From the NCBI GenBank assembly GCA_030295235.1, contig AP026137.1, forward strand, positions 620,001-684,000: a DNA stretch of 64,000 nt, read 5' to 3'. The translations under genes were made by a program, and so were the position numbers. The stretch is from Fistulifera solaris (Eukaryota > Bacillariophyta > Bacillariophyceae > Naviculales > Stauroneidaceae). Below, piece by piece: positions 1 through 64,000 of the stretch. How positions within the stretch are numbered: position 1 is the first letter of the stretch; the number at the start of each line of letters is the position of its first letter. A model generated the notes under the pieces. The model searched no databases and was not told the DNA's origin. It saw only the letters and a list, made by a program, of their open reading frames with translations.

Positions 1-644
1 ATATTAAACGAGTCAAAAGGTGATTGTCGCCTACTAAGTGCGTTCACAAAAGCAGTTCCTCCGTCCAGAAAAGCAAAATCCTCGCCCAATTTTAGATTTC
101 TAGACCGTGTTGCTAGAACTATGGACTGTGCTGGATTCCATACGCCTCTTTGCAGCGATATTTGTCGTTCCGGATTCGCATCCAGGATGCAAGACAGTTG
201 CTCGGCTGTAAGAGCCGCAAAGTCGAACTTCAAATGTTGGTTGTAAGACGAAACACAACCAATTGCAGACAACCCTGGCTGGCATCCGAATGATGAAGAG
301 ACTAGAAGAAGCTCGCCGTCTCGGCGATCGCCGCATCGCTTTTTCCGTAAATAGCGCAGGAAAGAATATCTCCCTCATGAATTATATAAAATTCCACAAG
401 TCGTTCCTCAAATAACTTCATGGCGCTGATTCCTGTGCAAATCAGAGTGTCATTCTCTCGGCAAATCGCAATGGTCTCGTAGATATGCCATACGAAATCG
501 TCCAAAGAGCGCAATTCTCGCTGTAATCGGTAAAAGGGATGTCGCGTCGGCAGAGATCGGTGCGTCGTAATGCTTGAAACGTGGGTGAGAGTTCATTTGC
601 GGGTATCGTTTCATTATCGGTCCATCGTTCCTCTGAGCCTCCAT
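1..644 (-). CDS. Partial gene of a diatom repeat-family protein, runs off left edge
   Basis: The frame from about 340 to base 1 on the minus strand is fully open and continues past the window edge. It reads like a diatom-specific family with recurring motifs such as LTAEQLSCILDANP, WNPAQSIVLATRS and DGGTAFVNALSRRQSPF, which I associate with LRR-like hypothetical proteins. Upstream, two further frames (302-514 and 450-644) continue a plausible N-terminal region (motif LDDFVWHIYETIAICREND). The change near 340-344 fits one missing A in a five-base run on the minus strand; the change near 480-560 is unresolved and could be an intron or an indel. The ATG at 644 is the best start I can see. Function unknown. 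I am fairly sure this is coding, less sure of the N-terminus. Confidence 0.5.
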
Positions 645-1244
645 TTTCTGGTGTTATGATTTCAGGGGATTATTATTTCTCTTGAAGGTCACGACAAAGG
701 TCGAAATAGCAAAGCGCCGAGCGCCGATCATTTTTCCTTACAATCAATCCCCTTGCAAAAATTTACGGATTTTACATAGGAGAATCGGACGGACTGTATT
801 TAGCGATCTAAAACCATTTCACGACTATTGTCGGAAGTGTAAGCGAAAATCCATAAGGTGAGTCTGGAATTTCAAAATAAATTGAGGTTATCAAGCTTAA
901 AAGTTGGATAACCTTAATAGAGTGACGTCATGCCCGTTTCTCCTTATGGATTTTCTGGTACACCAATCACCACAGTGCTGTTTTGGTTTTAGATTGTTAA
1001 GTAAAATCCATGTCGCTCTAATAAGTAAAATCCGTAAAATTTTGCAAGGGGATTGTAAGGAAAAAAAAGAGAGACCGGAATGTTTCGTCATTTTTACGTG
1101 CTTCATTCATCTTTTACTCCTTTGCCCTTTTGCTTTCGATCAACTTCGAACTGACTGTGATATCTTTCAAAATCTAAAGAAGCCAAGAAGCGACGTTTTT
1201 GGTCGAAAGGGCAAGCCTAACAGTTCGCCGCCGCTAAACTTGTC
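645..1244. other. Intergenic, divergent promoter region
   Basis: Region between the left-edge gene (minus) and the sulfotransferase (plus). It is AT-rich and contains one TGACGTCA octamer, listed separately. I see no supported ORF or RNA gene. Confidence 0.4.
923..930. promoter_or_regulatory. CRE-like palindrome TGACGTCA
   Basis: A perfect bZIP/CRE-type octamer about 315 bp upstream of the sulfotransferase ATG. Such sites are known in diatom CO2/cAMP-responsive promoters. A single octamer is expected about once by chance in a window this size, so function is only a possibility. Confidence 0.25.
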
Positions 1245-2284
1245 ATGGTTGCCGTGAGGCCTTCTCGATCACTGGTCGGTGGCGGTCGCACTTCACCGCC
1301 AAGGTGTACGTGTACTCTTCTCATACTATTTTCACTGACACTTTACTACTGGACGTTCATTGACATTGACAAGAGCATCAGATTATCCATAGAAACCATC
1401 AGTCCTGCAGCAGCACCTATAACAATTGAGGTCGACCCTGCAGAACTCGACGCTTCTCGTACATACATTCGTTCCATAAAAAGCTTCGGTCGAGCCTTGA
1501 AGTTTCTCCATATACCGAAGAATGCAGGATCTGCCATTGAAGAAGTAGCGGGTGGAACTCGTCCTCAATATTGGGGCGGGTGTCTGTTCAAACACAAACC
1601 AAAGGTACGTGATAGAGCGACTGGATGTTTCGCATGTGATGAAATAATCATTTTCTTACGTACTCCCTTTCGTTCACACAGCGGAAATCATGTATTTATC
1701 CCCAAGGAGGATGGTGGCCGGAACATGTCGCTTGGTGGCATATTCCGAGTCAATTTTTCCCTCTAGGGAAGGTCGATCCCTATGCCGATGCCGACGTCTT
1801 TGCTGTTGTGCGAGAACCCCTCGATCGTATCTTGTCGGAATTTTATTACGTATGTTCCCTTCGTCATGAAGACTGGAGACCCTATCAGTGTGACAAAGAT
1901 CGACTGTTTGAACCGGAGTATTTGAATAATTGGTTACAACGAAAGATACAGGCACAGCCCGAAACCCCATCGGCCGAGCGCTATCTCATGGATTTTGGCC
2001 ACTTTACACCCCAATCGGAATTCATCTTTGGTCCCAATGAAGTGAGAATGGTCGATTATGTCTTATTTATGGACGATTCGTTCGGAAAATCCTTCGATCA
2101 ACTCATGGCGGCATTCGAATTGTCCGAAATCAAAATCAAAAAATTCAATGCGCTCGGTGCCAAAGAACGAACGGTCGACACCCATTTGAACGTAACGCAT
2201 CTTGATCGTGAGACCTTGTCGGTGTTCCACTCGAAATATGCGGAGGACTTTGCCTTGTTCGGTACCAAGTTAGAGGTGCGGTAG
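1245..2284 (+). CDS. Type II membrane sulfotransferase-like protein, two exons
   Basis: Exons 1245-1604 and 1682-2284 join in frame across a 77-nt GTACGT...ACACAG intron and give 320 residues. A single membrane segment lies near residues 25-42 (LLILFSLTLYYW), as in Golgi type II enzymes. The 5'-PAPS binding motif LKFLHIPKNAGSA is at about residues 86-98, and the 3'-phosphate motif VVREPLDRILSEF is just after residue 160; both are hallmarks of the Sulfotransfer_2 type of superfamily. The expected role is transfer of sulfate from PAPS to a carbohydrate in the Golgi, for example on cell-wall polysaccharides; the acceptor cannot be told from sequence. The intron would introduce a frame change if retained. 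The gene is intact. Confidence 0.8.
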
Positions 2285-2558
2285 TAAGCTCCGTGCATAT
2301 TCAAGCGAATGAAATTCAAACTCAGTTTCAGCACTGCTGGCATTTCGTCATGGCACGCATAATCATGAAGAAATCATCTATGCTTGCCAGGATCTAATAT
2401 GTTATGACAGCTAAAACTATGAAGTTGTAAATAAAAGGTAAAGGATGATTGTAATGAAGTCTATCTATCTATTGTATTATTTATTGTATTCTATGGTTGT
2501 ATTTTTCGATGCGGCATCTCTATCTTTCGCATCGACTGTATTTGATGTATCATCGTAC

Positions 2559-3230
2559 TTATGAGGAAGCAAACACCTTCTTGGTGTTCTGTGGCGCCAA
2601 GAACGCCATTTGGGCCGGACGCTCGTAGGAAGGTTTGGAGGCATACAGCGGCTGGGACACCTCGGGGAAGTGCGCCGCACAGTAATCGCTCCAAATGTCG
2701 GCTGCGACGTACTTGGGGTCTTTGTACTGCTCTTTCGAAGCCACATGATGCGATTTTTGAGTGGATCGACTGTACAAGGCCGTGCGGCCCCAATCGTCTT
2801 CCGGGAGCGTGTTGTGTTCTTCATCCCACAAACAAATGGGACGATTCGAATTCACCACGCGCTTGTTTGCAACCAACTGATCGAGTGTATGCAAGACTTT
2901 TCCGGCCGGTTTGCCGACCCATCCTTCCGACTGGACGGGCCAGTTCACCACCATTCCGCACACGTTGAATTTCTGCAAGACCTCCGCGAGTTCATGGCCG
3001 ACTTCGGCTTTCAGCGTCTTTTGTTTCCGACCGTCTCGTAGCGGAGCGGAATGGAAGGAAAGTTGTTGCAAAGGTTCATCGAATTCCGGGTGCGAAGCCA
3101 AAGCGAGATCGATTTTATCTCCGGTAATGGAAAGGTTGAGAAGGGTCTTGCCGGCGGTCTTGCCCCAATCCAACGCGTGTGCGACGGCGCTGGGTGATTT
3201 CAAGAAAGATGTAATTGATCGGGTTGTCAT
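2559..3230 (-). CDS. Divergent YqgF/RuvX-like RNase H-fold protein
   Basis: A single exon of 223 residues starting at an ATG. Three stretches line up in order with the YqgF (RuvX) Holliday-junction resolvase fold: LNLSITGDKIDLALAS near residue 31 (first acidic strand), VVNWPVQSEGWVGKPAGKV near residue 93 (the usual VGLPL...G...A region), and RPICLWDEEHNT near residue 129 (the usual P-hydrophobic-WDER). The WDE acidic residues are kept, whereas the arginine after WDE and the first catalytic aspartate are altered. The C-terminal 60 residues are extra. In bacteria the family acts on 16S rRNA 5' ends or Holliday junctions; organellar copies exist. No clear signal peptide. The assignment rests on motif pattern only. 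Confidence 0.45.
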   Translation of the reverse strand: MTTRSITSFLKSPSAVAHALDWGKTAGKTLLNLSITGDKIDLALASHPEFDEPLQQLSFHSAPLRDGRKQKTLKAEVGHELAEVLQKFNVCGMVVNWPVQSEGWVGKPAGKVLHTLDQLVANKRVVNSNRPICLWDEEHNTLPEDDWGRTALYSRSTQKSHHVASKEQYKDPKYVAADIWSDYCAAHFPEVSQPLYASKPSYERPAQMAFLAPQNTKKVFASS

Positions 3231-3944
3231 TGTATTGTATTGTATTGTCTAAAATTCTATATTGATTTTCTATTGTTTATGATGATGATTCATGCATGAG
3301 ATGTTGAGTTCATGTTACTCGCTGGGTAGCGTTATTGGTTTTGTTTGTTTGATTATTTGTGGCTATTCGAGCGGGCGAGAGCGTTTTGCGTTTCAATCTT
3401 GCACCGCGGCATCGACGGAGAGAATCTCGTGTCATTCCATAGATTCATGACCCGAGTACACAAAATGCCATACACAGAGAAGGCCTAAGTCATGAAACCG
3501 AATCGGAGTTGACAGCCTTTTTCTCCATGAGGTGTCAAGTCATCGGCCATGGCCGGCACGCGACAAGCTTCCACGTAAATAGTGTAGGCATCTCGATCTG
3601 ATCTCGATAAATGGCGAATGGCGATGGCTACTTTTGTCAGTCAGTCAGATCCATTCGAAAAAGACCCAACGGACGTCGCGATCAACTCCGTCGAAAACCA
3701 CGACCAAAACAACGGACGCCGCAAGGTCGATGATCGATGACATCCGGCACTTGACGACGTCAATCTTTGGCGGGTTTAATATTTTTGACGTGTTCTTGAT
3801 ACCGACCTTGCCATGACAACTGAGATAGCCTTTGACACCACATAATCATTAGATGATCACCAGCACAACTTTAACGCGCGCCCTGATTACCGACGGCCAA
3901 TCGGATCGGTCTCGTCTAACTTTAGTTGAAAGTGTCCGTCAAGT
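3231..3944. other. Intergenic, no gene seen
   Basis: DNA between the YqgF-like gene and the repeat array. It contains short T-rich and TTG-repeat stretches at 3231-3375 and no ORF with coding character. The plus-strand frame at 3634-3816 is short and unsupported. Confidence 0.4.
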
Positions 3945-5290
3945 TTTACCATGACTGGAAATCAGTCATGAATAGGTGCTCTCACCACGTCCATGCTCGC
4001 CAGTTCCCATCCATTCTGCAAGCTAGATTTGCTGCGGAGCCCTTCAATAACGCAAGAATCATTAGCAGCTACAAGTTCAGCGCACGGCTTGATTCTTTAC
4101 GTCGAATGTCCACTTAATTCGGGCTCTTCCGCTTTTACTATAGTCCCAATGTGTAGATTACTTTCGTCACGACTGGATTTCAGTCATGAATAGCAGCTCT
4201 CACTACGTGCACGCCGCCAGTTCCCATCCATTCTGGAAGCTAGGTTTGCTGCGGTACCCATCAATAACATAAGAATCATTAGCAGCTAAAAGTTCAGCGC
4301 AAGGCTCGATTCTTTACGTCGAAAGTCCACTTCAATCGGTCACCTTCGATTTTACTATGGTCCCAAAGTGTGGATTACTTTTCATCACGACTGGATTTCA
4401 GTCATGAATAGCAGCTCTCACTACGTGCACGCCGCCAGTTCCCATCCATTCTGCAAGCTAGGTTTGCTGCGGTGCCCTTCAATAACATAAGAATCATTAG
4501 CAGCTAAAAGAGCAGCGCGGCTCGATTCTTTACGTCGAAAGTCCACTTAATTCGGGCTCTTCCGCTTCTACTATAGTCCCAATGTGTCAGCGACCTTTCA
4601 TCACGACTGGAATTCAGTCATGAATAGGTGCTCTCACTACGTGCACGCCGCCAGTTCCCATCAATTCTGCAAGCTAGGTTTGCTGCGGTGACCTTCAATA
4701 ACATAAGACTCATTAGCAGCTAAAATTTCAGCGCGCGGCTTGATTCTTTACCAGGTACATGGAAAGTCCACTTAAATCGGTCTCCTTCGTTTACTATAGT
4801 CCCGAAGTGTATATTACTTTTCGTCACGACTGGATTTTTGTCATGAATAGCCGCTCTCACTACGTGCACGCCGCCAGTTCCCATCCATTCTGCAAGCTAG
4901 GTTTGCTGCGGTGCCCTTCAATAACATAAGAATCATTAGCAGCTAAAAGTTCAGCGCGCGGCTCGATTCTTTACGTCGAAGTCCACTTAATTCGGGCTCT
5001 TCCGCTTTTACTATAGTCCCAGCGACCTTTCATCACGACTGGAATTCAGTCATGAATAGGTGCTCTCGCCACGTCCATGCTCGCCAGTTCCCATCAATTC
5101 TGCAAGCTAGATTTGCTGCGGTGACCTTAATAACGTAAGAATCTTTAGCAGCTACAAGTTCAGCGCAAGGCTCGATTCTTTACGTCGAAAGTCCACTTCA
5201 ATCGGTCACCTTCGATTTTACTATGGTCCCAAAGTGTGGATTACTTTTCATCACGACTGGAATTCAGTCATGAACGCAAATATGCCACGT
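3945..5290. repeat. Tandem array, about 218 bp unit, seven copies of a conserved box
   Basis: The core GACTGGAATTCAGTC (or GACTGGATTTCAGTC) followed by ATGAA starts at 3953, 4171, 4389, 4605, 4828, 5037 and 5255, giving spacings of 218, 218, 216, 223, 209 and 218. Each unit also carries ACTATAGTCCCAAAGTGT (with variants) about 30 bp before the core, and downstream TTCCCATCCATTCTGCAAGC, AATAACATAAGAATCATTAG and CGATTCTTTACGTCGAAAGT. At least two subtypes occur: CCACGTCCATGCTCGCC in the copies at 3953 and 5037, CTACGTGCACGCCGCC in those between. The last copy decays after the core. No ORF spans the array. It looks like a small satellite-type or non-coding element array; function unknown. Confidence 0.9.
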
Positions 5291-5739
5291 GGAATCTAAG
5301 TCCAAGCTCACTGATTTCCGTCCGTTGTGCAAGCTACGTAGAGTTCCTCTCACTAATTCCCGTCGATGTTCTGCGGCTGAGCTATAGAAAGCTTACTAAA
5401 GATGCAAAGTTACCACTCTAGACTATACCAAGACTGGATTAAGCCCTAGTTATAAGTCGTCAAGGTTTAGTATTGTGAATCGTTGTTTAAAAAGCTATGG
5501 AATAAATATATCTTTTTTTCTATGATGGGAAAATCGAGCGGCAAGATCATGCATTTGATCTAAGGCTCATGCTTGTAGTAAAACAATTGTCGGTCGAGGC
5601 AAGCGACTGATTTTTTCATACACGTCAAGATGGTTGCATCAGCCCCTCGCAACTATCTGAACTCCGACAACATTTTCCAGGCATCTCATGCGCTCCTCAA
5701 GGAATCAGTAATATCATCTTGGAACACGTTTCTCCAAAT
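5291..5739. other. Decayed end of array and 3' flank
   Basis: The array decays here; one fragment near 5421 (GACTATACCAAGACTGGATT) still resembles the box. Nothing else is recognised before the RING gene stop. Confidence 0.35.
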
Positions 5740-6540
5740 TCAACCAATTGCAGGCTGTTTACAAATTGGGCAGAGAGCGCGATCTGCTAGCCATTGGTCA
5801 ATACAGCTGCTGTGGAAACTATGAAGGCATGGGACAGTCCGAATCCGCTCGCCAGCCTGATAATTTTCCAAGCAGATAGCGCATCGCGATTGGTGATGGT
5901 CCGTCAAAATATCGTCCGTGGCTGTCAATGTTCTCGACGGCAGTCGCGCGATTTCCTCTGAACTGGCACCTATTTGATTCAACAAAGCTCCCACTGCCGG
6001 TCCGGCTTCCTCATGGAACTGCAAAAGACTGCCATAGTCTTCACCGGTCATATCCCGTTCGCGCATCACCAATCTTAAACTTTCGACGCTGATCGGAGGT
6101 TGCCCATGGAATCGTCGTTGTGCATTGAGACCATCCACCCAATCCAGAAAGCGTTCTTCGCGCTGCTCACGAAGCAAGCGCTGGGCGCGTCGTTCCAGTC
6201 GACTGCGGGCGGCACCGGGGAGCCATACACGAATCAAAAATCGTGTCAAAATGTTGAGTGAATATAAAATGAGGGCCACATCCATGAGCCGGCTGGCGAA
6301 CGACTTGCTTTTTCCTGTTTTGATTTCCGCATCCGGTGGCATTGTACTGTTTCTTTCTGCTTCATACTGCGCTTGCCTCTCGGCGTTCATTTTATAAATA
6401 ACATCGCGGCTTCGATCCGGAGAAAAGTAAAAGAAAATATACGCGTACAAACCCAAACAAGATGCCAACCCGACAACGTAGAGAACTCGTTTCCAAGGCG
6501 GCGTACGCTGCCGCAAAGCTTGCCATCGAGACGCACTCAT
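5740..6540 (-). CDS. RING-H2 membrane E3 ubiquitin ligase
   Basis: A single exon of 266 residues starting at an ATG. A hydrophobic segment near residues 18-40 (YVVGLASCLGLYAYIFFYF) is a likely membrane anchor or signal anchor, and a second hydrophobic patch lies near residues 85-100. The C-terminus (about residues 217-262) is a canonical C3H2C3 RING-H2: CAIC, then C-L-H-S-F-H, then CIDQW and CPIC, with the tryptophan that contacts E2 enzymes. The family transfers ubiquitin from E2 to membrane-proximal substrates, often in ER or endosomal quality control. The substrate is not predictable. The gene is intact. Confidence 0.88.
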   Translation of the reverse strand: MSASRWQALRQRTPPWKRVLYVVGLASCLGLYAYIFFYFSPDRSRDVIYKMNAERQAQYEAERNSTMPPDAEIKTGKSKSFASRLMDVALILYSLNILTRFLIRVWLPGAARSRLERRAQRLLREQREERFLDWVDGLNAQRRFHGQPPISVESLRLVMRERDMTGEDYGSLLQFHEEAGPAVGALLNQIGASSEEIARLPSRTLTATDDILTDHHQSRCAICLENYQAGERIRTVPCLHSFHSSCIDQWLADRALCPICKQPAIG

Positions 6541-6771
6541 CGGAGTAGCCTAGGTTTCGAAATCTTTATTCATGTTGTTATTGAATGATGTAAGTATTAT
6601 TGCTCGCATTTGCTTGTTATCGATCCGTCTCGTCGCTCGTCGTCGCGTTGATGTCGCTTCGTATTGTTGAATTCGTACCGGTACTTGTGTCGCATTAGTT
6701 TTGTCGGTGCCATTGGTGGCATAGAAAACAAACTAAGATACGCATATTGAATACATCAAAAGTGTTTTCAT

Positions 6772-7599
6772 TTACTTCATGTTCCCTCGAACTGTCTCTG
6801 CCTTTAGATTCAAAGGTTTGCCCGACTTTGAGCTCGCAATTGCCGCATTTTTCGAACTGCTCGCTTCGGCGTCGGACACTATTTTCTTTTCTCGCTCTGC
6901 TAATGCTTTGACTAACTTTCTCATTTTCTCTTTTTCGCGCTCAATGGCTTCTTCTGCTTTCTTTTGCTCCTCTTGTATTCTCTTGTCGGCTTCTTTCCGA
7001 ACCCTGTTTTCGGCGGCAATGACAGCTTCGTTCTTTTCAGCAATCAATTGTGCCTTTTGTTCGGCAAGTGCCTGGTCCATGCGCTTTTCCATCAAACCTT
7101 TGTATTCATCCAACTTCGCAGCAAGATTTGCATCAAACTTTTCTCTCAATAGCGCAATTTCCTTCTCATATGCTGCTTTCAATTGAGCTTTATCGACGTC
7201 GCGGCCACTCAATTGCTTCTTGAGCTCCTCCACTTTGGCTTTTTCCGCTTCGAGCATATTCTCCAACTCATTTCTGATTTCTTCTAATTTCGATGATTCT
7301 TTTTCTAATTGTTGCAACTGTTGTTTTAGCTCTTCTACTTCTTCATTGAGCTTATTGCGCACCGACGACAGCGACCGATCGTTCAATTTGGCATTGGCAA
7401 TTTGCAATGCTTTGATCTGTTGTCGAAGTTGAACCATCTCATCTTGATACTGCCGCACTCTCTTTTCTAAACTCTGTTTCTCGGAATTGATTTGCTTGGA
7501 GAAGTTGGGTTTGGAACCTAGAAATGGGAGGCTCCAACCGGCCGAGATGGGTTGCGTCATGGCGGCCAGGCACAGGAGTTGAATGTAGACGGTTCTCAT
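6772..7599 (-). CDS. Secreted or organelle-directed coiled-coil protein
   Basis: I start at the ATG at 7599 because the frame upstream has no other ATG and this one begins a good signal peptide (MRTVYIQLLCLAAMTQPISA, then GWSLPF). The protein is 275 residues. Residues about 35-235 are an uninterrupted heptad-rich coiled coil dominated by E, K, Q, L and A (for example RQIKALQIANAKLNDRS and LRQQ/LEEIRNELENML segments). The C-terminal tail is basic and serine-rich. The cleavage region ISA-GW only loosely resembles the diatom plastid motif ASA-F, so plastid targeting is possible but weak. No enzymatic motif is seen; a scaffold or filament role is an inference. Confidence 0.65.
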   Translation of the reverse strand: MRTVYIQLLCLAAMTQPISAGWSLPFLGSKPNFSKQINSEKQSLEKRVRQYQDEMVQLRQQIKALQIANAKLNDRSLSSVRNKLNEEVEELKQQLQQLEKESSKLEEIRNELENMLEAEKAKVEELKKQLSGRDVDKAQLKAAYEKEIALLREKFDANLAAKLDEYKGLMEKRMDQALAEQKAQLIAEKNEAVIAAENRVRKEADKRIQEEQKKAEEAIEREKEKMRKLVKALAEREKKIVSDAEASSSKNAAIASSKSGKPLNLKAETVRGNMK

Positions 7600-8311
7600 T
7601 GTCTTGTAGTCAATTCTCACCACGCGTTCGTTCTTTAAGTAGAGACGCAATTATTCTGTTGCCGGCAAACTGTTAACTGACTTGGGAACGATGAATGCTT
7701 TGTTTACAACCTTGCTTGTTGTTGTCATTGCGATGCTTTTCGCAAAACGCCATCATTCTCGCAGTCGCACGGACGCGCTCTTGTACGTAGTACTCTTTGT
7801 TTTATAATTGCCAGAGTTCCATGTGGCACTCGACCGCGAAGGGCGATGGGCTTGCGCATTTCGATCCAAAATCAGCATCAGTGATAGACTAGCAATCTCT
7901 TATTATCAAATTGCTGGTTTGTCGAAAAGTAATCGACAATTGTAGCGTAGTCTAGTCATAATTTTTTAGTCAAGAAATGTGGGCTTAATGTGGGCAACCG
8001 ATGCCGGGACTGCAGTGAAGTTTAGTCACACCACCGTATAAGACAACACTTTACCTTGGCGATTTTGGATTCCAGATTCCATGCAAAATAACCGTTACTT
8101 AACGAATGTCTTCGCAAACCCGAATCCAAAACCTTCCCTTTCTCTGTGTCAACACTCGAGAGCGACGACGAAGAATCGTTTCTCTGCATCGGCTGATGGG
8201 GTCTTACTGCATTGTACGAATACCAAAAGTGCATATTCTTTCTTTTCATTTGAAACAATCCTATTTCTTGAATATTTTGTAGAATTAGTTTCCTAAGATG
8301 CTTTCTTCGGG
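7600..8311. other. Intergenic, divergent promoter region upstream of SDHB
   Basis: Separates the coiled-coil gene (minus) from SDHB (plus). An 8-codon upstream ORF starts at 8298 and overlaps the SDHB ATG in another frame. The minus-strand frame 8022-8393 is not supported. Confidence 0.35.
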
Positions 8312-9283
8312 ATGCAAAAAGTGAACACGACCGCAGTAAGTAGAATGTCAACCGGCGTGATCGAACGGTCTTGCGTACCTTTCTCTTCCTCATCCCATTC
8401 GGGTCATTTGCAGGTCGCGCGTGTTTTACCTCGTGCTTTCTCTACAGTCGAGTTGAAAAAGACGATCTCTCCCAAGTCAGAGAACATTAAATACTTCAAA
8501 GTGTATCGATGGGACCCAGAACAAAGTCAAAAGCCTTATCTTAGCACGTACCCTGTGGATTTGAACGAGTGCGGACCGATGGTGCTCGATGCACTGATTA
8601 AGATTAAAAACGAACAGGATCCCTCACTTACGTTCCGTCGCTCCTGTCGTGAAGGGATTTGCGGCTCGTGTGCCATGAACATTGATGGAGTCAACAATCT
8701 GGCCTGCTTGTCGTACATTGAAAAGGATACCTCGAAAGCGACCAAAATCTATCCTCTGCCGCACATGTATGTTATCAAAGATCTCGTTCCCGATATGAGT
8801 AACTTTTATGAGCAGTATCGCAGCATTGAGCCGTGGTTGCAACCGGGGCAGGAAAAGAAACCGGGTCAAGGCGAGTACTTGCAATCGGAGCAAGATCGTG
8901 CCAAGTTGGATGGAATGTACGAGTGCATTCTATGCGCTTGCTGCAGCACAGCCTGTCCTAGTTATTGGTGGAACGCCGACAAATATCTGGGACCTGCGGT
9001 TTTGATGCAAGGTACGTTTGGAAAGGTTCTCAGCAAGTTGATTGCGTTGTTGTATTGTGCTCATATTGTTCGTCCTTCTTGGTACGAAGCCTATCGCTGG
9101 ATCGAGGATAGTCGCGATGGATCAACTGCGAAACGTCTTGCTGATTTGGACGATGCCTTCAAGCTGTATCGCTGCCACACCATCATGAACTGTACCAAAG
9201 TTTGCCCCAAACATTTGAATCCTGGTAAAGCCATTGCGAGTATCAAAAGAGGCTTGCCGATCATTAGATATCAGCACCGATAG
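8312..9283 (+). CDS. SDHB: Succinate dehydrogenase iron-sulfur subunit (complex II), mitochondrial
   Basis: SDHB passes electrons from the flavoprotein subunit to ubiquinone at the inner mitochondrial membrane. All three cluster motifs are present: CREGICGSC near residue 112 (2Fe-2S), [12 protein letters not shown] near 204 (4Fe-4S) and [14 protein letters not shown] near 287 (3Fe-4S, with the following Cys ligands). The N-terminus is a basic, serine-rich mitochondrial leader ending near RAFST. Read straight through, the ORF is 323 residues. However, 8336-8413 is bounded by GTAAGT and TTTGCAG, is 78 nt (a multiple of three) and lacks stops, so it is probably an intron, giving a 297-residue protein with a shorter, cleaner leader. 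The rest is intact. Confidence 0.95.
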
Positions 9284-9811
9284 TATCATAGACATGTTTG
9301 AGTGATCATAAGGTGCACTTTTCGACTTATACACGTTACTCATTGAGAGGGAGCATTTTGTTTTATAGTAATGGTGTTTACCTAGTAAATGATTGTCGTG
9401 TTACTGGAGCATTTATTAGCTACTAGAGCAAACCAAGAACTAAATAGTTTTTGATAAAGTAACTTTTCTTATTGAGAAATCAAATAATTTACATTTGAAC
9501 TCTTTCATTCGCTTAGCTCGTTGCACGTATCGCGCGGCTCAGGTGTGGACGATTATCAAGCACGCTACCTTTGGGTAAAACGCCGTATTGCACTACCTGA
9601 GCTGTGTTTTCCTGCTTTTGCTCGTCTTTATCATCCTAGTATAAAAGTAGCATGACCGAGAGCATGCTGCTTTTTCTGTTCTTTAAGCCAAATGGATCGT
9701 TGAATCTGCACCGCCACATAGTGTTTAAATGACTGGCCGCAAAGCAGAAGAGCGATGACGTTCCCTCACCGTAGTTCGATGAACTATCAAGTCCAAACAA
9801 CAACATATCAA
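9284..9811. other. Intergenic between convergent genes
   Basis: 3' flanks of SDHB and of the minus-strand TPR-like gene. AT-rich; no supported ORF. Short frames on the minus strand at 9636-9980 overlap the real gene and are shadows. Confidence 0.35.
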
Positions 9812-10636
9812 TCAAGCTGCAGCGGCAGATATCTCCTCCGATCGGGGATAGAAACAAGCATTCTGTATAAAAATATCGGTTTCTTCCTCCGACGCAACAG
9901 CGTTCAATTGCAAGCATCCAATCGACTCGAGATGATAGGCAATCTCCTCGCAGTACTCCTCGGCACAGGAGTATGAGCAATGGTATGCATGAATGTGTCC
10001 GATGTTGTTCAGAGCTGCCAAAAGCGGTAGCTTCGTCATTCTACCCACTGCACTTGCTGTTGTTTGGCTGCTCAACATGTCATCTAAAATTTTGAACGCC
10101 ATGTTGTAATACTCAAGCGCACTCGTTAAGAGACTTGACTTGCATAAATAGACGCCTCCCAGGTGATAAGCAAGTCCGATATTGTACGAAAGTACACCGA
10201 TAATGAGCAGCTTGTCTTCGTAACTGCTCGGTAGACCCATTGTTTCAGCGCCAATGGCCCTATCAAAGAATTGATATACGTCGTTGGATAAGGTAGAAGC
10301 GGTCTTGTTACAGTTTGGGATAGCCACGCTGTATATCCTTCCCTTTTCGGTCGCTTTTCGTCGTTGTCTAGAATAACAGCCTTGCTTGTAAGATGAGCAA
10401 GAAACATGATTTTCTCCATCAGTAGTTTCCTCTGCTAGAACATCGATAGCTAAATACTCTGTAGCGGGAGAAATATCGTCCCCTTTCACTTCACTCAGTA
10501 GCAAAAGCGTCATCGCTTCCAAGAATATTTCCGCGCCGTGAGCGAATTCGCCTTCTTTCAAAAGTTGTATCCCTTTCGAGTTCAACTCCGTAATTTGATC
10601 AGCAACATAATTCTCGAAAGTTCTCTCGTTTCCCAT
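9812..10636 (-). CDS. TPR-like protein of a diatom family
   Basis: A single exon of 274 residues starting at an ATG. The N-terminal helix pair (LNSKGIQLLKEGEFAHGAEIF) and later pairs (LSYNIGLAYHLGGVY with TSALEYYNMAFKIL; LAALNNIGHIHAYHC) have the A-G-Y spacing of tetratricopeptide repeats. The segment from about residue 80 to 115 is basic and low in structure. I recall many diatom hypothetical proteins with this layout, with no assigned function. TPRs usually hold protein complexes together; the partner is unknown. The gene looks intact. Confidence 0.65.
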   Translation of the reverse strand: MGNERTFENYVADQITELNSKGIQLLKEGEFAHGAEIFLEAMTLLLLSEVKGDDISPATEYLAIDVLAEETTDGENHVSCSSYKQGCYSRQRRKATEKGRIYSVAIPNCNKTASTLSNDVYQFFDRAIGAETMGLPSSYEDKLLIIGVLSYNIGLAYHLGGVYLCKSSLLTSALEYYNMAFKILDDMLSSQTTASAVGRMTKLPLLAALNNIGHIHAYHCSYSCAEEYCEEIAYHLESIGCLQLNAVASEEETDIFIQNACFYPRSEEISAAAA

Positions 10637-11280
10637 GGTCGCTCTATGTTGCTCTCCGTCTGTGCCTTTACTATTCGATAGGTCTTTGCTTTTCTTTCTT
10701 TGCTAGGTGCTTCTTGTTTTTACCATTTTGAGGAGCGTTGATTGCGATGAACGTGATGTTATTGTTTGTTTCGCCGGATGCCTGGGAGTATCTTTTTTCA
10801 ACTGAAATAGCTACAGTGCCGATCCGGAAAGAAAAACGAAAGAAAACTGCAGGGACGTCGAAGATGTCGAAGCTGCGAAGAACCATGTTCGAGATGTTCT
10901 TCGAAAGAATGTCCGAAAGACAGACCGCTAAAGTGTACGCGGACACCACATGCGTCGTAGTGGTACCCGCAACGACCTGGGGACTGGGGACTGGGAAATA
11001 GTGCTTTGTCTACTGTCTATAGCTCTAGAGAGAGACGGCTAGCAAGACTCTAAGGCTGGTCTCTTAACTTAAATACTCATTGCTCAGCCTAAGCGATATT
11101 TCTTGTCTCCATGTCTAGTTGCGTGGTAATCACTTATGATTGTCTCCATCCTCATCATGATAAACGTCATCACCAACTAGAATGATGTCGAAAGGCGGTG
11201 TTAAAAATTGGGCCCAACTTTCTTTGATAATTAAAGCTACTACGCTTTCCGAAATCAACATCTATAAGGCTATGATACAT
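10637..11280. other. Intergenic, no supported gene
   Basis: Upstream flank of the TPR-like gene and 3' flank of the LisH gene. Opposed open frames at 10671-10949 (minus) and 10738-11001 (plus) have no recognisable domain or coding context. Confidence 0.35.
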
Positions 11281-14200
11281 TTACAATCCATCGAAGAACG
11301 ATGGCATGCCGACTGTCGCGGCACCAATCGTGGAGTTCATTTGTTTCGCAATTTTCTCACTGGCCTTTCTTTCTTGGCGCGCTTTTTCAGTCATCTTAAA
11401 GCCTCTGAGGTCAACGCTGTCATAGAATAGAGCTTTCTTCGTTTCCTCGTCCCACCGAGGAAGTTCCACGGTCCGAATGTCGTCATCAAATGAAACGGAA
11501 CGACCTAATGAGCGCTTTTTAGACAAATGAGGTGACGTGACTGGACTCCCGTCTGAGTTAGAACGCTTTAATGGGGGTGTCGGTCGCCCAATTGTTTCAT
11601 CAGAGGTGCCATCAATCAACTTTGTTGCCACGTTCTGGTCACGCAAGACATTAAGACCCCGGTCCTTTTCGAGTTCATTAGTGGTCGGTATTTGCTCGTC
11701 GCTAGCAGGACCAGGTAATGGCACGCTTGATTTGGGTTTTGGCAAAGGCACAGACAGACGTTCCTCATTTTGGCTGTCGTCACCTTCGGTCGTTTCATCC
11801 TGTGTGTCGGAACGGTCTTCTTCCTCTTCATCATCATCGCTAGACGACTCTTCAACTTCACTAGATGTCTCTTCGGGCTCAGTGGACGATTCCTCCGCTT
11901 CACTTGACGATTCCTCTTCTTCATTTGTTTCCTCTTCACTGGAAGCCGATGATTCCTCACTAGATTCTTCTTCTTCCTCCACAGATTCCTCTTCCTCGCT
12001 CGCTTCTTCAATGGGTTTACCATTTACTTTCTCCTCTTGTTTCGGTTCTTGTTCCAGTGGAACGGATTCTTCTCTTATGTAAGACAATTTCTCTACGTTG
12101 TGTATGGCTTTCATTGCTTTCGATGTAATGAGAAGCTCCTCGAGGGGATCAGAAATCGAGATTTCCGACACATCAAGGTCTGGGTTGTCAAGTACTAGAG
12201 TAACATAATCCGAATAGTCAGAGACCACAGATTGATCATCATCCGTTCGAGCTGGCTCATCTGTAGCTTTCATCGTTGAAGCAGAATTATCAGGTTGTGG
12301 AACATCGTTTTCTAAACAAGCTCGTGTGGGGCTTGACGAGGGGACGTCCATGATTACAGGGCATGCATCCGAGAGAGGGGTTTCACCCATACCAGTATCG
12401 GATGGCATCAAAACGTCGATTTCTTGAGTAGTAAGCTGATCTTGCTTTCTGGCACTTTCTTCCGTGTCTCTCGCGACAGCGACTCTATTTGACCGCTTTC
12501 GCTAGAAGCGAAATTCGTGACGTCTTCAAACTGAGGGATATTTACCATGGTTGAAGTATCGGCTTTAGGGCTCTTAAGAGATGGTTGAACGCTTGCACAC
12601 TGGTGAAGTTCTGAAGTAGTCAATTTGCACTCTACATCATCGCATTTAGCGTCGCATCCAGACTCAGCACCTTGCTCCTCACTTTGATGCCCTGCATGTC
12701 GACTCTCAAGCTGATCTTCAATGTGGCGATCGCTGTCATTGGAGCCGTCTATTTGTGAATTGAAACCAGTATCGGAATGATCAATGTTCTTGGCATCACA
12801 TATTCCGTCATTTTGGCTAATATTTGCATCAACGTCATTACTGCCGCAGTTTTCTCCCAAATTGTCATTAGAGTCGGCACGAGCAACATACGAGTGGCTT
12901 TCTATCTCCAATGAGGTTTTATTCACAGAATGCTGATTACACTCGGATTCAACGGCAGCAATCGTTCCTTGAACGTCGAGGTCATCGACGATTTTGGTTT
13001 CACTGGTATTGTGATCTTCGACATGATTCTCATCTGATGTCGAGCCCCGGCACGCGCTTCCGTTTGGGGCCATTTCTATTAATTCTGTTATAATACTGCT
13101 TCCTTTGGCTGCACGATTTTGACGTTTTCCAACGTTCTCTTTTTCTTGGGACGCCTCATCAGCGAAAGTCCTGCCAGAGAGACTAGTCTTGTCCGTAGTG
13201 TTTTCCGATTGAAGCCTCACGTCGTTTTCAATCTCATTATTGGTGAATGGCATATCTGTAACACTTTCACCGTCCGCGATTGCTGTAGTTATCTCAGTAT
13301 TTGTGTTGTATTCGGTTATGTTATAAGCGTCGTCTTCACACTGCCCCGCGGCTTTCAGCATTTCGACTTCAGAAAAAGGGATTGGTCGTTTTGCGCTTTG
13401 ATCGTTTTCTGGTGGGTTGCTGTTGGCTTCGGGGAAGTCTAAAACCAGTGCACCTTCGACCAGCTGTTTTTCGCTGTCCTCTTCCCATTGACCAGATACG
13501 TGCCCGACCGTGCGGTTTGCATCGACCTTTAGTTGGTGATGACTGAGCGGGTCACGGTTGAGTACTTCCGTGGGCTCGAAGTGCTTTGATAGGAGAGTTT
13601 GTTCAGCATTGTCATGACACTTTACGGTTTCAACTTTTACATTACCTGGGGTCGGTCTTTCCTCGGGTACAGATTGTGTCGCTTGATGAAGGCCCTCCTG
13701 GTGTACAACTTCCTCGTTGGTAGCACCTCTCCGTGTTGAAAAAACAGGATTTCCCTCCGAAGAAGATGAGAATGCCTGTCTTTCTTCTCGTTTCTCGTCA
13801 AAGGCTTCCGAAATATCAGTGTCTCTTTCACCCTCTTTCCCAAAAACTTGCTTAGAATTCTGGACAGCGATTATTCGGTGCTGCTCGTCTCCGTCGCACT
13901 GAGAATGTTCAAGTACGTCTTTGGTTTCTTCCCTTTCCCTTTCAAGTGATAATTCCATATGGTCGTTTACGATCGATGGGTCGGAGTTGGAAGACGAAAA
14001 ACTTTCGTCCGTTAATAGCGGCTCAAACCGAATCGTTCCTATGATCGTCGGTCGACTTAGAGGTAAATTGCCGTGCAGGTCCTTCCACTCCCTTTGAAAT
14101 TTTCTAGCTGTTTCTTCCATATTAATTTGCTTCAAATATGCCAGAACTGCCACCGCCATGTTTATTTGAGAAGCACCAACCACTGAAAATTGGGAGGAGC

Positions 14201-15936
14201 CATCTATGGACAAAGGCTTAGCGTTCGTTGCATCCATCGACCTTGATTTTGAACTGTTTTCCGATTGGAAGGAATGATTTTTGCTTGGAAGCATCTTTTC
14301 AAATCGCTCTTCGATTTGTTTCCTTTGTCTATTCCTTTTACTTCGTAAGCTCTCAAGACGACTGGACTCTTCGGAATTACAATCCTTTCGTCGCACTTTT
14401 TCGGTCGGCGGTACATCGCTTAAGTCGGAATGTGTTATGACTGACATACTTCCTTCTGACAGAGTCACAGATATATCGTGTGCCGCTCTTTTGTTTGGAC
14501 TATTGGAGATAAAGTGTTGGTGCATTTTAGCAGAACCGTCCGTTACACTGGATGTAGCGTCTTTTGATTCGGATGCTTCATTAAGCAAGGGAAGCAAGTT
14601 CCGACCATCGCGTTGACGCAATACGGCTCTTTTGAATCAAAGTCGCTATCAATGCTCGAGTCACCAGAATCTCCCGACTGTAGGATTTGTCGTCGTGGAG
14701 ATTGCAGCGAGCGCCGATCAGTTGACTGTGCATTCTCCACGGGTTTGTCATGCGGAAAAGATGCACTGCCTACGCTATTCAGGATTGAGTCATCTCCCGA
14801 GTTCATCGTATCAATAGTGGATTTCTCGCTCTTATTTGTATTGATCTTTCCAATGTCTAAACGACTGTTTTCGGGTTTCTCATCAAACGACGGCTGTTTG
14901 ATCGTGCGATGGCTATGATGTCCCAAATTTCTACTGTGATGAGATTCAGTATTTTCTTCCTCCATTTCGGCACTGCGAAAGGAATGAGGAACGGCGGCGC
15001 CTTTCAGTCTTTCGTTTCTTAGAGGTCGTCGTACTTCATAAGAGGAGGAAGATGACGAGGAAGAAGAAGAGTCGAGTGAAAGGTTATTGTGTGCGGTGTA
15101 ATCCTCAAAAACAGGCTGACTCGCTTGATCGCGAACAGGTTGGGAGACCGTATGGAGAGGACCCCTGATTGGGACCTCATCCAAAGCATGCGAACTCGAA
15201 TCGGATTCCGAATCATCCTCATCTACTAGAGCTTTACCTCTTGATTTGCTTTGTGTGCTCGGGGGAGGCAATGGTGGTGGCGGTGGTGGAGACGGTTTCT
15301 GGTGTTCGGTCTTCGTTATGGCCCGTGCTTCCGTCGCCGCCGAAGTGCTTGTTGTTTCCACAGAGGGTTCAACTTTCGGCGCAGCACCTGGTTCCGACAC
15401 AATCTTTTTGTCGCCTTTATAGGTGACTTCCGTATAACAGGAACCTTTTTGACAGGTGAGGAAGGCAACAATGTCTTGACCTTTGGTATCGATTGTGTTC
15501 TCCTTTCGACGACCTTCAATGGAGAAACTCGGGTCGGCGAAGATCGAGTCGTCACCGTCTTTACTCTCACAGGACTACGTGGTTGCCCGTTTCTCTGTGT
15601 CTTTTGATTGATTGATGTTCTTGTGGGATCATCTCGTGGCTTACTTTTCGCTTTACGTTTCTGTACTCGCAATTCCAACAATCGGATTTCAGCGAGTAGT
15701 TTTTGTTCTTCTAATCGAGCCAGTTCTTGCTTGAGCAAATCCAGGCGATCAGCTTCTTGTTTACTAGATGATGCGACACTGGTCGAAGCGGAGTCAGTGC
15801 CATCCGTTCCTGTATTTACTGTCTTCGCCGGAATAAATCGGTTGCTGGCACGGTCGAACACCCATTTTTGCACAACTTTTCGATTCTGGGGACTCTCTGG
15901 GCCATTGATGCCCGTTGCGCGATATAGTCCTACCAT
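11281..15936 (-). CDS. Giant LisH-motif, Ser/acid-rich protein, read as four successive frames
   Basis: Four overlapping ORFs follow one another on the minus strand (15936-15316, 15400-14543, 14621-12408, 12411-11281). Each change is in the direction of a single missing base, and adding three bases gives one frame of about 1,552 residues from the ATG at 15936. Two changes sit at homopolymers (15405-15409 and 14630-14633); the third is in 12470-12560. Visible parts: a conserved N-terminus (MVGLYRATGINGP), a short coiled coil near residues 65-95, a proline run near 200, a LisH-like motif near residue 590 (AVLAYLKQINMEETARKFQ), then long acidic/serine tracts rich in E and S. LisH motifs mediate dimerisation in microtubule- and ligase-associated proteins. 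Function unknown. A multi-exon gene or a pseudogene is the alternative. Confidence 0.55.
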
Positions 15937-16440
15937 ACTCTAAAGCTGAGATGAATGTTTAATGGTAGAAGGGGACACACGGTAGCTTTTGTTGCGCAAC
16001 AACTGTGTTGGAAGCTTTCGAGTTGGTTTTCGAAAATGGCTTGTCGAGGCACAAAAGGCACAAAAAAAGTGCGCGACATGACGGACAAAAATTCTGGAGG
16101 GAGATTTGTGACTGTAACTCTTTCTGTACTTGGTCCTATAAATACGGATTGTCTTTTCCTCAAATGTCAGTTGAAAAAACGACCTTCAAAACCTACTATA
16201 CTATTATTGTGTAGAAGGGACTGTCGTGGGTCATAGAAAAGGACTTCGGTCATAAGTAGCGAAGAAACAAAAAACTATTAGGCTAAGGTACATTTTTATA
16301 CGTCCTTAGGCTAAGGAGGCTTTTTCCAAGGAAAGGATCTAGCTTTCAAGTCTGCATATCAGAGTATGGCAGTGCTAAGGTAGGTTAACGTCATGCATTA
16401 CAAAGTAATCAGAACATCGCACAGCAAGCTTCGAACACGG
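15937..16440. other. Intergenic
   Basis: Lies between two minus-strand genes. It holds the pair of TTAGGCTAAGG repeats listed separately; otherwise I see nothing supported. Confidence 0.35.
16278..16316. repeat. Paired TTAGGCTAAGG repeat
   Basis: TTAGGCTAAGG occurs at 16278-16288 and 16306-16316. The second, extended to CCTTAGGCTAAGG, is a near-perfect palindrome. It may be a protein-binding site or a small hairpin; no further support. Confidence 0.4.
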
Positions 16441-18089
16441 CTAAAATCCCATTTCATTTGTGATATCACTCATACCAGCATACGACAGATAATCTCCTTG
16501 GCCGGGTGGCAAGTGACCGCTGTACTCGCCATCGAAAGCTAATTCGTCATCATCAACTGAGCGCGAATACTTCGGATAAGAGGACGAGGCATACACATGG
16601 CACCGCTGCAGCGCCGCATACAGTGGTTGCGCCGCCGGTGGAGTCGGCACAGTGCCTTGTAAAATCTCTTGTGCCGAGACCTTGCGTCCGTAAAACCTTT
16701 CGTTCACATCTTCTCTCGTTTTGATCACTTTACCGTCCAGAGAAATTCCCGCGTAAAATCCCTTGGACAAACTATACGTATAAATGGGAGCGACGCCGCG
16801 CGTGGCGGCTCCGAAATTACCTTCGACGGCGCGTCCCAACGGACCCACCGCCACTCCAACATCGGCTCCCAATTGCACCGAGCCTTGATTATCAAACATC
16901 ATCGTCACCGCCGCATCACTCATTAACACAAAAACGTGATCCGACAATTGCGCCCCAATCAGTGCACCCCACGAGAGTCCGGCGGTGCCAATGGCACTCG
17001 GTGGACTCCACTGATTCCCTTGCAATCGCGCCACCACCAATCCCGTACCAAATTCGGCTCCGGCCAAGCCAAAGCCTCCCTTGACCACGGTCATGACGGC
17101 GATCCCACGCGCCTGCTCTAACAATTTCGCGGGTATCCGGACACCATCGAGATCCCCCAGATTCGGAGACACGGTACTACAATTGCTGCGGCATTGTTGA
17201 ATGTTATTGGTTGTTTGGGTCGATCGGTACGGTTGACTACTCATGACGATCCCCATTCGCTTGGGCAAAGGCAGTAAATTGTTCAACGTGTACGCCGCTT
17301 TTCGTATTTCGTGGCCCAACGTAAACGCCAAAGGCGAATTGAGCAAACGACGAGGATCCGTGGGATCAATGTAATTGAAACGCATGGCATTGGAGTTGGA
17401 GTTGCGCAAGTCTTCTTGCAAGGGACTCAATTGTTGATAACAGGAATGACAAACGCGCAAGGGTTCTCGCGCCAATTTGAAACGCTCTTCCAATCCTTTT
17501 CCGTACAATAGTTCCTTATTGTCGGCCGCCAAATACGTCAACATCCGATCGGGATCATCGTCGGGAGAGAAACTATCGTGCAAGGCGGAGCGCGGTTTGG
17601 CTTTTTGCCCCCCTCCGGAGTCAGCACGATGCTGCTCGGGGGAATGAGTGCTTTCTGCTGACTGCATGTTCCGCAAAATATCTTGCCACACATGCGACAA
17701 TGATGCTTCCGATTCATAGTATTGAAGATCGATTTGCAACCGGAACAGTGTTTAACGAGATCATCGAATTGCCAGGGCGACGAGAGTGTAGCGACGCTGG
17801 CCGGGCGGTGATGATTCGCAGACAGGATCGAAGCCGGTTCGTTCAAAATGCTTTCGCCTTCGTCCGCATCTTCCGGTGGTAGTGCAATCATTCCTTCGAG
17901 TAATCGCTTTTTAGTTAAATTGTGAGAAAATGATGACTGAAGACGGCTTGCTTGTTGTTCTAGTCGAATCAAGTCTGTCGTTTTTTCTAATGGGTTTGTC
18001 GTGCAGAGCATCATGGCGGTGGCTTTATTTTTCGATCGATTTTGCGAGTCACGCCAGAGAATGCCCGTGAAAATACCACTCGCCCACAT
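16441..18089 (-). CDS. FYVE-SYLF (Ysc84-like) phosphoinositide-binding protein, one frame break
   Basis: Two overlapping ORFs (18089-17538 and 17739-16441) form one gene of about 549 residues if one base is added in the C6 run at 17608-17613. The proof is that the FYVE zinc finger is split between them: the WQFDD motif, first CxxC pair and RKHHCRMCG (residues about 104-140) are in the first frame, and the last pair, RVCHSC (about 213), is in the second, after an unusual insertion of about 60 residues. Residues about 318-483 are a SYLF domain (ARGIAVMTVVKGGFGLAG, GTAGLSWGALIG). FYVE binds PI3P on endosomes and SYLF binds phosphoinositides or actin, so a role in endosomal traffic is likely. FYVE-SYLF pairing is known in plants. 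Confidence 0.8.
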
Positions 18090-18353
18090 TTTCTGGACAC
18101 GTGAAAAAACTCATACCCACACGCCCACACTGCGACCCACACTAATTGATGATTCGTGACCCCCGCCCAGGAATGAAAAAGATTCGTTGCGTCGATTTTA
18201 ATTTTTCCGCTCGCAAAAAATCTTTCGTGTCGTTTCATTTTCTGTTGCCTCTTTGTGAGTGTCGTCGATCTTCTTCCTTTATTAGAACATTGTCTGCATC
18301 TTAACTTTACCTATCCTAACAACGGACTGGAAGTAGTATCGAGAGAGCAAAGA

Positions 18354-19301
18354 ATGATCAGCCCCGATAAGATTGTTTCGTATCCTCTTCGTCACGAAGA
18401 ATCCGGATCGCTGCATATCTTTGGCCATGCGAAAGATGCCACCAACGTCGTGATCATGTGCCCCGGATATCCCGATGATCAAACCGTATTTTATCCTCTC
18501 GCTCAGCGCTTGTCGGCACTCGGAATGCTGGTAGGCATTGTCTGCTTGCCGGGATACGATCGAACGCTGCGTCACGATCTGTGGAGTTTTCACGAGATTG
18601 TTGACGGCTTGCGCGAAGCCATTCAAGTGTTGCGTCAGGATGTTAAACCCGAATTGAAACTCTTTGGTATTTTTCATGATTGGGGTTGTTTAGTGGGTAC
18701 CATGTACGCGAACCGCGCCGTGGCGATCGAAGATCGGAAGGAACTAATTCCGGATCGTCTCATCTTGCTGGATGTCTTGTTGTCTCCGCGAGGCGCTCGT
18801 CGCCCATCGTTGTCCAGGAAAACTCTCTATCAAGGAATGGTATTCGTCTTGTATCAATTTCCTCTCGCTGTTGCGTTTTGGCTGTATCGATACATTTCGA
18901 AAACCTTGGCATGTGCCGTGTTATCACTGACAGGACGGATCATCCCTTCACTGTTGTTGCATCATCCCACGGATCTAAAGCACTTGGAAGAACGGCAAGC
19001 GCTCCAGGCACCACAGTTGGCGTACCCTTACTATCACGCCTGGAAGTCGCTCTTCACGTTGCAAACGAAAGAATTTGCGTACTGCTATCTACCCAAGGAT
19101 TTGACCAGCATGCCCGTTTTGTTTCTCCACGGCCAACACAAAAAGATACCATTGCATGTTCAACAAGGTGAAGATGCGTTGAACCAAGAAAACGAGAAAG
19201 GGAACAGGTCCAAAGTTGTGGCGATTCCGAACGGTGGGCATTGGTTTTATTTGTCCGATCTCGATGAATGCTGGGGTCACATTCAGGCATTCCTCCAGTA
19301 G
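18354..19301 (+). CDS. Alpha/beta hydrolase, epoxide-hydrolase-like
   Basis: The first in-frame ATG is 18354 (315 residues); the open frame extends upstream to 18255 without an ATG, so an upstream exon is possible. The fold is shown by the oxyanion region MCPGYPDDQ, the nucleophile elbow HDWGC (aspartate nucleophile, as in epoxide hydrolases and haloalkane dehalogenases, about residue 107), the strand VLFLHGQHK carrying a late loop, and the terminal catalytic histidine in GGHWFY. A hydrophobic lid segment lies near residues 163-200 (FVLYQFPLAVAFWLYRYI), suggesting membrane contact. Substrate unknown; hydrolysis of a lipid epoxide or ester is an inference. Divergent from the FYVE-SYLF gene. 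Confidence 0.7.
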   Translation: MISPDKIVSYPLRHEESGSLHIFGHAKDATNVVIMCPGYPDDQTVFYPLAQRLSALGMLVGIVCLPGYDRTLRHDLWSFHEIVDGLREAIQVLRQDVKPELKLFGIFHDWGCLVGTMYANRAVAIEDRKELIPDRLILLDVLLSPRGARRPSLSRKTLYQGMVFVLYQFPLAVAFWLYRYISKTLACAVLSLTGRIIPSLLLHHPTDLKHLEERQALQAPQLAYPYYHAWKSLFTLQTKEFAYCYLPKDLTSMPVLFLHGQHKKIPLHVQQGEDALNQENEKGNRSKVVAIPNGGHWFYLSDLDECWGHIQAFLQ

Positions 19302-19541
19302 GTTTTTGCAAACGACCATGCTCCCTTTTATGGTACCATCGATAGAGATTGCGCAGTGCGCGTTCTTTTGTGGCTTTCTTTTGACGATGTGAACCGATCC
19401 GCAAGTGAAAGCGACAATTATTGTATTTTATTGAATTCGTTTTATTGTGCATGTCCTAACTATAATCTACACGAACTTAAAGGTGAAGTAATTTCTTACT
19501 GATAAGACTTCGTTGATTTTCTCCCAATTACTAATGCATGG

Positions 19542-20257
19542 TTACTTCCTAGACGACAGATGCTCATTGAAGAAGATATAGCGCTCCTGTTCTAGGTTGT
19601 CGAAGAACGACTTTGTGAAAGCAGATATTCTATCAGCATCGAACTCTGGAAGCGACTGCTCGGCGCTGTTTCGATCAAAAATCAACAAGAAATCCCTCAC
19701 AATAAGAGACACATAGTACTGCTTGTGATAAAGATCGGACGAGAAAACGTTGCCCGAACTTGCATCAACATCGTATCGTGCAGCATCTTCGGCCATGTTT
19801 GACCATCCCATGTGGTCAGACAATGCGTTTACGAACTCTAACAAAATTGATCCAACTGCAGTAAAGTTAACTGGGAAAACATGATCTTGATCGTCATGTA
19901 ACGGATCGATAATAGAGCTGCAGTACTTTTTCGTCGGAGAATTTACCACCTCTGTCCCTGCGTTTCGAGATGTATTGTGGTAGTTGTCTTTGTTTTCAGA
20001 TCTCAAATTGTGATGAGCAAGGCATCGATAAGAGGCGCTAATGTCTTCGGGGTGAATTCGCTCGTTTAAGTTCCTGAGCAGGAGTGCAACGTCGGCGTGT
20101 CAGCAAACGCAATGGCTGCCAGCAAGTCAAAGCCTAAAAGCGAATCTTCTTACCTTTTGCGATCTTTTGCACCTATATATTCAGGGAAGGTATCCTCAAT
20201 CGCAGCATGTTTGAAAGCTAGACGGGCAGCTTGGGTAGCACTTATTCCCCACGACAT
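19542..20257 (-). CDS. Unknown two-exon protein, 211 residues
   Basis: Exon 1 is 20257-20154 (ATG, then SWGISATQAARLAFKHAA) and exon 2 is 20073-19542. The 80-nt intron has GTAAGA and CTGCTCAG ends, and the joined frame is exactly divisible by three. The protein is soluble and acidic, with a possible helical C-terminal half (KQYYVSLIVRDFLLIFD, FTKSFFDNLEQERYIFF). I recognise no domain. It follows the DUF6604-like gene on the same strand, 55 bp from its stop. Gene structure is well supported; function is unknown. Confidence 0.7.
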
Positions 20258-20312
20258 GCAAAACACCGCGCAACAGGATCCTCTTTTGGCTTGCCTCCGG
20301 TCCACACTGCTT

Positions 20313-22550
20313 TCACGTTCTTAAATATTTTGTCCATGCTCTCCAGAAGAGGAATACCGAAAAAGGATCACGAAGCTTGAGTGCGTTATACAAGTGAAGT
20401 GTAATTCTCAATTGACCCAATGAATCAATTGTTGCTGATCCCAGATCGATTGAGCAAACATGTGTCGCATAAAGCATAAGTTCTCCTCCAATAAGAGGGC
20501 TCCAACTCGCGACGCTTTCGCTTTTTAAATACTCCAACGCTCGTTTCCGGTCTTTCTGCAGGTGGTGGGAGTTTGCGAGCTTCGCAAGGCTTTTGAACAT
20601 CCGAATATTGTGGTAGAAGGGAGGAGCATTTTCCGGTGTTTTACTTTGATGCGACTCGGCTCGCAATTGCGTGAACAGTGTTCTGTAAGACTCTTTCAAA
20701 CAAAAAGACACGGCAAGCAAGTCCCTCTTTCCTTGTAGCGTAAAACTAGACATCAAAACTGCATGGAGACCGAAGGATAAAGCAGCGGACACTTTTCTTC
20801 CGTGAGGAATGCTGGAGTCTGTCGGAACATCTTTTGTATGTCGCCGCAGCAATTCAATGACTGTAATCAAATGTGGCTTGGTTGGCAAATGATCAAAAGG
20901 TGCTGTATTGCACAGTTGTACCAATCCCGGTAATATGTTGGTGACAAATGCTTCGTCCATGTCACCACGGATGCGACGAGCGGGCCTAATGTTCTCGTCA
21001 AAAGGCGGTCCCCACAATCCGGCAAATGATTTCATCTCGTTTGAAGCGACCGTGAACATCTGGACAAGTTTGTGTGTATTTAGAAGGCAAAATTCACCTC
21101 CAATGTTCTCGCATTGACCAAGCCACATGTGTGATTCAGGTTCAATGAAGAATGCTATCGCAGTAGCCGAGCATCTCATGAAACGTTGTTCGAAGACGAG
21201 AAGTGTCTCCAAAGCGATGTCCGCGCGGATAGCCTCGGCCATTTCGTTGGCGTATTGCGGCTTCACACCTGACTTCTCGGCAAACTCCTTCGCTATCAAA
21301 GGTATTTGAGCAAGTCCAAATCTTCCGTGGAAACAGCACTCCACGATGTCAGCTACAAACGCCAGTGCCATATGAGCTTCTGCTTTGAGGTGGGTCTTTT
21401 TGATGCGCTTGTTAATATCGGCCACACACTCTGTCAAAAACACAAGCGCCAAGACACGGTAGAAAGACGAAAGATGAGGATGATCTAACGCCAACTCATG
21501 CTCGGCTCGGGCCACGGTCTCTGTCGCGACATTTGCAACCATCGCACATTCCATTGCCAATTGCACGGAGCTTAAGGATGGATGCGTGGCTTGACCCCCT
21601 CTCATGTAAATCTTCAAGAGCTGGTAATGATGTCGAACAGTGCCCATTAATTCATCCATTGTATTAAGGAAAGCCACGGCTTGTATTCGATCATCGCCTT
21701 CAAAATAGATTTGATGAATGTCAATCTTCTCCTTCACTTGGACCCCGGTGTATTTGGGCAACTTTCCCTCTTTGATGTTGCTCTCAATTTGCTCGCAATC
21801 CCTTTGTTCATCTTCGGGATCGGGTGTCAATGCATGGAACCTGTTGTCTTTCGTTTCATGTGTTCGATTGTTTTCTTCCTTGTGGACGGCGGTGGCCATG
21901 CGATTCGCATATCGTAGAGCACTGCGACAATACTTCAGCACATCGATGATGTACCGATGTCCGTCATCACCTCCCTTTTTCGACCCGTAGATCCGAATGG
22001 TCAGTTTCTCTCTCAACCGAATACACGTGGCCAAACTGGTCATAATCGCGGGTGGAGCGATGATGAATCTTTTCTCGTTTTTTGCTGTCTTTAAGGAAGT
22101 GTTGGTATTCGTGATTTCTTGCAAGGCCCCCGACTGTTGTTTTGATAAGCAATAAACATTATAATTGTGCTTCAAGATTTGCTGCACACCGTGGCGATAA
22201 TCGTTCACGGCGGACATATTCGACTCGGGGCAAGCCTGCGCCATCCAGTGATAAAAGCGTCCATTGGCTTCTTTATACTGTTCGACAATGGAAGCCTTGT
22301 CATGATTCGTTTGATTGGTTGCTTGATCTGTTGTAACAGTACCATTCTTACTGTAATTCGGTACATTATCTGCGGAAACTACGTCGTTATTCGCTCGATT
22401 GGACGCGTTATCGGCGGCCACTGTGTCATCATTCAGTTGATGACGCGATGCATTAGAGAGTGAGTTCGGTACGCCTTGCGTCAACGCCTTCGTCGCAATG
22501 CCTTGCTTGCGGCTCTTCTTCTTCTTCTGTTTCTTTCGCTGATACCCCAT
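20313..22550 (-). CDS. Large DUF6604-like helical protein
   Basis: A single exon of about 745 residues. I start at the ATG at 22550 (MGYQRKKQKKKKSRKQG) because upstream codons in the frame lack an ATG. After a lysine-rich, probably nuclear-localising start and a repetitive N/D-rich stretch (motifs near TDQATNQTNHDK), a segment near residues 85-190 (YKEANGRFYHWMAQACP, later APPAIMTSL) resembles DUF6604, a domain described mainly in fungi and also seen in diatoms. The rest is alpha-helical without known motifs. The role is unknown. The N-terminal repeats are visible in DNA near 22290-22450. Confidence 0.6.
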   Translation of the reverse strand: MGYQRKKQKKKKSRKQGIATKALTQGVPNSLSNASRHQLNDDTVAADNASNRANNDVVSADNVPNYSKNGTVTTDQATNQTNHDKASIVEQYKEANGRFYHWMAQACPESNMSAVNDYRHGVQQILKHNYNVYCLSKQQSGALQEITNTNTSLKTAKNEKRFIIAPPAIMTSLATCIRLREKLTIRIYGSKKGGDDGHRYIIDVLKYCRSALRYANRMATAVHKEENNRTHETKDNRFHALTPDPEDEQRDCEQIESNIKEGKLPKYTGVQVKEKIDIHQIYFEGDDRIQAVAFLNTMDELMGTVRHHYQLLKIYMRGGQATHPSLSSVQLAMECAMVANVATETVARAEHELALDHPHLSSFYRVLALVFLTECVADINKRIKKTHLKAEAHMALAFVADIVECCFHGRFGLAQIPLIAKEFAEKSGVKPQYANEMAEAIRADIALETLLVFEQRFMRCSATAIAFFIEPESHMWLGQCENIGGEFCLLNTHKLVQMFTVASNEMKSFAGLWGPPFDENIRPARRIRGDMDEAFVTNILPGLVQLCNTAPFDHLPTKPHLITVIELLRRHTKDVPTDSSIPHGRKVSAALSFGLHAVLMSSFTLQGKRDLLAVSFCLKESYRTLFTQLRAESHQSKTPENAPPFYHNIRMFKSLAKLANSHHLQKDRKRALEYLKSESVASWSPLIGGELMLYATHVCSIDLGSATIDSLGQLRITLHLYNALKLRDPFSVFLFWRAWTKYLRT

Positions 22551-23029
22551 CTTCAATAGAGGGCGGCTGGAAGAAAAAGTTTTAACTAACGCAGTCACCT
22601 ATCAATCAAAATGCCAAGCAAAAAGTGACGAAGGTCGTTCGCGGTTTTTCCTCAAGATGCGACATTTTTCGTGTTACTCAACAATGTCTTTTTCTGTAGG
22701 TTTACGAGGAGCACGTTTTTTTGTTAATTAAATCAGGTCGCAAATACATCAAAATTCAAACGGCTCAAAGTCGTTGGATGACGTATTGTTCGGGAATGCT
22801 TTTACGATTAGAATGACGTCACGTGCGCGGAGTTCGTTCGAAACGAGGGTGACTTTTAGACTGGCGATGAATGTAGCTCGTACACGTGGCTACGTAAAGG
22901 CCACGTACTCGTGGCTTTTCGCGTTTTCCTCCACAAAACCGCTCGCGAACGGCCGCGAAGCGCAAAATCGGTGTTGCAAGTGTTGCTTGCCTTTGTTGTT
23001 TCTACTTTACCTACTTCCTTCTATTCGCC
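22551..23029. promoter_or_regulatory. Divergent promoter region between DUF6604-like gene and CobW gene
   Basis: A 479-bp divergent intergenic region. It holds TGACGTCA at 22814-22821, immediately followed by CGTGCGCG, and CACGTGGC/CCACGT motifs at 22883-22910. These are CRE/G-box-like candidates for bZIP factors. No ORF is supported. Confidence 0.4.
22814..22821. promoter_or_regulatory. CRE-like palindrome TGACGTCA in divergent promoter
   Basis: A perfect octamer within TGACGTCACGTGCGCG, combining a CRE with an overlapping CACGTG G-box. Its place in a short divergent promoter makes it a better candidate than the other two octamers in the window. Confidence 0.35.
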
Positions 23030-24131
23030 ATGACGGAATCGGCTGACAAACTTACTCCCATTACGGTGATTACTGGCTTTTTAGGTGCCGGCAAAACGAC
23101 GTTTGTCAATTATATTCTCAAGGAACAGCGCGACTGGAAAATCTGCGTGTTGGAGAATGAATTTGGGGAAGTTTCGATCGATGATGGTCTCGGTACGTTC
23201 TTGCAAATAATGGTTTCGTCAAACGAATCAGTAAATCAGCGATACGCTCACCTTCTTTATTACTGCAGTCGCCGAATCACTCGACGCCCCCGAGGACTTG
23301 ATTACGATGGACAATGGTTGCGTGTGTTGTTCGGTCCGCGGAGATCTCGTGCGCACACTCGGGCAGTTGGTGCAACGACGCAAGGAGTTTGATGCCATTC
23401 TTTTGGAAACGACGGGTCTCGCCGATCCGGCCCCGATTGTGTACACCATCCAAACCAACAGCAAAATGTCGGAAAATTATTTCATTGATTCTATTGTGGC
23501 CTTGGCAGATGCCAAGCATTTGCCCTTGCATTTAGATGAAAAGAAACCGGACGGATCGGCCAATGAAGCCTTGCAGCAAGTGGCGTTTGCTGACAAAATC
23601 TTGCTCAATAAGATTGATTTGGTGACGCCGGAGCAAAAGACGGCACTCAAAGATCGCTTGGCGCTCATTAACAAGTTTGCGACGGTGATTGAAACAGAAC
23701 GTAGTCGCGCGCCGTTAGATAAAATCTTGGGTTTGAATTCGTTTAATATGGAATCAATCTTGAATTATGAACCGGACTTTTTTGAGATTCAGGAGGAAGC
23801 CAAGCACAATTTGGATTTGGTTTCGTCCGTCGGTATTACGTTTCAGGGTCAATTGCACGCTCAGTGGTTCAATATGTTCATGATGGACTTACTGCGAGAG
23901 CGCGCGGCGGATATCTACCGTTCCAAGGGATTGCTTACATTCCACGGACAAGGAAATACGAAATTTGTGTTTCAGGGAGTGCACGAACAAATCAATTTCG
24001 GACCAGCGAAAGAACCGTGGAAAGATGGGGAGGAACGGATCAACAAGTTTGTATTTATCGGTAAAAATTTGAATCGAGAGGAACTCACAAAAGGTTTGAT
24101 GGAGTGTTTATACAAGGAGGAAGAAAAGTAG
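23030..24131 (+). CDS. CobW/G3E family zinc-chaperone-type GTPase
   Basis: Exons 23030-23192 and 23269-24131 join through a 76-nt intron (GTACGT...TACTGCAG) to give 341 residues. Walker A is GFLGAGKTT (about residue 16), then [11 protein letters not shown]. The metal-binding motif GCVCC (about residue 72) is the conserved CxCC of COG0523 proteins, and NKIDL (about residue 185) gives guanine specificity. A CobW C-terminal domain follows, ending near [11 protein letters not shown]. Members load zinc or cobalt into client enzymes. No plastid leader is visible, so a cytosolic ZNG1-like zinc metallochaperone is the best guess. The gene is intact. Confidence 0.9.
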
Positions 24132-25240
24132 TGGACGGAAAGGTTTGAATTCTGCGTTTCGGTGATACCTACTTTTCGTATAATCTACTTTGTGATAATT
24201 CAATAGTTTCATGAATTAGAACCTCGCACAAATTGCCCATGATCATGATGAGATAATGCAATCATCCATTTTAGGGGAAGAAAACTCTTGATCGTTGTCT
24301 ATATACACTTTACTATAATCCCAAAGTGTAAGTTCAGGATTGATTTCGGTCATGAGGTATCTAAGTAACGTTCTTTTTGTTTTTCAAAACTGCGCTGATG
24401 AATTTCTTTTCCTCAAACAAATGCATTCATTCGAGGCTAATGGGCCACTTTGAGCAACTTAACCACTTTCACCGAAAATGCTCCCTAAATGTTAACATTA
24501 ATTTTCACTATAGTCCAAAGTGTTGTCCGTTTTCGCCAAGACTGGAATTCAGTCTTGAACAGAATAAGTGATTGTTGTGTTTTACATCACCACAATTCAA
24601 CCTTTCCGCCAAGTAGACTACTGTAAACATAAGCTTTTTCATTGCATTTCCTCTATAGTATGTTGGGGGCAATCAAGTTCTCCATAATTTACGTTCAAAA
24701 TCCTCAAGGATGGTTGACTATAGTCCAAAGTGTTGTCCGTTTTCTCCAAGACTGGATTTCAGTCATGAAACAAAGATTTTTTTAAAGAAGCTTTTTACGT
24801 TCTTTTGCAACAGGTAGTCTATCTAAACAAGTTGCTTTCTGTTATATTTTATTGTTCGATAGAGGACGATGTGAATTGGTTCTTGTTCTCAAAATAAATT
24901 TTGGATTTTGATGAGAGCAACCTTTTTCGGATTTCTTGCCCTCCCTACCCTTGTACAACGGACACGCTATTGCTGTGCGAACCGGTACTCAATAAACAAT
25001 GCCAAACAAATCATTTGAAAAGTTACCATGGCAATCTATCCTTGTTTCATTGTAATTCATTGAGACCCCTTCACCTCCCTTTACTATTTTATGAACAATG
25101 AGAATACCATGAAAAGACTGGCTTTATAAGCAAGCTGCTTTTGTGCGCCATCTTCCTCTCCGTTCCCTTTCTCTTTAGCAATTTTCGATTTCATTCGCAA
25201 TACGTCATTGTCACACGATCGCAGTTCGGTCCTTTCGAAG
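24132..25240. other. Intergenic with second box array
   Basis: About 1.1 kb between the CobW gene and the glycosyltransferase. It holds three copies of the box repeat (listed separately). The remainder is AT-rich with no supported ORF. Confidence 0.4.
24304..24770 (+). repeat. Three copies of the GACTGG box, about 205 bp spacing
   Basis: Copies at 24310-24357 (diverged), 24504-24560 and 24716-24770. Each has ACTATARTCCNAAAGTGT followed about 17-20 bp later by the core and ATGAA or a close variant. Cores start at about 24338, 24540 and 24750, spacings of about 202 and 210. The sequence between boxes is unlike that of the 3.9-5.3 kb array, so the box is conserved while the spacers are not. Confidence 0.8.
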
Positions 25241-26425
25241 ATGGAGTCTTCTCCGCGGATTCCTTTTCCCCTCGGGTTATTTTTGAATAGCAGTAGTAAT
25301 CAGAGCACTACCTGGTCACTCAAGCCTCCTCCGTATACGCAACAAGAATCTTTTGCGGCATGTATTCTCGTGCTGGACCAGAATCATCGTTTGACCGAAT
25401 GGATTGCCTATCACTATTTTGCTCTACCTTTGCGAACGTTGATCATTGCGTACGATCCGAAAACAACTGATCGTGCGACTCCACTCTTGGAGCGATGGAA
25501 AGATGTCATTGAAATCATCGAATGGGAAGATAAAGACTATTTGCCTCCGCAGTGGACGAAACGCGTGCAACCCGGAATTCACGGCACCAAGAATTTGCCG
25601 CCCGATGTGGCTCTCCCGGTAGCCATTCATCGGCAAAGACAAATTTCTTTCATGCACAAATGTACGCAAGCGGTAGCGGCGAAGAACGTTGCGCGTGTGA
25701 TACATCATGATGTCGATGAGTATTTTCGTGTCAATACGAATGTTGTATCGCAAGATCTTGTCAACACGGCCGAACCAGGACACATTACTCAATTCTTGAA
25801 TCGACTGGAACAAGCGAAAAGTACCTTATTTCCTTCCGCCAAGGGGATTGCTTACGGGACAAGTTGTTCGGTATTTCCTCGGCTTCAATATACACCCATA
25901 GCGGAAGAAACGAACCGCGCAAAGAGCAACCGAACGCATCCAATCGATCCGTATTACTTCGATACCTTACGGTATCCATATCGGAATAGTGCCGAGATCA
26001 TGGAAGGCAAAGGCATCATCAATATGAAACTCATTCCTCCCCGGGCGCTCAAAGACAAAACCACCATTCAATACCGCGTCCACAAACCGCTAAATCGATT
26101 GTGCAAGGAATCGACCCCCAACTCCACACTGTTTGTATTCAATCATTATATGGGTAGTTTCGAATCCTTCTTGTACAGTGCCCGCAATGATCCTCGGAAT
26201 GAACCGACCCGCGCGAAGTGGGAAGAACGCGTCCAGGCGGGAGGAGGCATGGGAAAAGCACGGACGGCGTGGCAACAAGATCCGCCGTTGCTCGATGATG
26301 CCATCACAAACTGGGTCCCGGCCTTTGTGGAATGGCAATCGGAAGAGGTAGCTAGCTGGTTACTACGGGATACTGGACTGAGAGCCGTGGATTGGCAACC
26401 GCCGCCGGTAAATTCTGTACAATAG
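25241..26425 (+). CDS. Glycosyltransferase, GT92/GT2-like
   Basis: The frame opens at 25208 with a TTG; the first ATG is 25241, giving 394 residues in one exon. The pattern ACILVLDQNHRLTEWIAYHY, then LIIAYDPKTTD, then the acidic HHDVDEYF (about residue 162, in place of the usual DxD/DDDEF) matches GT92 (DUF23)-type transferases that act on galactose- or fucose-containing glycans. No membrane segment is evident, which is unusual for a Golgi enzyme, so an upstream exon encoding an anchor may be missing. Sugar and acceptor are unknown. Confidence 0.6.
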   Translation: MESSPRIPFPLGLFLNSSSNQSTTWSLKPPPYTQQESFAACILVLDQNHRLTEWIAYHYFALPLRTLIIAYDPKTTDRATPLLERWKDVIEIIEWEDKDYLPPQWTKRVQPGIHGTKNLPPDVALPVAIHRQRQISFMHKCTQAVAAKNVARVIHHDVDEYFRVNTNVVSQDLVNTAEPGHITQFLNRLEQAKSTLFPSAKGIAYGTSCSVFPRLQYTPIAEETNRAKSNRTHPIDPYYFDTLRYPYRNSAEIMEGKGIINMKLIPPRALKDKTTIQYRVHKPLNRLCKESTPNSTLFVFNHYMGSFESFLYSARNDPRNEPTRAKWEERVQAGGGMGKARTAWQQDPPLLDDAITNWVPAFVEWQSEEVASWLLRDTGLRAVDWQPPPVNSVQ

Positions 26426-26518
26426 TGTTTCACAATTAGTAATACAATGGTAGTTAATGCTTTACATGGTACAGGTGATACGTTTCTCTTCGGCTGAGAT
26501 ATGCAAGCGCATGTCTTG

Positions 26519-27912
26519 CTAGGATACAGCAAAAAGGGCTTCAAAAGCCTCTGGTTTTATTCTATGCTCGGCTTGCACCCATTCCAGTGCTTGTTCCAGT
26601 CCCCGGACCAGTTGATAGGCGGATGGGCGATCTTTCGGGTGGAAACGGAAACACGCCACGGTAGCGTAATACAATGCTTGATTCGCAGGTTTGGTAGAAT
26701 TAGAATACTTTTCCGGCATGGACGGTAATATACCTAACGGCCAATGGTATGAGACAATTGCTGCGTCGAAGATCCGACCACGTAAATCACAACGTTCAAC
26801 TCACCTTGCTCTTTCTTGGCTTTGACTTCCTCCGCTGTTAGCATACCGTTGGGCTCTAAATGAGTCCACGGTTGACGCTTCGTCAAAACTTGAAACAGTA
26901 GATTTCCTAGACCGTAGACGTCCGTCTTCGTGGCATCGACATAACTAACTTCTTCACTATGGTCTTGAGCATTTTCCTCGGGGCTCTTCCAAAACGGTGC
27001 TTGAAATCGTACAGGGATGCCACATGGTTTCGTCTTGTTCCACCTCAAAAGCTGCGCAATATTAAAGTCATTTAGCTTAATCTTGCCGTTGACTTCAATA
27101 GCATTTGCCATATTAATATCATTGTGAGCCAACGTCGCGTTCGTAGAGTTGGGATAATCGATCGAATGGAGTGCTAACAAGGCACGCGCCAGATCCAGAC
27201 CTAGTTCCAAACGTTCACGACTTCTCCAGCGTTCGTCTTTTACGTAGTCTCGAGCGGAACCGGTGGCCCACTCGGTAATTGCCGATTCTCCGCAGAACTG
27301 AAAGACATTGACGATGTAGGGACTTGAAGTCAGTCGCTCCATCACCATGGCATCAATTCGGTGGTAGTTCAGTGATTCATGATCAAACTCGTGTGATAGT
27401 TGCAGAAGTTTCACGGCAACAGTCTCATTGTTGTGCTGATATTTCCAAACACTGCGCCAATTCCCGTGCAAACTAACGAGGGCAAAGTCATCGTCATTGC
27501 CCGCAATGTTCAGCTCGTGTAAGGCCAGACAGGTGGGATAGTAAGCGGATTGCCAATCTGCCATTTGCGTACACTCTTCATAATAAGGTTTCTCGACATC
27601 CCGAATGTAATCAAATGGTTCTCTCTCACAATAAGGACAAGGTCCTCCCAACGGCTCAACGCTTCTAGCTTTGTGTTTCCTGGAAGACAATTCTTCCTCT
27701 AAAAATACCATGCGTTGATCTCCCGGAGAATCTGGATGCTTTGTCTCCGAAAAGAATGCCAAGTCATTGTATCCACTCAAACCGGAAGTTTGAAAGGACG
27801 TCAACAGTTCAAATAACAAGAACGCCAATGCCGACAGCAACGTTAACGCTCGTGCGTAGCTCATTCCGCGGTGGTGTCGATGACGCAAGGTCCTTCTCAC
27901 TGCGGCTGTCAT
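26519..27912 (-). CDS. Membrane-anchored atypical protein kinase, two exons
   Basis: Exons 27912-26805 and 26733-26519 join across a 71-nt intron (GTGAGT...CCGTTAG) to give 440 residues. A signal anchor is near residues 20-42 (LTLLSALAFLLFELL). A short region with two CPYC-type cysteines (near residue 93) precedes the kinase fold. Kinase landmarks: VAVKLL (lysine about 166), LAHNDINMANAI in place of HRDxxxxN (about 261, catalytic D and N kept), DFN in place of DFG (about 282), and DVYGLGNLLFQVL in the C-lobe. The glycine loop is not clear. It could be an active secretory-pathway kinase or a pseudokinase. Confidence 0.75.
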
Positions 27913-28449
27913 ATTCTTTGGCTGACTTGGGAAACAAAATCATGCATGTTCCTCACTTTGATGGAAAGAAGAATCTTCGTTAGGGCAAAAAATGAACATT
28001 GTTGACTTTTTCGAACAAAACAAACGCACTTGCACGGTGCGACGAATGAATAACGCATGCGAGGAGGCAATGAATGAATCTTCATGATTGACGGACAGAC
28101 CCACCTGATGTCATACAGGTACCGGTAGTCGGTTTACCGTAAGGTTAGCGTCAAAGTGTTAGTTCAAGAGCTGCACGACTGATTGGATGTCAGTCATGAA
28201 ACATTACCTATAGTGAAATAGTACTCTTGACCAGTATTTCCACATACGCTGCAAAACGCCATTGTCGTTCTGAAAGTACAAGTGCGACACGCTTCTTCGC
28301 GAGAACGTGTAACGGATTTTGCGGTTTCGGTTTCGATTTCCTTCCATCGATCATTTTTTGGGTATTTTCCGTGTTGCTTTGAATCATCATCGTTTGTTCT
28401 CTCGATAACATCAAATAATAAATTAAGGAATGAACCAGTGTAGTCAGTC
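27913..28449. other. Divergent intergenic region with one box element
   Basis: Lies between the kinase (minus) and the MFS carrier (plus). It carries one diverged box copy at 28150-28202. Minus-strand frames at 28194-28466 are unsupported. Confidence 0.35.
28150..28202 (+). repeat. Single diverged GACTGG box
   Basis: GTCAAAGTGTTAGTTC, then CACGACTGATTGGATGTCAG and TCATGAAAC. Same order of parts as the array box, with a short insertion in the core. Confidence 0.6.
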
Positions 28450-29960
28450 ATGGTCTCCATTAACAAAAATGAGCAGCGGGAGACTTCCGATTACGTCAAT
28501 ATCGAGGCCGCTGTGTGGAGAGAGAGCGACGAGAGCGAAGACGATTTCAGTCTCGCACCCAGCATTGTTTCCGTCCTATCCACCGATGGAATCTACGACA
28601 CGACGGGATTTATTTGTATTTGTTTTGTGACTTTCATCGGTGATATGACGCGGGGTGTTTTCTTTCCGTCTCTCTGGTTGTTTGTCGAGCATTTGGGAGG
28701 CTCGACTGTCACGCTGGGTTATGCGGTGGCGGCATTTTCATTTGGGCGTATTTTGGTGAATCCGTTGTTTGGGAGCTGGTCTCAAACGATAGGGTACAAG
28801 AAGACGCTTTTGATTGCGTGTCTCATACTGTTACTAGGGACTGTATTATACGCAGCTACCTTCATCGTGGGAGAACCTACATTTCTGATATTTGCTCAAA
28901 CCGTCTTGGGCATCGGTTCGGGGACATTGGGAGTTACTCGGGCCTTTTTGGCAGAAATCACTCCTCAACGCAATCGCACCACTTACATGGCTTGGCTTAC
29001 TGCGACGCAATACGCAGGCTTTGCTGTCACACCCATTGCTGGTGCCTTTTTCAACTATCTGTTCCGCGACGCCACGGGGTTTCTCAACATGTACACAGCG
29101 CCGGCCTTTTTCATGGGGAGTATCGTTCTGGGGACGACATTGACTATAATACGCTTTTTTTGAAGGCAAGACGCACTCGGAACTGGTGCAACCGAAAGAC
29201 AGTATCAAGAAATCGAGACGAAAACAAGAACTGGAGCGCGTGGCCAGCGAAATCATTCCAGTAATCGGGTTGTCACTGTACAGTTGCTGCGTTGTGGGAT
29301 GTATGCTTCTGAATACAACCACCACAGGCTCTATTGCTTCGTTTGAGACACTAGGCATCAAAATTGCCGAGTCACATTTTGGGATGATGTCGACTCGCGC
29401 GGGTTTGTTTGTGGGCATTTGTGGATCGATTGGTGTTCTTAGTCTACTGAGCATTGGATACATCTCTCGGTTTATCTCCTCGGATGTTCATTTAATTATT
29501 GGTGGAGTTACGATCATGGCCTTTAGTTCTGCCGTGTTGATGACATTGGAAGAAAGTACTAACGAATATGTGGTGACAAATCCAACTTGGAAGTACTGTA
29601 CTTCCGTTTTTCTCATGTACGCCATCGGTTATCCACTGGGCCATACAGCCGTTATTGGTCTCTTTTCGAAAGGTACGACGATTCGCGATCTTTGTTCTTG
29701 TTCTATGGTTTGAAAATGACAAGCATTTTAATCTCACCGTTCGTTTTCTTGTAGTGGTAGGACGTCGGCCCCAAGGTACATTGCAGGGCTGGTACGCTTC
29801 GGCCGGATCCTTGGCACGAGTGGTATTCCCTCTTTTATCTGGATATATTATCAAGTTCAAGGATGTCGAAACTCTCTTTGGAATCATTACCTTTGTCTTG
29901 ATTCTTTCCGCTCTAACTGTTTTATACTTTCAAAGATCACTAACATTCCTGTCGTCATAA
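28450..29960 (+). CDS. Major facilitator superfamily transporter, MFSD8/CLN7-like
   Basis: About 475 residues after one intron (29673-29754, GTACGA...CTTGTAG) and removal of one T from the T7 run at 29155-29161. Without that change the first half ends at RFF-stop, whereas the next frame continues directly (FEGKTHSELV). Twelve hydrophobic segments are plausible. GVFFPSLWLFVEHLGG in helix 1 and FGRILVNPLFGSWSQTIGYK (the MFS loop 2-3 motif) match the MFSD8/SPX-MFS branch, whose members sit in lysosomal or vacuolar membranes. The N-terminus is acidic with a possible dileucine-like sorting region. Substrate unknown. Gene identity is secure; the frame break is probably a sequence error. Confidence 0.8.
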
Positions 29961-30295
29961 TTTGCACAATACGAAACGATCTCCGTTCACATAAATGAAT
30001 AATAAAGATACGCTTCTACGGTATAGGCAGGGAACTTAACATGTTTTCCGTAGACTAGCTTTTCTATTCGGTATTCGGCACTCGAGATGACAAAATGTGA
30101 ACAACTTTCAGGACTGTCGTAAAGGGTTTAGTCATCTTATTAGAATCAGCTCAAACAATAAAATATTGCCGACTTTAAATTGATAAATAAAAGTTATATC
30201 CACCATGATAAATAATTGTTTATAAAGGCATTGGTACTAGTCAATAGACCCGATAAATGATTCGTTCGAACGACGGAATATTTTGGGTTGCCCTG

Positions 30296-31860
30296 CATCG
30301 ATAAATTTCCTACGGCGGCTACGTGAATCAGACGTAGACTTTCGAAGAACTGCATAGTTCTTTTTTCTTTGTTCTGACATTCTAAGACTTTGATATTAGT
30401 TCACCGTGCGACTTCTAGCGCCGCCTTGAGAGTCTCGAGATCTCTAAAGTCTAGCTTACACATATAAAAAAAATTTACTACGGCGGCTACGTAGAGTGGG
30501 AGCGTTGTATTTTCCTACTGTTTCGTGTTTCACTGTCAACGCAAAGTCGATTATTGTTTCATGCTCGCATTAGCGATGTTGGGCAAAGCATTGTTGACAT
30601 TAATGTCCAAAAGACGCGTTTAACGGTGTGATCCAAATAACACAATATCCGGGTACCCCCTCTGTCGATAAATTTCCCTACGAGAGCTACGTGAAATTGC
30701 GTAGACATTCGAAGCGTGGCATCATTCGTTCCATCAACGTTCTGTTTTCAAATCGACGGCGAATATTGCTAAGTTATACAAATCAGACACGGTGGATAAG
30801 GAAGCGTTGACATTTGCGCACTGTAGATCGAAGAAATGGATGACGGCGTAAAAATGTAGTCTCCGGGTACCCCTGCAGAGATAAATTTCCTACGGCGGCT
30901 ACGTAAAATACGCGTAGACACTAGACGCGTTGTATGTTGTATCTTTGTACTGTTTCATGTTTCACTGTCAAATCAAAGTCGATTATTGTTTCATGGCTCG
31001 CATTAGCGATGTTGGGCAAAGCATTGTTGACATTAATGTCCAAAAGACGCGTTTAACGGTGTGATCCAAATAACACAATATCCGGGTACCCCCTCTGTCG
31101 ATAAATTTCCCTACGAGAGCTACGTGAAATTGCGTAGACATTCGAAGCGTTGCATCATTCGTTCCGTCAGCGTTTTGTTTTCAAATCGATGACGAATATT
31201 GCTAAGCGATACGAAGCCAATATGGTGCGCAACGCAGCGTTGACATCTGTGCACTGGGCTCACTGCTAACATGCGTGACCTGGCAACGGTTCGATGTTCA
31301 ATGGATTTCATCCATCGTACACTGTACACTGTACTGGGTTAGTTGTGTTTCTCTAACTTGTATTAGGGATTCGGTTCTCTTGTAGGGATAGGACGTAAGC
31401 ATAGTAAATTCTGGCCATTACTTGTACTCTCTATAGACTAGTCTACTTGATACATCTGATAAGAATTCAGCTAGACTACTCGTCTCCTGCATCGACGTTT
31501 TGAGATTGAAGCTGGTGGCGCAAGCCACCAATGAGCGGCGCTAGCCGCCGACTTGAGAGTCTCGAGATCTCTAAAGTCTAGAGCTTACACATATAAAAAA
31601 AAATTTACCACGGCGTCTACGTAGAGTGGGAGCGTTGTATTTTCCTACTGTTTCGTGTTTCACTGTCAACGCAAAGTCGATTACTGTTCCTCGGCTTGCT
31701 TTAGCGATGTTGGGCAAAGCATTGTTGACATTGGTGTCCAAAAGACGCGGAAAGTGGTGTGATCGAATTACACAATATTCGGGTTTCCCTCTTTCGATAA
31801 ATTTCCCTACGAGAGCTACGTAAAAATACGTAGACATTCGTATCGCGTCACAACGTTCAT
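30296..31860. repeat. Repeat cluster with CTACG...CTACGT boxes about every 200 bp
   Basis: A box of the form GATAAATTTCC(C)TACG, NNNG, CTACGT, often followed by GCGTAGAC, occurs near 30300, 30668, 30880, 31100 and 31796. A variant, AATTTACTACGGCGGCTACG, occurs at 30473 and AATTTACCACGGCGTCTACG at 31603. Spacings between neighbours are about 180-220 bp. The DNA between boxes is duplicated in three larger copies (about 30419-30830, 30890-31256, 31540-31860); shared tracts include GCGATGTTGGGCAAAGCATT and GTGTTTCACTGTCAA. The segment CTACGTGAAATTGCGTAG is itself an inverted repeat. No coding frame persists across copies. Probably a non-coding or decayed mobile repeat. Confidence 0.8.
31512..31548. 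other. Two adjacent short hairpins with GNNA loops
   Basis: TGGTGGC-GCAA-GCCACCA (about 31512-31529) is followed a few bases later by GCGGC-GCTA-GCCGC (31535-31548). Each is a perfect stem of 7 and 5 bp. They may form in RNA or cruciform DNA; transcription is unknown. Confidence 0.5.
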
Positions 31861-32222
31861 TCAACTTTTACGCCTCACAGGCGCCGCCAACAATCTAATT
31901 GCTGGGCTGCTCACTTTAGACTATCCTACCGCAAATGGTTTCGAGGTATAAGATGCGGAAGGGGGTGTTTTCTTCTCCATTTCTCGATTAATTTCTCGAT
32001 TAAGGCTGTAGGTATATCCGTCATGCACGCGACAGCAACATTATTTTGTATGAAGCAGAATGTAGACTACACAGCCACGTACGCAGGCCGCAGGCCGTCC
32101 AAGATTTTCGTCACCGTTCATCCTCCACCGCAATTTCTGCGCTCGTTTCTCTTTTTCATCGGAGACACATTCGTTTGATTGAATAACAATAAATATTATT
32201 ATTCATTCAAAGAATAAGAACC

Positions 32223-33573
32223 ATGAGACTTGTAGCCGCTCTTCTAACACTTGCTTCGGCATCTGCGTTCACTTTGTCACCGATGGGTCGCTCTGCTATG
32301 ACCCAAAAGGTTTCTTCTACTCACTTGTATGTTGCCAGGTATGTCATCGACGTCGTAGCAGTTGCCTTTGCGTTTTAAATCAGCGATTTCTTAATAAAAT
32401 CTGGATTATTTACTTTAGTGAGACCCACACAATCAAGCAGGTTCCGCATGGCGGTGTTTTGGTTGACTTGATGGTCAAGGATGAAGCCGCGAAAAAGGCT
32501 GCTCTTGATAAGGCGACGGTCGAGCTGCAAGCCACTGAACGTCAGTTGTGCGATGTTGAGCTCATCATGAACGGGGGATTCTCTCCTTTGACTGGTTTCA
32601 TGAACGAGCAGGAATACAAAAGTGTTGTAGAGAACATGGAGATGCCTGACGGAACTATTTTCGGACTTCCCGTTGTTTTCGACACCAACGACGAAAACTT
32701 GATGCCTGGAACGACCATTGTGCTGAAACAGGGCGACCTCCCCATTGCCACTGTCGAACTGACCGACAAATATGTCCCGGACAAGCCGTTGGAGTGCTTG
32801 AAGTGCTACGGAACTTCAGCCATCGAACACCCTGGCGCACTCATGGTCGCGACAGAACGAGGCCGATACTACATGGGTGGAAAGGTTACCGGCCTCAACC
32901 TTCCCGTTCGTGAATTTCCCTGCAAAACTCCCCAGGAAGTCCGTGCCGAGCTTCCCGCTGACAAGGATGTTGTCGCCTTCCAGTGCCGCAACCCTGTTCA
33001 CCGTGCTCACTACGAATTGTTCACGCGGGCGCTCGACGATCCGTTGGTCGGCGAAGGCGGTATCGTCTTGGTGCACCCCACTTGCGGTCCCACCCAGGCA
33101 GACGATATTCCCGGAACCGTCCGTTACAAGACGTACGAAGTTTTGAAAGAAGAAACGGCCAACCCCGCGTCTTTTGGGAATATTTGCCCTACTCCATGCA
33201 CATGGCGGGTCCCCGTGAGGCAATTCAGCACATGATCATCCGCAAGAACTTTGGATGCACTCATTTCATCATTGGACGTGACATGGCCGGAAGCAAGAGC
33301 AGTGTCACTGGAGAGGACTTTTACGGTGCCTATGATGCCCAAGATTTCGCCACCGCCAATGCCGAAAAGTTGGGTGTCACCCCTGTTCCATCTCTCAACT
33401 TGGTCTACACCGAAGAGGAAGGTTACACTACCGCTGATTACGCCAAGGAGAAGGGATTGCATGAGAAGAAGTTAAGTGGAACCAAGTTCCGCCAGATGTT
33501 GCGAGGTGGAGAGGATATTCCCGAATGGTTTGCCTTCAAGAGCGTGGTGAAGGTTTTGCGTGAAAACGCCTAA
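32223..33573 (+). CDS. Plastid ATP sulfurylase (sulfate adenylyltransferase), one frame break
   Basis: The enzyme makes APS from ATP and sulfate, the first step of sulfate assimilation. Exon 1 (32223-32338) encodes a signal peptide ending in ASASAF, the classic diatom plastid signature, then TLSPMGR. An 80-nt intron (32339-32418) follows. Exon 2 carries QCRNPVHRAHYELF (the QxRNPxHxxH substrate motif, about residue 230) and GRDMAGSKSS (the GRDxAG motif, with Met where many enzymes have His or Pro). The frame breaks at the C4 run 33163-33166; one added C gives NPRVFWEYLPYSMHMAGPRE, which is clearly family sequence, and a 423-residue protein of normal length. Essential gene, so the break is most likely an error. 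Confidence 0.92.
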
Positions 33574-34113
33574 GTTGTTGGGGTGGTTTCATAGCTATGA
33601 ATAACGTAAATTCACTTTGTTTGTTGAAGTAGAAGACATAAATTATGAGGTGAAGTAGGCGCTCACTAATTACTCTGGCTAGAGTCGACTTTAACACATC
33701 GACGTCAGCGAAACGAATGAAGCAACCGAAAAAGTTTTGTCGAGGAGCAAATTGGACTTTTTGCAGTATAGGACAAAGTGTATCTTGTTTCCTATGTCCA
33801 ATTTGAGGTTCAAAGACACTTTCGGAGAAAGACTATAAATTAGAATGTAGAAAGGTCATAGTGATGATGAACCTTGGTACATTTCGTATGAGATGCCATT
33901 TCCGATCGGCATAATCGGGCACTGAATGACCGGCGAATCTGGTGGGAGAAATAAGTCATCGGGGTCGGGGCACTTTAGCAAAAAGCAAAATCTCCGAAGC
34001 CGACTTTGTAGGATGCACTGCAACAACAAGAAGAAAAATATCACCCATTGCATCCTTTACTTCGTTTCCGGTGATCAGTGCACAACTTTAGCTGCTGCAA
34101 TAGGCATTATATC
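33574..34113. other. Intergenic
   Basis: 3' flank of ATP sulfurylase and 5' flank of the PhoD-like gene. TATAGGACAAAGTG and AGACTATAAATTAG are seen, but no gene. Confidence 0.35.
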
Positions 34114-37100
34114 ATGGCAGGCAGTCCTCATGACTACGACGAGGATGGCAATCTCAAACTGCCGGCCTACTATGGAAAAAGCAATCTCGCGATGTTGTTT
34201 GTGTTCATGCTGATGGCTGCCATGGGAACAAGTATGCGCTTAGCCAAGCGAGACTACAATCGATCAACAGAAGGGAATTGGATATTAGCTGGAGCTTTAA
34301 CTTCGCAAAGTGTCCAATTTAAAGTGCGCTTGAATGGAAACTATGGGCAGCGATTCCTGGTTTCCAAGGAACCCATCGAGGAATATCAGGAGGGTTCGCC
34401 TTCATATTTAATGGATGCTCCCTTGGAGAGCTTATTTACTCAACCGGACCCATCACAAGATTTTCTTTTGTACGGCTTAGAGCCTTCCCGAAAGTACTAC
34501 TACGCACGAGTAGCACCAACCTTTGATTTGCTTCATCAGGGCTCTGTGCAAACGGCTCCACCGGACAATGTTCGATCGAATTTTACGTTTGTAACCACGG
34601 GAAGCGCATTCACAGGTTCGCAGAATCCAGTCTTCGAGGAGATGGCGAAGGAAAATCCCTTGTTCTTTTTGCAGCTAGGCAACTTGCACTATGGAGACGT
34701 CAACGGTGACTTGGAGACGCGCATGAAATTTCTGGATCAAGTCATGGGAAGTACAACACAACAGCAGCTTTACACTCAAGCGGCTTTTAGCTACATGTGG
34801 AATGATCGTGATTATCTGGGTGACAACACACTTGGTGATGAGCCCGGACGAGAGGCCGCGCTCGAAAGTTACAAATTTGCCATTCCCTCCCATCAACCAC
34901 CAGAAGCTCCCCTTTATCAAGCTTACACGATCGGAACAGTGCGATTCATCATATCTGACTTGCGTTCGGAAGTTACTGCAGATAGCATCATGTCAGATAC
35001 GCAGCGGGAGTGGTTGAAAACAGAGCTATCGAAGGCGGAAGATTATGACTTTGTGATTTGGGTGACGCCGTCTACATGGATGGGTGATGTTGATTTGACG
35101 CAGAACGACTGGACAGGACGCCCGGCGGATCGTGTAGAATTTTCGAAGTTCATCTCAGCATTACCCAGCCAAAATATTCTTGCTTTGTCGGCTGGTACGG
35201 AGATGTTCGCCTTCGACGACGGCTCTCATACTGCGCAAGGGAATTTCAGCCAGGGTCAGACAGTAATGTCGTTTCCGCTTCTAATGTCTGGACCAGTAGA
35301 TCGATTGGGTCGAGTCGTCGACGCGCGCTACTCGGAGGGATGTTCAACCTGGCTTTATGAACGCAACCATATTTATAGTGTCATTGATTTCAGAGAAAAT
35401 GAAGAAACCTTCGAACCATGCCTTCGCGTTCGCTCCTACCGCGTGACAGACGTGATTGGTGCGAAAGAGCTTCTTCTGGAAAAAGAAATGTGCGGGACAA
35501 TATTTAGTCCATTAAATAAAGATCCGGAAAGTGGATCATGTCAAGCGGAAAGGTTTAGCTCAAATGTTGAGTTGATGGCTACCACTGCTGTGGGCTTACT
35601 CGCTGCGAATGTTGTTTTGGTGTTCTTTGTGGGAGACGGATTCATCGGTGGTATTATTATGATGATCATGACACTTCTTGGTGTAATTGCGACTAGTGCG
35701 ACAATGAGGTACCTGCCATCCTTCTCATACAATGTCGATCAGTATGAGGCTTTCGTTGTCGCCTTGATCCTGAACGTCCAGCTCGGTTTGGAACTATTGT
35801 TCCTTCTCTGCTGGGCGAAGTTTCACCACTTTATCCGTACTAGTGTCAGAAAGGAAAGGGATGCAGCGGAACCTAATGCTAAAAAACCGAACAACTGGGT
35901 AGAACCCGATGTGGAAAGCAACTACCAATCTGTCCAAAATACTGGAACGTATGATGCTGAGGATGATGACGAAGAGAACGACCAATTTCCTGAAGCTACT
36001 AATGTTTACATGATTCCAACACTCGCCAATTCTCCTGCTTCTAGCAGGTCAATGAAGTCAATGAGGTCAATCGGCAGTTTAACCTTGGAAAAATCTAAAT
36101 CCGTTCCGTCTCAATTGACTGAAAGACCGTCAAAACCGGAAGGAATTTCGGAATCTACTACAGAAGGAAGGTCAAATCTTACAGGAGCTTCGAACTCCTT
36201 TCATAAATCAAAGTCGGTCCCATCACGTATGACTGATGAGCGTCTTCAGCCAACCGAGACCGCCGCCGGAATGGGGTCTCATAGTCGTTCTGCTGATCAA
36301 TCCAGTGATTTCGGTGATACGCATCCATCACAACCTCCACAACGTTCACAACCAGCAACTTACTTACCCGAGAGCAACTTTTATCTCCGTCCTGCTTCAC
36401 GAAACCAGACAACAGCTCCTCGGCAGGAACATTCATCATCATTTACACGACGTGCTCGACCAATGGAGCCTACCACGACCAATTATGCACAGCCCTTCAC
36501 AAAGAGTCGGAAGAAGCGCGATTCATCCCTCTTGGCGCTTGCGGCTTTGATTCAGGAGAATGCGATGCGAACAAGTGATTCGCCACGAGGAAGAGATCCA
36601 GAGCCTTGTCAAGATGGTGCTCCGAGAGTTCCTTTGGGGCGTGGTCTGACAAGTCCTGGAGACGCCATGAGTGACGCCTCGTTCCAATCCACCTTTGAAA
36701 CTGAGGAGGAAAGCATGAGGAATGATGCTGTCGTTGATGCTACTTTTGACCCAGAGGCGGATGGACTAATTCAAAACGAGTCAGACGACGATCTTGAAAC
36801 GTCTTCCGACGATGACTTACCTTCTGTCACTACATCGGACGAAACATTTGACAAGAACTTCAAAGCGCAAAGTGGTGTGCATTTGGATCCTGATGAGGAT
36901 GGTTTAAGCGATGACGATGCTTCCGTGGAGAGTGCAGCTAGTAGTGTAGGGAGTTCTTCGGATCAAGATAATGCAACTACGAACAGTCGGCTCGATCCCG
37001 AAGAGAGTCTGATGTCACCAGAAGCCGAGAGCGAGTCCAGTGGTACCGAGAGTGTGTCTGAGGAGGCAAGCACGGCTATGGACACAATCAAAGGTCGTTT

Positions 37101-37935
37101 AGAGCCGGGTGACTACTTGATACAGGCAGAAAATGAATGCAGTATGGCAGAATTTGCAATGGATAATGAATTCACCGATGAGTCAGAAGAGTCTGCAGTA
37201 GGTAGTGAAACGTCAGAAGATTCGACGTTCGAAAGGATGTTGAATGCCAGAGAAGCTCCTCCTGTGCTGTCTGATGAAGGGGGAGACAATGGATTGATCG
37301 AAAGCGGTGAAGAAGCTGATGACGACCAATCTGTTAACTGCTCGCCCACTGCTTCCCGGGAAAAACGAACTCGAATGGAAGAGCCACCCGACCAACTTAT
37401 GGATCCCCGAGATCTTGAAGAAGAGGATGATCAAGCTGAAATGATTAGTAGCGATAATGATGAGTCGGCCAAAAGCACTACGTCAGGAGAAGATCCGACC
37501 ATCGTCACCGATGATGATGGCAGCGAGGTAATAAAAACCGTTGATGATGGCAGCGAGGTAATAAAAACCGTTGATGCTGAAGAGTTTGCGGATGAAAGCG
37601 GATCGGCGGTCATCGATCTAGAGTCCGTCTCCGATCAAACATCGAGTGGAAACTTAGATCTGGGAGCTCCTGTGACAACACGTGCCGACGCGGCCGCCAT
37701 TACTCCGGGAAAATCCGATCACGACACGGATGACGCCACCATGAGCGTAGATGAGGAAAGTTATATGGAGGAGCCTACTTTTAAGTCGGAAGAAATGGAA
37801 ATCACTTTTACTAAGAGTGAGTCGGCGGACGAAGATTCTGTCGTTCCTGACAGCGAGGCCAGCTTTGAAGAGCATATGCGTCGCAGTTTACATCCTTTTC
37901 CGGAATCCCCACGGAGAATTGCCGTCGATCCCTAG
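34114..37935 (+). CDS. PhoD-like membrane protein with degenerate metal site and long acidic tail
   Basis: A single exon of 1,273 residues; the ATG at 34114 is the first in frame. Residues 28-48 are a signal anchor (LAMLFVFMLMAAMG). Residues about 60-470 follow the PhoD/calcineurin-like phosphatase pattern: fibronectin-like N-domain, then LQLGNLHYGD (186) where families have GDxHY, MWNDRDYLGDN (227) where families have WDDHD, and ISDLRSE. Two expected metal ligands are thus Asp to Asn and His to Arg, so activity is doubtful. Three membrane segments lie at about 487-570. Residues 575-1273 are a Ser/Asp/Glu-rich, probably disordered cytosolic tail with an exact 30-bp in-frame repeat (37513-37572). 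Possibly a cell-surface or vacuolar sensor rather than an enzyme. Confidence 0.75.
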   Translation: MAGSPHDYDEDGNLKLPAYYGKSNLAMLFVFMLMAAMGTSMRLAKRDYNRSTEGNWILAGALTSQSVQFKVRLNGNYGQRFLVSKEPIEEYQEGSPSYLMDAPLESLFTQPDPSQDFLLYGLEPSRKYYYARVAPTFDLLHQGSVQTAPPDNVRSNFTFVTTGSAFTGSQNPVFEEMAKENPLFFLQLGNLHYGDVNGDLETRMKFLDQVMGSTTQQQLYTQAAFSYMWNDRDYLGDNTLGDEPGREAALESYKFAIPSHQPPEAPLYQAYTIGTVRFIISDLRSEVTADSIMSDTQREWLKTELSKAEDYDFVIWVTPSTWMGDVDLTQNDWTGRPADRVEFSKFISALPSQNILALSAGTEMFAFDDGSHTAQGNFSQGQTVMSFPLLMSGPVDRLGRVVDARYSEGCSTWLYERNHIYSVIDFRENEETFEPCLRVRSYRVTDVIGAKELLLEKEMCGTIFSPLNKDPESGSCQAERFSSNVELMATTAVGLLAANVVLVFFVGDGFIGGIIMMIMTLLGVIATSATMRYLPSFSYNVDQYEAFVVALILNVQLGLELLFLLCWAKFHHFIRTSVRKERDAAEPNAKKPNNWVEPDVESNYQSVQNTGTYDAEDDDEENDQFPEATNVYMIPTLANSPASSRSMKSMRSIGSLTLEKSKSVPSQLTERPSKPEGISESTTEGRSNLTGASNSFHKSKSVPSRMTDERLQPTETAAGMGSHSRSADQSSDFGDTHPSQPPQRSQPATYLPESNFYLRPASRNQTTAPRQEHSSSFTRRARPMEPTTTNYAQPFTKSRKKRDSSLLALAALIQENAMRTSDSPRGRDPEPCQDGAPRVPLGRGLTSPGDAMSDASFQSTFETEEESMRNDAVVDATFDPEADGLIQNESDDDLETSSDDDLPSVTTSDETFDKNFKAQSGVHLDPDEDGLSDDDASVESAASSVGSSSDQDNATTNSRLDPEESLMSPEAESESSGTESVSEEASTAMDTIKGRLEPGDYLIQAENECSMAEFAMDNEFTDESEESAVGSETSEDSTFERMLNAREAPPVLSDEGGDNGLIESGEEADDDQSVNCSPTASREKRTRMEEPPDQLMDPRDLEEEDDQAEMISSDNDESAKSTTSGEDPTIVTDDDGSEVIKTVDDGSEVIKTVDAEEFADESGSAVIDLESVSDQTSSGNLDLGAPVTTRADAAAITPGKSDHDTDDATMSVDEESYMEEPTFKSEEMEITFTKSESADEDSVVPDSEASFEEHMRRSLHPFPESPRRIAVDP
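37513..37572 (+). repeat. Exact 30-bp direct repeat in coding sequence
   Basis: Two perfect copies (37513-37542 and 37543-37572) encode two identical ten-residue DDGSEVIKTV units in the acidic tail of the PhoD-like protein. This is a recent slippage-type duplication. Confidence 0.9.
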
Positions 37936-38570
37936 AGGAGTGAACACATTATTGTAATTACCGGTGCACAGGACCTCTTTGAAATTAGATTGTTGTTAGT
38001 TCTACACGGAGCGTTTGTAGGCTGAAGCTAGGATTTGGTGCCTCATTGCAGACACGGGACGACAACATTTGCCGTCGGACCAAGTCAAGAAAGAAACTTT
38101 GCTGGCCTCGACGTTTGATTGAATCACTTGCGTTAAAGTAAGCGGACTAGTTTCTAGCTAAAGAAAAACTAACATCTCTTGTTGGAAAAAGGTTGGTCAA
38201 GATGGATCCCTTGAAGAGGAAAAGCCCCGAAAACTAAACTTTGCTTGGGAAACAAGGTTTGTACATTAAACGCGGTGTCAGTGTCCCGGTGCGCTATCTA
38301 ATGTCTTTCACTATCTGTTATTATGTAGGGGGTGCCGCGTTTCGAAACCGCTCCTTTAGTTCGAGAGAGAACGGCAACGAACACGAAACACGTTTTGCAG
38401 CTTAGCGGTACTCAAGAGTGTACTGCTTTACTGTAGAAAATCGGAGATGCGCGTTGGGATCTTCCCATCCAAACACAAAAACATCGACGACATCCATCAA
38501 CCTCGACAGGAAGCACCCAGAAAAGTATCAAACGGGGATCATCATTATTCTTTCAACTCAACACTCCAAG
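37936..38570. other. Intergenic
   Basis: Between two plus-strand genes. No supported ORF; the frame from 38418 lacks an ATG before 38571. Confidence 0.35.
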
Positions 38571-40954
38571 ATGACTATAATGCATCTCGTTCGTCCCACG
38601 GCGTTCTGGCTGTGGGCATTGTGGATGCTGTTCGTCGTTCCCATTGATGACTGCGACGCGAAAGCCGTTGCTACCGAAATGAACGTCGATGGAGCTTCTT
38701 CTCTTCCCGAGGAGTCGCACAAGAAGCACAAAGACGATGAGAAAGAAGCAGAAGATGATCCCGGTATTCCCTTTCTTCATTTCCTCGCACACGATACTAC
38801 CATGACATGTACGGCAGACGAACACGCCCGTCCGTTCAACAATCAGATTCGTGGTGTCAATTTAGGAGGATGGATGGTCCTCGAACCATGGATTACCCCC
38901 AGTATCTTTTACCAATTTCTCAATGGTGGAGAAAATACCACCGCCTTTGACATGTACACCTTCTGTCAAGTTCTCGGTCCCGACAAAGCCAACGAACAAT
39001 TGCGTCGTCACTGGGATCGGTGGGTCACCAAAGATATCGTTCGGCAGTTGGCCGAGTCGGAAGCTGTCAATAGTTTGCGATTGCCGTTGGGCGACTTCCA
39101 ATTTGTTCCGTACGGTCCGTATGCCACGGGCTGTGTCGATGGAGGCTTGGAATATGTCGATCAGTTGTTGGATTGGGCTTACGAATATGGATTGACGGTG
39201 TTGTTGGACATTCATACTATGAAAGACTCACAAAATGGTTTTGATAACTCGGGACAAGCCATGGGTTTTGCTTGGACGTCGTCGCTCAACTCGGAATTCG
39301 GAGGATTGACGACGTTTCAACATTGGCCCATCCGTACGGCCAACTGGATCGGGACCTTCAATCCACAAACAGCACAGTATGATAATATCAACCAGGGGAA
39401 TATTCAGCACGCGCTGGATGTTATTCAAGCGGTAGTCGATCGGTATGCAGGTCATCCGGCAGTGTTGGGTCTGGAACCACTCAATGAACCATGGCAGTAT
39501 ACGCCGATCGATGTACTCAAACGATTTTACTGGGATGGATATTTGATCGTCAAGAAAACGGCACCCTACTGGAAGTACATTATGCATGATTCATTTCGGT
39601 TGGATACGTCTGTATGGGGAGGATTTATGGACGGCTGCCCGGAACGTGCGTTGGATACCCACATCTATCAGGCATGGCGTGATCCAGATTCACGTGTCGG
39701 ATTTTATTCCGATGCTTGTGCGCAAAAGGCGCGCCTGGCGGATATGGAACAAGCTTTTGGCCCTGTTATTGTGGGGGGAATGGAGTTTGGCGACGGACAA
39801 TTGTGGTGAGTGATTCTTGTTTCGTCGTCAATTCGTGTAGGGGTTTCTCTGTTCATTAGATCATCGCCTTATTATTATTTCGTCTCGGTCTATAAGAATG
39901 TACTCACACACTGCCTCTTCGCAAACTTTCTGTTTATATTGTAGCCATGTGGTTGAATGGATTCAACGATAACTTGCCTGGTTTCCCGCGTCTACCCTGT
40001 AAATATGAACCCTGTCGCACATCTTATTTGGCACCGGAGCAACCCGGTACACCGCTAGATAACTCCAAACCGTTGCAAGGTCCTTTTGGAACAGGATTGT
40101 CTGGCCCTATCTTTGGTTTGTGTCCCAATACACGTGACTGGTTGAAGGAATCCAGCGGAGACCCCTTTACGGGTCGAGATTGGATCACAGCACCCCCGAA
40201 AGCGCCGAAACAGTTGGACGACACGGATGATGTGATGCGCAATCTTGCTTTGAAAAAGTTGGACGCCTTTAGTGGCATCGGTCATGGCTTCTTCTTTTGG
40301 AATTTTCGAACGGATCTTTATGAGCCACAGTGGTCTTATATGGAAGCCCTGGACCGTGGATGGATTCCTCGGGGTAATTTGAAGGATGAGAAAGTCAACA
40401 CAGCCTGTTCTCGAGAAGAGAGTTCCGTATACTACAAATGCGTACTGAAACGAGGTCAAGTTGATAAAGCTGTCAGAAGCGCTTTGGCGTACGCCTTGAA
40501 CGTTGAAAACAAAACAAACTTACCAGAAAGTCAGGAGATGCTCAACTTGACGGGTCAAGCTTTGCACGAGGCCGCCGAACAATTTTTGGGAGATTTCTTC
40601 GATGATAATCGACACAATGGTGCGACCTGCGATTTCGGTGGCGTTGCCATGCTGATCCGCCGAAACGAGACATTGTCGGATCGATCTAGTTCGGCCTATT
40701 ACTACAACGATGATGAGTACTTTCAGGTTGTACAGGGAGGTCCTTCTCTGTGGATTTTAGTTGTTGCAGGGATGGCAACCGCATTGGTTGGCGCTCTTAT
40801 GGGATTTGTGGGAGCGATGAGATCCAATCAAGGATTCAACCGTCGTGTTCGAGAATCGCGAATCTTCCGCCCGCTTACTCAATCTTCCAACAATTTGATC
40901 CGAAGTTCCTTAGCGTTGCCTGATTTGCAGTACGAGGAGATCCTGAAGGTTTAA
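38571..40954 (+). CDS. Membrane-anchored GH5-type exo-beta-1,3-glucanase, one frame break
   Basis: Exons 38571-39805 and 39945-40954 (139-nt intron, GTGAGT...TTGTAG) give about 747 residues. N-terminal signal or anchor (FWLWALWMLFVVPI), then NQIRGVNLGGWMVLEPWITP, which opens clan-A exo-glucanases. Acid/base glutamate is in LEPLNEPW (about residue 305). The nucleophile segment GEWSLATDNC is only read after removing one G from the G6 run 39773-39778; the annotated frame otherwise ends at the intron. Exon 2 begins CAMWLNGFNDNLPG, as expected. A C-terminal helix (LWILVVAGMATALVGALMG) anchors the protein. Likely role: trimming beta-1,3-glucan such as chrysolaminarin or wall callose. The break is probably an error. 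Confidence 0.85.
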
Positions 40955-41054
40955 GGAGTTGCGATTGCTCTTGCCTCCTGAGCTCTACCTGATATTGACA
41001 TCATTCCATATCAAGTAAGATACAAAGTGATTTATTTACATTGTTGTATTTTGT

Positions 41055-43490
41055 CTACTTGTCTGCTTTTCCGTCGAGTACCGCGCTTTGTACGTTATAC
41101 GTCTGCCAAAGCTCTATGAAATCGTCCGCGCTCATTACTTTCACCCCAAGGCTTTCCGCTTGCTCTAATTTCTTCCCGCCCTTGTCGCCCGCTACAACTA
41201 AGTCGGTTGATTTACTGACACTTCCTGGTGTCGATTTGGCCCCCAACGATTTCGCCATCTCTTGTGCCTTAGTTCGCGACATGTCTGGCATTGATCCTGT
41301 AAAAACAACGCTCCAGCCTGCGAATGGTAGATCCGCAAAGTTACCCGACACAGGCTGCGTGGAAACCGTACTCGAGACATCGTGGACTTTAACTGATTTC
41401 GCGAGTGCACGAGCTGCCCTAACCAACTCTTCTTCCTGGCCGAAACTAATCAGAGCATTTATTACCGCAGGACCAATCCCTTTCGTTGCTTCGTTATCTT
41501 CGAAAAGTACTGTAAGGCAGTCATTCTCATTCGAATTGCCAACTTTTTCAATATCATCGAGAAAAGAATCGACTTTACCGTATAAACCCGCCAGCAACGT
41601 GGACGAATGAACTCCAACAAACCTGATGTTCAAAGAGTAAATAAACCGAGATAAATCAACACCCTCATTGGCAATTTTGTTAGCTGTGGTCACTAAATTC
41701 TGAGCTGATTTCGGACCCCATGACTTCAATGCGGCTACTGTTTCTGTAAAATGTTCGGGCCGAGCAAAGAGATCACTTGGAACTTTCAAAAGACCGGCTT
41801 CCATAAGCTGTTCTATTCGATTTTGCGACAAACCTGTCACGTCAAGAGCGTCCCGAGAAAATGCGTGACTCAAAGCCATCACAGCTCGAGGAGGGCATAG
41901 CAGTGCCGGTCCACCACATCGGAGAACGAAGCCTCGGTCGTAGTTACCAGTCCACTCCCGCTCCGCCACTACTATAGAACCACATGCAGGGCAGCTTGTT
42001 GGTGCCTCCAACGATATAGTGCCTTGTTCATGATTATTCACTTCGCCAACAATCCCTACAACCTGTGGAATCACTTCTCCAGCCCTCCGCACCATGACGC
42101 TGGTTTCCCTGGGTATCGATTTACCGCCCAATGTCTGCTGAAGATGGCGGAAATTGTGCAGCGTAGCACGCTGTACCGATACTCCATTCAAATCAATCGG
42201 TTCCAGTATAGCAACTGGCGTAAGCGACCCGGTTCGTCCAACTTGCACGGTCACATCCAATAACTTTGTGACTCCAACACGTGAAGGGAACTTGTGTGCC
42301 ACAGCCCATCGCGGTGCACGATTCGAGTTTCCGAGAACAGCACGAAACAAGGCTTCATCGACTTTGTGAACACACCCATCCATCTCGTAATCGCCCCATT
42401 GCCACGTCGAAGAAGCATTCTCAGAACCTTCGCGATGTTTCATCAAAGACTGATGATAACCCAGTAAATTTGTGATGTCAGTTTCATTCCATTGCGTCTG
42501 ATCATCTAAAATTGACAGTGTCGTCGAAATCGTTGGTTGCGGTGTACAAAAGCCCAAATTCAAGAGTACTTTTAGCGCTTCTTGACCGTCCAACTTGCGC
42601 TCACTACCAAGATCCAGGTCGTAGGCGTAAAACGATAGCTTGGTGGCCCAATTTTCATCCTCTTGCTCACCGGATGTTTCCTTGCGCAGCAATATACCCG
42701 ATGCCGCATTGCGCGCGTTCGAAAAGTTGGCGCGAATTCCTTCCTTCTCAAACACCGATTGCGGCAACACGACTTCTCCTTTGATTTCAATGGCATCGCC
42801 GGACAGCGGTAACGAAGCGGCGTCCAAAATCTGCGGAATCGCGGGACAGCGGCGCACCGCATGGGTGACATCAATGCCTTGCTTGCCGTCTCCGCGCGTC
42901 GCGGCCCATTGCAGTTCCCATTGAGTGGACTGTCGTGTGTAACGCAGATTTAGTGACAAGCCATCGATTTTGGGTTCCGTCGTAATAGTCACTGTATCGA
43001 CTTGGCTGTTCACTAGCTTTTTGCGGATTCGTTCGAACCACGCCAGCAATTGGGTTGTATTATGGACATTTTCGAGTGAAAGCATCGCTTGTCGATGCTT
43101 TTGTTTGACTCGGGCAGTTGTCAAAGGCGTGGTACCGACTCGTCCCGCTCGCGTGGTTTGTGCGCCCAGGTTAACCTCCTTTTGTAACTTTAGAAGTAAA
43201 TGAGGATATTCTTGTGACAACGCTTCTTCGCGACGTACGAGCGCATCGTATTCGTCGTCGCTGATTGATGGGTTCTGCGGATTGTTGTAATATCGTTCTT
43301 CTTGTTTTCGAATTTCATTGCTCAGCCACAAGAATTCCTGGTAAATTGCATCGCTGGTTGTGGAAAACAATCGGCTGGTCGGCGGCATTCTGTGGCGATG
43401 ATGCACCATCTGAAATGCGCCCGCCAGGAATCGCTTCTTCGTCGCGGACAACATGATGAATGCCAACGAACACAACCACCAGACGTGCAT
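41055..43490 (-). CDS. ligA: NAD+-dependent DNA ligase, bacterial LigA type, with organelle leader
   Basis: A single exon of 811 residues; I use the ATG at 43490 because the upstream codon is TTG. Domains in order: Ia-type start (YQEFLWLSNEIRKQEERYY), adenylation site TEPKIDGLSLNLRY (Lys about 175), NARNAASGILLRKE, OB fold (VQVGRTGSLTPVAILEP), four-Cys zinc finger (CPAC...RC...LCPP, about 500-532), helix-hairpin-helix repeats, and a C-terminal BRCT (about 710-800, WSVVFTGSMPDMSRTKAQEM). The leader MHVWWLCSLAFIMLSA...FLAGAF resembles a diatom bipartite plastid signal with AGAF. Eukaryotic nuclear ligases use ATP, so this is a bacterial-derived organelle enzyme. The frame is intact. Confidence 0.93.
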   Translation of the reverse strand: MHVWWLCSLAFIMLSATKKRFLAGAFQMVHHRHRMPPTSRLFSTTSDAIYQEFLWLSNEIRKQEERYYNNPQNPSISDDEYDALVRREEALSQEYPHLLLKLQKEVNLGAQTTRAGRVGTTPLTTARVKQKHRQAMLSLENVHNTTQLLAWFERIRKKLVNSQVDTVTITTEPKIDGLSLNLRYTRQSTQWELQWAATRGDGKQGIDVTHAVRRCPAIPQILDAASLPLSGDAIEIKGEVVLPQSVFEKEGIRANFSNARNAASGILLRKETSGEQEDENWATKLSFYAYDLDLGSERKLDGQEALKVLLNLGFCTPQPTISTTLSILDDQTQWNETDITNLLGYHQSLMKHREGSENASSTWQWGDYEMDGCVHKVDEALFRAVLGNSNRAPRWAVAHKFPSRVGVTKLLDVTVQVGRTGSLTPVAILEPIDLNGVSVQRATLHNFRHLQQTLGGKSIPRETSVMVRRAGEVIPQVVGIVGEVNNHEQGTISLEAPTSCPACGSIVVAEREWTGNYDRGFVLRCGGPALLCPPRAVMALSHAFSRDALDVTGLSQNRIEQLMEAGLLKVPSDLFARPEHFTETVAALKSWGPKSAQNLVTTANKIANEGVDLSRFIYSLNIRFVGVHSSTLLAGLYGKVDSFLDDIEKVGNSNENDCLTVLFEDNEATKGIGPAVINALISFGQEEELVRAARALAKSVKVHDVSSTVSTQPVSGNFADLPFAGWSVVFTGSMPDMSRTKAQEMAKSLGAKSTPGSVSKSTDLVVAGDKGGKKLEQAESLGVKVMSADDFIELWQTYNVQSAVLDGKADK

Positions 43491-43620
43491 TCTCAATACT
43501 CTGTAATCATGAGTTCTTTATTTAGTTACTTTTGTTGTCAAAGGAAATAGTTTCAATGACATTCAACACACAGTGCGAGCTGCGCTGCGAGCCGCCTTGT
43601 TGTCGTTTCCCTCCAATCGC

Positions 43621-43678
43621 ACTATATCGTAAAGTGTAGGCATATTTCCGAGACTCATTCTCAATTCAGTCACGAACC
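43621..43678 (+). repeat. Diverged GACTGG box
   Basis: ACTATATCGTAAAGTGT, then CCGAGACTCATTCTCAATTC and AGTCACGAACC: same parts and order as the array box, with a longer core. Confidence 0.5.
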
Positions 43679-44160
43679 AGATTGTGACCATTCAGAGTTG
43701 AAATGGCCACGCTGCGATTGTCGATTTGATAAGATAATGCGCTCACATAATTTTAATGTGTCGATTTTGTTACTCTTACTAGTAATATTCTGAGATTTGT
43801 TCACGTTAGCCCTCGTTTTTGGTTTTCCCTACTTCCATTGTCATCCACTTCTCGTCATCACTTCTCAAAGCCGTGCAGCGCCAATACGAGTTCACAAATT
43901 TTCTTGCTGCTGATTCATGTGTAACAAAAGGGAAACTGTTATGTGTGAGGTGAGACAAAATGGCTCCGAGAAAAAACTCTAGTCCATAGTAAATACGGAA
44001 GTCTACGATTCTTCACAGCCTTTTTCTTCGTGAAAAATCAGGCGTGTAAATAAAACACTGCTAATGACATTTTCATTGCAGCAACAACAAATAGAGCTCA
44101 AGAAATTTGCGGAACGAACGAATTGTAGACTAGGCAGCATTGTCGGACGAAACAATATCG

Positions 44161-44215
44161 ATTAATGACTGAATTGCAGTCGTGGATATATGATCGTACA
44201 CTATAGGCCATAGTA
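44161..44215 (-). repeat. GACTGG box in inverted orientation
   Basis: On the minus strand it reads ACTATGGCCTATAGTGTACG, then CCACGACTGCAATTCAGTCA followed by TTAAT, matching the array box in order and spacing. It is the only inverted copy I found. Confidence 0.6.
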
Positions 44216-44593
44216 AAATAGACGTTCTTATTTGGAGTCAGACGGAAATTCTGAAATGCTGTTTTTTCGTAATTATCGACGATTTCTTTGAAATCTTGTT
44301 GAATGACGGAGTATCTAACTTAGCGTGACTGCTAAAGTTGTTTCATTATTTTCGTCCTCCGCACTCCGCAGTGGTTTCTCCTCGTCGACTACGTAATGGA
44401 TTGCGTTACGGTTTACGGTTCTGTCATAGGGATAGGATATAAGTATACGCTAAACTCTCAATTACTCCATACACCGGAGTATTATTTTATTTTTATTTAC
44501 GTAGTTTTACGTCAGCACGGACCTCCTATTCGCTTGAATGACGTTAGACCACGTAAGCTGTCGTGACGTGCGGACTTCAATCCGGGATCCCGA

Positions 44594-44655
44594 CACTAGC
44601 CCAAACTGTAGATTACTTTTTTGTCATGACGCAACGGGATACAGTTCATTCGCTT
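44594..44655 (+). repeat. Diverged GACTGG box
   Basis: ACTAGCCCAAACTGTAGATT, ACTTTTTTGTCATGACGCAA, then a degenerate core (CGGGATACAGTTCATT). It matches the array box best in its first 40 bp. Confidence 0.5.
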
Positions 44656-44778
44656 CATTCGTTCCTCCACACGAAAAATGGCGAACCGGTGAAAAATCGG
44701 CCCACGTAGATCATCATTGGTTCAGCGGTGCATTGAAAAGGACACAGCAAGCCAAAAGCGCACCTTTCCCTTACAATC

Positions 44779-47700
44779 ATGGGTCGCAAAAGAAGAACAA
44801 GTCACCGTTGAAGTCGCCTACGGCGGCTACCGCGGCAGCAACACCGGTCGCAGCCGAAGCCGTGGATATCGTAAGTGCGCGCTATCGCTGCCTCATTCGT
44901 TTGACGTGTCGATAGCTGCTGACCCTTTACTTTCAACAGATTACGGGCAAAGCCACGCTAGAGTATTATTTCGATCCTTCTTTGATACTTAAGGAGAATC
45001 AGGGAAGCATTGGTAGACAGCCACTGAAAAATGGAGCGGGTAGTTCTACGAAAACCCCGGATCTTTCATCAAAGTATTTATTCGTTCCTTGCACAATTAT
45101 TAAACCGCTCGACGAAGAAAACAGTCAAAAAGCACCGGAAAGGTCGATGGACAACCTTTCCCTGGTCCGACGCTCGTCAAGACGATTGACGGTGTTTTGC
45201 ACAAAATATCGGATAGCACGAAACTCATTCCAGTGACGGCGCCGGATGATCATGAAGGAGTTCATGATGTCTTGAACCTTCCACAGATTAGCGAAGCGAG
45301 TTTGCTGCATACACTCCGCATCCGATATGCCCGCAATGACATTTACACTTCCGCGGGTCCTATTCTTATTTCGATTAATCCCTACGTGACGGTCAAACAA
45401 AGCGACGGGCAGTCGATCTATTGTGAGGAACGCATGCTCTTATATCGCAATCGAACGGATTATACGACGGGATCCAAGACACCTCATTTGTTTTTAGTAG
45501 CCGATCGAGCCTACAAGGCGCTCATGGACTCGGTGCATTCGAGTAGCGAGATGGACCATTTGGAAGATGAAGATGCGGTCATGATGCTCGAATACCACAA
45601 ACCGCCGGGAACCGTTCGCAACCAGAGCATCATTATCAGTGGAGAGAGTGGTGCTGGAAAGACGGAAGCGACGAAAATTATCATGGCGTATTTGGCGCGG
45701 ATTACGAAACGCGACAGTAAGGCCAGTTTCAATTTAGACGGAACCATGATTGCTACTCTGGAAGATCGTGTGCTGTCGTCGAATCCGTTGTTGGAGACGT
45801 TCGGGAATGCACAAACGTTGCGGAATGACAACTCGTCTCGTTTTGGAAAGTACATTCACATTTACTTCAGTACAGTCACGGGAGCCATTACGGGTGCGTC
45901 CATTTCCAATTACCTTCTGGAGAAAACTCGAATTACTTCGCAAGTAGACGGTGAACGCAACTATCATGTCTTTTATCAACTGCTAGCCAGTGCTGACCAA
46001 GAAATGTTCCATGAATTCGGGTTGCAAGGGGGTTCATCGTCTTTCAATTATCTTGGACATCGCATCACTGATAACGACATTGCGGATCAAGAAGGGTTCA
46101 AACAGACAATGGCTTGCCTTGCGGAGATTGGTGTTAGTGCAGATGACCAAAAGGCTCTTTTTAAGACAGTTGCCGGTGTTCTTCATCTCGGAAACATCAA
46201 ATTTGAAGAGCACGACGATCCGAGCGAAAGTTTCACCGAAAGCATTGGAAAGTGTCGAGTTTCGGACAAGTCACGACCAAGTCTACGCACGGCTTGCGAG
46301 CTACTCGGCCTGAACGAGGCAAAGCTGGAAGATGCTATTTTGACGAAAGTGATTGTGATCAATGGAAAGTCTATCAAAAAGGCCCAAACTGTTCCAATGG
46401 CCGAGGATAAACGCGACGCGCTTGCCAAAATGACGTACTCTTGCCTCTTTTTGTGGCTCGTTCATCACATCAATTTGTCGCTGAATCAAGCGTCTGAACA
46501 GACTAAGTCACTACAGAAAGATCAGATTGGTTGTATTGGTGTCTTGGATATTTATGGCTTCGAGACCTTTGACGTTAACGGCTATGAGCAGTTACTCATC
46601 AACTATTGCAATGAAAAACTTCAAAGCCACTTTAATCGCCATCTGTTCGAGGTTGAGCAGAAGCTTTATTCTGACGAAGGTGTCGATTGGTCCTACATTA
46701 CGTTCAATGATAATAGTCCCTGTCTTGAACTAATCGAAGGTGGAAATGGAATCGTTGGGATTTTGAATACTCTTGACGACGCTTGGGGTGGAATGGGAAC
46801 AGCGGCTGAAAAAGATTCCAAGTTTGCCGCTCATCTCCACAGACTCTTCGGCAAGAGCTCTGAACTTGACACAAGCAAGGAAGGCGATAGCCGTCGAAGT
46901 CACTACAAACATTTCATCACCCCGAAGATTGGACTGGATAAGAATTTCATCATCAAGCACTATGCCGGAGAAGTAAGTCCGGGGAGCCTTTTACTCTTTG
47001 CCTTTCCGCATTGATTGTTTGACTCACGTGCTTCGGTTGCCAGGTTTGTTATAATGTTGATGGCTTTGTTGAGAAGAATATGGAGACACTGAGCAAGGAA
47101 CTCAAGGATCTAGGAGATAGCTCATCGAGCCCATTTTTAAAAGCGGTGTACTCTGCTGCTGGTGTTGAAGTGCAATGCTCGACGGCGCAGCGTTCTTCGA
47201 TTCGCGGATCCAGTGTAAGCTGGCAGTTTCGAACGTCTCTTCAGACACTCGTATCAGACCTTGAAAGAACACAGCCTCACTATATACGGTGTATTAAGCC
47301 AAACAATTCTAAGTTGCCTGGAGCTTTTGCATCTGCTGACATTCTGAAGCAATTGAGATATTCAGGAATGATGGAAGCAATTCGAATTCGTCGAGAAGGT
47401 TACGCTCTCAGGGAAGAACATGAAACCTTTTACAAGAGATTCAGTCTTCTCCTCGGATACGACAAAATCAGAAAGGGTGAAGGGGGGATAGTCGAGCTTG
47501 TCAGAGTGTTATCCAGTCTTCTCTGCGTTACAGATGCAGACTGGCAAATCGGTCACTCGAAGATATTTGTGCGAAGAGTCCTCGCTGACAAGTTAGAGCG
47601 GCTTGCGAAGTTGAGGGTCCATGTAGCGAGCAGGATCTTAGGGCGGTTCGGCAGACGAGTGGCAAAACGCCGCACTTCTCAACGAATCGCTACCTGGATC

Positions 47701-50700
47701 CAATTTCGACTTCATATGCGAGCTTATTATCGCTCTCATAAAGGAGCCAAAGTGGTATCGGCCACGTTAAGAATGTGGAAGCAACGGAAATCGTTTTTGC
47801 TGATGAGAAGAAGCGCAGTTTTAATTCAGGCTCACCAGCGGCGTCGGCATGCATCCGTGATTGCACAAAGGATCCGTGACCCTTTCTTTGACCTGAGTTT
47901 AGCCGAGTGTCGGTCCCTCTTACAGCAGAAGGAAGCCACCTTAGAAGCGGCTGTGTCCAGTAACGACTTTCAGTTAGCTGCCACTATTGAGTCGGAAATG
48001 TAAGTGCTCTGAGAAACGATCAGTACTCGCTTAGTACCTCTCTAATGTATCTTTTATCTTTTCCGATCAAAAAAGTGTCGAAGTTAGAAAAGCCATTTCA
48101 GACAAGCGTCCGCTTACTCGAGCAGTACTGGAAGAACGAATAGCTAGTGTTGAAAAGCGAATTAGCGAGGCCATCGAACGCAAGGCATACGGGGACTGCG
48201 CTCCATTGCAGTCCCAATTAGACGAATTAATTTCAAAACGGTTGGATTTGCCGACAATGAATGAGCTAGAGGATGAAGTTCAAAAAGCAGATAGAGGCTT
48301 GTCGGAGGCCGTTAAAGGAGAGATTTTGCTGGTGCGGCTGACTACCAGCAACGACTTGACAAGGCAAAGCAACGGCTGCAAAATGTGGTACAAAATATGG
48401 ATCCAGACGAGGTCGTTGAAAATAACAATCCGAAGAGCGGAACACATGATTTGAATTCATTTGAAGGTCGCTTCCAGCTGGATGAAGCTATTCAACGCCT
48501 AGTTGAGCAACAGAGAACGAAAGTGAAAGATAAGGACTTTCAGGGCGCGTCTTTGCTGCAAAGTGAAGTCGACCAACTTGAGAATATGAAGCAATTTTTT
48601 CCATCAATCGACGAACTGGAGCGTGAAATCAAAGGGTTGAAGATCATGTTGGAAGACGCGGTGAAAATGAAAAATTTCGAGTCAGCTGGGAAACTTGATC
48701 TTGACATCAAAGAAAAAGAAAAAGAAGCTGGAAAGGGAACTGACGAACAGACCTGACATGAATAGGTTGACCGCTACCTTATCGGATGGGACGACGCTGG
48801 CATTTGAAAGTCGCGCCAAACTCGAAAAAGAAATTCAGGCGAAGTCATCTTTGCAGTCGGAATGCGTGCTAGCAAAAGACTTCGAGAAAGCAAAAAGCTA
48901 CCAAGCTGATATGGATAAACTTACCGCCCTTCGTACTTTTCTGCCCAATAAAGGCGAACTTGTCAAACAGATTTGTGAAACCAAAGCGGAAATCGAAAGT
49001 GCCATAAAGACGAAGGATTTTTCAAAAGCGGATAAACTGGGTCGAAAGCTTGAAGCACTTGAGAAGAAAAGCGTCGAGGAGGAATCGCATGAGGTTACTA
49101 TCAAGGACGTTCCACTTACTGCTAAAGCAGTCTTATCAAGAAAAGGTTCTTCAACGTTAAACGGGGTTGCAAGACTTCGATCAAGTGAGGTTTCTGTACG
49201 GTCAGCTAATGCAAAAAATAATTCAGCTCAAAGTGCTAGCATTACACCATCTGCGGCCGCCACTCCTGGCAATCTCGGACGCCCTTCCACCATTCCGTCC
49301 ACTAGCTACAAATCCGTCGCGAAGCTGCGCCCCGCTGTGCCCCTAACAGGAGAATTAGATGAGTCCGTATTGGCAATCATCAAGAATATAGCAGCAAAGC
49401 GTGCGAACTCTGCTGTCATTATTGATAGCCAAGGAGGTCTCGCAGGAATCATTACCGATACCGACATCACTCGTCGAGTTGTAGCGAAGGACGTAGACCC
49501 CGCCACAACGAGCGTTGCCAAAGTAATGACGCCCAATCCCACGTGCGTCTCTCTAAGCGACTCAGCGTTAGATGCACTTTCGACCATGGTCGAGAATCGT
49601 TTCCGTCACCTTCCCGTCATCGACAGCGAGGGTTCCGTGGTCGGTCTCTTGGATATTGCCAAGTGTTTGAACGAGGCCATTTCAAAGCTCGAAAAGATCC
49701 AAGAGAAGAATAGTAAGAGCACACAGGATGTCGTTAGCCAGGTGGTCAGCCAACAAGGAGCCGGCGGTGCCCAGGCAGCTGCGTTGCAAGCGCTACTTGG
49801 GACTTTGATGAGTCAAGCATTTGGGACGCAATCGGCACCTACTCTTCGCAGCGTATTAGCAGGAAAGCCTTGTACGATTGTGAATCCTGATACTTCTTTG
49901 TATGATGCGGGCAGGTTGATGGCGGAGAACCGCAAGGCAGCATTGGTGGTTGATGAAGCGAGCGGAGAGTTAGTTGGGATCTTTGGTTTCAAAGATATGA
50001 TGAATCGGGCAATTGCAAAGAGTTACCGTTGGCTACGACACCAATATCCGAAGTAATGACTCCAAGTCCAGAATTCATGTCACCGGAGAATACTGTTCTC
50101 GAAGCACTTCAGACAATGCACGACAACCACATTTTGACGCTCCCTGTTTGTGAAGCCAGCGGTCAGGTGGTCGGGCTTGTGGACGTGATGGATGTCGTTT
50201 ACGGTTGTGGAGGCGCAGATGGATGGCGGTCTATTTTTAGCAGCACCATGGACTCCCAAGATGATGTTTCCGATGTAACTTCAGTCCGCAGCAGACCTGA
50301 GTCTCAACAAATAGCAACTGAGCGCCCCATGGCAAGTTTACATGAGTCCTCTGGCGAGCATCCCGTTTCGATGCTTCGTCCAATGAAGCCTCTTCTCTCG
50401 ACAGACCATGATTCTGTCCTAAATGTAGCTCAGTTTCTAACTGCAAAGAGAGGCGTTGCGGCCCTCATTACCAATTCAACTGGGGGGTTGGCGGGGATTG
50501 TCACTGACACGGACATTACTCGGCGTGTTGTCGCTATGGGTTTGTCCCCTGCCACAACCGAGGTCTCAAATGTTATGACCAAAAATCCGGCATGCGTAGC
50601 AACGACGGATTCGGCAATGGACGCATTGACTATCATGGTCGAAAACCACTTTCGTCATCTTCCGGTTGTCGACAGCGACCGTTCGATAATTGGCGTGATT

Positions 50701-52932
50701 GATATTGCCAAATGTTTAAGCGGCGCAATATCTTCATTAGAAAAAGCCCAAGCAAAAAGTGACAACAAGGCAAGGGAAACGATCAGTCACATTATGACTC
50801 AGAATGGTGTCGATGGTACTCAATCCGCCGCAGTGCAAGCCCTCTTAGGATCTCTTGTTTCTCAAGCCTTTGGCAACAAAGCGTTACCCACACTCCGTAG
50901 TATCTTGACCGGGAAGCCAAGGACGGTAGTTGGCCCTAGAACATCCATTTTCGAAGCTGCAAGAGCTATGGCCGAGAATCGAAAAGCCGCACTGGTTGTT
51001 GATGAAACGACGCAGTCCCTTGTGGGAATTTTCGGATTTAAAGACATGATGACTAGAGTAGTGGCAAAAGAACTGGATCTTGAAACGAATTCTGTTTCTT
51101 CTGTCATGACCCCAAACCCCGAGACAGTTTTACCTGATGTCTCTGTCCTTGAAGCTCTCCAAATGATGCACGACCACCACTTTCTCAATCTCCCCGTCTG
51201 TGATGCTGATGGTACCGTGGTTGGTCTCGTGGATGTAATGGATGTAATTCATGGCTGTGGAGGCGCAGATGGATGGAGATCTATTTTTAGCAGCGCCATG
51301 CACCTTAGAGGCGACGATGATGATGACCGGTCGGTTGCATCCTCCTCTGTCCACAGCATGGGGCGCTCAGTGAAGTCGAAACTTTTACCAGTAGCGAAGA
51401 AGCACGTATCCGATACGACGGTTGAGAAATTGAGACCATCGAAACCTATTCTGACCGACGATTCAAGCACAATCTTAGCCGTTACCCAAATTATCAAAAG
51501 CAAACGAGGGTCGGCTTCTATCATTATCACACCAGCAGGCGAGTTGACAGGAATCATCACCGATACCGACATCACTCGTCGAGTTGTAGCGAAGGACGTA
51601 GACGCCGCCACAACGAGCGTTGCCAAAGTAATGACGCCCAATCCCACGTGCGTCTCTCTTAGCGACTCAGCGTTAGATGCACTTTCGACCATGGTCGAGA
51701 ATCGTTTCCGTCACCTTCCCGTCATCGACAGCGAGGGTTCCGTGGTCGGTCTCTTGGATATTGCCAAGTGTTTGAACGAGGCCATTTCAAAGCTCGAAAA
51801 GATCCAAGAGAAGAATAGTAAGAGCACACAGGATGTCGTTAGCCAGGTGGTCAGCCAACAAGGAGCCGGCGGTGCCCAGGCAGCTGCGTTGCAAGCGCTA
51901 CTTGGGACTTTGATGAGTCAAGCATTTGGGACGCAATCGGCACCTACTCTTCGCAGCGTATTAGCAGGAAAGCCTTGTACGATTGTGAATCCTGATACTT
52001 CTTTGTATGATGCGGGCAGGTTGATGGCGGAGAATCGCAAGGCAGCTTTGGTGGTTGATGAAGCGAGCGGAGAGTTAGTTGGGATCTTTGGTTTCAAAGA
52101 CATGATGAATCGGGCAATTGCAAAAGAGTTACCGTTGGCTACGACACCAATATCCGAAGTAATGACTCCAAGTCCAGAATTCATGTCACCGGAGAATACT
52201 GTTCTCGAAGCACTTCAGACAATGCACGACAACCACATTTTGACGCTCCCTGTTTGTGAAGCCAGCGGTCAGGTGGTCGGGCTTGTGGACGTGATGGATG
52301 TTATTTACGGCTGTGGCGGTGCAGATGGATGGAGATCCATTTTCTCGAAAGCTATGGAAATTGACGAATCGACAGCATTGTCCGTAGAGGGATCCAATCT
52401 GGCACCAAGTAGTCGAATGTTTGAGTCGATTTCACGCCCCATGGCGGCGAAGGTCAAGCTTCCTGGAAATATCCCATCAACATTGGAATTCGTTGACAAC
52501 GATGTGAGTAGCGCGATGGACGATAGAGGAATGTCGAGAGTTTTTGGTCCAGAAGATGGGAGCGAATGCGGCGACTTGAAGGGTACTTTCAAGATTACAG
52601 ACTCAAAAGGACGTACACATCGAATCCGTTGCGAGCTCAAGCGTGGTGCTCTGGCCACAGCCATTTCGGAGAAGGCGGAGATAGAGCTCGACGGCTTCCA
52701 GGTTCAATATACTGATGAAGAAGGAGATTCGGTGGTTATTACCAGTGACGAAGATGTAGGGGAAGCATGGGCGGCCGCTCAAAAGGCTGGCAACAAAGTT
52801 GTTAAGCTTGATATGGTCTTCTTGACGAAGAAAGCCAACGGTCCCGATAGTCTGCTTTTGGCAGCCGGTGCTGTCTCGCTAGTCGCAATCTGTGCTTCTG
52901 CGTTTTTTGTTCTTAATCGCGGTAAAAAATAA
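44779..52932 (+). CDS. Giant myosin with UVR-like repeats, 12 CBS motifs, PB1 and C-terminal membrane anchor (class XXIX type)
   Basis: About 2,650 residues. Introns: 44871-44939, 46973-47043, 48000-48075. Motor: P-loop GESGAGKTE, switch I NDNSSRFGKYIH, switch II DIYGFETFDVNGYEQLL, actin region ERTQPHYIRCIKPN; then basic IQ-like segments (47590-47860). Next come about six 50-residue helical units of the form A(V/I)xxxDF..A (47910-49070), three blocks of four CBS motifs (49350-52340), a PB1 domain with YTDEEGDSVVITSDEDV (52560-52830) and a tail anchor (52850-52920). Frame breaks: 45127-45131, 48314-48316, 48719-48723 and 50017-50019; at the last, the sister block has four A where this has three. 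The start at 44779 needs one more G; the alternative ATG is 44538. The architecture matches stramenopile class XXIX myosins. CBS pairs may sense adenylates; the cargo membrane is unknown. Confidence 0.85.
49443..50193 (+). repeat. CBS block copy A, near-identical to 51548-52299
   Basis: About 750 bp aligned at a constant offset of 2105 (2106 after 50019) with roughly seven substitutions and one missing A. The intervening block (about 50380-51300) is far more diverged. Points to recent duplication or gene conversion. Confidence 0.9.
51548..52299 (+). repeat. CBS block copy A', near-identical to 49443-50193
   Basis: Partner of the preceding repeat. It keeps the reading frame through GCAAAAGAG (52120-52128), where copy A is one A short. 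Confidence 0.9.
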
Positions 52933-53427
52933 GTTTCGTCAATTGAATGATGCTTATGTAAAACCAATGTTTTGCGCTCTATCTTCGGCAATAAATCAAG
53001 TCAGATAGATTGGAGTTGAAGCCTGGTTGGAGCTCTTTAAAGACTAAAGAGAGCTGCACTGCAAACCTTAGTCCGTAGTCCGTACTGGACTGTATGATGT
53101 AATTGTAGTATAGTCCGGTACGGACTGTAGTCCGGTCCGGTCCCGACTTGATAGTCGTCCGTGTTGCGAGTCCGGTGTAGACTCTCTACATTGCATCCTA
53201 TAGTCATTCCCCAAGGTTATTGTGGGTCATTTTTCGAGTGGAACCAGTCAACATGCGTGGTTTCCGAAGTCCGAAACACACAACAACGATAAAAATACGT
53301 AGTAGCCTTTCTTGGGAAAAGTAACTGTCTTTTCGAGCCGCCCATTATTCGTAAGCTTTCATTACATCTGGGCGAAGCTTCAAATTCGTTTTCGTTTTGT
53401 TGAATCTCATTTTATTCTTGAAAGAAA
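52933..53427. other. Intergenic with CGGACT/AGTCCG inverted repeats
   Basis: 53070-53180 is crowded with AGTCCG and CGGACT words, including the perfect inverted repeat AGTCCG-GTA-CGGACT at 53112-53126. No gene is seen; the minus-strand frame at 53345-53743 overlaps the TPR gene and is a shadow. Confidence 0.4.
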
Positions 53428-54159
53428 ATGGACACTGCGACTGCCAAGGCACTACTTCAATCCGATGATGTTGCGAAGCTGCGAAAGGAAGCCATTTCTT
53501 TGCAAAATTACAACACCGACAGCAGTGATGAAGAGGAACAAATACTGAAGCTGCAACTACTGCTCTGGAATAGAATATTGCAACTTTCTGCAAGCGCTCC
53601 CGACGCGGAAAAAGCCGAAATATATGTATCGTCGGGCAACGTATGGATGCGTATGGGGGACAATGAGCGAGCATCGGGACAATTACAAAAGGCACTAGCG
53701 TTACAAAAGTCGGTGGGAGACTGTATCGCCATTGTAAAAACATTGCAATTGTTGGGGCAAGCCGCAGTCAACTCGAGTGATTACGGGGCTGCTACGGAAT
53801 ACCATCAAAAAGCCATTGCCGAGCTCGTAAATAACAACGAGCAACAATCGGAGTTGGCGTTAGCGTACAGCCAACTCGCTTCGGTTTTTGAGGTTCAATC
53901 CGAATTTGCTACAGCCTTACAATGGATTGATAAGGCGACGGATATATACGATAAAATTGGCAGTGACAAAGAGGATGAGATTGTTGCAGTTGTCGAGGCA
54001 CAAAGGGGAACCTTACAAGAGAAGTTGGGGGAGTACGAGCAAGCGGTGGTATCTTTGAGCAAGGCACATAATGCTCTTTTGAAAACGCGGGGAGAAGACC
54101 ATCCACGAACGCAAGAAATTTCATTTCTGCTCGAAATGGCTCGAAGTTTGGTTGACTGA
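53428..54159 (+). CDS. Tetratricopeptide-repeat protein
   Basis: A single exon of 243 residues starting at an ATG. From about residue 60 onward there are four to five TPR units: AEIYVSSGNVWMRMGDNERA, KTLQLLGQAAVNSSDYGAAT, LAYSQLASVFEVQSEFATAL, EAQRGTLQEKLGEYEQAV, each followed by the second helix. The spacing suits a kinesin-light-chain-like set of 42-residue repeats. No targeting signal or catalytic domain. It probably works as an adaptor. The gene is intact. Confidence 0.8.
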   Translation: MDTATAKALLQSDDVAKLRKEAISLQNYNTDSSDEEEQILKLQLLLWNRILQLSASAPDAEKAEIYVSSGNVWMRMGDNERASGQLQKALALQKSVGDCIAIVKTLQLLGQAAVNSSDYGAATEYHQKAIAELVNNNEQQSELALAYSQLASVFEVQSEFATALQWIDKATDIYDKIGSDKEDEIVAVVEAQRGTLQEKLGEYEQAVVSLSKAHNALLKTRGEDHPRTQEISFLLEMARSLVD

Positions 54160-54463
54160 TACCTTACAAAACGTTTTTGAAGCATTTAATCTAAATTACA
54201 AGACTCTTCATTTTGTACGTGCATTACTCGAGGGGCTAGAATTGCGTTATACACTGCTAAATCTAAGAAAAGTATAATCATCAAGAGCGTCGATACTATC
54301 AGAAACGATTAATTAAAGAAAAAAAACAACACCGAATGCGTGCAGCCAAAACTTTTCCCATCATCAAACGTGGATAAGATGAAAAGGTATAACATTCGTA
54401 TCAGTAAATCATAATTACACGAAATAAATTGATGCTGCTTTTGTATTTTTTATGTAGTAAAAG
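54160..54463. other. Short AT-rich intergenic between convergent genes
   Basis: 3' flanks of the TPR gene and of the riboflavin gene. Nothing is recognised. Confidence 0.35.
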
Positions 54464-56323
54464 TTATTGATTCGTATCTTTACGATACTGCAGTAAGTCG
54501 GCAATGCTCGTCAAAATATATCCATGCTTTCGGCAAAATCGTCTCATTTCGGGAAGTCGCATCATCTCCACGGGATTGTCTTCGGAAACAATTTCACACA
54601 AGACACCAGCCGGTGCGCACCCTGCCAACCGTGACAAATCGACGGCAGCTTCAGTATGACCTTGTCGGGCCAAGACCCCACCTTGAACCGCCTGTAACGG
54701 AAAGATGTGTCCCGGGCGCTGCAAATCAGACGCTTGCGTCGAAGCTGCCGCCAACAATTGCACCGTTTTCGATCTGTCCGTGGCACTGATTCCCGTCGTG
54801 ATACCGTGTTCTTTTGTAGCGTCTACACTAACCCCAAAAGCAGTGCCTTTCGGATCTTCATTGTTTTTAACCATGGCATCAATTTGCAACTGTTCCATGC
54901 GATCTTTTCCAAAGCGACACAGATGACTCCACTGCTGTACTTTACAATTTGTGCCATATCACGAGGACTGCACTTGTCAGCCGCCATAATGAAGTCACCT
55001 TCATTTTCGCGATCCATATCATCCACAACCACCACCATTTCTCCACGAGCCATGGCAGCAATCGCCTTTTCGACCGATTCACGCCCAAAACAATAACCAT
55101 CTTCCTGTGACGCCACAACACCCTCAAGACCGTTTTCGTCGTCTTCGTCGTCTACCCCAACAGCTTCAGCAATGGCTTTCGCTTTTTCCTCTTCAACTAA
55201 TAATGAAACCTGAATTGCATTGGCGGTCAAGTCCGTTCCATTGGTAATGTATTCATCCGTCACATACAGCGGCAAGTTACTATTCCGCGAAAGCACATCA
55301 CTTTCATCAGTCCCCACCAAAGCCGCCAAATTGGCATGATGCATTCGATGGAACTTGGATTCCAAGTACTTTTGATTGTGAACGTTGGTTTTGGGAACGA
55401 CCATGGGGACCGTTCCACGCACGTCGACACCGGCCTGTTTCAACAATTCCACTTTCCGAGGATTGTTGGTCATGAGTTCAATCGACTGGATCCCCAAATC
55501 TTCCAAAATCGACGGCACGACACTATATTCTCGCAAATCTTCGGGGAATCCCAAATGCAAATTCGCGTCGACCGTATCCATTCCGTGATCTTGCAACTGA
55601 TACGCCGCCACCTTGTTTGCGAGACCGATTCCACGGCCTTCTTGTTGCAAGTAAATGATAAGACCTCCTTCTTTCTGTATTTTTAATAGAGCCATGTGGA
55701 GCTGTTCTTTGCAATCGCAACTGAAATCAATGTGAAGAACAAAACACGTTAAATGACCGTCAACTAGACTTGCCTACGAATGCTACTATCACGACACGTA
55801 CCGTTGACTGCGAAAGACTTCACTCGTTACACACTGATCATGAATGCGCACTTGTACCGGCTGAGTACTGTGAAAGGGTGGCATTTTCGGATTGTAAATG
55901 ACACAAGGTTCATGATTGAGTCGATTGGTCGGTTGCGGAATCCGATAGGCCCGCAATTGAAATTGTCCAATGTCGGTCGGTAATTTCGTTTCGGCGACAT
56001 ATTCGACCGGAGTGGCTTTCGTCAATGCCGTCGCTTTGCCATTTCGTGGCGTGTAAAAGCCATTCTTGTGGCTGCTGCTGCTGCTGTTGTTACTCTCGCC
56101 TTGCAATTGACATTTGGTGTCTTTTTTTAGGAATCGTCGTCGAACCTCCGCGCATGCGTCTCTGTGAATGCAATTTTCCCACCAAAAAGGGTGTACTGTG
56201 CGAAGAAGAGGCGAACGCATCGGAGCAACGACACAATATAAGCGTCATGACAATGAGCATCGATGATCTCATGAGGATCATATTATTCTGACGGCGTCGC
56301 TGTTGTCGTTGCAGCAGTGTCAT
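54464..56323 (-). CDS. Plastid GTP cyclohydrolase II - DHBP synthase fusion (riboflavin synthesis)
   Basis: Exons 56323-55802 and 55720-54464 (81-nt intron, GTACGT...ATTTCAG), about 592 residues. The leader MILMRSSMLIVMTLILCRCS is followed by DAFASSS, a plastid signal. GCHII comes first: VRIHDQCVTSEVF, CDC across the intron (zinc), YLQQEGRGIGL, MTNNPRKVELL. DHBP synthase follows: VVVVDDMDRENEGDFIMAA, PGHIFPL, ARQGHTEAAVDL. Most bacterial and plant fusions have DHBP synthase first, so the order is reversed here. The two activities feed GTP and ribulose-5-phosphate into riboflavin. Frame breaks: T7 run 56122-56128 (one too many) and T4 run 54905-54908 (one too few); both domains are complete once these are set right. 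Confidence 0.9.
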
Positions 56324-57158
56324 GATTGTGTGTGTATTTGTATGTTTGTAGGGAAAGAATCGAGTTGTGCGGTTGTTAATGTGAGTAGCCAATAAAGGGA
56401 AGGCAGAGACGGCGTTTGTGACGTTGCTGCCGATGGCCGATGAGATGATGGGTCCGGTCTTGTTCGTTGAAGTTGAGGGCGACGGAGGGAAAATACGATG
56501 ATGAAACTCTCGAGCGCGAATGGCCTTTCACTTGTAAGCCGCTATTCTTGAATCACGATACGATGCTTTGAGTTGAATATCAATTGTGTAAGCGCGTCGA
56601 TCGTGTGCAGGTCACACTTTCAACACAAGAGAAACCAGCAAACCGTTCACGAGGCTCTTTGTTCTTTGCTTTTGTTCGTTTGGTTGCGCGTGGAAGGAGC
56701 GAGCGGAGCCTCTCTCCTCGTCATCATCGGAGGACGCGAAGAAGTTGCGGTGAAGTGAAAAGAGTACACGTTCGACGAGGTTCGTTTTGATAAATCAATG
56801 AATGGCCTACAGAAACGCCACCTGCGACGACGTGCGTATGAGTGTACCTGGTATGAGTAGAAAAGTCCACGTAGGTTTACGTGACGAGTGATCGGATGAG
56901 GGTCAGACGGAAATCACGGGACTGCATACATTCCGTGACTGGAAATAGGAAGCAAACAAACGAGACTACTTTCAAGCAAGAGGTAAAATTAACTATATAC
57001 CTTAGATGTACACAAGCGGCTTCGATGTATTTTTGCAACTAGGAGATCGGATTCACGGAGTTACAATAAATAATGCTCTCATCACTGCTCACTGCTCACT
57101 TTTTCCGAATAAACATACACCTCTGTTCGTTTTTGCAATGAAAGGAGACTTGGTACTT
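56324..57158. other. Intergenic
   Basis: About 0.8 kb upstream of the riboflavin gene and downstream of the Cys-rich gene. Short plus-strand frames at 56573-56790 lack support. ACGTGGACTTTTCT-like motifs only. Confidence 0.35.
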
Positions 57159-57589
57159 TTAACGTTCCATCACCTCCTTTTGTGTAACACAGAAACCGCA
57201 TTTCGGAAAAACTGTCAAACCAGCTACCGACACTGCGACGGGAACTTCTTCATTGCAAGGTAAAGCACAAGACAAGACAGCACAGCAGACGTGGCACTGT
57301 CCATTTATGATGCTGCATCCATCACATTCCGGTTGGATTCCGACACAACAGAATGGAAAAAGTAGGGGAGCACCCGGCTTGCAGCATACCTCGGCATTCA
57401 AGCAGCAGATACCGGCCTGCAAGAGATATGAGAAACTGTTTGTTTGACCAGAGAAACTTCAGCCAATCGACTTACTTTACCAGAGCAACCTATACAATCG
57501 CAGGTCGGATAAAGAGAAAGATTTACACAACAGAGTGCAAAACATAGAACAAGATTGTTCTCATCGACAGCATCGTCACCGCAACACAT
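57159..57589 (-). CDS. Small Cys-rich protein, two exons
   Basis: Exons 57589-57476 (ATG, MCCGDDAVDENN) and 57416-57159 join in frame across a 59-nt intron (GTAAGT...CTTGCAG) to give 123 residues. Cysteines are very frequent and paired (CC, CxxC, CDCIGC, CCLNAEVCCKPGAP, CDGCSIINGQCHVCC, KCGFC). I recall similar diatom proteins of unknown function with SLYPxCDCIGCSGK and PCNEEVPVAVSVAGLT motifs. No signal peptide is clear; hydrophobic stretches suggest membrane contact or tight disulfide/metal packing. Metal binding is an inference. Short enough to be missed by gene finders. Confidence 0.75.
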
Positions 57590-57757
57590 CTTATGAACTT
57601 TTTTTCTCAAAATGAAACAAATAATTATGAAGGATGGTCGTCAACTTCTTTTCTTTTTTTGTAGATGGCGCCCCAATTTCTTTCGAATGAAAATGGGTTG
57701 GCAAGGATGTTCGATCGTTCGAAACGCGAAAGACAACTCAATCGTGCTTTTGGAGGA

Positions 57758-57765
57758 TGACGTCA
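57758..57765. promoter_or_regulatory. CRE-like palindrome TGACGTCA
   Basis: A perfect octamer nine bases before the box element, about 170 bp upstream of the Cys-rich ATG. Candidate bZIP site only. Confidence 0.25.
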
Positions 57766-57773
57766 TGAGTGGT

Positions 57774-57830
57774 GACTATCATCCAAAGTGTTGATTTACG
57801 CGCCCAAGACTAAAATGCAGTCATGAGTTG
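57774..57830 (+). repeat. Single GACTGG box
   Basis: ACTATCATCCAAAGTGTTGA, then CCAAGACTAAAATGCAGTCA and TGAGTTG. All parts of the array box are present in order, with a diverged core centre. Confidence 0.65.
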
Positions 57831-58266
57831 AATTTATTGTCAAGCTGAATAGGAGTCGTCCGTGCTGACGGATGTCTCCCTTTTTAAAGCATGGTCAGCA
57901 AAGCAACGATGGGTTTATCTGTAAACAGCAATTCGATGTACAGTTCGATCATTTGCGGCGATAATGCTTGCGGAAAGATGTTTCTGATATTTACTGTAAG
58001 ACAATGTGTTGGTTCAAAAATCCACGACTGGATTTCGTCCCGGACTGAAAAACAGTCGACAGCAAGACGTCAAGAACCTACGGGAACTCTGTCTGCACTC
58101 GCTCGCACACTTGACGAAACACAACAAGCACCAAGCGGATAACAACTCGCACAAAGCAACAAGTCATTTCAAATCAAGTTGGTCATTCTATCAAATCATG
58201 CTCTATTCGTATACTGAAACAACCAAAATACTATAATCAAATCATTTCTATCTACAAGATAAAAGA

Positions 58267-60311
58267 ATGAGCACAAGTCCTCGAAAGGAACCGAGGGAAA
58301 GCAAGCCACAAAGGTCCGATTCATCGAATGATGCATCATCCTCTTCGTTCATTCGTTCTCCGCCGAAACGATCTACCAAGACGGCGTCCGCTCCCACCAC
58401 TCCGAACCGATGGCAGTCTTTAACACAGCCGTCTACTCCCGCTTCATCATGGACGGTGGTAGAGAACGGTAGTCCGCAAAAGAGAAATCAGTTACAACGC
58501 AACAATAGTCATCAAACGGGCAATCGACCGCGATTCAATTCGGCTCCGGTCGGAGAATCTAACTTTAGCAGTCCCCGGAAAAGAAATCGTTCAATGAAGG
58601 GCGGCAAAATAGTAACAGCGCCCGCATGATTCGACGGACACGATCCGATGAACCCATGTTTAGTACGCGACAACATTCTCATAAATCACAGAATCATCCT
58701 CAACGCCGTCTACGTCGTTATCAATCCAGCAGTGACGTCCCGTTACCATCGCTTCCGACCTTAAAAGTCATTTCGATGCACGCGTTCTTGTCGCATCAAT
58801 TGCATCACACCCAACCACCACCGAATTTAACGTCCATGGTCGTATTCCAGCCCATCGACGGGCCGCAGTTACAAGACTTGCACGAACAATACGTTCAAGC
58901 CTTGCCACAACAACACGAACGCATCTGTCAAGGATTATTGAACAAATTGTCGTGGACGAACGCTCCCAAATTGGTTGTACTGTATGCGCAACAGATGCGG
59001 ATGAATAAAGGACGCGAGTGTGTCGGATGGATTGTGCACAAAGCCCAACAAGAACCGCATTATGCCGATATGTATGCGCATTTCGCCAAGGAATTGTCCC
59101 AACTCGAGTGGGAAGAGAATAACACTGTAGCGGTTTGGTTGCGGGAACAGTGTTGGAACGAAATGGCCGTTGCGAAATTATCGTCATCGTGGTTGGGATT
59201 ATTGCGATTCGTCGGGGCCTTGTATCGAGCAGATTCGAGCATGATTCCGATAGAAGATTATTTGATGTGGATCGGGGATCGCATTCGATCCGACAGTCCA
59301 GACAATGAACTGGTATTGGAAGGTTTGGGTCAACTATTGACCCATTCACAGTGGGAAGGACCATCAACGGCCACAACGACGACTGCTGCGGAACATGTGA
59401 AAATAGATTTCATTTGGCCCATGGTGCATGATTTGGCCAAGACGGGGCAAGCTACGATTGGTGATTCTGGAAGCATTCAGACATCCAAACGCATACAGTT
59501 TTTGTTGCAAGATTTAATGGATTTGAAACAGAATCGGTGGGAACTCAAAGCGCGATTGGTGCAAGCACAAGCTCGAACTTTGGATGAGATACACGAACAA
59601 ATGGAAATGGAAGAAGAGAGTGATGGTATTGCCACGACGAAAAATTCGGCGCTCTCTTTTATGCACTGGCGGTCTGCGAATACCGCACCGGCACAGCAGC
59701 GTTCCAACCGATATTCGGACCCAGCCGATTGTGCGGAACACATGCATTCCATGATTCGTGTATATCTGTTGAATGAAGAAGAACCGGTGGAGCATGTCAT
59801 GGAGAAATGGAACGCATCCGTCGGAGAGGGGCCTTTGGACGACGAAGATTATCAAGCTCGCGTGGTAGCCGTGCTGGCCGACAGTATCCTCATGGCCTTG
59901 GAAATGAAATCACAGCAAGTGGAGCGATTGCAAACATTGGTTCAGCGTATTGTATGTGACACTGACGATAAGACCACCATGACATCTTTGTTGCTACGAG
60001 GCTTACAGTTACCATTGGAATTGTTGCGCGATGTTGAATTGGATGCTCCCAAGGCCGTCTTTTATTTGGGACAGTTCCTCACCGGTTTTGACATTTCGAT
60101 CCGTGATCTCTTTTTTCAAGGTACGCCCGATACATGGCCGGAACGACCGGGAGCACTCGCCGTTCACCTCGTGGCGACCCAAGTTCACAGCAGGGAAGAC
60201 GATTTGAAGTGCATGGAAGAGATTCTGCAACAATCTGGAGAAGCCCGGGAGCATTCTACCATTGTCGAATGGATTACGCAAGTGAAAGACTCGAACAAGC
60301 CGAAGAACTAG
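58267..60311 (+). CDS. MIF4G-domain translation-factor-like protein, one frame break
   Basis: Two abutting frames (58267-58629 and 58626-60311) form one protein of about 681 residues if one base is missing near 58600-58620. The first part is Ser/Pro/Arg-rich and disordered (PPKRSTKTASAPTTPNRW), continuing as SDEP...HSHKS after the join. From about residue 210 it is helical: ICQGLLNKLSWTNAPKLVV, then ECVGWIVHKAQQEPHYADMY, the pattern of the eIF4G middle domain. Later HEAT-like helices (YQARVVAVLADSILMAL) resemble the following MA3 region. The family scaffolds initiation factors on mRNA. The start could instead be 58626, which would drop the disordered arm. Confidence 0.7.
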
Positions 60312-60381
60312 TCACGGAAAAAATTTCTCTAGCCAGCATTATTCCATGCAACAAGTTAACGTTTTTACTTCTCATGTACTT

Positions 60382-61471
60382 TTAATCATTGAAGTAAGGA
60401 TTGTCGGGATCATCGTTGGTATAAATATCATCATCATCGTTGTTATCGTGACCCGTCGAATTCGGATTATTCGAACCACTGCCATCGTTCATTTGTGATT
60501 TCGAATAGTACGTACGCGAGCAACGAACAATGGCTTTGCCGACCCGACCAATCCAGTCATCCTTCTCGCTTTCGGTATCTGCGTACAACAGATAACACGT
60601 CTCCGGAGTCGATATCTCCATACTGTGACGTTTCTTGGATTTCAAATCGGCGCTTTTGACCGTGGTAGCCAACGCCAAATCCAACATTCCGTGGGGAGCC
60701 GACAATTCGTTTTTCCCAAAGAACAGTTTGGATCCTTTGAGAATAAAGTATCGGCGGCGCCATTCCTGAGAGGAAAAGAAGAAGAGTTTTAATAAGGAAT
60801 TCGAAAGACGTGAAACGATATGAAGACAGTCTATGACGTACCTTGAGCCAGACACTTTGCTTGGTGAGATATCCTTCATAATCGGAAGGTTCCGTTTCGT
60901 AAACAATATTGGTGATTGGGTCCACATACGGTGGACGCGTCATCCGACCACGTCGTTGCGGCTGAGCATATTGCGCTGGTTGTTGTTGCGGAGGTACCGG
61001 AGCATACGGAGCCTGCTGCGGAGCATATTGCGGTTGCTGTTGCGGAGGGACGGGCGGCGGAGGGTACTGTGGCTGCGGAGGAGCGTATTGCTGTTGCTGC
61101 TGTTGCGGCGGATAGGGACCGCCTTGATACGTCTGACCGTACATCGCCGGTGGTTGCTGACCGTAGACAGCCTGCTGCTGCAGCTGCTGCTGTTGATGAT
61201 TGTTGTTGTTGTTGTAATAAGGTTGTTGTTGCTGACCGTAATAGGACTGCTGCGGCGGCTGCATATTGGGCGTCGAATACATGGGTTGTTGCGGAGCATT
61301 ATACATGCCTTGCTGATAATGTTGTTGCGAGGGATGCTGCTGCGGTTGGTTGTAAGAATACATGGGATTTCCACCAGGCGTCGTCATGTAACCGGGCGGG
61401 TTGCTCCCAGGATATCCGGGGTTCGCGGTGTTGCCTCCGTACGCTGCTGCTTCTTGTTGTTGCTGTTGCAT
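60382..61471 (-). CDS. Gln/Tyr/Pro-rich protein with C-terminal PH domain
   Basis: Exons 61471-60842 and 60765-60382 join in frame over a 76-nt intron (GTACGT...CTCTCAG), 337 residues. I use the ATG at 61471 since the frame upstream has no other. Residues 1-185 are low complexity (QQQ, YGQQPP and PPQQQ repeats), prion-like in composition. Residues about 198-300 are a PH domain: YEGYLTKQSVWLK, EWRRRYFILKGSKLFFG and the closing helix DDWIGRVGKAIV with its conserved Trp. The tail is Asn/Asp-rich. Likely binds phosphoinositides while the Q-rich arm mediates assembly or condensate formation (inference). Confidence 0.8.
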
Positions 61472-61941
61472 GCTTTCTTTGTAACACAATAGTCTATGAA
61501 ATTAGAGATTTAAGTTGAAAGAAAGAAGCTGATTAACGAATAAGCAATCCTTTCGAATGAATAATAGTTCGCAACAACAATAATAATGAAACGAGTCTTT
61601 TCGACTGTTTCGCTCGTGCTTGCGAAAAAGGCCGAGAAAAAGGAAAAGACGCCACACGCTCGTTTCTCCCACCGGCTTAGACTCCTCGTCGTACAGGTAC
61701 CCAACAGCTATGAAGCCTTGTCGAACTATAATATAAACAAAGATTGACTGTGTCTTTGAATGTAGACGACTTTTTTTCGCGACTCACTTCTCTTCGAAAC
61801 GTAAATAGAACGTCACTCGATGCGCTTTTTTCTCTTTTTCGCCGCGTTATCGAGTTCGCCTCGGATGGCGAGAGCTTTCGGATTCAATGAGCTTTTCCTT
61901 TCTCATTGCTTCTCATCAACAAGCAACTGTATATACGATAA
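61472..61941. other. Divergent promoter region
   Basis: Between the PH gene (minus) and the CDPK gene (plus). AT-rich; no gene recognised. Confidence 0.35.
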
Positions 61942-63888
61942 ATGACAAACAGTAATAACGTAACAATAATAGCCTCTGATGAGGAAACCAACAGGATCGA
62001 AAAGCCGTCCACCGTAAAACGAGGATCCTCGGCACTACGGGGCAATTTGACCCGCGTACAACGCGATCGCGATCCTCTCTTCTATTATCAAGTCGAACAA
62101 ATTCTGGGAATTGGGAGTATGGGAAGTGTTGTCAAAGTACGGAAACGGGAAGCCGTCGTTGGTGGCAGTGCTCGTCAGGATTTGCAATTTCATTATCGCA
62201 AAGAGAAAGTGTTGAATCAGTGTTTCCGACTACCGCTGGTCGGTGGATTATTTCGTGTTTGTTTCAAAGGATTGTTACACTTTAAATCGAACGCCTATCA
62301 TACGGAGGAAGAAGACGAAGCTTTCTTTGATAGTGGACATGTCAGTCACAACAGTCATGACACAACGCCCGACTATATCAATGCCTCCAGTCCGCGCAGC
62401 AAAACCGACATGATGTACGCGATGAAATCCATTCATCTCAGTCGTGTCACCGACCAGCGATTCTTACAAGAACTCAAGAATGAAGTAGCTATACTGAGAG
62501 ATCTTGATCATCCACACATTGTCAAAGCCATTGAAACGTTCGAACATCGCAATCAGTTGTTCATTATTATGGAACTCTGTTACGGCGGAGATCTGTATTC
62601 GCGAGACCCGTATACTGAAGAGCACGCGGCCCGCATCACGAGCAGTATATTGTCGGCCATTGCGTACATGCACTCGAAAAATATTTTGCACCGGGATTTG
62701 AAATACGAAAATGTCTTGTTCGTCAACCATAGTCCGCAAGCGGAAATCAAACTCATTGATTTTGGTCTGTCCGCGGCATTTGGGCATGATGAATTGACGG
62801 ATGGTGTGGGAACTATGTGAGTGGAATTCCAATTGTCCTTGCTGTGTCCTGATGGAGCTGCTCTGACCCTTGTCTTGCTGCTATGACAGTTATACAATGG
62901 CACCAGAGGTGTTAAAAGGGAAATACGGAAAACAGGCGGATGTATGGAGCGTTGGTGTGATTGCGTACGTTTCTTGAGTTTTGAGATGGAGCCGTCTATG
63001 CAATGCTTTGCTCACAAGACTTTCTTTTGCAGTTATATGTTGTTATCGAGTCAAATGCCTTTTTACGGAAAGAAGCGGCAACATATCGTTGAACAAATCA
63101 TGTCAGGGAAATTCGAATTCAATGGCCGACGGTGGAATCGCGTTTCGAATCAGGCAAAAGAATTTGTAGCCGACTTATTGGTCGTGGACCCAGCGGAGCG
63201 CTTGACGGCGGACCAGGCATTGTCGGCGGCATGGTTGAATCGCGGCTTTAGCGCTACTCTTCGAAGTCCGAGTGCGGATGAGTTTGAAGCTGCCCATCAA
63301 AGTATGGTGAACTATGCGAAGTATTCTAAGTTGAAGCAAGTGGCGTTAATGGTCATCGCTCATCGCTCAACTAGCGAAGAAATCGGCGTACTACGGAAAC
63401 TGTTTCAAAAGTATGACACGGAGGGACGTGGGCACGTGACCTATGAGCAATTCCGAAAAACAATTTTAGGTGCAGGTTATTCGGAAGACGCATGTCGGCA
63501 GATTTTTGACGCTGTGGTAAGTTCGTGACTCCAATATGTGATTAATAATAAGGCTAAAGAAGATATCTGACGATTTTCGGATGCCATGTACAAGGATCAA
63601 GACGGAAGTGGTTTGATTCGGTATACGGAATTCCTGGCTTCTACCATTGAAGCACAGGGTGCTATCGACGAACGTCGTTTAGCGGAGGCGTTTGACCGCC
63701 TCGACAGTGACGACTCTGGCTATATTACCGTAGAAAATTTGAAGGGCATTTTAGGCGATGACTTCCCAGATTCAGAAATTGAAGCTATATTGAAAGAATG
63801 TGCTAAAGATGGCAATGTATCGTACATGGATTTCCTGGCTCAATGGAGTACACAGAAAGAAACGAAAACGCCAAGATTTCTTGGCTGA
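61942..63888 (+). CDS. Calcium-dependent protein kinase with N-lobe insertion
   Basis: About 586 residues in four exons: 61942-62816, 62890-62964, 63033-63516, and a last exon to 63888. Glycine loop [13 protein letters not shown] (about 54), catalytic Lys in YAMKSI (about 160), HRDLKYEN (249), DFGLS, and APEV after the first intron. About 85 residues are inserted between the glycine loop and Lys. EF-hands: [41 protein letters not shown], and a fourth, incomplete one ([11 protein letters not shown]). The last intron (from 63517 GTAAGT) is unclear: the best acceptor is 63562, but then one T must be added in the run 63574-63577. Transduces Ca2+ signals to Ser/Thr phosphorylation. Confidence 0.88.
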
Positions 63889-64000
63889 CATCTCGAATCT
63901 AACGTATGACAGTGGGCATCCATTACCACAGACCCTGCTTACAGACGAAGCCACCAGAGCCGAGACGTCACCCACAAGCGTGGAAAAAACAGAATTGTAT
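63889..64000. other. Right-edge flank
   Basis: 112 bp of 3' flank of the CDPK gene; nothing recognised. Confidence 0.3.

Follow-up and report, generated by a model that had tools for sequence, protein, structure and literature searches.

At positions 44779-52932 of the plus strand of the window (the whole stretch of 64,000 nucleotides that was analysed) lies a gene of four exons whose architecture supports its assignment to the class XXIX (29) stramenopile myosins, a design known since 2007. The start codon at 44779 is matched by an open start in a homeologous copy and the stop codon occupies 52930-52932, so that the limits proposed by a first-pass annotation are right. The exons are separated by three GT-AG introns (44871-44939, 46973-47043 and 48000-48075). 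The features of the locus are as follows.

44779 to 44870, plus strand: exon 1, with the start codon; frame change near 44789 as assembled, the homeolog being open here
44940 to 46972, plus strand: exon 2, coding for the N-terminal extension and the greater part of the motor; frame change near 45126
47044 to 47999, plus strand: exon 3, rest of the motor (as far as about 47574), then neck, degenerate IQ motifs and first helical repeat
48076 to 52932, plus strand: exon 4, helical repeats, linker, CBS blocks, PB1, putative C-terminal anchor and stop
47896 to 49096, plus strand: UVR-like helical repeats, about seven by eye, of roughly 45-50 amino acids each
49097 to 49330, plus strand: fast-evolving linker (dN/dS 0.79)
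49331 to 50250, plus strand: CBS block 1, four CBS motifs by profile and motif count
49443 to 50226, plus strand: homogenised tract in CBS block 1, differing by 1.9% from block 3, where its counterpart begins at 51548
50371 to 51291, plus strand: CBS block 2, with four CBS motifs and a nucleotide identity of about 61-64% to blocks 1 and 3
51430 to 52344, plus strand: CBS block 3, four CBS motifs by profile and motif count
52585 to 52809, plus strand: PB1 domain; by eye, its first strand holds a lysine and an acidic DEEGD...DED motif is present
52849 to 52914, plus strand: hydrophobic C-terminal segment, likely a tail anchor by hydropathy and conservation, followed by NRGKK

The diatom genome carries two homeologous gene sets, and the myosin gene is present in both. 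The homeolog, on contig C18, is ~90% identical to the window copy and its introns stand at identical positions. Across 2,620 codons the two copies differ with a dN/dS of 0.114, and purifying selection extends over most of the gene length, with values of 0.056 in the motor of exon 2, 0.016 in CBS block 3, 0.075 in PB1 and 0.031 in the anchor. The gene is real, and we put at about 75% the probability that it encodes a single large class XXIX myosin that works in the cell and is broken in the assembly by single-base errors.

The broken state is evident from the printed frame, which by eye runs from the ATG to a stop after only ten codons. Five changes of frame lie outside introns in the window copy, near 44789, 45126, 48316, 48713 and 50016, the last three in exon 4. 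Thus, the continuous coding from motor to membrane helix described in the first-pass annotation does not hold for the DNA as assembled, where single-base breaks had been overlooked. The homeolog has six frame changes, and only the one at ~48316 coincides with the window copy. These breaks are most likely assembly errors, because all nine indels between the homeologs in 7,938 bases of coding DNA are single-base, dN/dS is as low as 0.11, and some HSP70 and psbB-like genes are likewise broken. Non-coding DNA has 14 indels in 563 bases. When joints were counted by net size and not by gap size, a net joint of 1-2 bases was found in 6 of 26 myosin chains (the homeolog among them) and 7 of 26 HSP70 chains, leaving 20 and 19 chains free of one. 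A count by gap size (13/26 myosin, 9/26 HSP70) was dropped, as it had included the window's own intron. Among four photosystem-II-family genes on the plastid-like contig C60, the two psbB-like copies are broken and the other two are open.

A decaying pseudogene, in which the frame breaks are real mutations, would account for five breaks in one copy and six in the other and for the break common to both, yet it is highly improbable. No stop codon occurs in the 2,620 codon pairs compared, at the low dN/dS given above, and all breaks but one lie at differing places in the two copies. Further, the coding exons contain no 3-base indel between homeologs, and the psbB-like genes are also interrupted at different places in their two assembled copies. 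Assembly error is less certain for the break at ~48316, because it is common to both homeologs. A programmed frameshift at this site (codons GTT AAA GGA) was considered and is not favoured: no canonical -1 slippery heptamer was seen by eye. Users of this genome should be aware that single-base errors may interrupt gene models in the assembly.

The myosin motor recognised in the first-pass annotation is borne out by the profile scan, in which Myosin_head matched in two exons with 495 and 128 bits (Pfam cut-off 33.3). Exon 2 contains, by eye, the P-loop GESGAGKTE, switch I NDNSSRFGK and switch II DIYGFE. In the neck, two stretches match Pfam IQ below the cut-off (E=1.3). The best 60 of 150 PDB matches of the motor include myosins II, V, X, I and VI and, spread over several classes, do not place it in one. 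The class assignment comes instead from the architecture. As defined by Odronitz and Kollmar in 2007, in the portion of their paper available to us (PMC2375034), class XXIX myosins have three IQ motifs and short coiled coils, as many as 18 CBS domains, a PB1 domain and a transmembrane domain at the C-terminus, and the class was reported in every stramenopile species sampled by then. Like the class so defined, the present protein has a motor and a neck, short regions that are helical or coiled, several CBS motifs and PB1, together with a hydrophobic C-terminus that may be the transmembrane domain; this supports the earlier suggestion of a class XXIX architecture. It differs in the number of its CBS motifs, 12 against the published maximum of 18, and in that its helical part is read as repeats. 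A text search of the available part of a second paper (PMC5583752) found no class-29 or CBS content.

The helical repeats had been described as UVR-like. Their match to UVR is weak, and they are called UVR-like only. Of five repeat pieces scanned, three match Pfam UVR (E = 0.27, 6.9 and 5.3), all below the cut-off, and two have no match; the best score is 11.5 bits, against a threshold of 21.5. A profile derived from the repeats reaches the C-terminus of UvrB at E = 0.19, ranked after three unrelated matches (0.014-0.14).

It could be asked if the motor and the tail belong together, that is, if a myosin ends near 48 kb and is followed by the gene of a second protein, tail-anchored, with CBS and PB1 and resembling CBSCBSPB of plants or Mug70 of fungi. 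Free-standing CBS-PB1 proteins occur in several kingdoms, according to the accessible text of PMC7051960 and PMC2694836, and the junction at 48719-49330, with dN/dS of 0.59 and 0.79, evolves fast and is, by these values, weakly constrained. Against this, the homeologs do not differ by a single indel in 48716-49330, where the non-coding rate predicts 15.3 (Poisson 2e-7), and both copies stay open there for some 205 codons. Further, the intron at 48000-48075 is conserved at both splice sites, the repeat regions upstream of 48716 have dN/dS of 0.109 and 0.276, and the class XXIX definition (PMC2375034, in the part available) unites the motor with the CBS-PB1 part. Two genes are thus very unlikely, and the single gene of the first-pass annotation is supported.

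The tail is dominated by CBS motifs. Twelve had been counted in the first-pass annotation, and the same number was obtained both as profile stretches (3 + 9, at a threshold of E 0.5) and as end-motifs, which are ordered in three blocks of four; in a six-frame search, nine stretches pass E <= 0.001 on their own. Ser/Thr-x-x-Asp is the ribose-position motif of adenosine-binding CBS domains. At this position, every block has the pattern Asp/Lys/Asp/Asp, and TDTD, DIAK, GFKD and DVMD are found in all three blocks of the window copy. In each block, then, one of four positions has the full motif, two have Asp alone and one has Lys. The usual Ser/Thr is missing from three of the four motifs, and ligand binding may for this reason be partial or absent. 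Among the relatives of the blocks in the PDB are AMPK gamma-1 and MJ1225, a protein with four CBS motifs; both have CBS motifs in common with the blocks but match only distantly and over short stretches. The Asp/basic/Asp/Asp order presumably resembles that of AMPK gamma-1.

Energy-state sensing by the CBS blocks, as suggested in the first-pass annotation, is a plausible hypothesis. Alternatively, the blocks could lack nucleotide binding and serve as structural spacers or in oligomerisation. This reading falls short of even odds but has a substantial chance, given that a full T-x-x-D is present in only one motif per block and that a search of the papers available to us brought up no study of class 29 ligand or cargo. 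What speaks for binding is that all three blocks retain one and the same four-motif pattern, even block 2 with its DNA identity of only ~61%, and that T-D-T-D and R-R are unchanged across six aligned block rows.

Within each homeolog, blocks 1 and 3 are homogenised over a sharply bounded tract of ~784 bases. There are 59 concerted sites and 56 sites of orthologous difference, and the tract, whose limits were chosen after seeing the block comparison, holds 58 of the former and 4 of the latter. Judged from this alignment, CBS blocks 1 and 3 are under concerted evolution and block 2 stands apart. In an assembly prone to error, such near-identity could be an artefact instead of gene conversion. 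This is unlikely, since the homogenisation is found in each homeolog by itself, with variants peculiar to that copy, and the flanks of the tract retain orthologous differences. The accessible portion of PMC2375034 makes no mention of homogenised CBS blocks.

The PB1 domain proposed in the first-pass annotation was recovered with 41.2 bits within the tail and 46.7 when scanned alone (Pfam cut-off 23.6). Taken by itself, the tail has the CBS and PB1 combination of CBSCBSPB and Mug70-type proteins. In the available parts of PMC2694836 and PMC7051960, these proteins of plants, fungi and chromists are named with no motor, the chromist ones have PB1 at the carboxy terminus (PMC7051960), and they differ from the present tail, in which the CBS motifs form three blocks of four.

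A genome search with the PB1 profile gave two matches at E <= 0.001 and five at E <= 10. The idea that PB1 is confined to this myosin was dropped, as the wider search adds a pair of loci on C36 and C37 with half a PB1 adjoining a ZZ finger, p62/NBR1-like in arrangement. Another match, on C34, was rejected as PB1 (16.4 bits) because the frame that contains it is ubiquitin-like (23.9 bits for ubiquitin, just under the cut-off of 25.4) and overlaps a WLM frame (111.7 bits). The C36/C37 gene is the sole other likely PB1 gene detected in the genome, and a specific PB1 partner therefore becomes testable. PB1 is common to the myosin and the p62/NBR1-type autophagy receptors, which enter here through a candidate partner and are no kin of the myosin. 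Recruitment through PB1, as suggested in the first-pass annotation, is plausible.

For the tail anchor of the first-pass annotation, the hydrophobic C-terminus was found, whereas the hydropathy maximum is not striking: the best 19-residue value, 2.39 at the terminus, was reached by 33 sequences when the tail piece of 969 aa was shuffled 500 times. The segment is nevertheless probably a membrane anchor, because it lies at the very end and is conserved, with one amino-acid change in 33 codons between the homeologs. A terminal anchor may be shared with CBSCBSPB/Mug70-type proteins. An AlphaFold model of block 3, PB1 and anchor (mean pLDDT 43.1, low except for roughly residues 1-115) does not show the anchor as a helix, and at this confidence it supports no structural conclusion.

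Together, these parts suggest a mechanism that we put forward tentatively, as somewhat less probable than its negation. The protein would be held by its tail anchor in the membrane of an organelle or vesicle, its motor and CBS/PB1 parts facing the cytosol, and the motor would move or tether this membrane on actin, held at a distance from it by the helical repeats and linker. Each four-CBS block would form two Bateman pairs, in which adenosine-type ligands at the Asp positions could bring about a change of shape. PB1 would cluster motors through self-association, or join them to a PB1 adaptor, and ligand binding could then switch motor clustering or activity with the nucleotide state of the cell. 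A more specific version is unlikely. It would have a motor anchored in the membrane and equipped with a triple AMPK-gamma-like sensor, PB1 docking on the ZZ-finger p62/NBR1-like receptor, and gene conversion keeping blocks 1 and 3 alike and block 2 distinct. If true, actin-driven organelle movement would be coupled to selective autophagy and nucleotide state.

According to the accessible text of a 2024 paper whose own subject is class 51 (PMC11420354), functional characterisation of diatom myosins had been lacking until then. Beyond the first-pass annotation, the present analysis adds the homogenisation of blocks 1 and 3, the Asp/Lys/Asp/Asp pattern and the ZZ-linked candidate partner of PB1. 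Testable points are offered by the fixed residues of the three CBS blocks, by the two blocks evolving in concert and by the small number of possible PB1 partners.

The window's myosin gene has four exons, with GT-AG introns at positions identical to those in its homeolog, a second copy of the gene on contig C18.

44779-44870, + strand: myosin exon 1, intron sites matched in the homeolog
44940-46972, + strand: myosin exon 2, intron sites matched in the homeolog
47044-47999, + strand: myosin exon 3, intron sites matched in the homeolog
48076-52932, + strand: myosin exon 4, intron sites matched in the homeolog

The first-pass annotation had placed a motor, 12 CBS motifs and a PB1 domain in this one region, and Pfam bears it out, with Myosin_head matches of 495 and 128 bits, a PB1 domain and, at a threshold of E 0.5, CBS matches in 3 + 9 stretches. 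Searched in six frames, the window copy shows 9 of its 12 CBS motifs at E <= 0.001 singly; the scanned pieces of the homeolog have nine stretches at this level. In the window copy the ends of the twelve motifs are arranged as three blocks of four. The proposed class also agrees with the literature, as the excerpts consulted of the 2007 definition give class XXIX myosins this very architecture (PMC2375034), while those of a 2024 study place class 29 among five diatom myosin classes (PMC11420354). Since the architecture is already published, the window myosin is a member of a described type; the detail of its CBS blocks and its possible partners add something new. The excerpts of open-access literature searched contained no study of a class XXIX ligand or cargo.

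A border between two genes could have been hidden within 48719-49330, which is weakly constrained (dN/dS 0.59 and 0.79). However, a single gene would better explain why 48716-49330 holds 0 indels between the homeologs, against 15.3 expected at the non-coding rate, and why its frame is open in both copies.

The continuous coding frame claimed earlier is absent from the printed sequence. The window copy shifts frame at five places (near 44789, 45126, 48316, 48713 and 50016). In the homeolog the shifts fall near the equivalents of 46026, 46376, 47469, 48087, 48316 and 52122, so that 48316 is the sole change common to both. These breaks are most likely assembly errors, because coding indels between the homeologs number 9 in 7,938 bases and are all single-base (9/9), dN/dS between the copies is 0.114 (2,620 codons; Nei–Gojobori, own script, frame from the window copy, gapped codons left out), and some control genes of the same genome are broken as well. 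Non-coding sequence carries 14 indels in 563 bases. An assembly error at the common break, 48316, is unproven.

The controls were the photosystem II family, HSP70 and myosins. The photosystem II search found four genes on contig C60, which looks like plastid sequence because two RuBisCO large-chain matches lie alongside them. By our reading, the longer gene is psbB.

C60 97675-99175 and 208992-210491, opposite orientation: psbB-like gene copies (photosystem II family search)

Both psbB-like copies are broken, at different sites (three joints, net 1 base); both copies of the other photosystem II gene are open. It looks as if C60 contains plastid sequence in duplicate, with single-base errors. 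The RuBisCO large chain and the second photosystem gene each occur twice on this contig. Joints with a net size of 1-2 bases make up 9 of the 21 frame-changing joints in HSP70 (7 of 26 chains) and 7 of 19 in the myosins (6 of 26 chains, the C18 homeolog itself contributing 2 joints and 1 chain); chains are our grouping of six-frame matches, so these counts are approximate.

Within each homeolog, CBS blocks 1 and 3 share 98% identity over about 800 bases and 91-92% across the entire block, and block 2 reaches about 61-64% identity with each of them. Over a tract of ~784 bases (49443-50226), whose limits were picked after the block identities had been viewed, the divergence between blocks 1 and 3 is 1.9% in the window copy and 1.1% in the homeolog, and each block diverges between the two homeologs by 8.4-8.5%; outside the tract the two blocks differ by 50-52% (134 sites). 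The tract contains 58 of the 59 concerted sites but 4 of the 56 orthologous ones. This pattern is concerted evolution of blocks 1 and 3, independently in each homeolog, with gene conversion as the simplest cause. All three blocks carry the same ribose-position motifs (TDTD, DIAK, GFKD and DVMD), and this Asp/basic/Asp/Asp order presumably resembles that of AMPK gamma-1. The distant PDB matches of the blocks include AMPK gamma-1, over short stretches only, and MJ1225. The blocks may bind an adenosine-type ligand.

About seven repeats, their core resembling K-x-K-D-F, were recognised by eye in the stretch that separates the neck from the CBS blocks. The label "UVR-like" is fair, but UVR itself is not established: Pfam matches it below the cut-off in 3 of 5 repeat pieces, and in a search with a profile of ten repeat copies the UvrB C-terminus, with E = 0.19, ranks after three unrelated chains (0.014-0.14). 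At the other end of the tail, the most hydrophobic 19 residues form the end of the protein, save for a short basic end. Their hydropathy is modest (matched by 33 of 500 shuffles), yet this likely anchor differs between homeologs by only one amino acid in 33 codons.

The myosin PB1 has, by eye, an acidic loop and a first-strand lysine, which would allow self-association. A genome-wide screen, which scored five candidates at first look, matched PB1 at E <= 0.001 in the myosin homeolog pair only and at E <= 10 in three further places. Two of these form a homeolog pair in which half of a PB1 domain, scoring 18.5-18.7 bits and so under the cut-off of 23.6, lies near a ZZ finger of 32 bits (cut-off 21.4), an arrangement resembling that of p62/NBR1.

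C36:643501-651500 and C37:590401-598400: p62/NBR1-like homeolog pair (L023, L024)

The half PB1 and the ZZ finger lie in separate, overlapping open frames; we infer that they form one gene, whose PB1 is probably split by an intron. A C-terminal UBA is possible by eye in this pair, where Pfam finds none at E <= 1. The third match was rejected because the frame there is ubiquitin-like and overlaps that of a WLM (Wss1-like) protease (L022, C34 around 269178; WLM 111.7 bits). Further PB1 genes may have escaped the screen through introns splitting the domain.

The window is C17:620001-684000 of a 51.7 Mb genome in 61 contigs, in which gene pairs are frequent, with members on contigs of adjacent numbers. 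C18:534001-584000 aligns with pieces of the window at 81.6-91.8% DNA identity. This pairing fits an allodiploid diatom, as F. solaris is described, with 42 homoeologous chromosome pairs, in the excerpts consulted of PMC5935921. Adjoining the myosin gene is a bacterial-type NAD-dependent DNA ligase (41058-43496, - strand; Pfam adenylation 149, OB 84 and BRCT 46 bits), whose region also aligns with C18. Further, a 1285-aa open frame (34078-37935, + strand) has no Pfam match at E <= 0.001, and two other open frames match glycosyl hydrolase family 5 (Cellulase; 38418-39806, + strand; 30.8 bits, above the cut-off) and DUF6604 (20316-22598, - strand; 46.6 bits).
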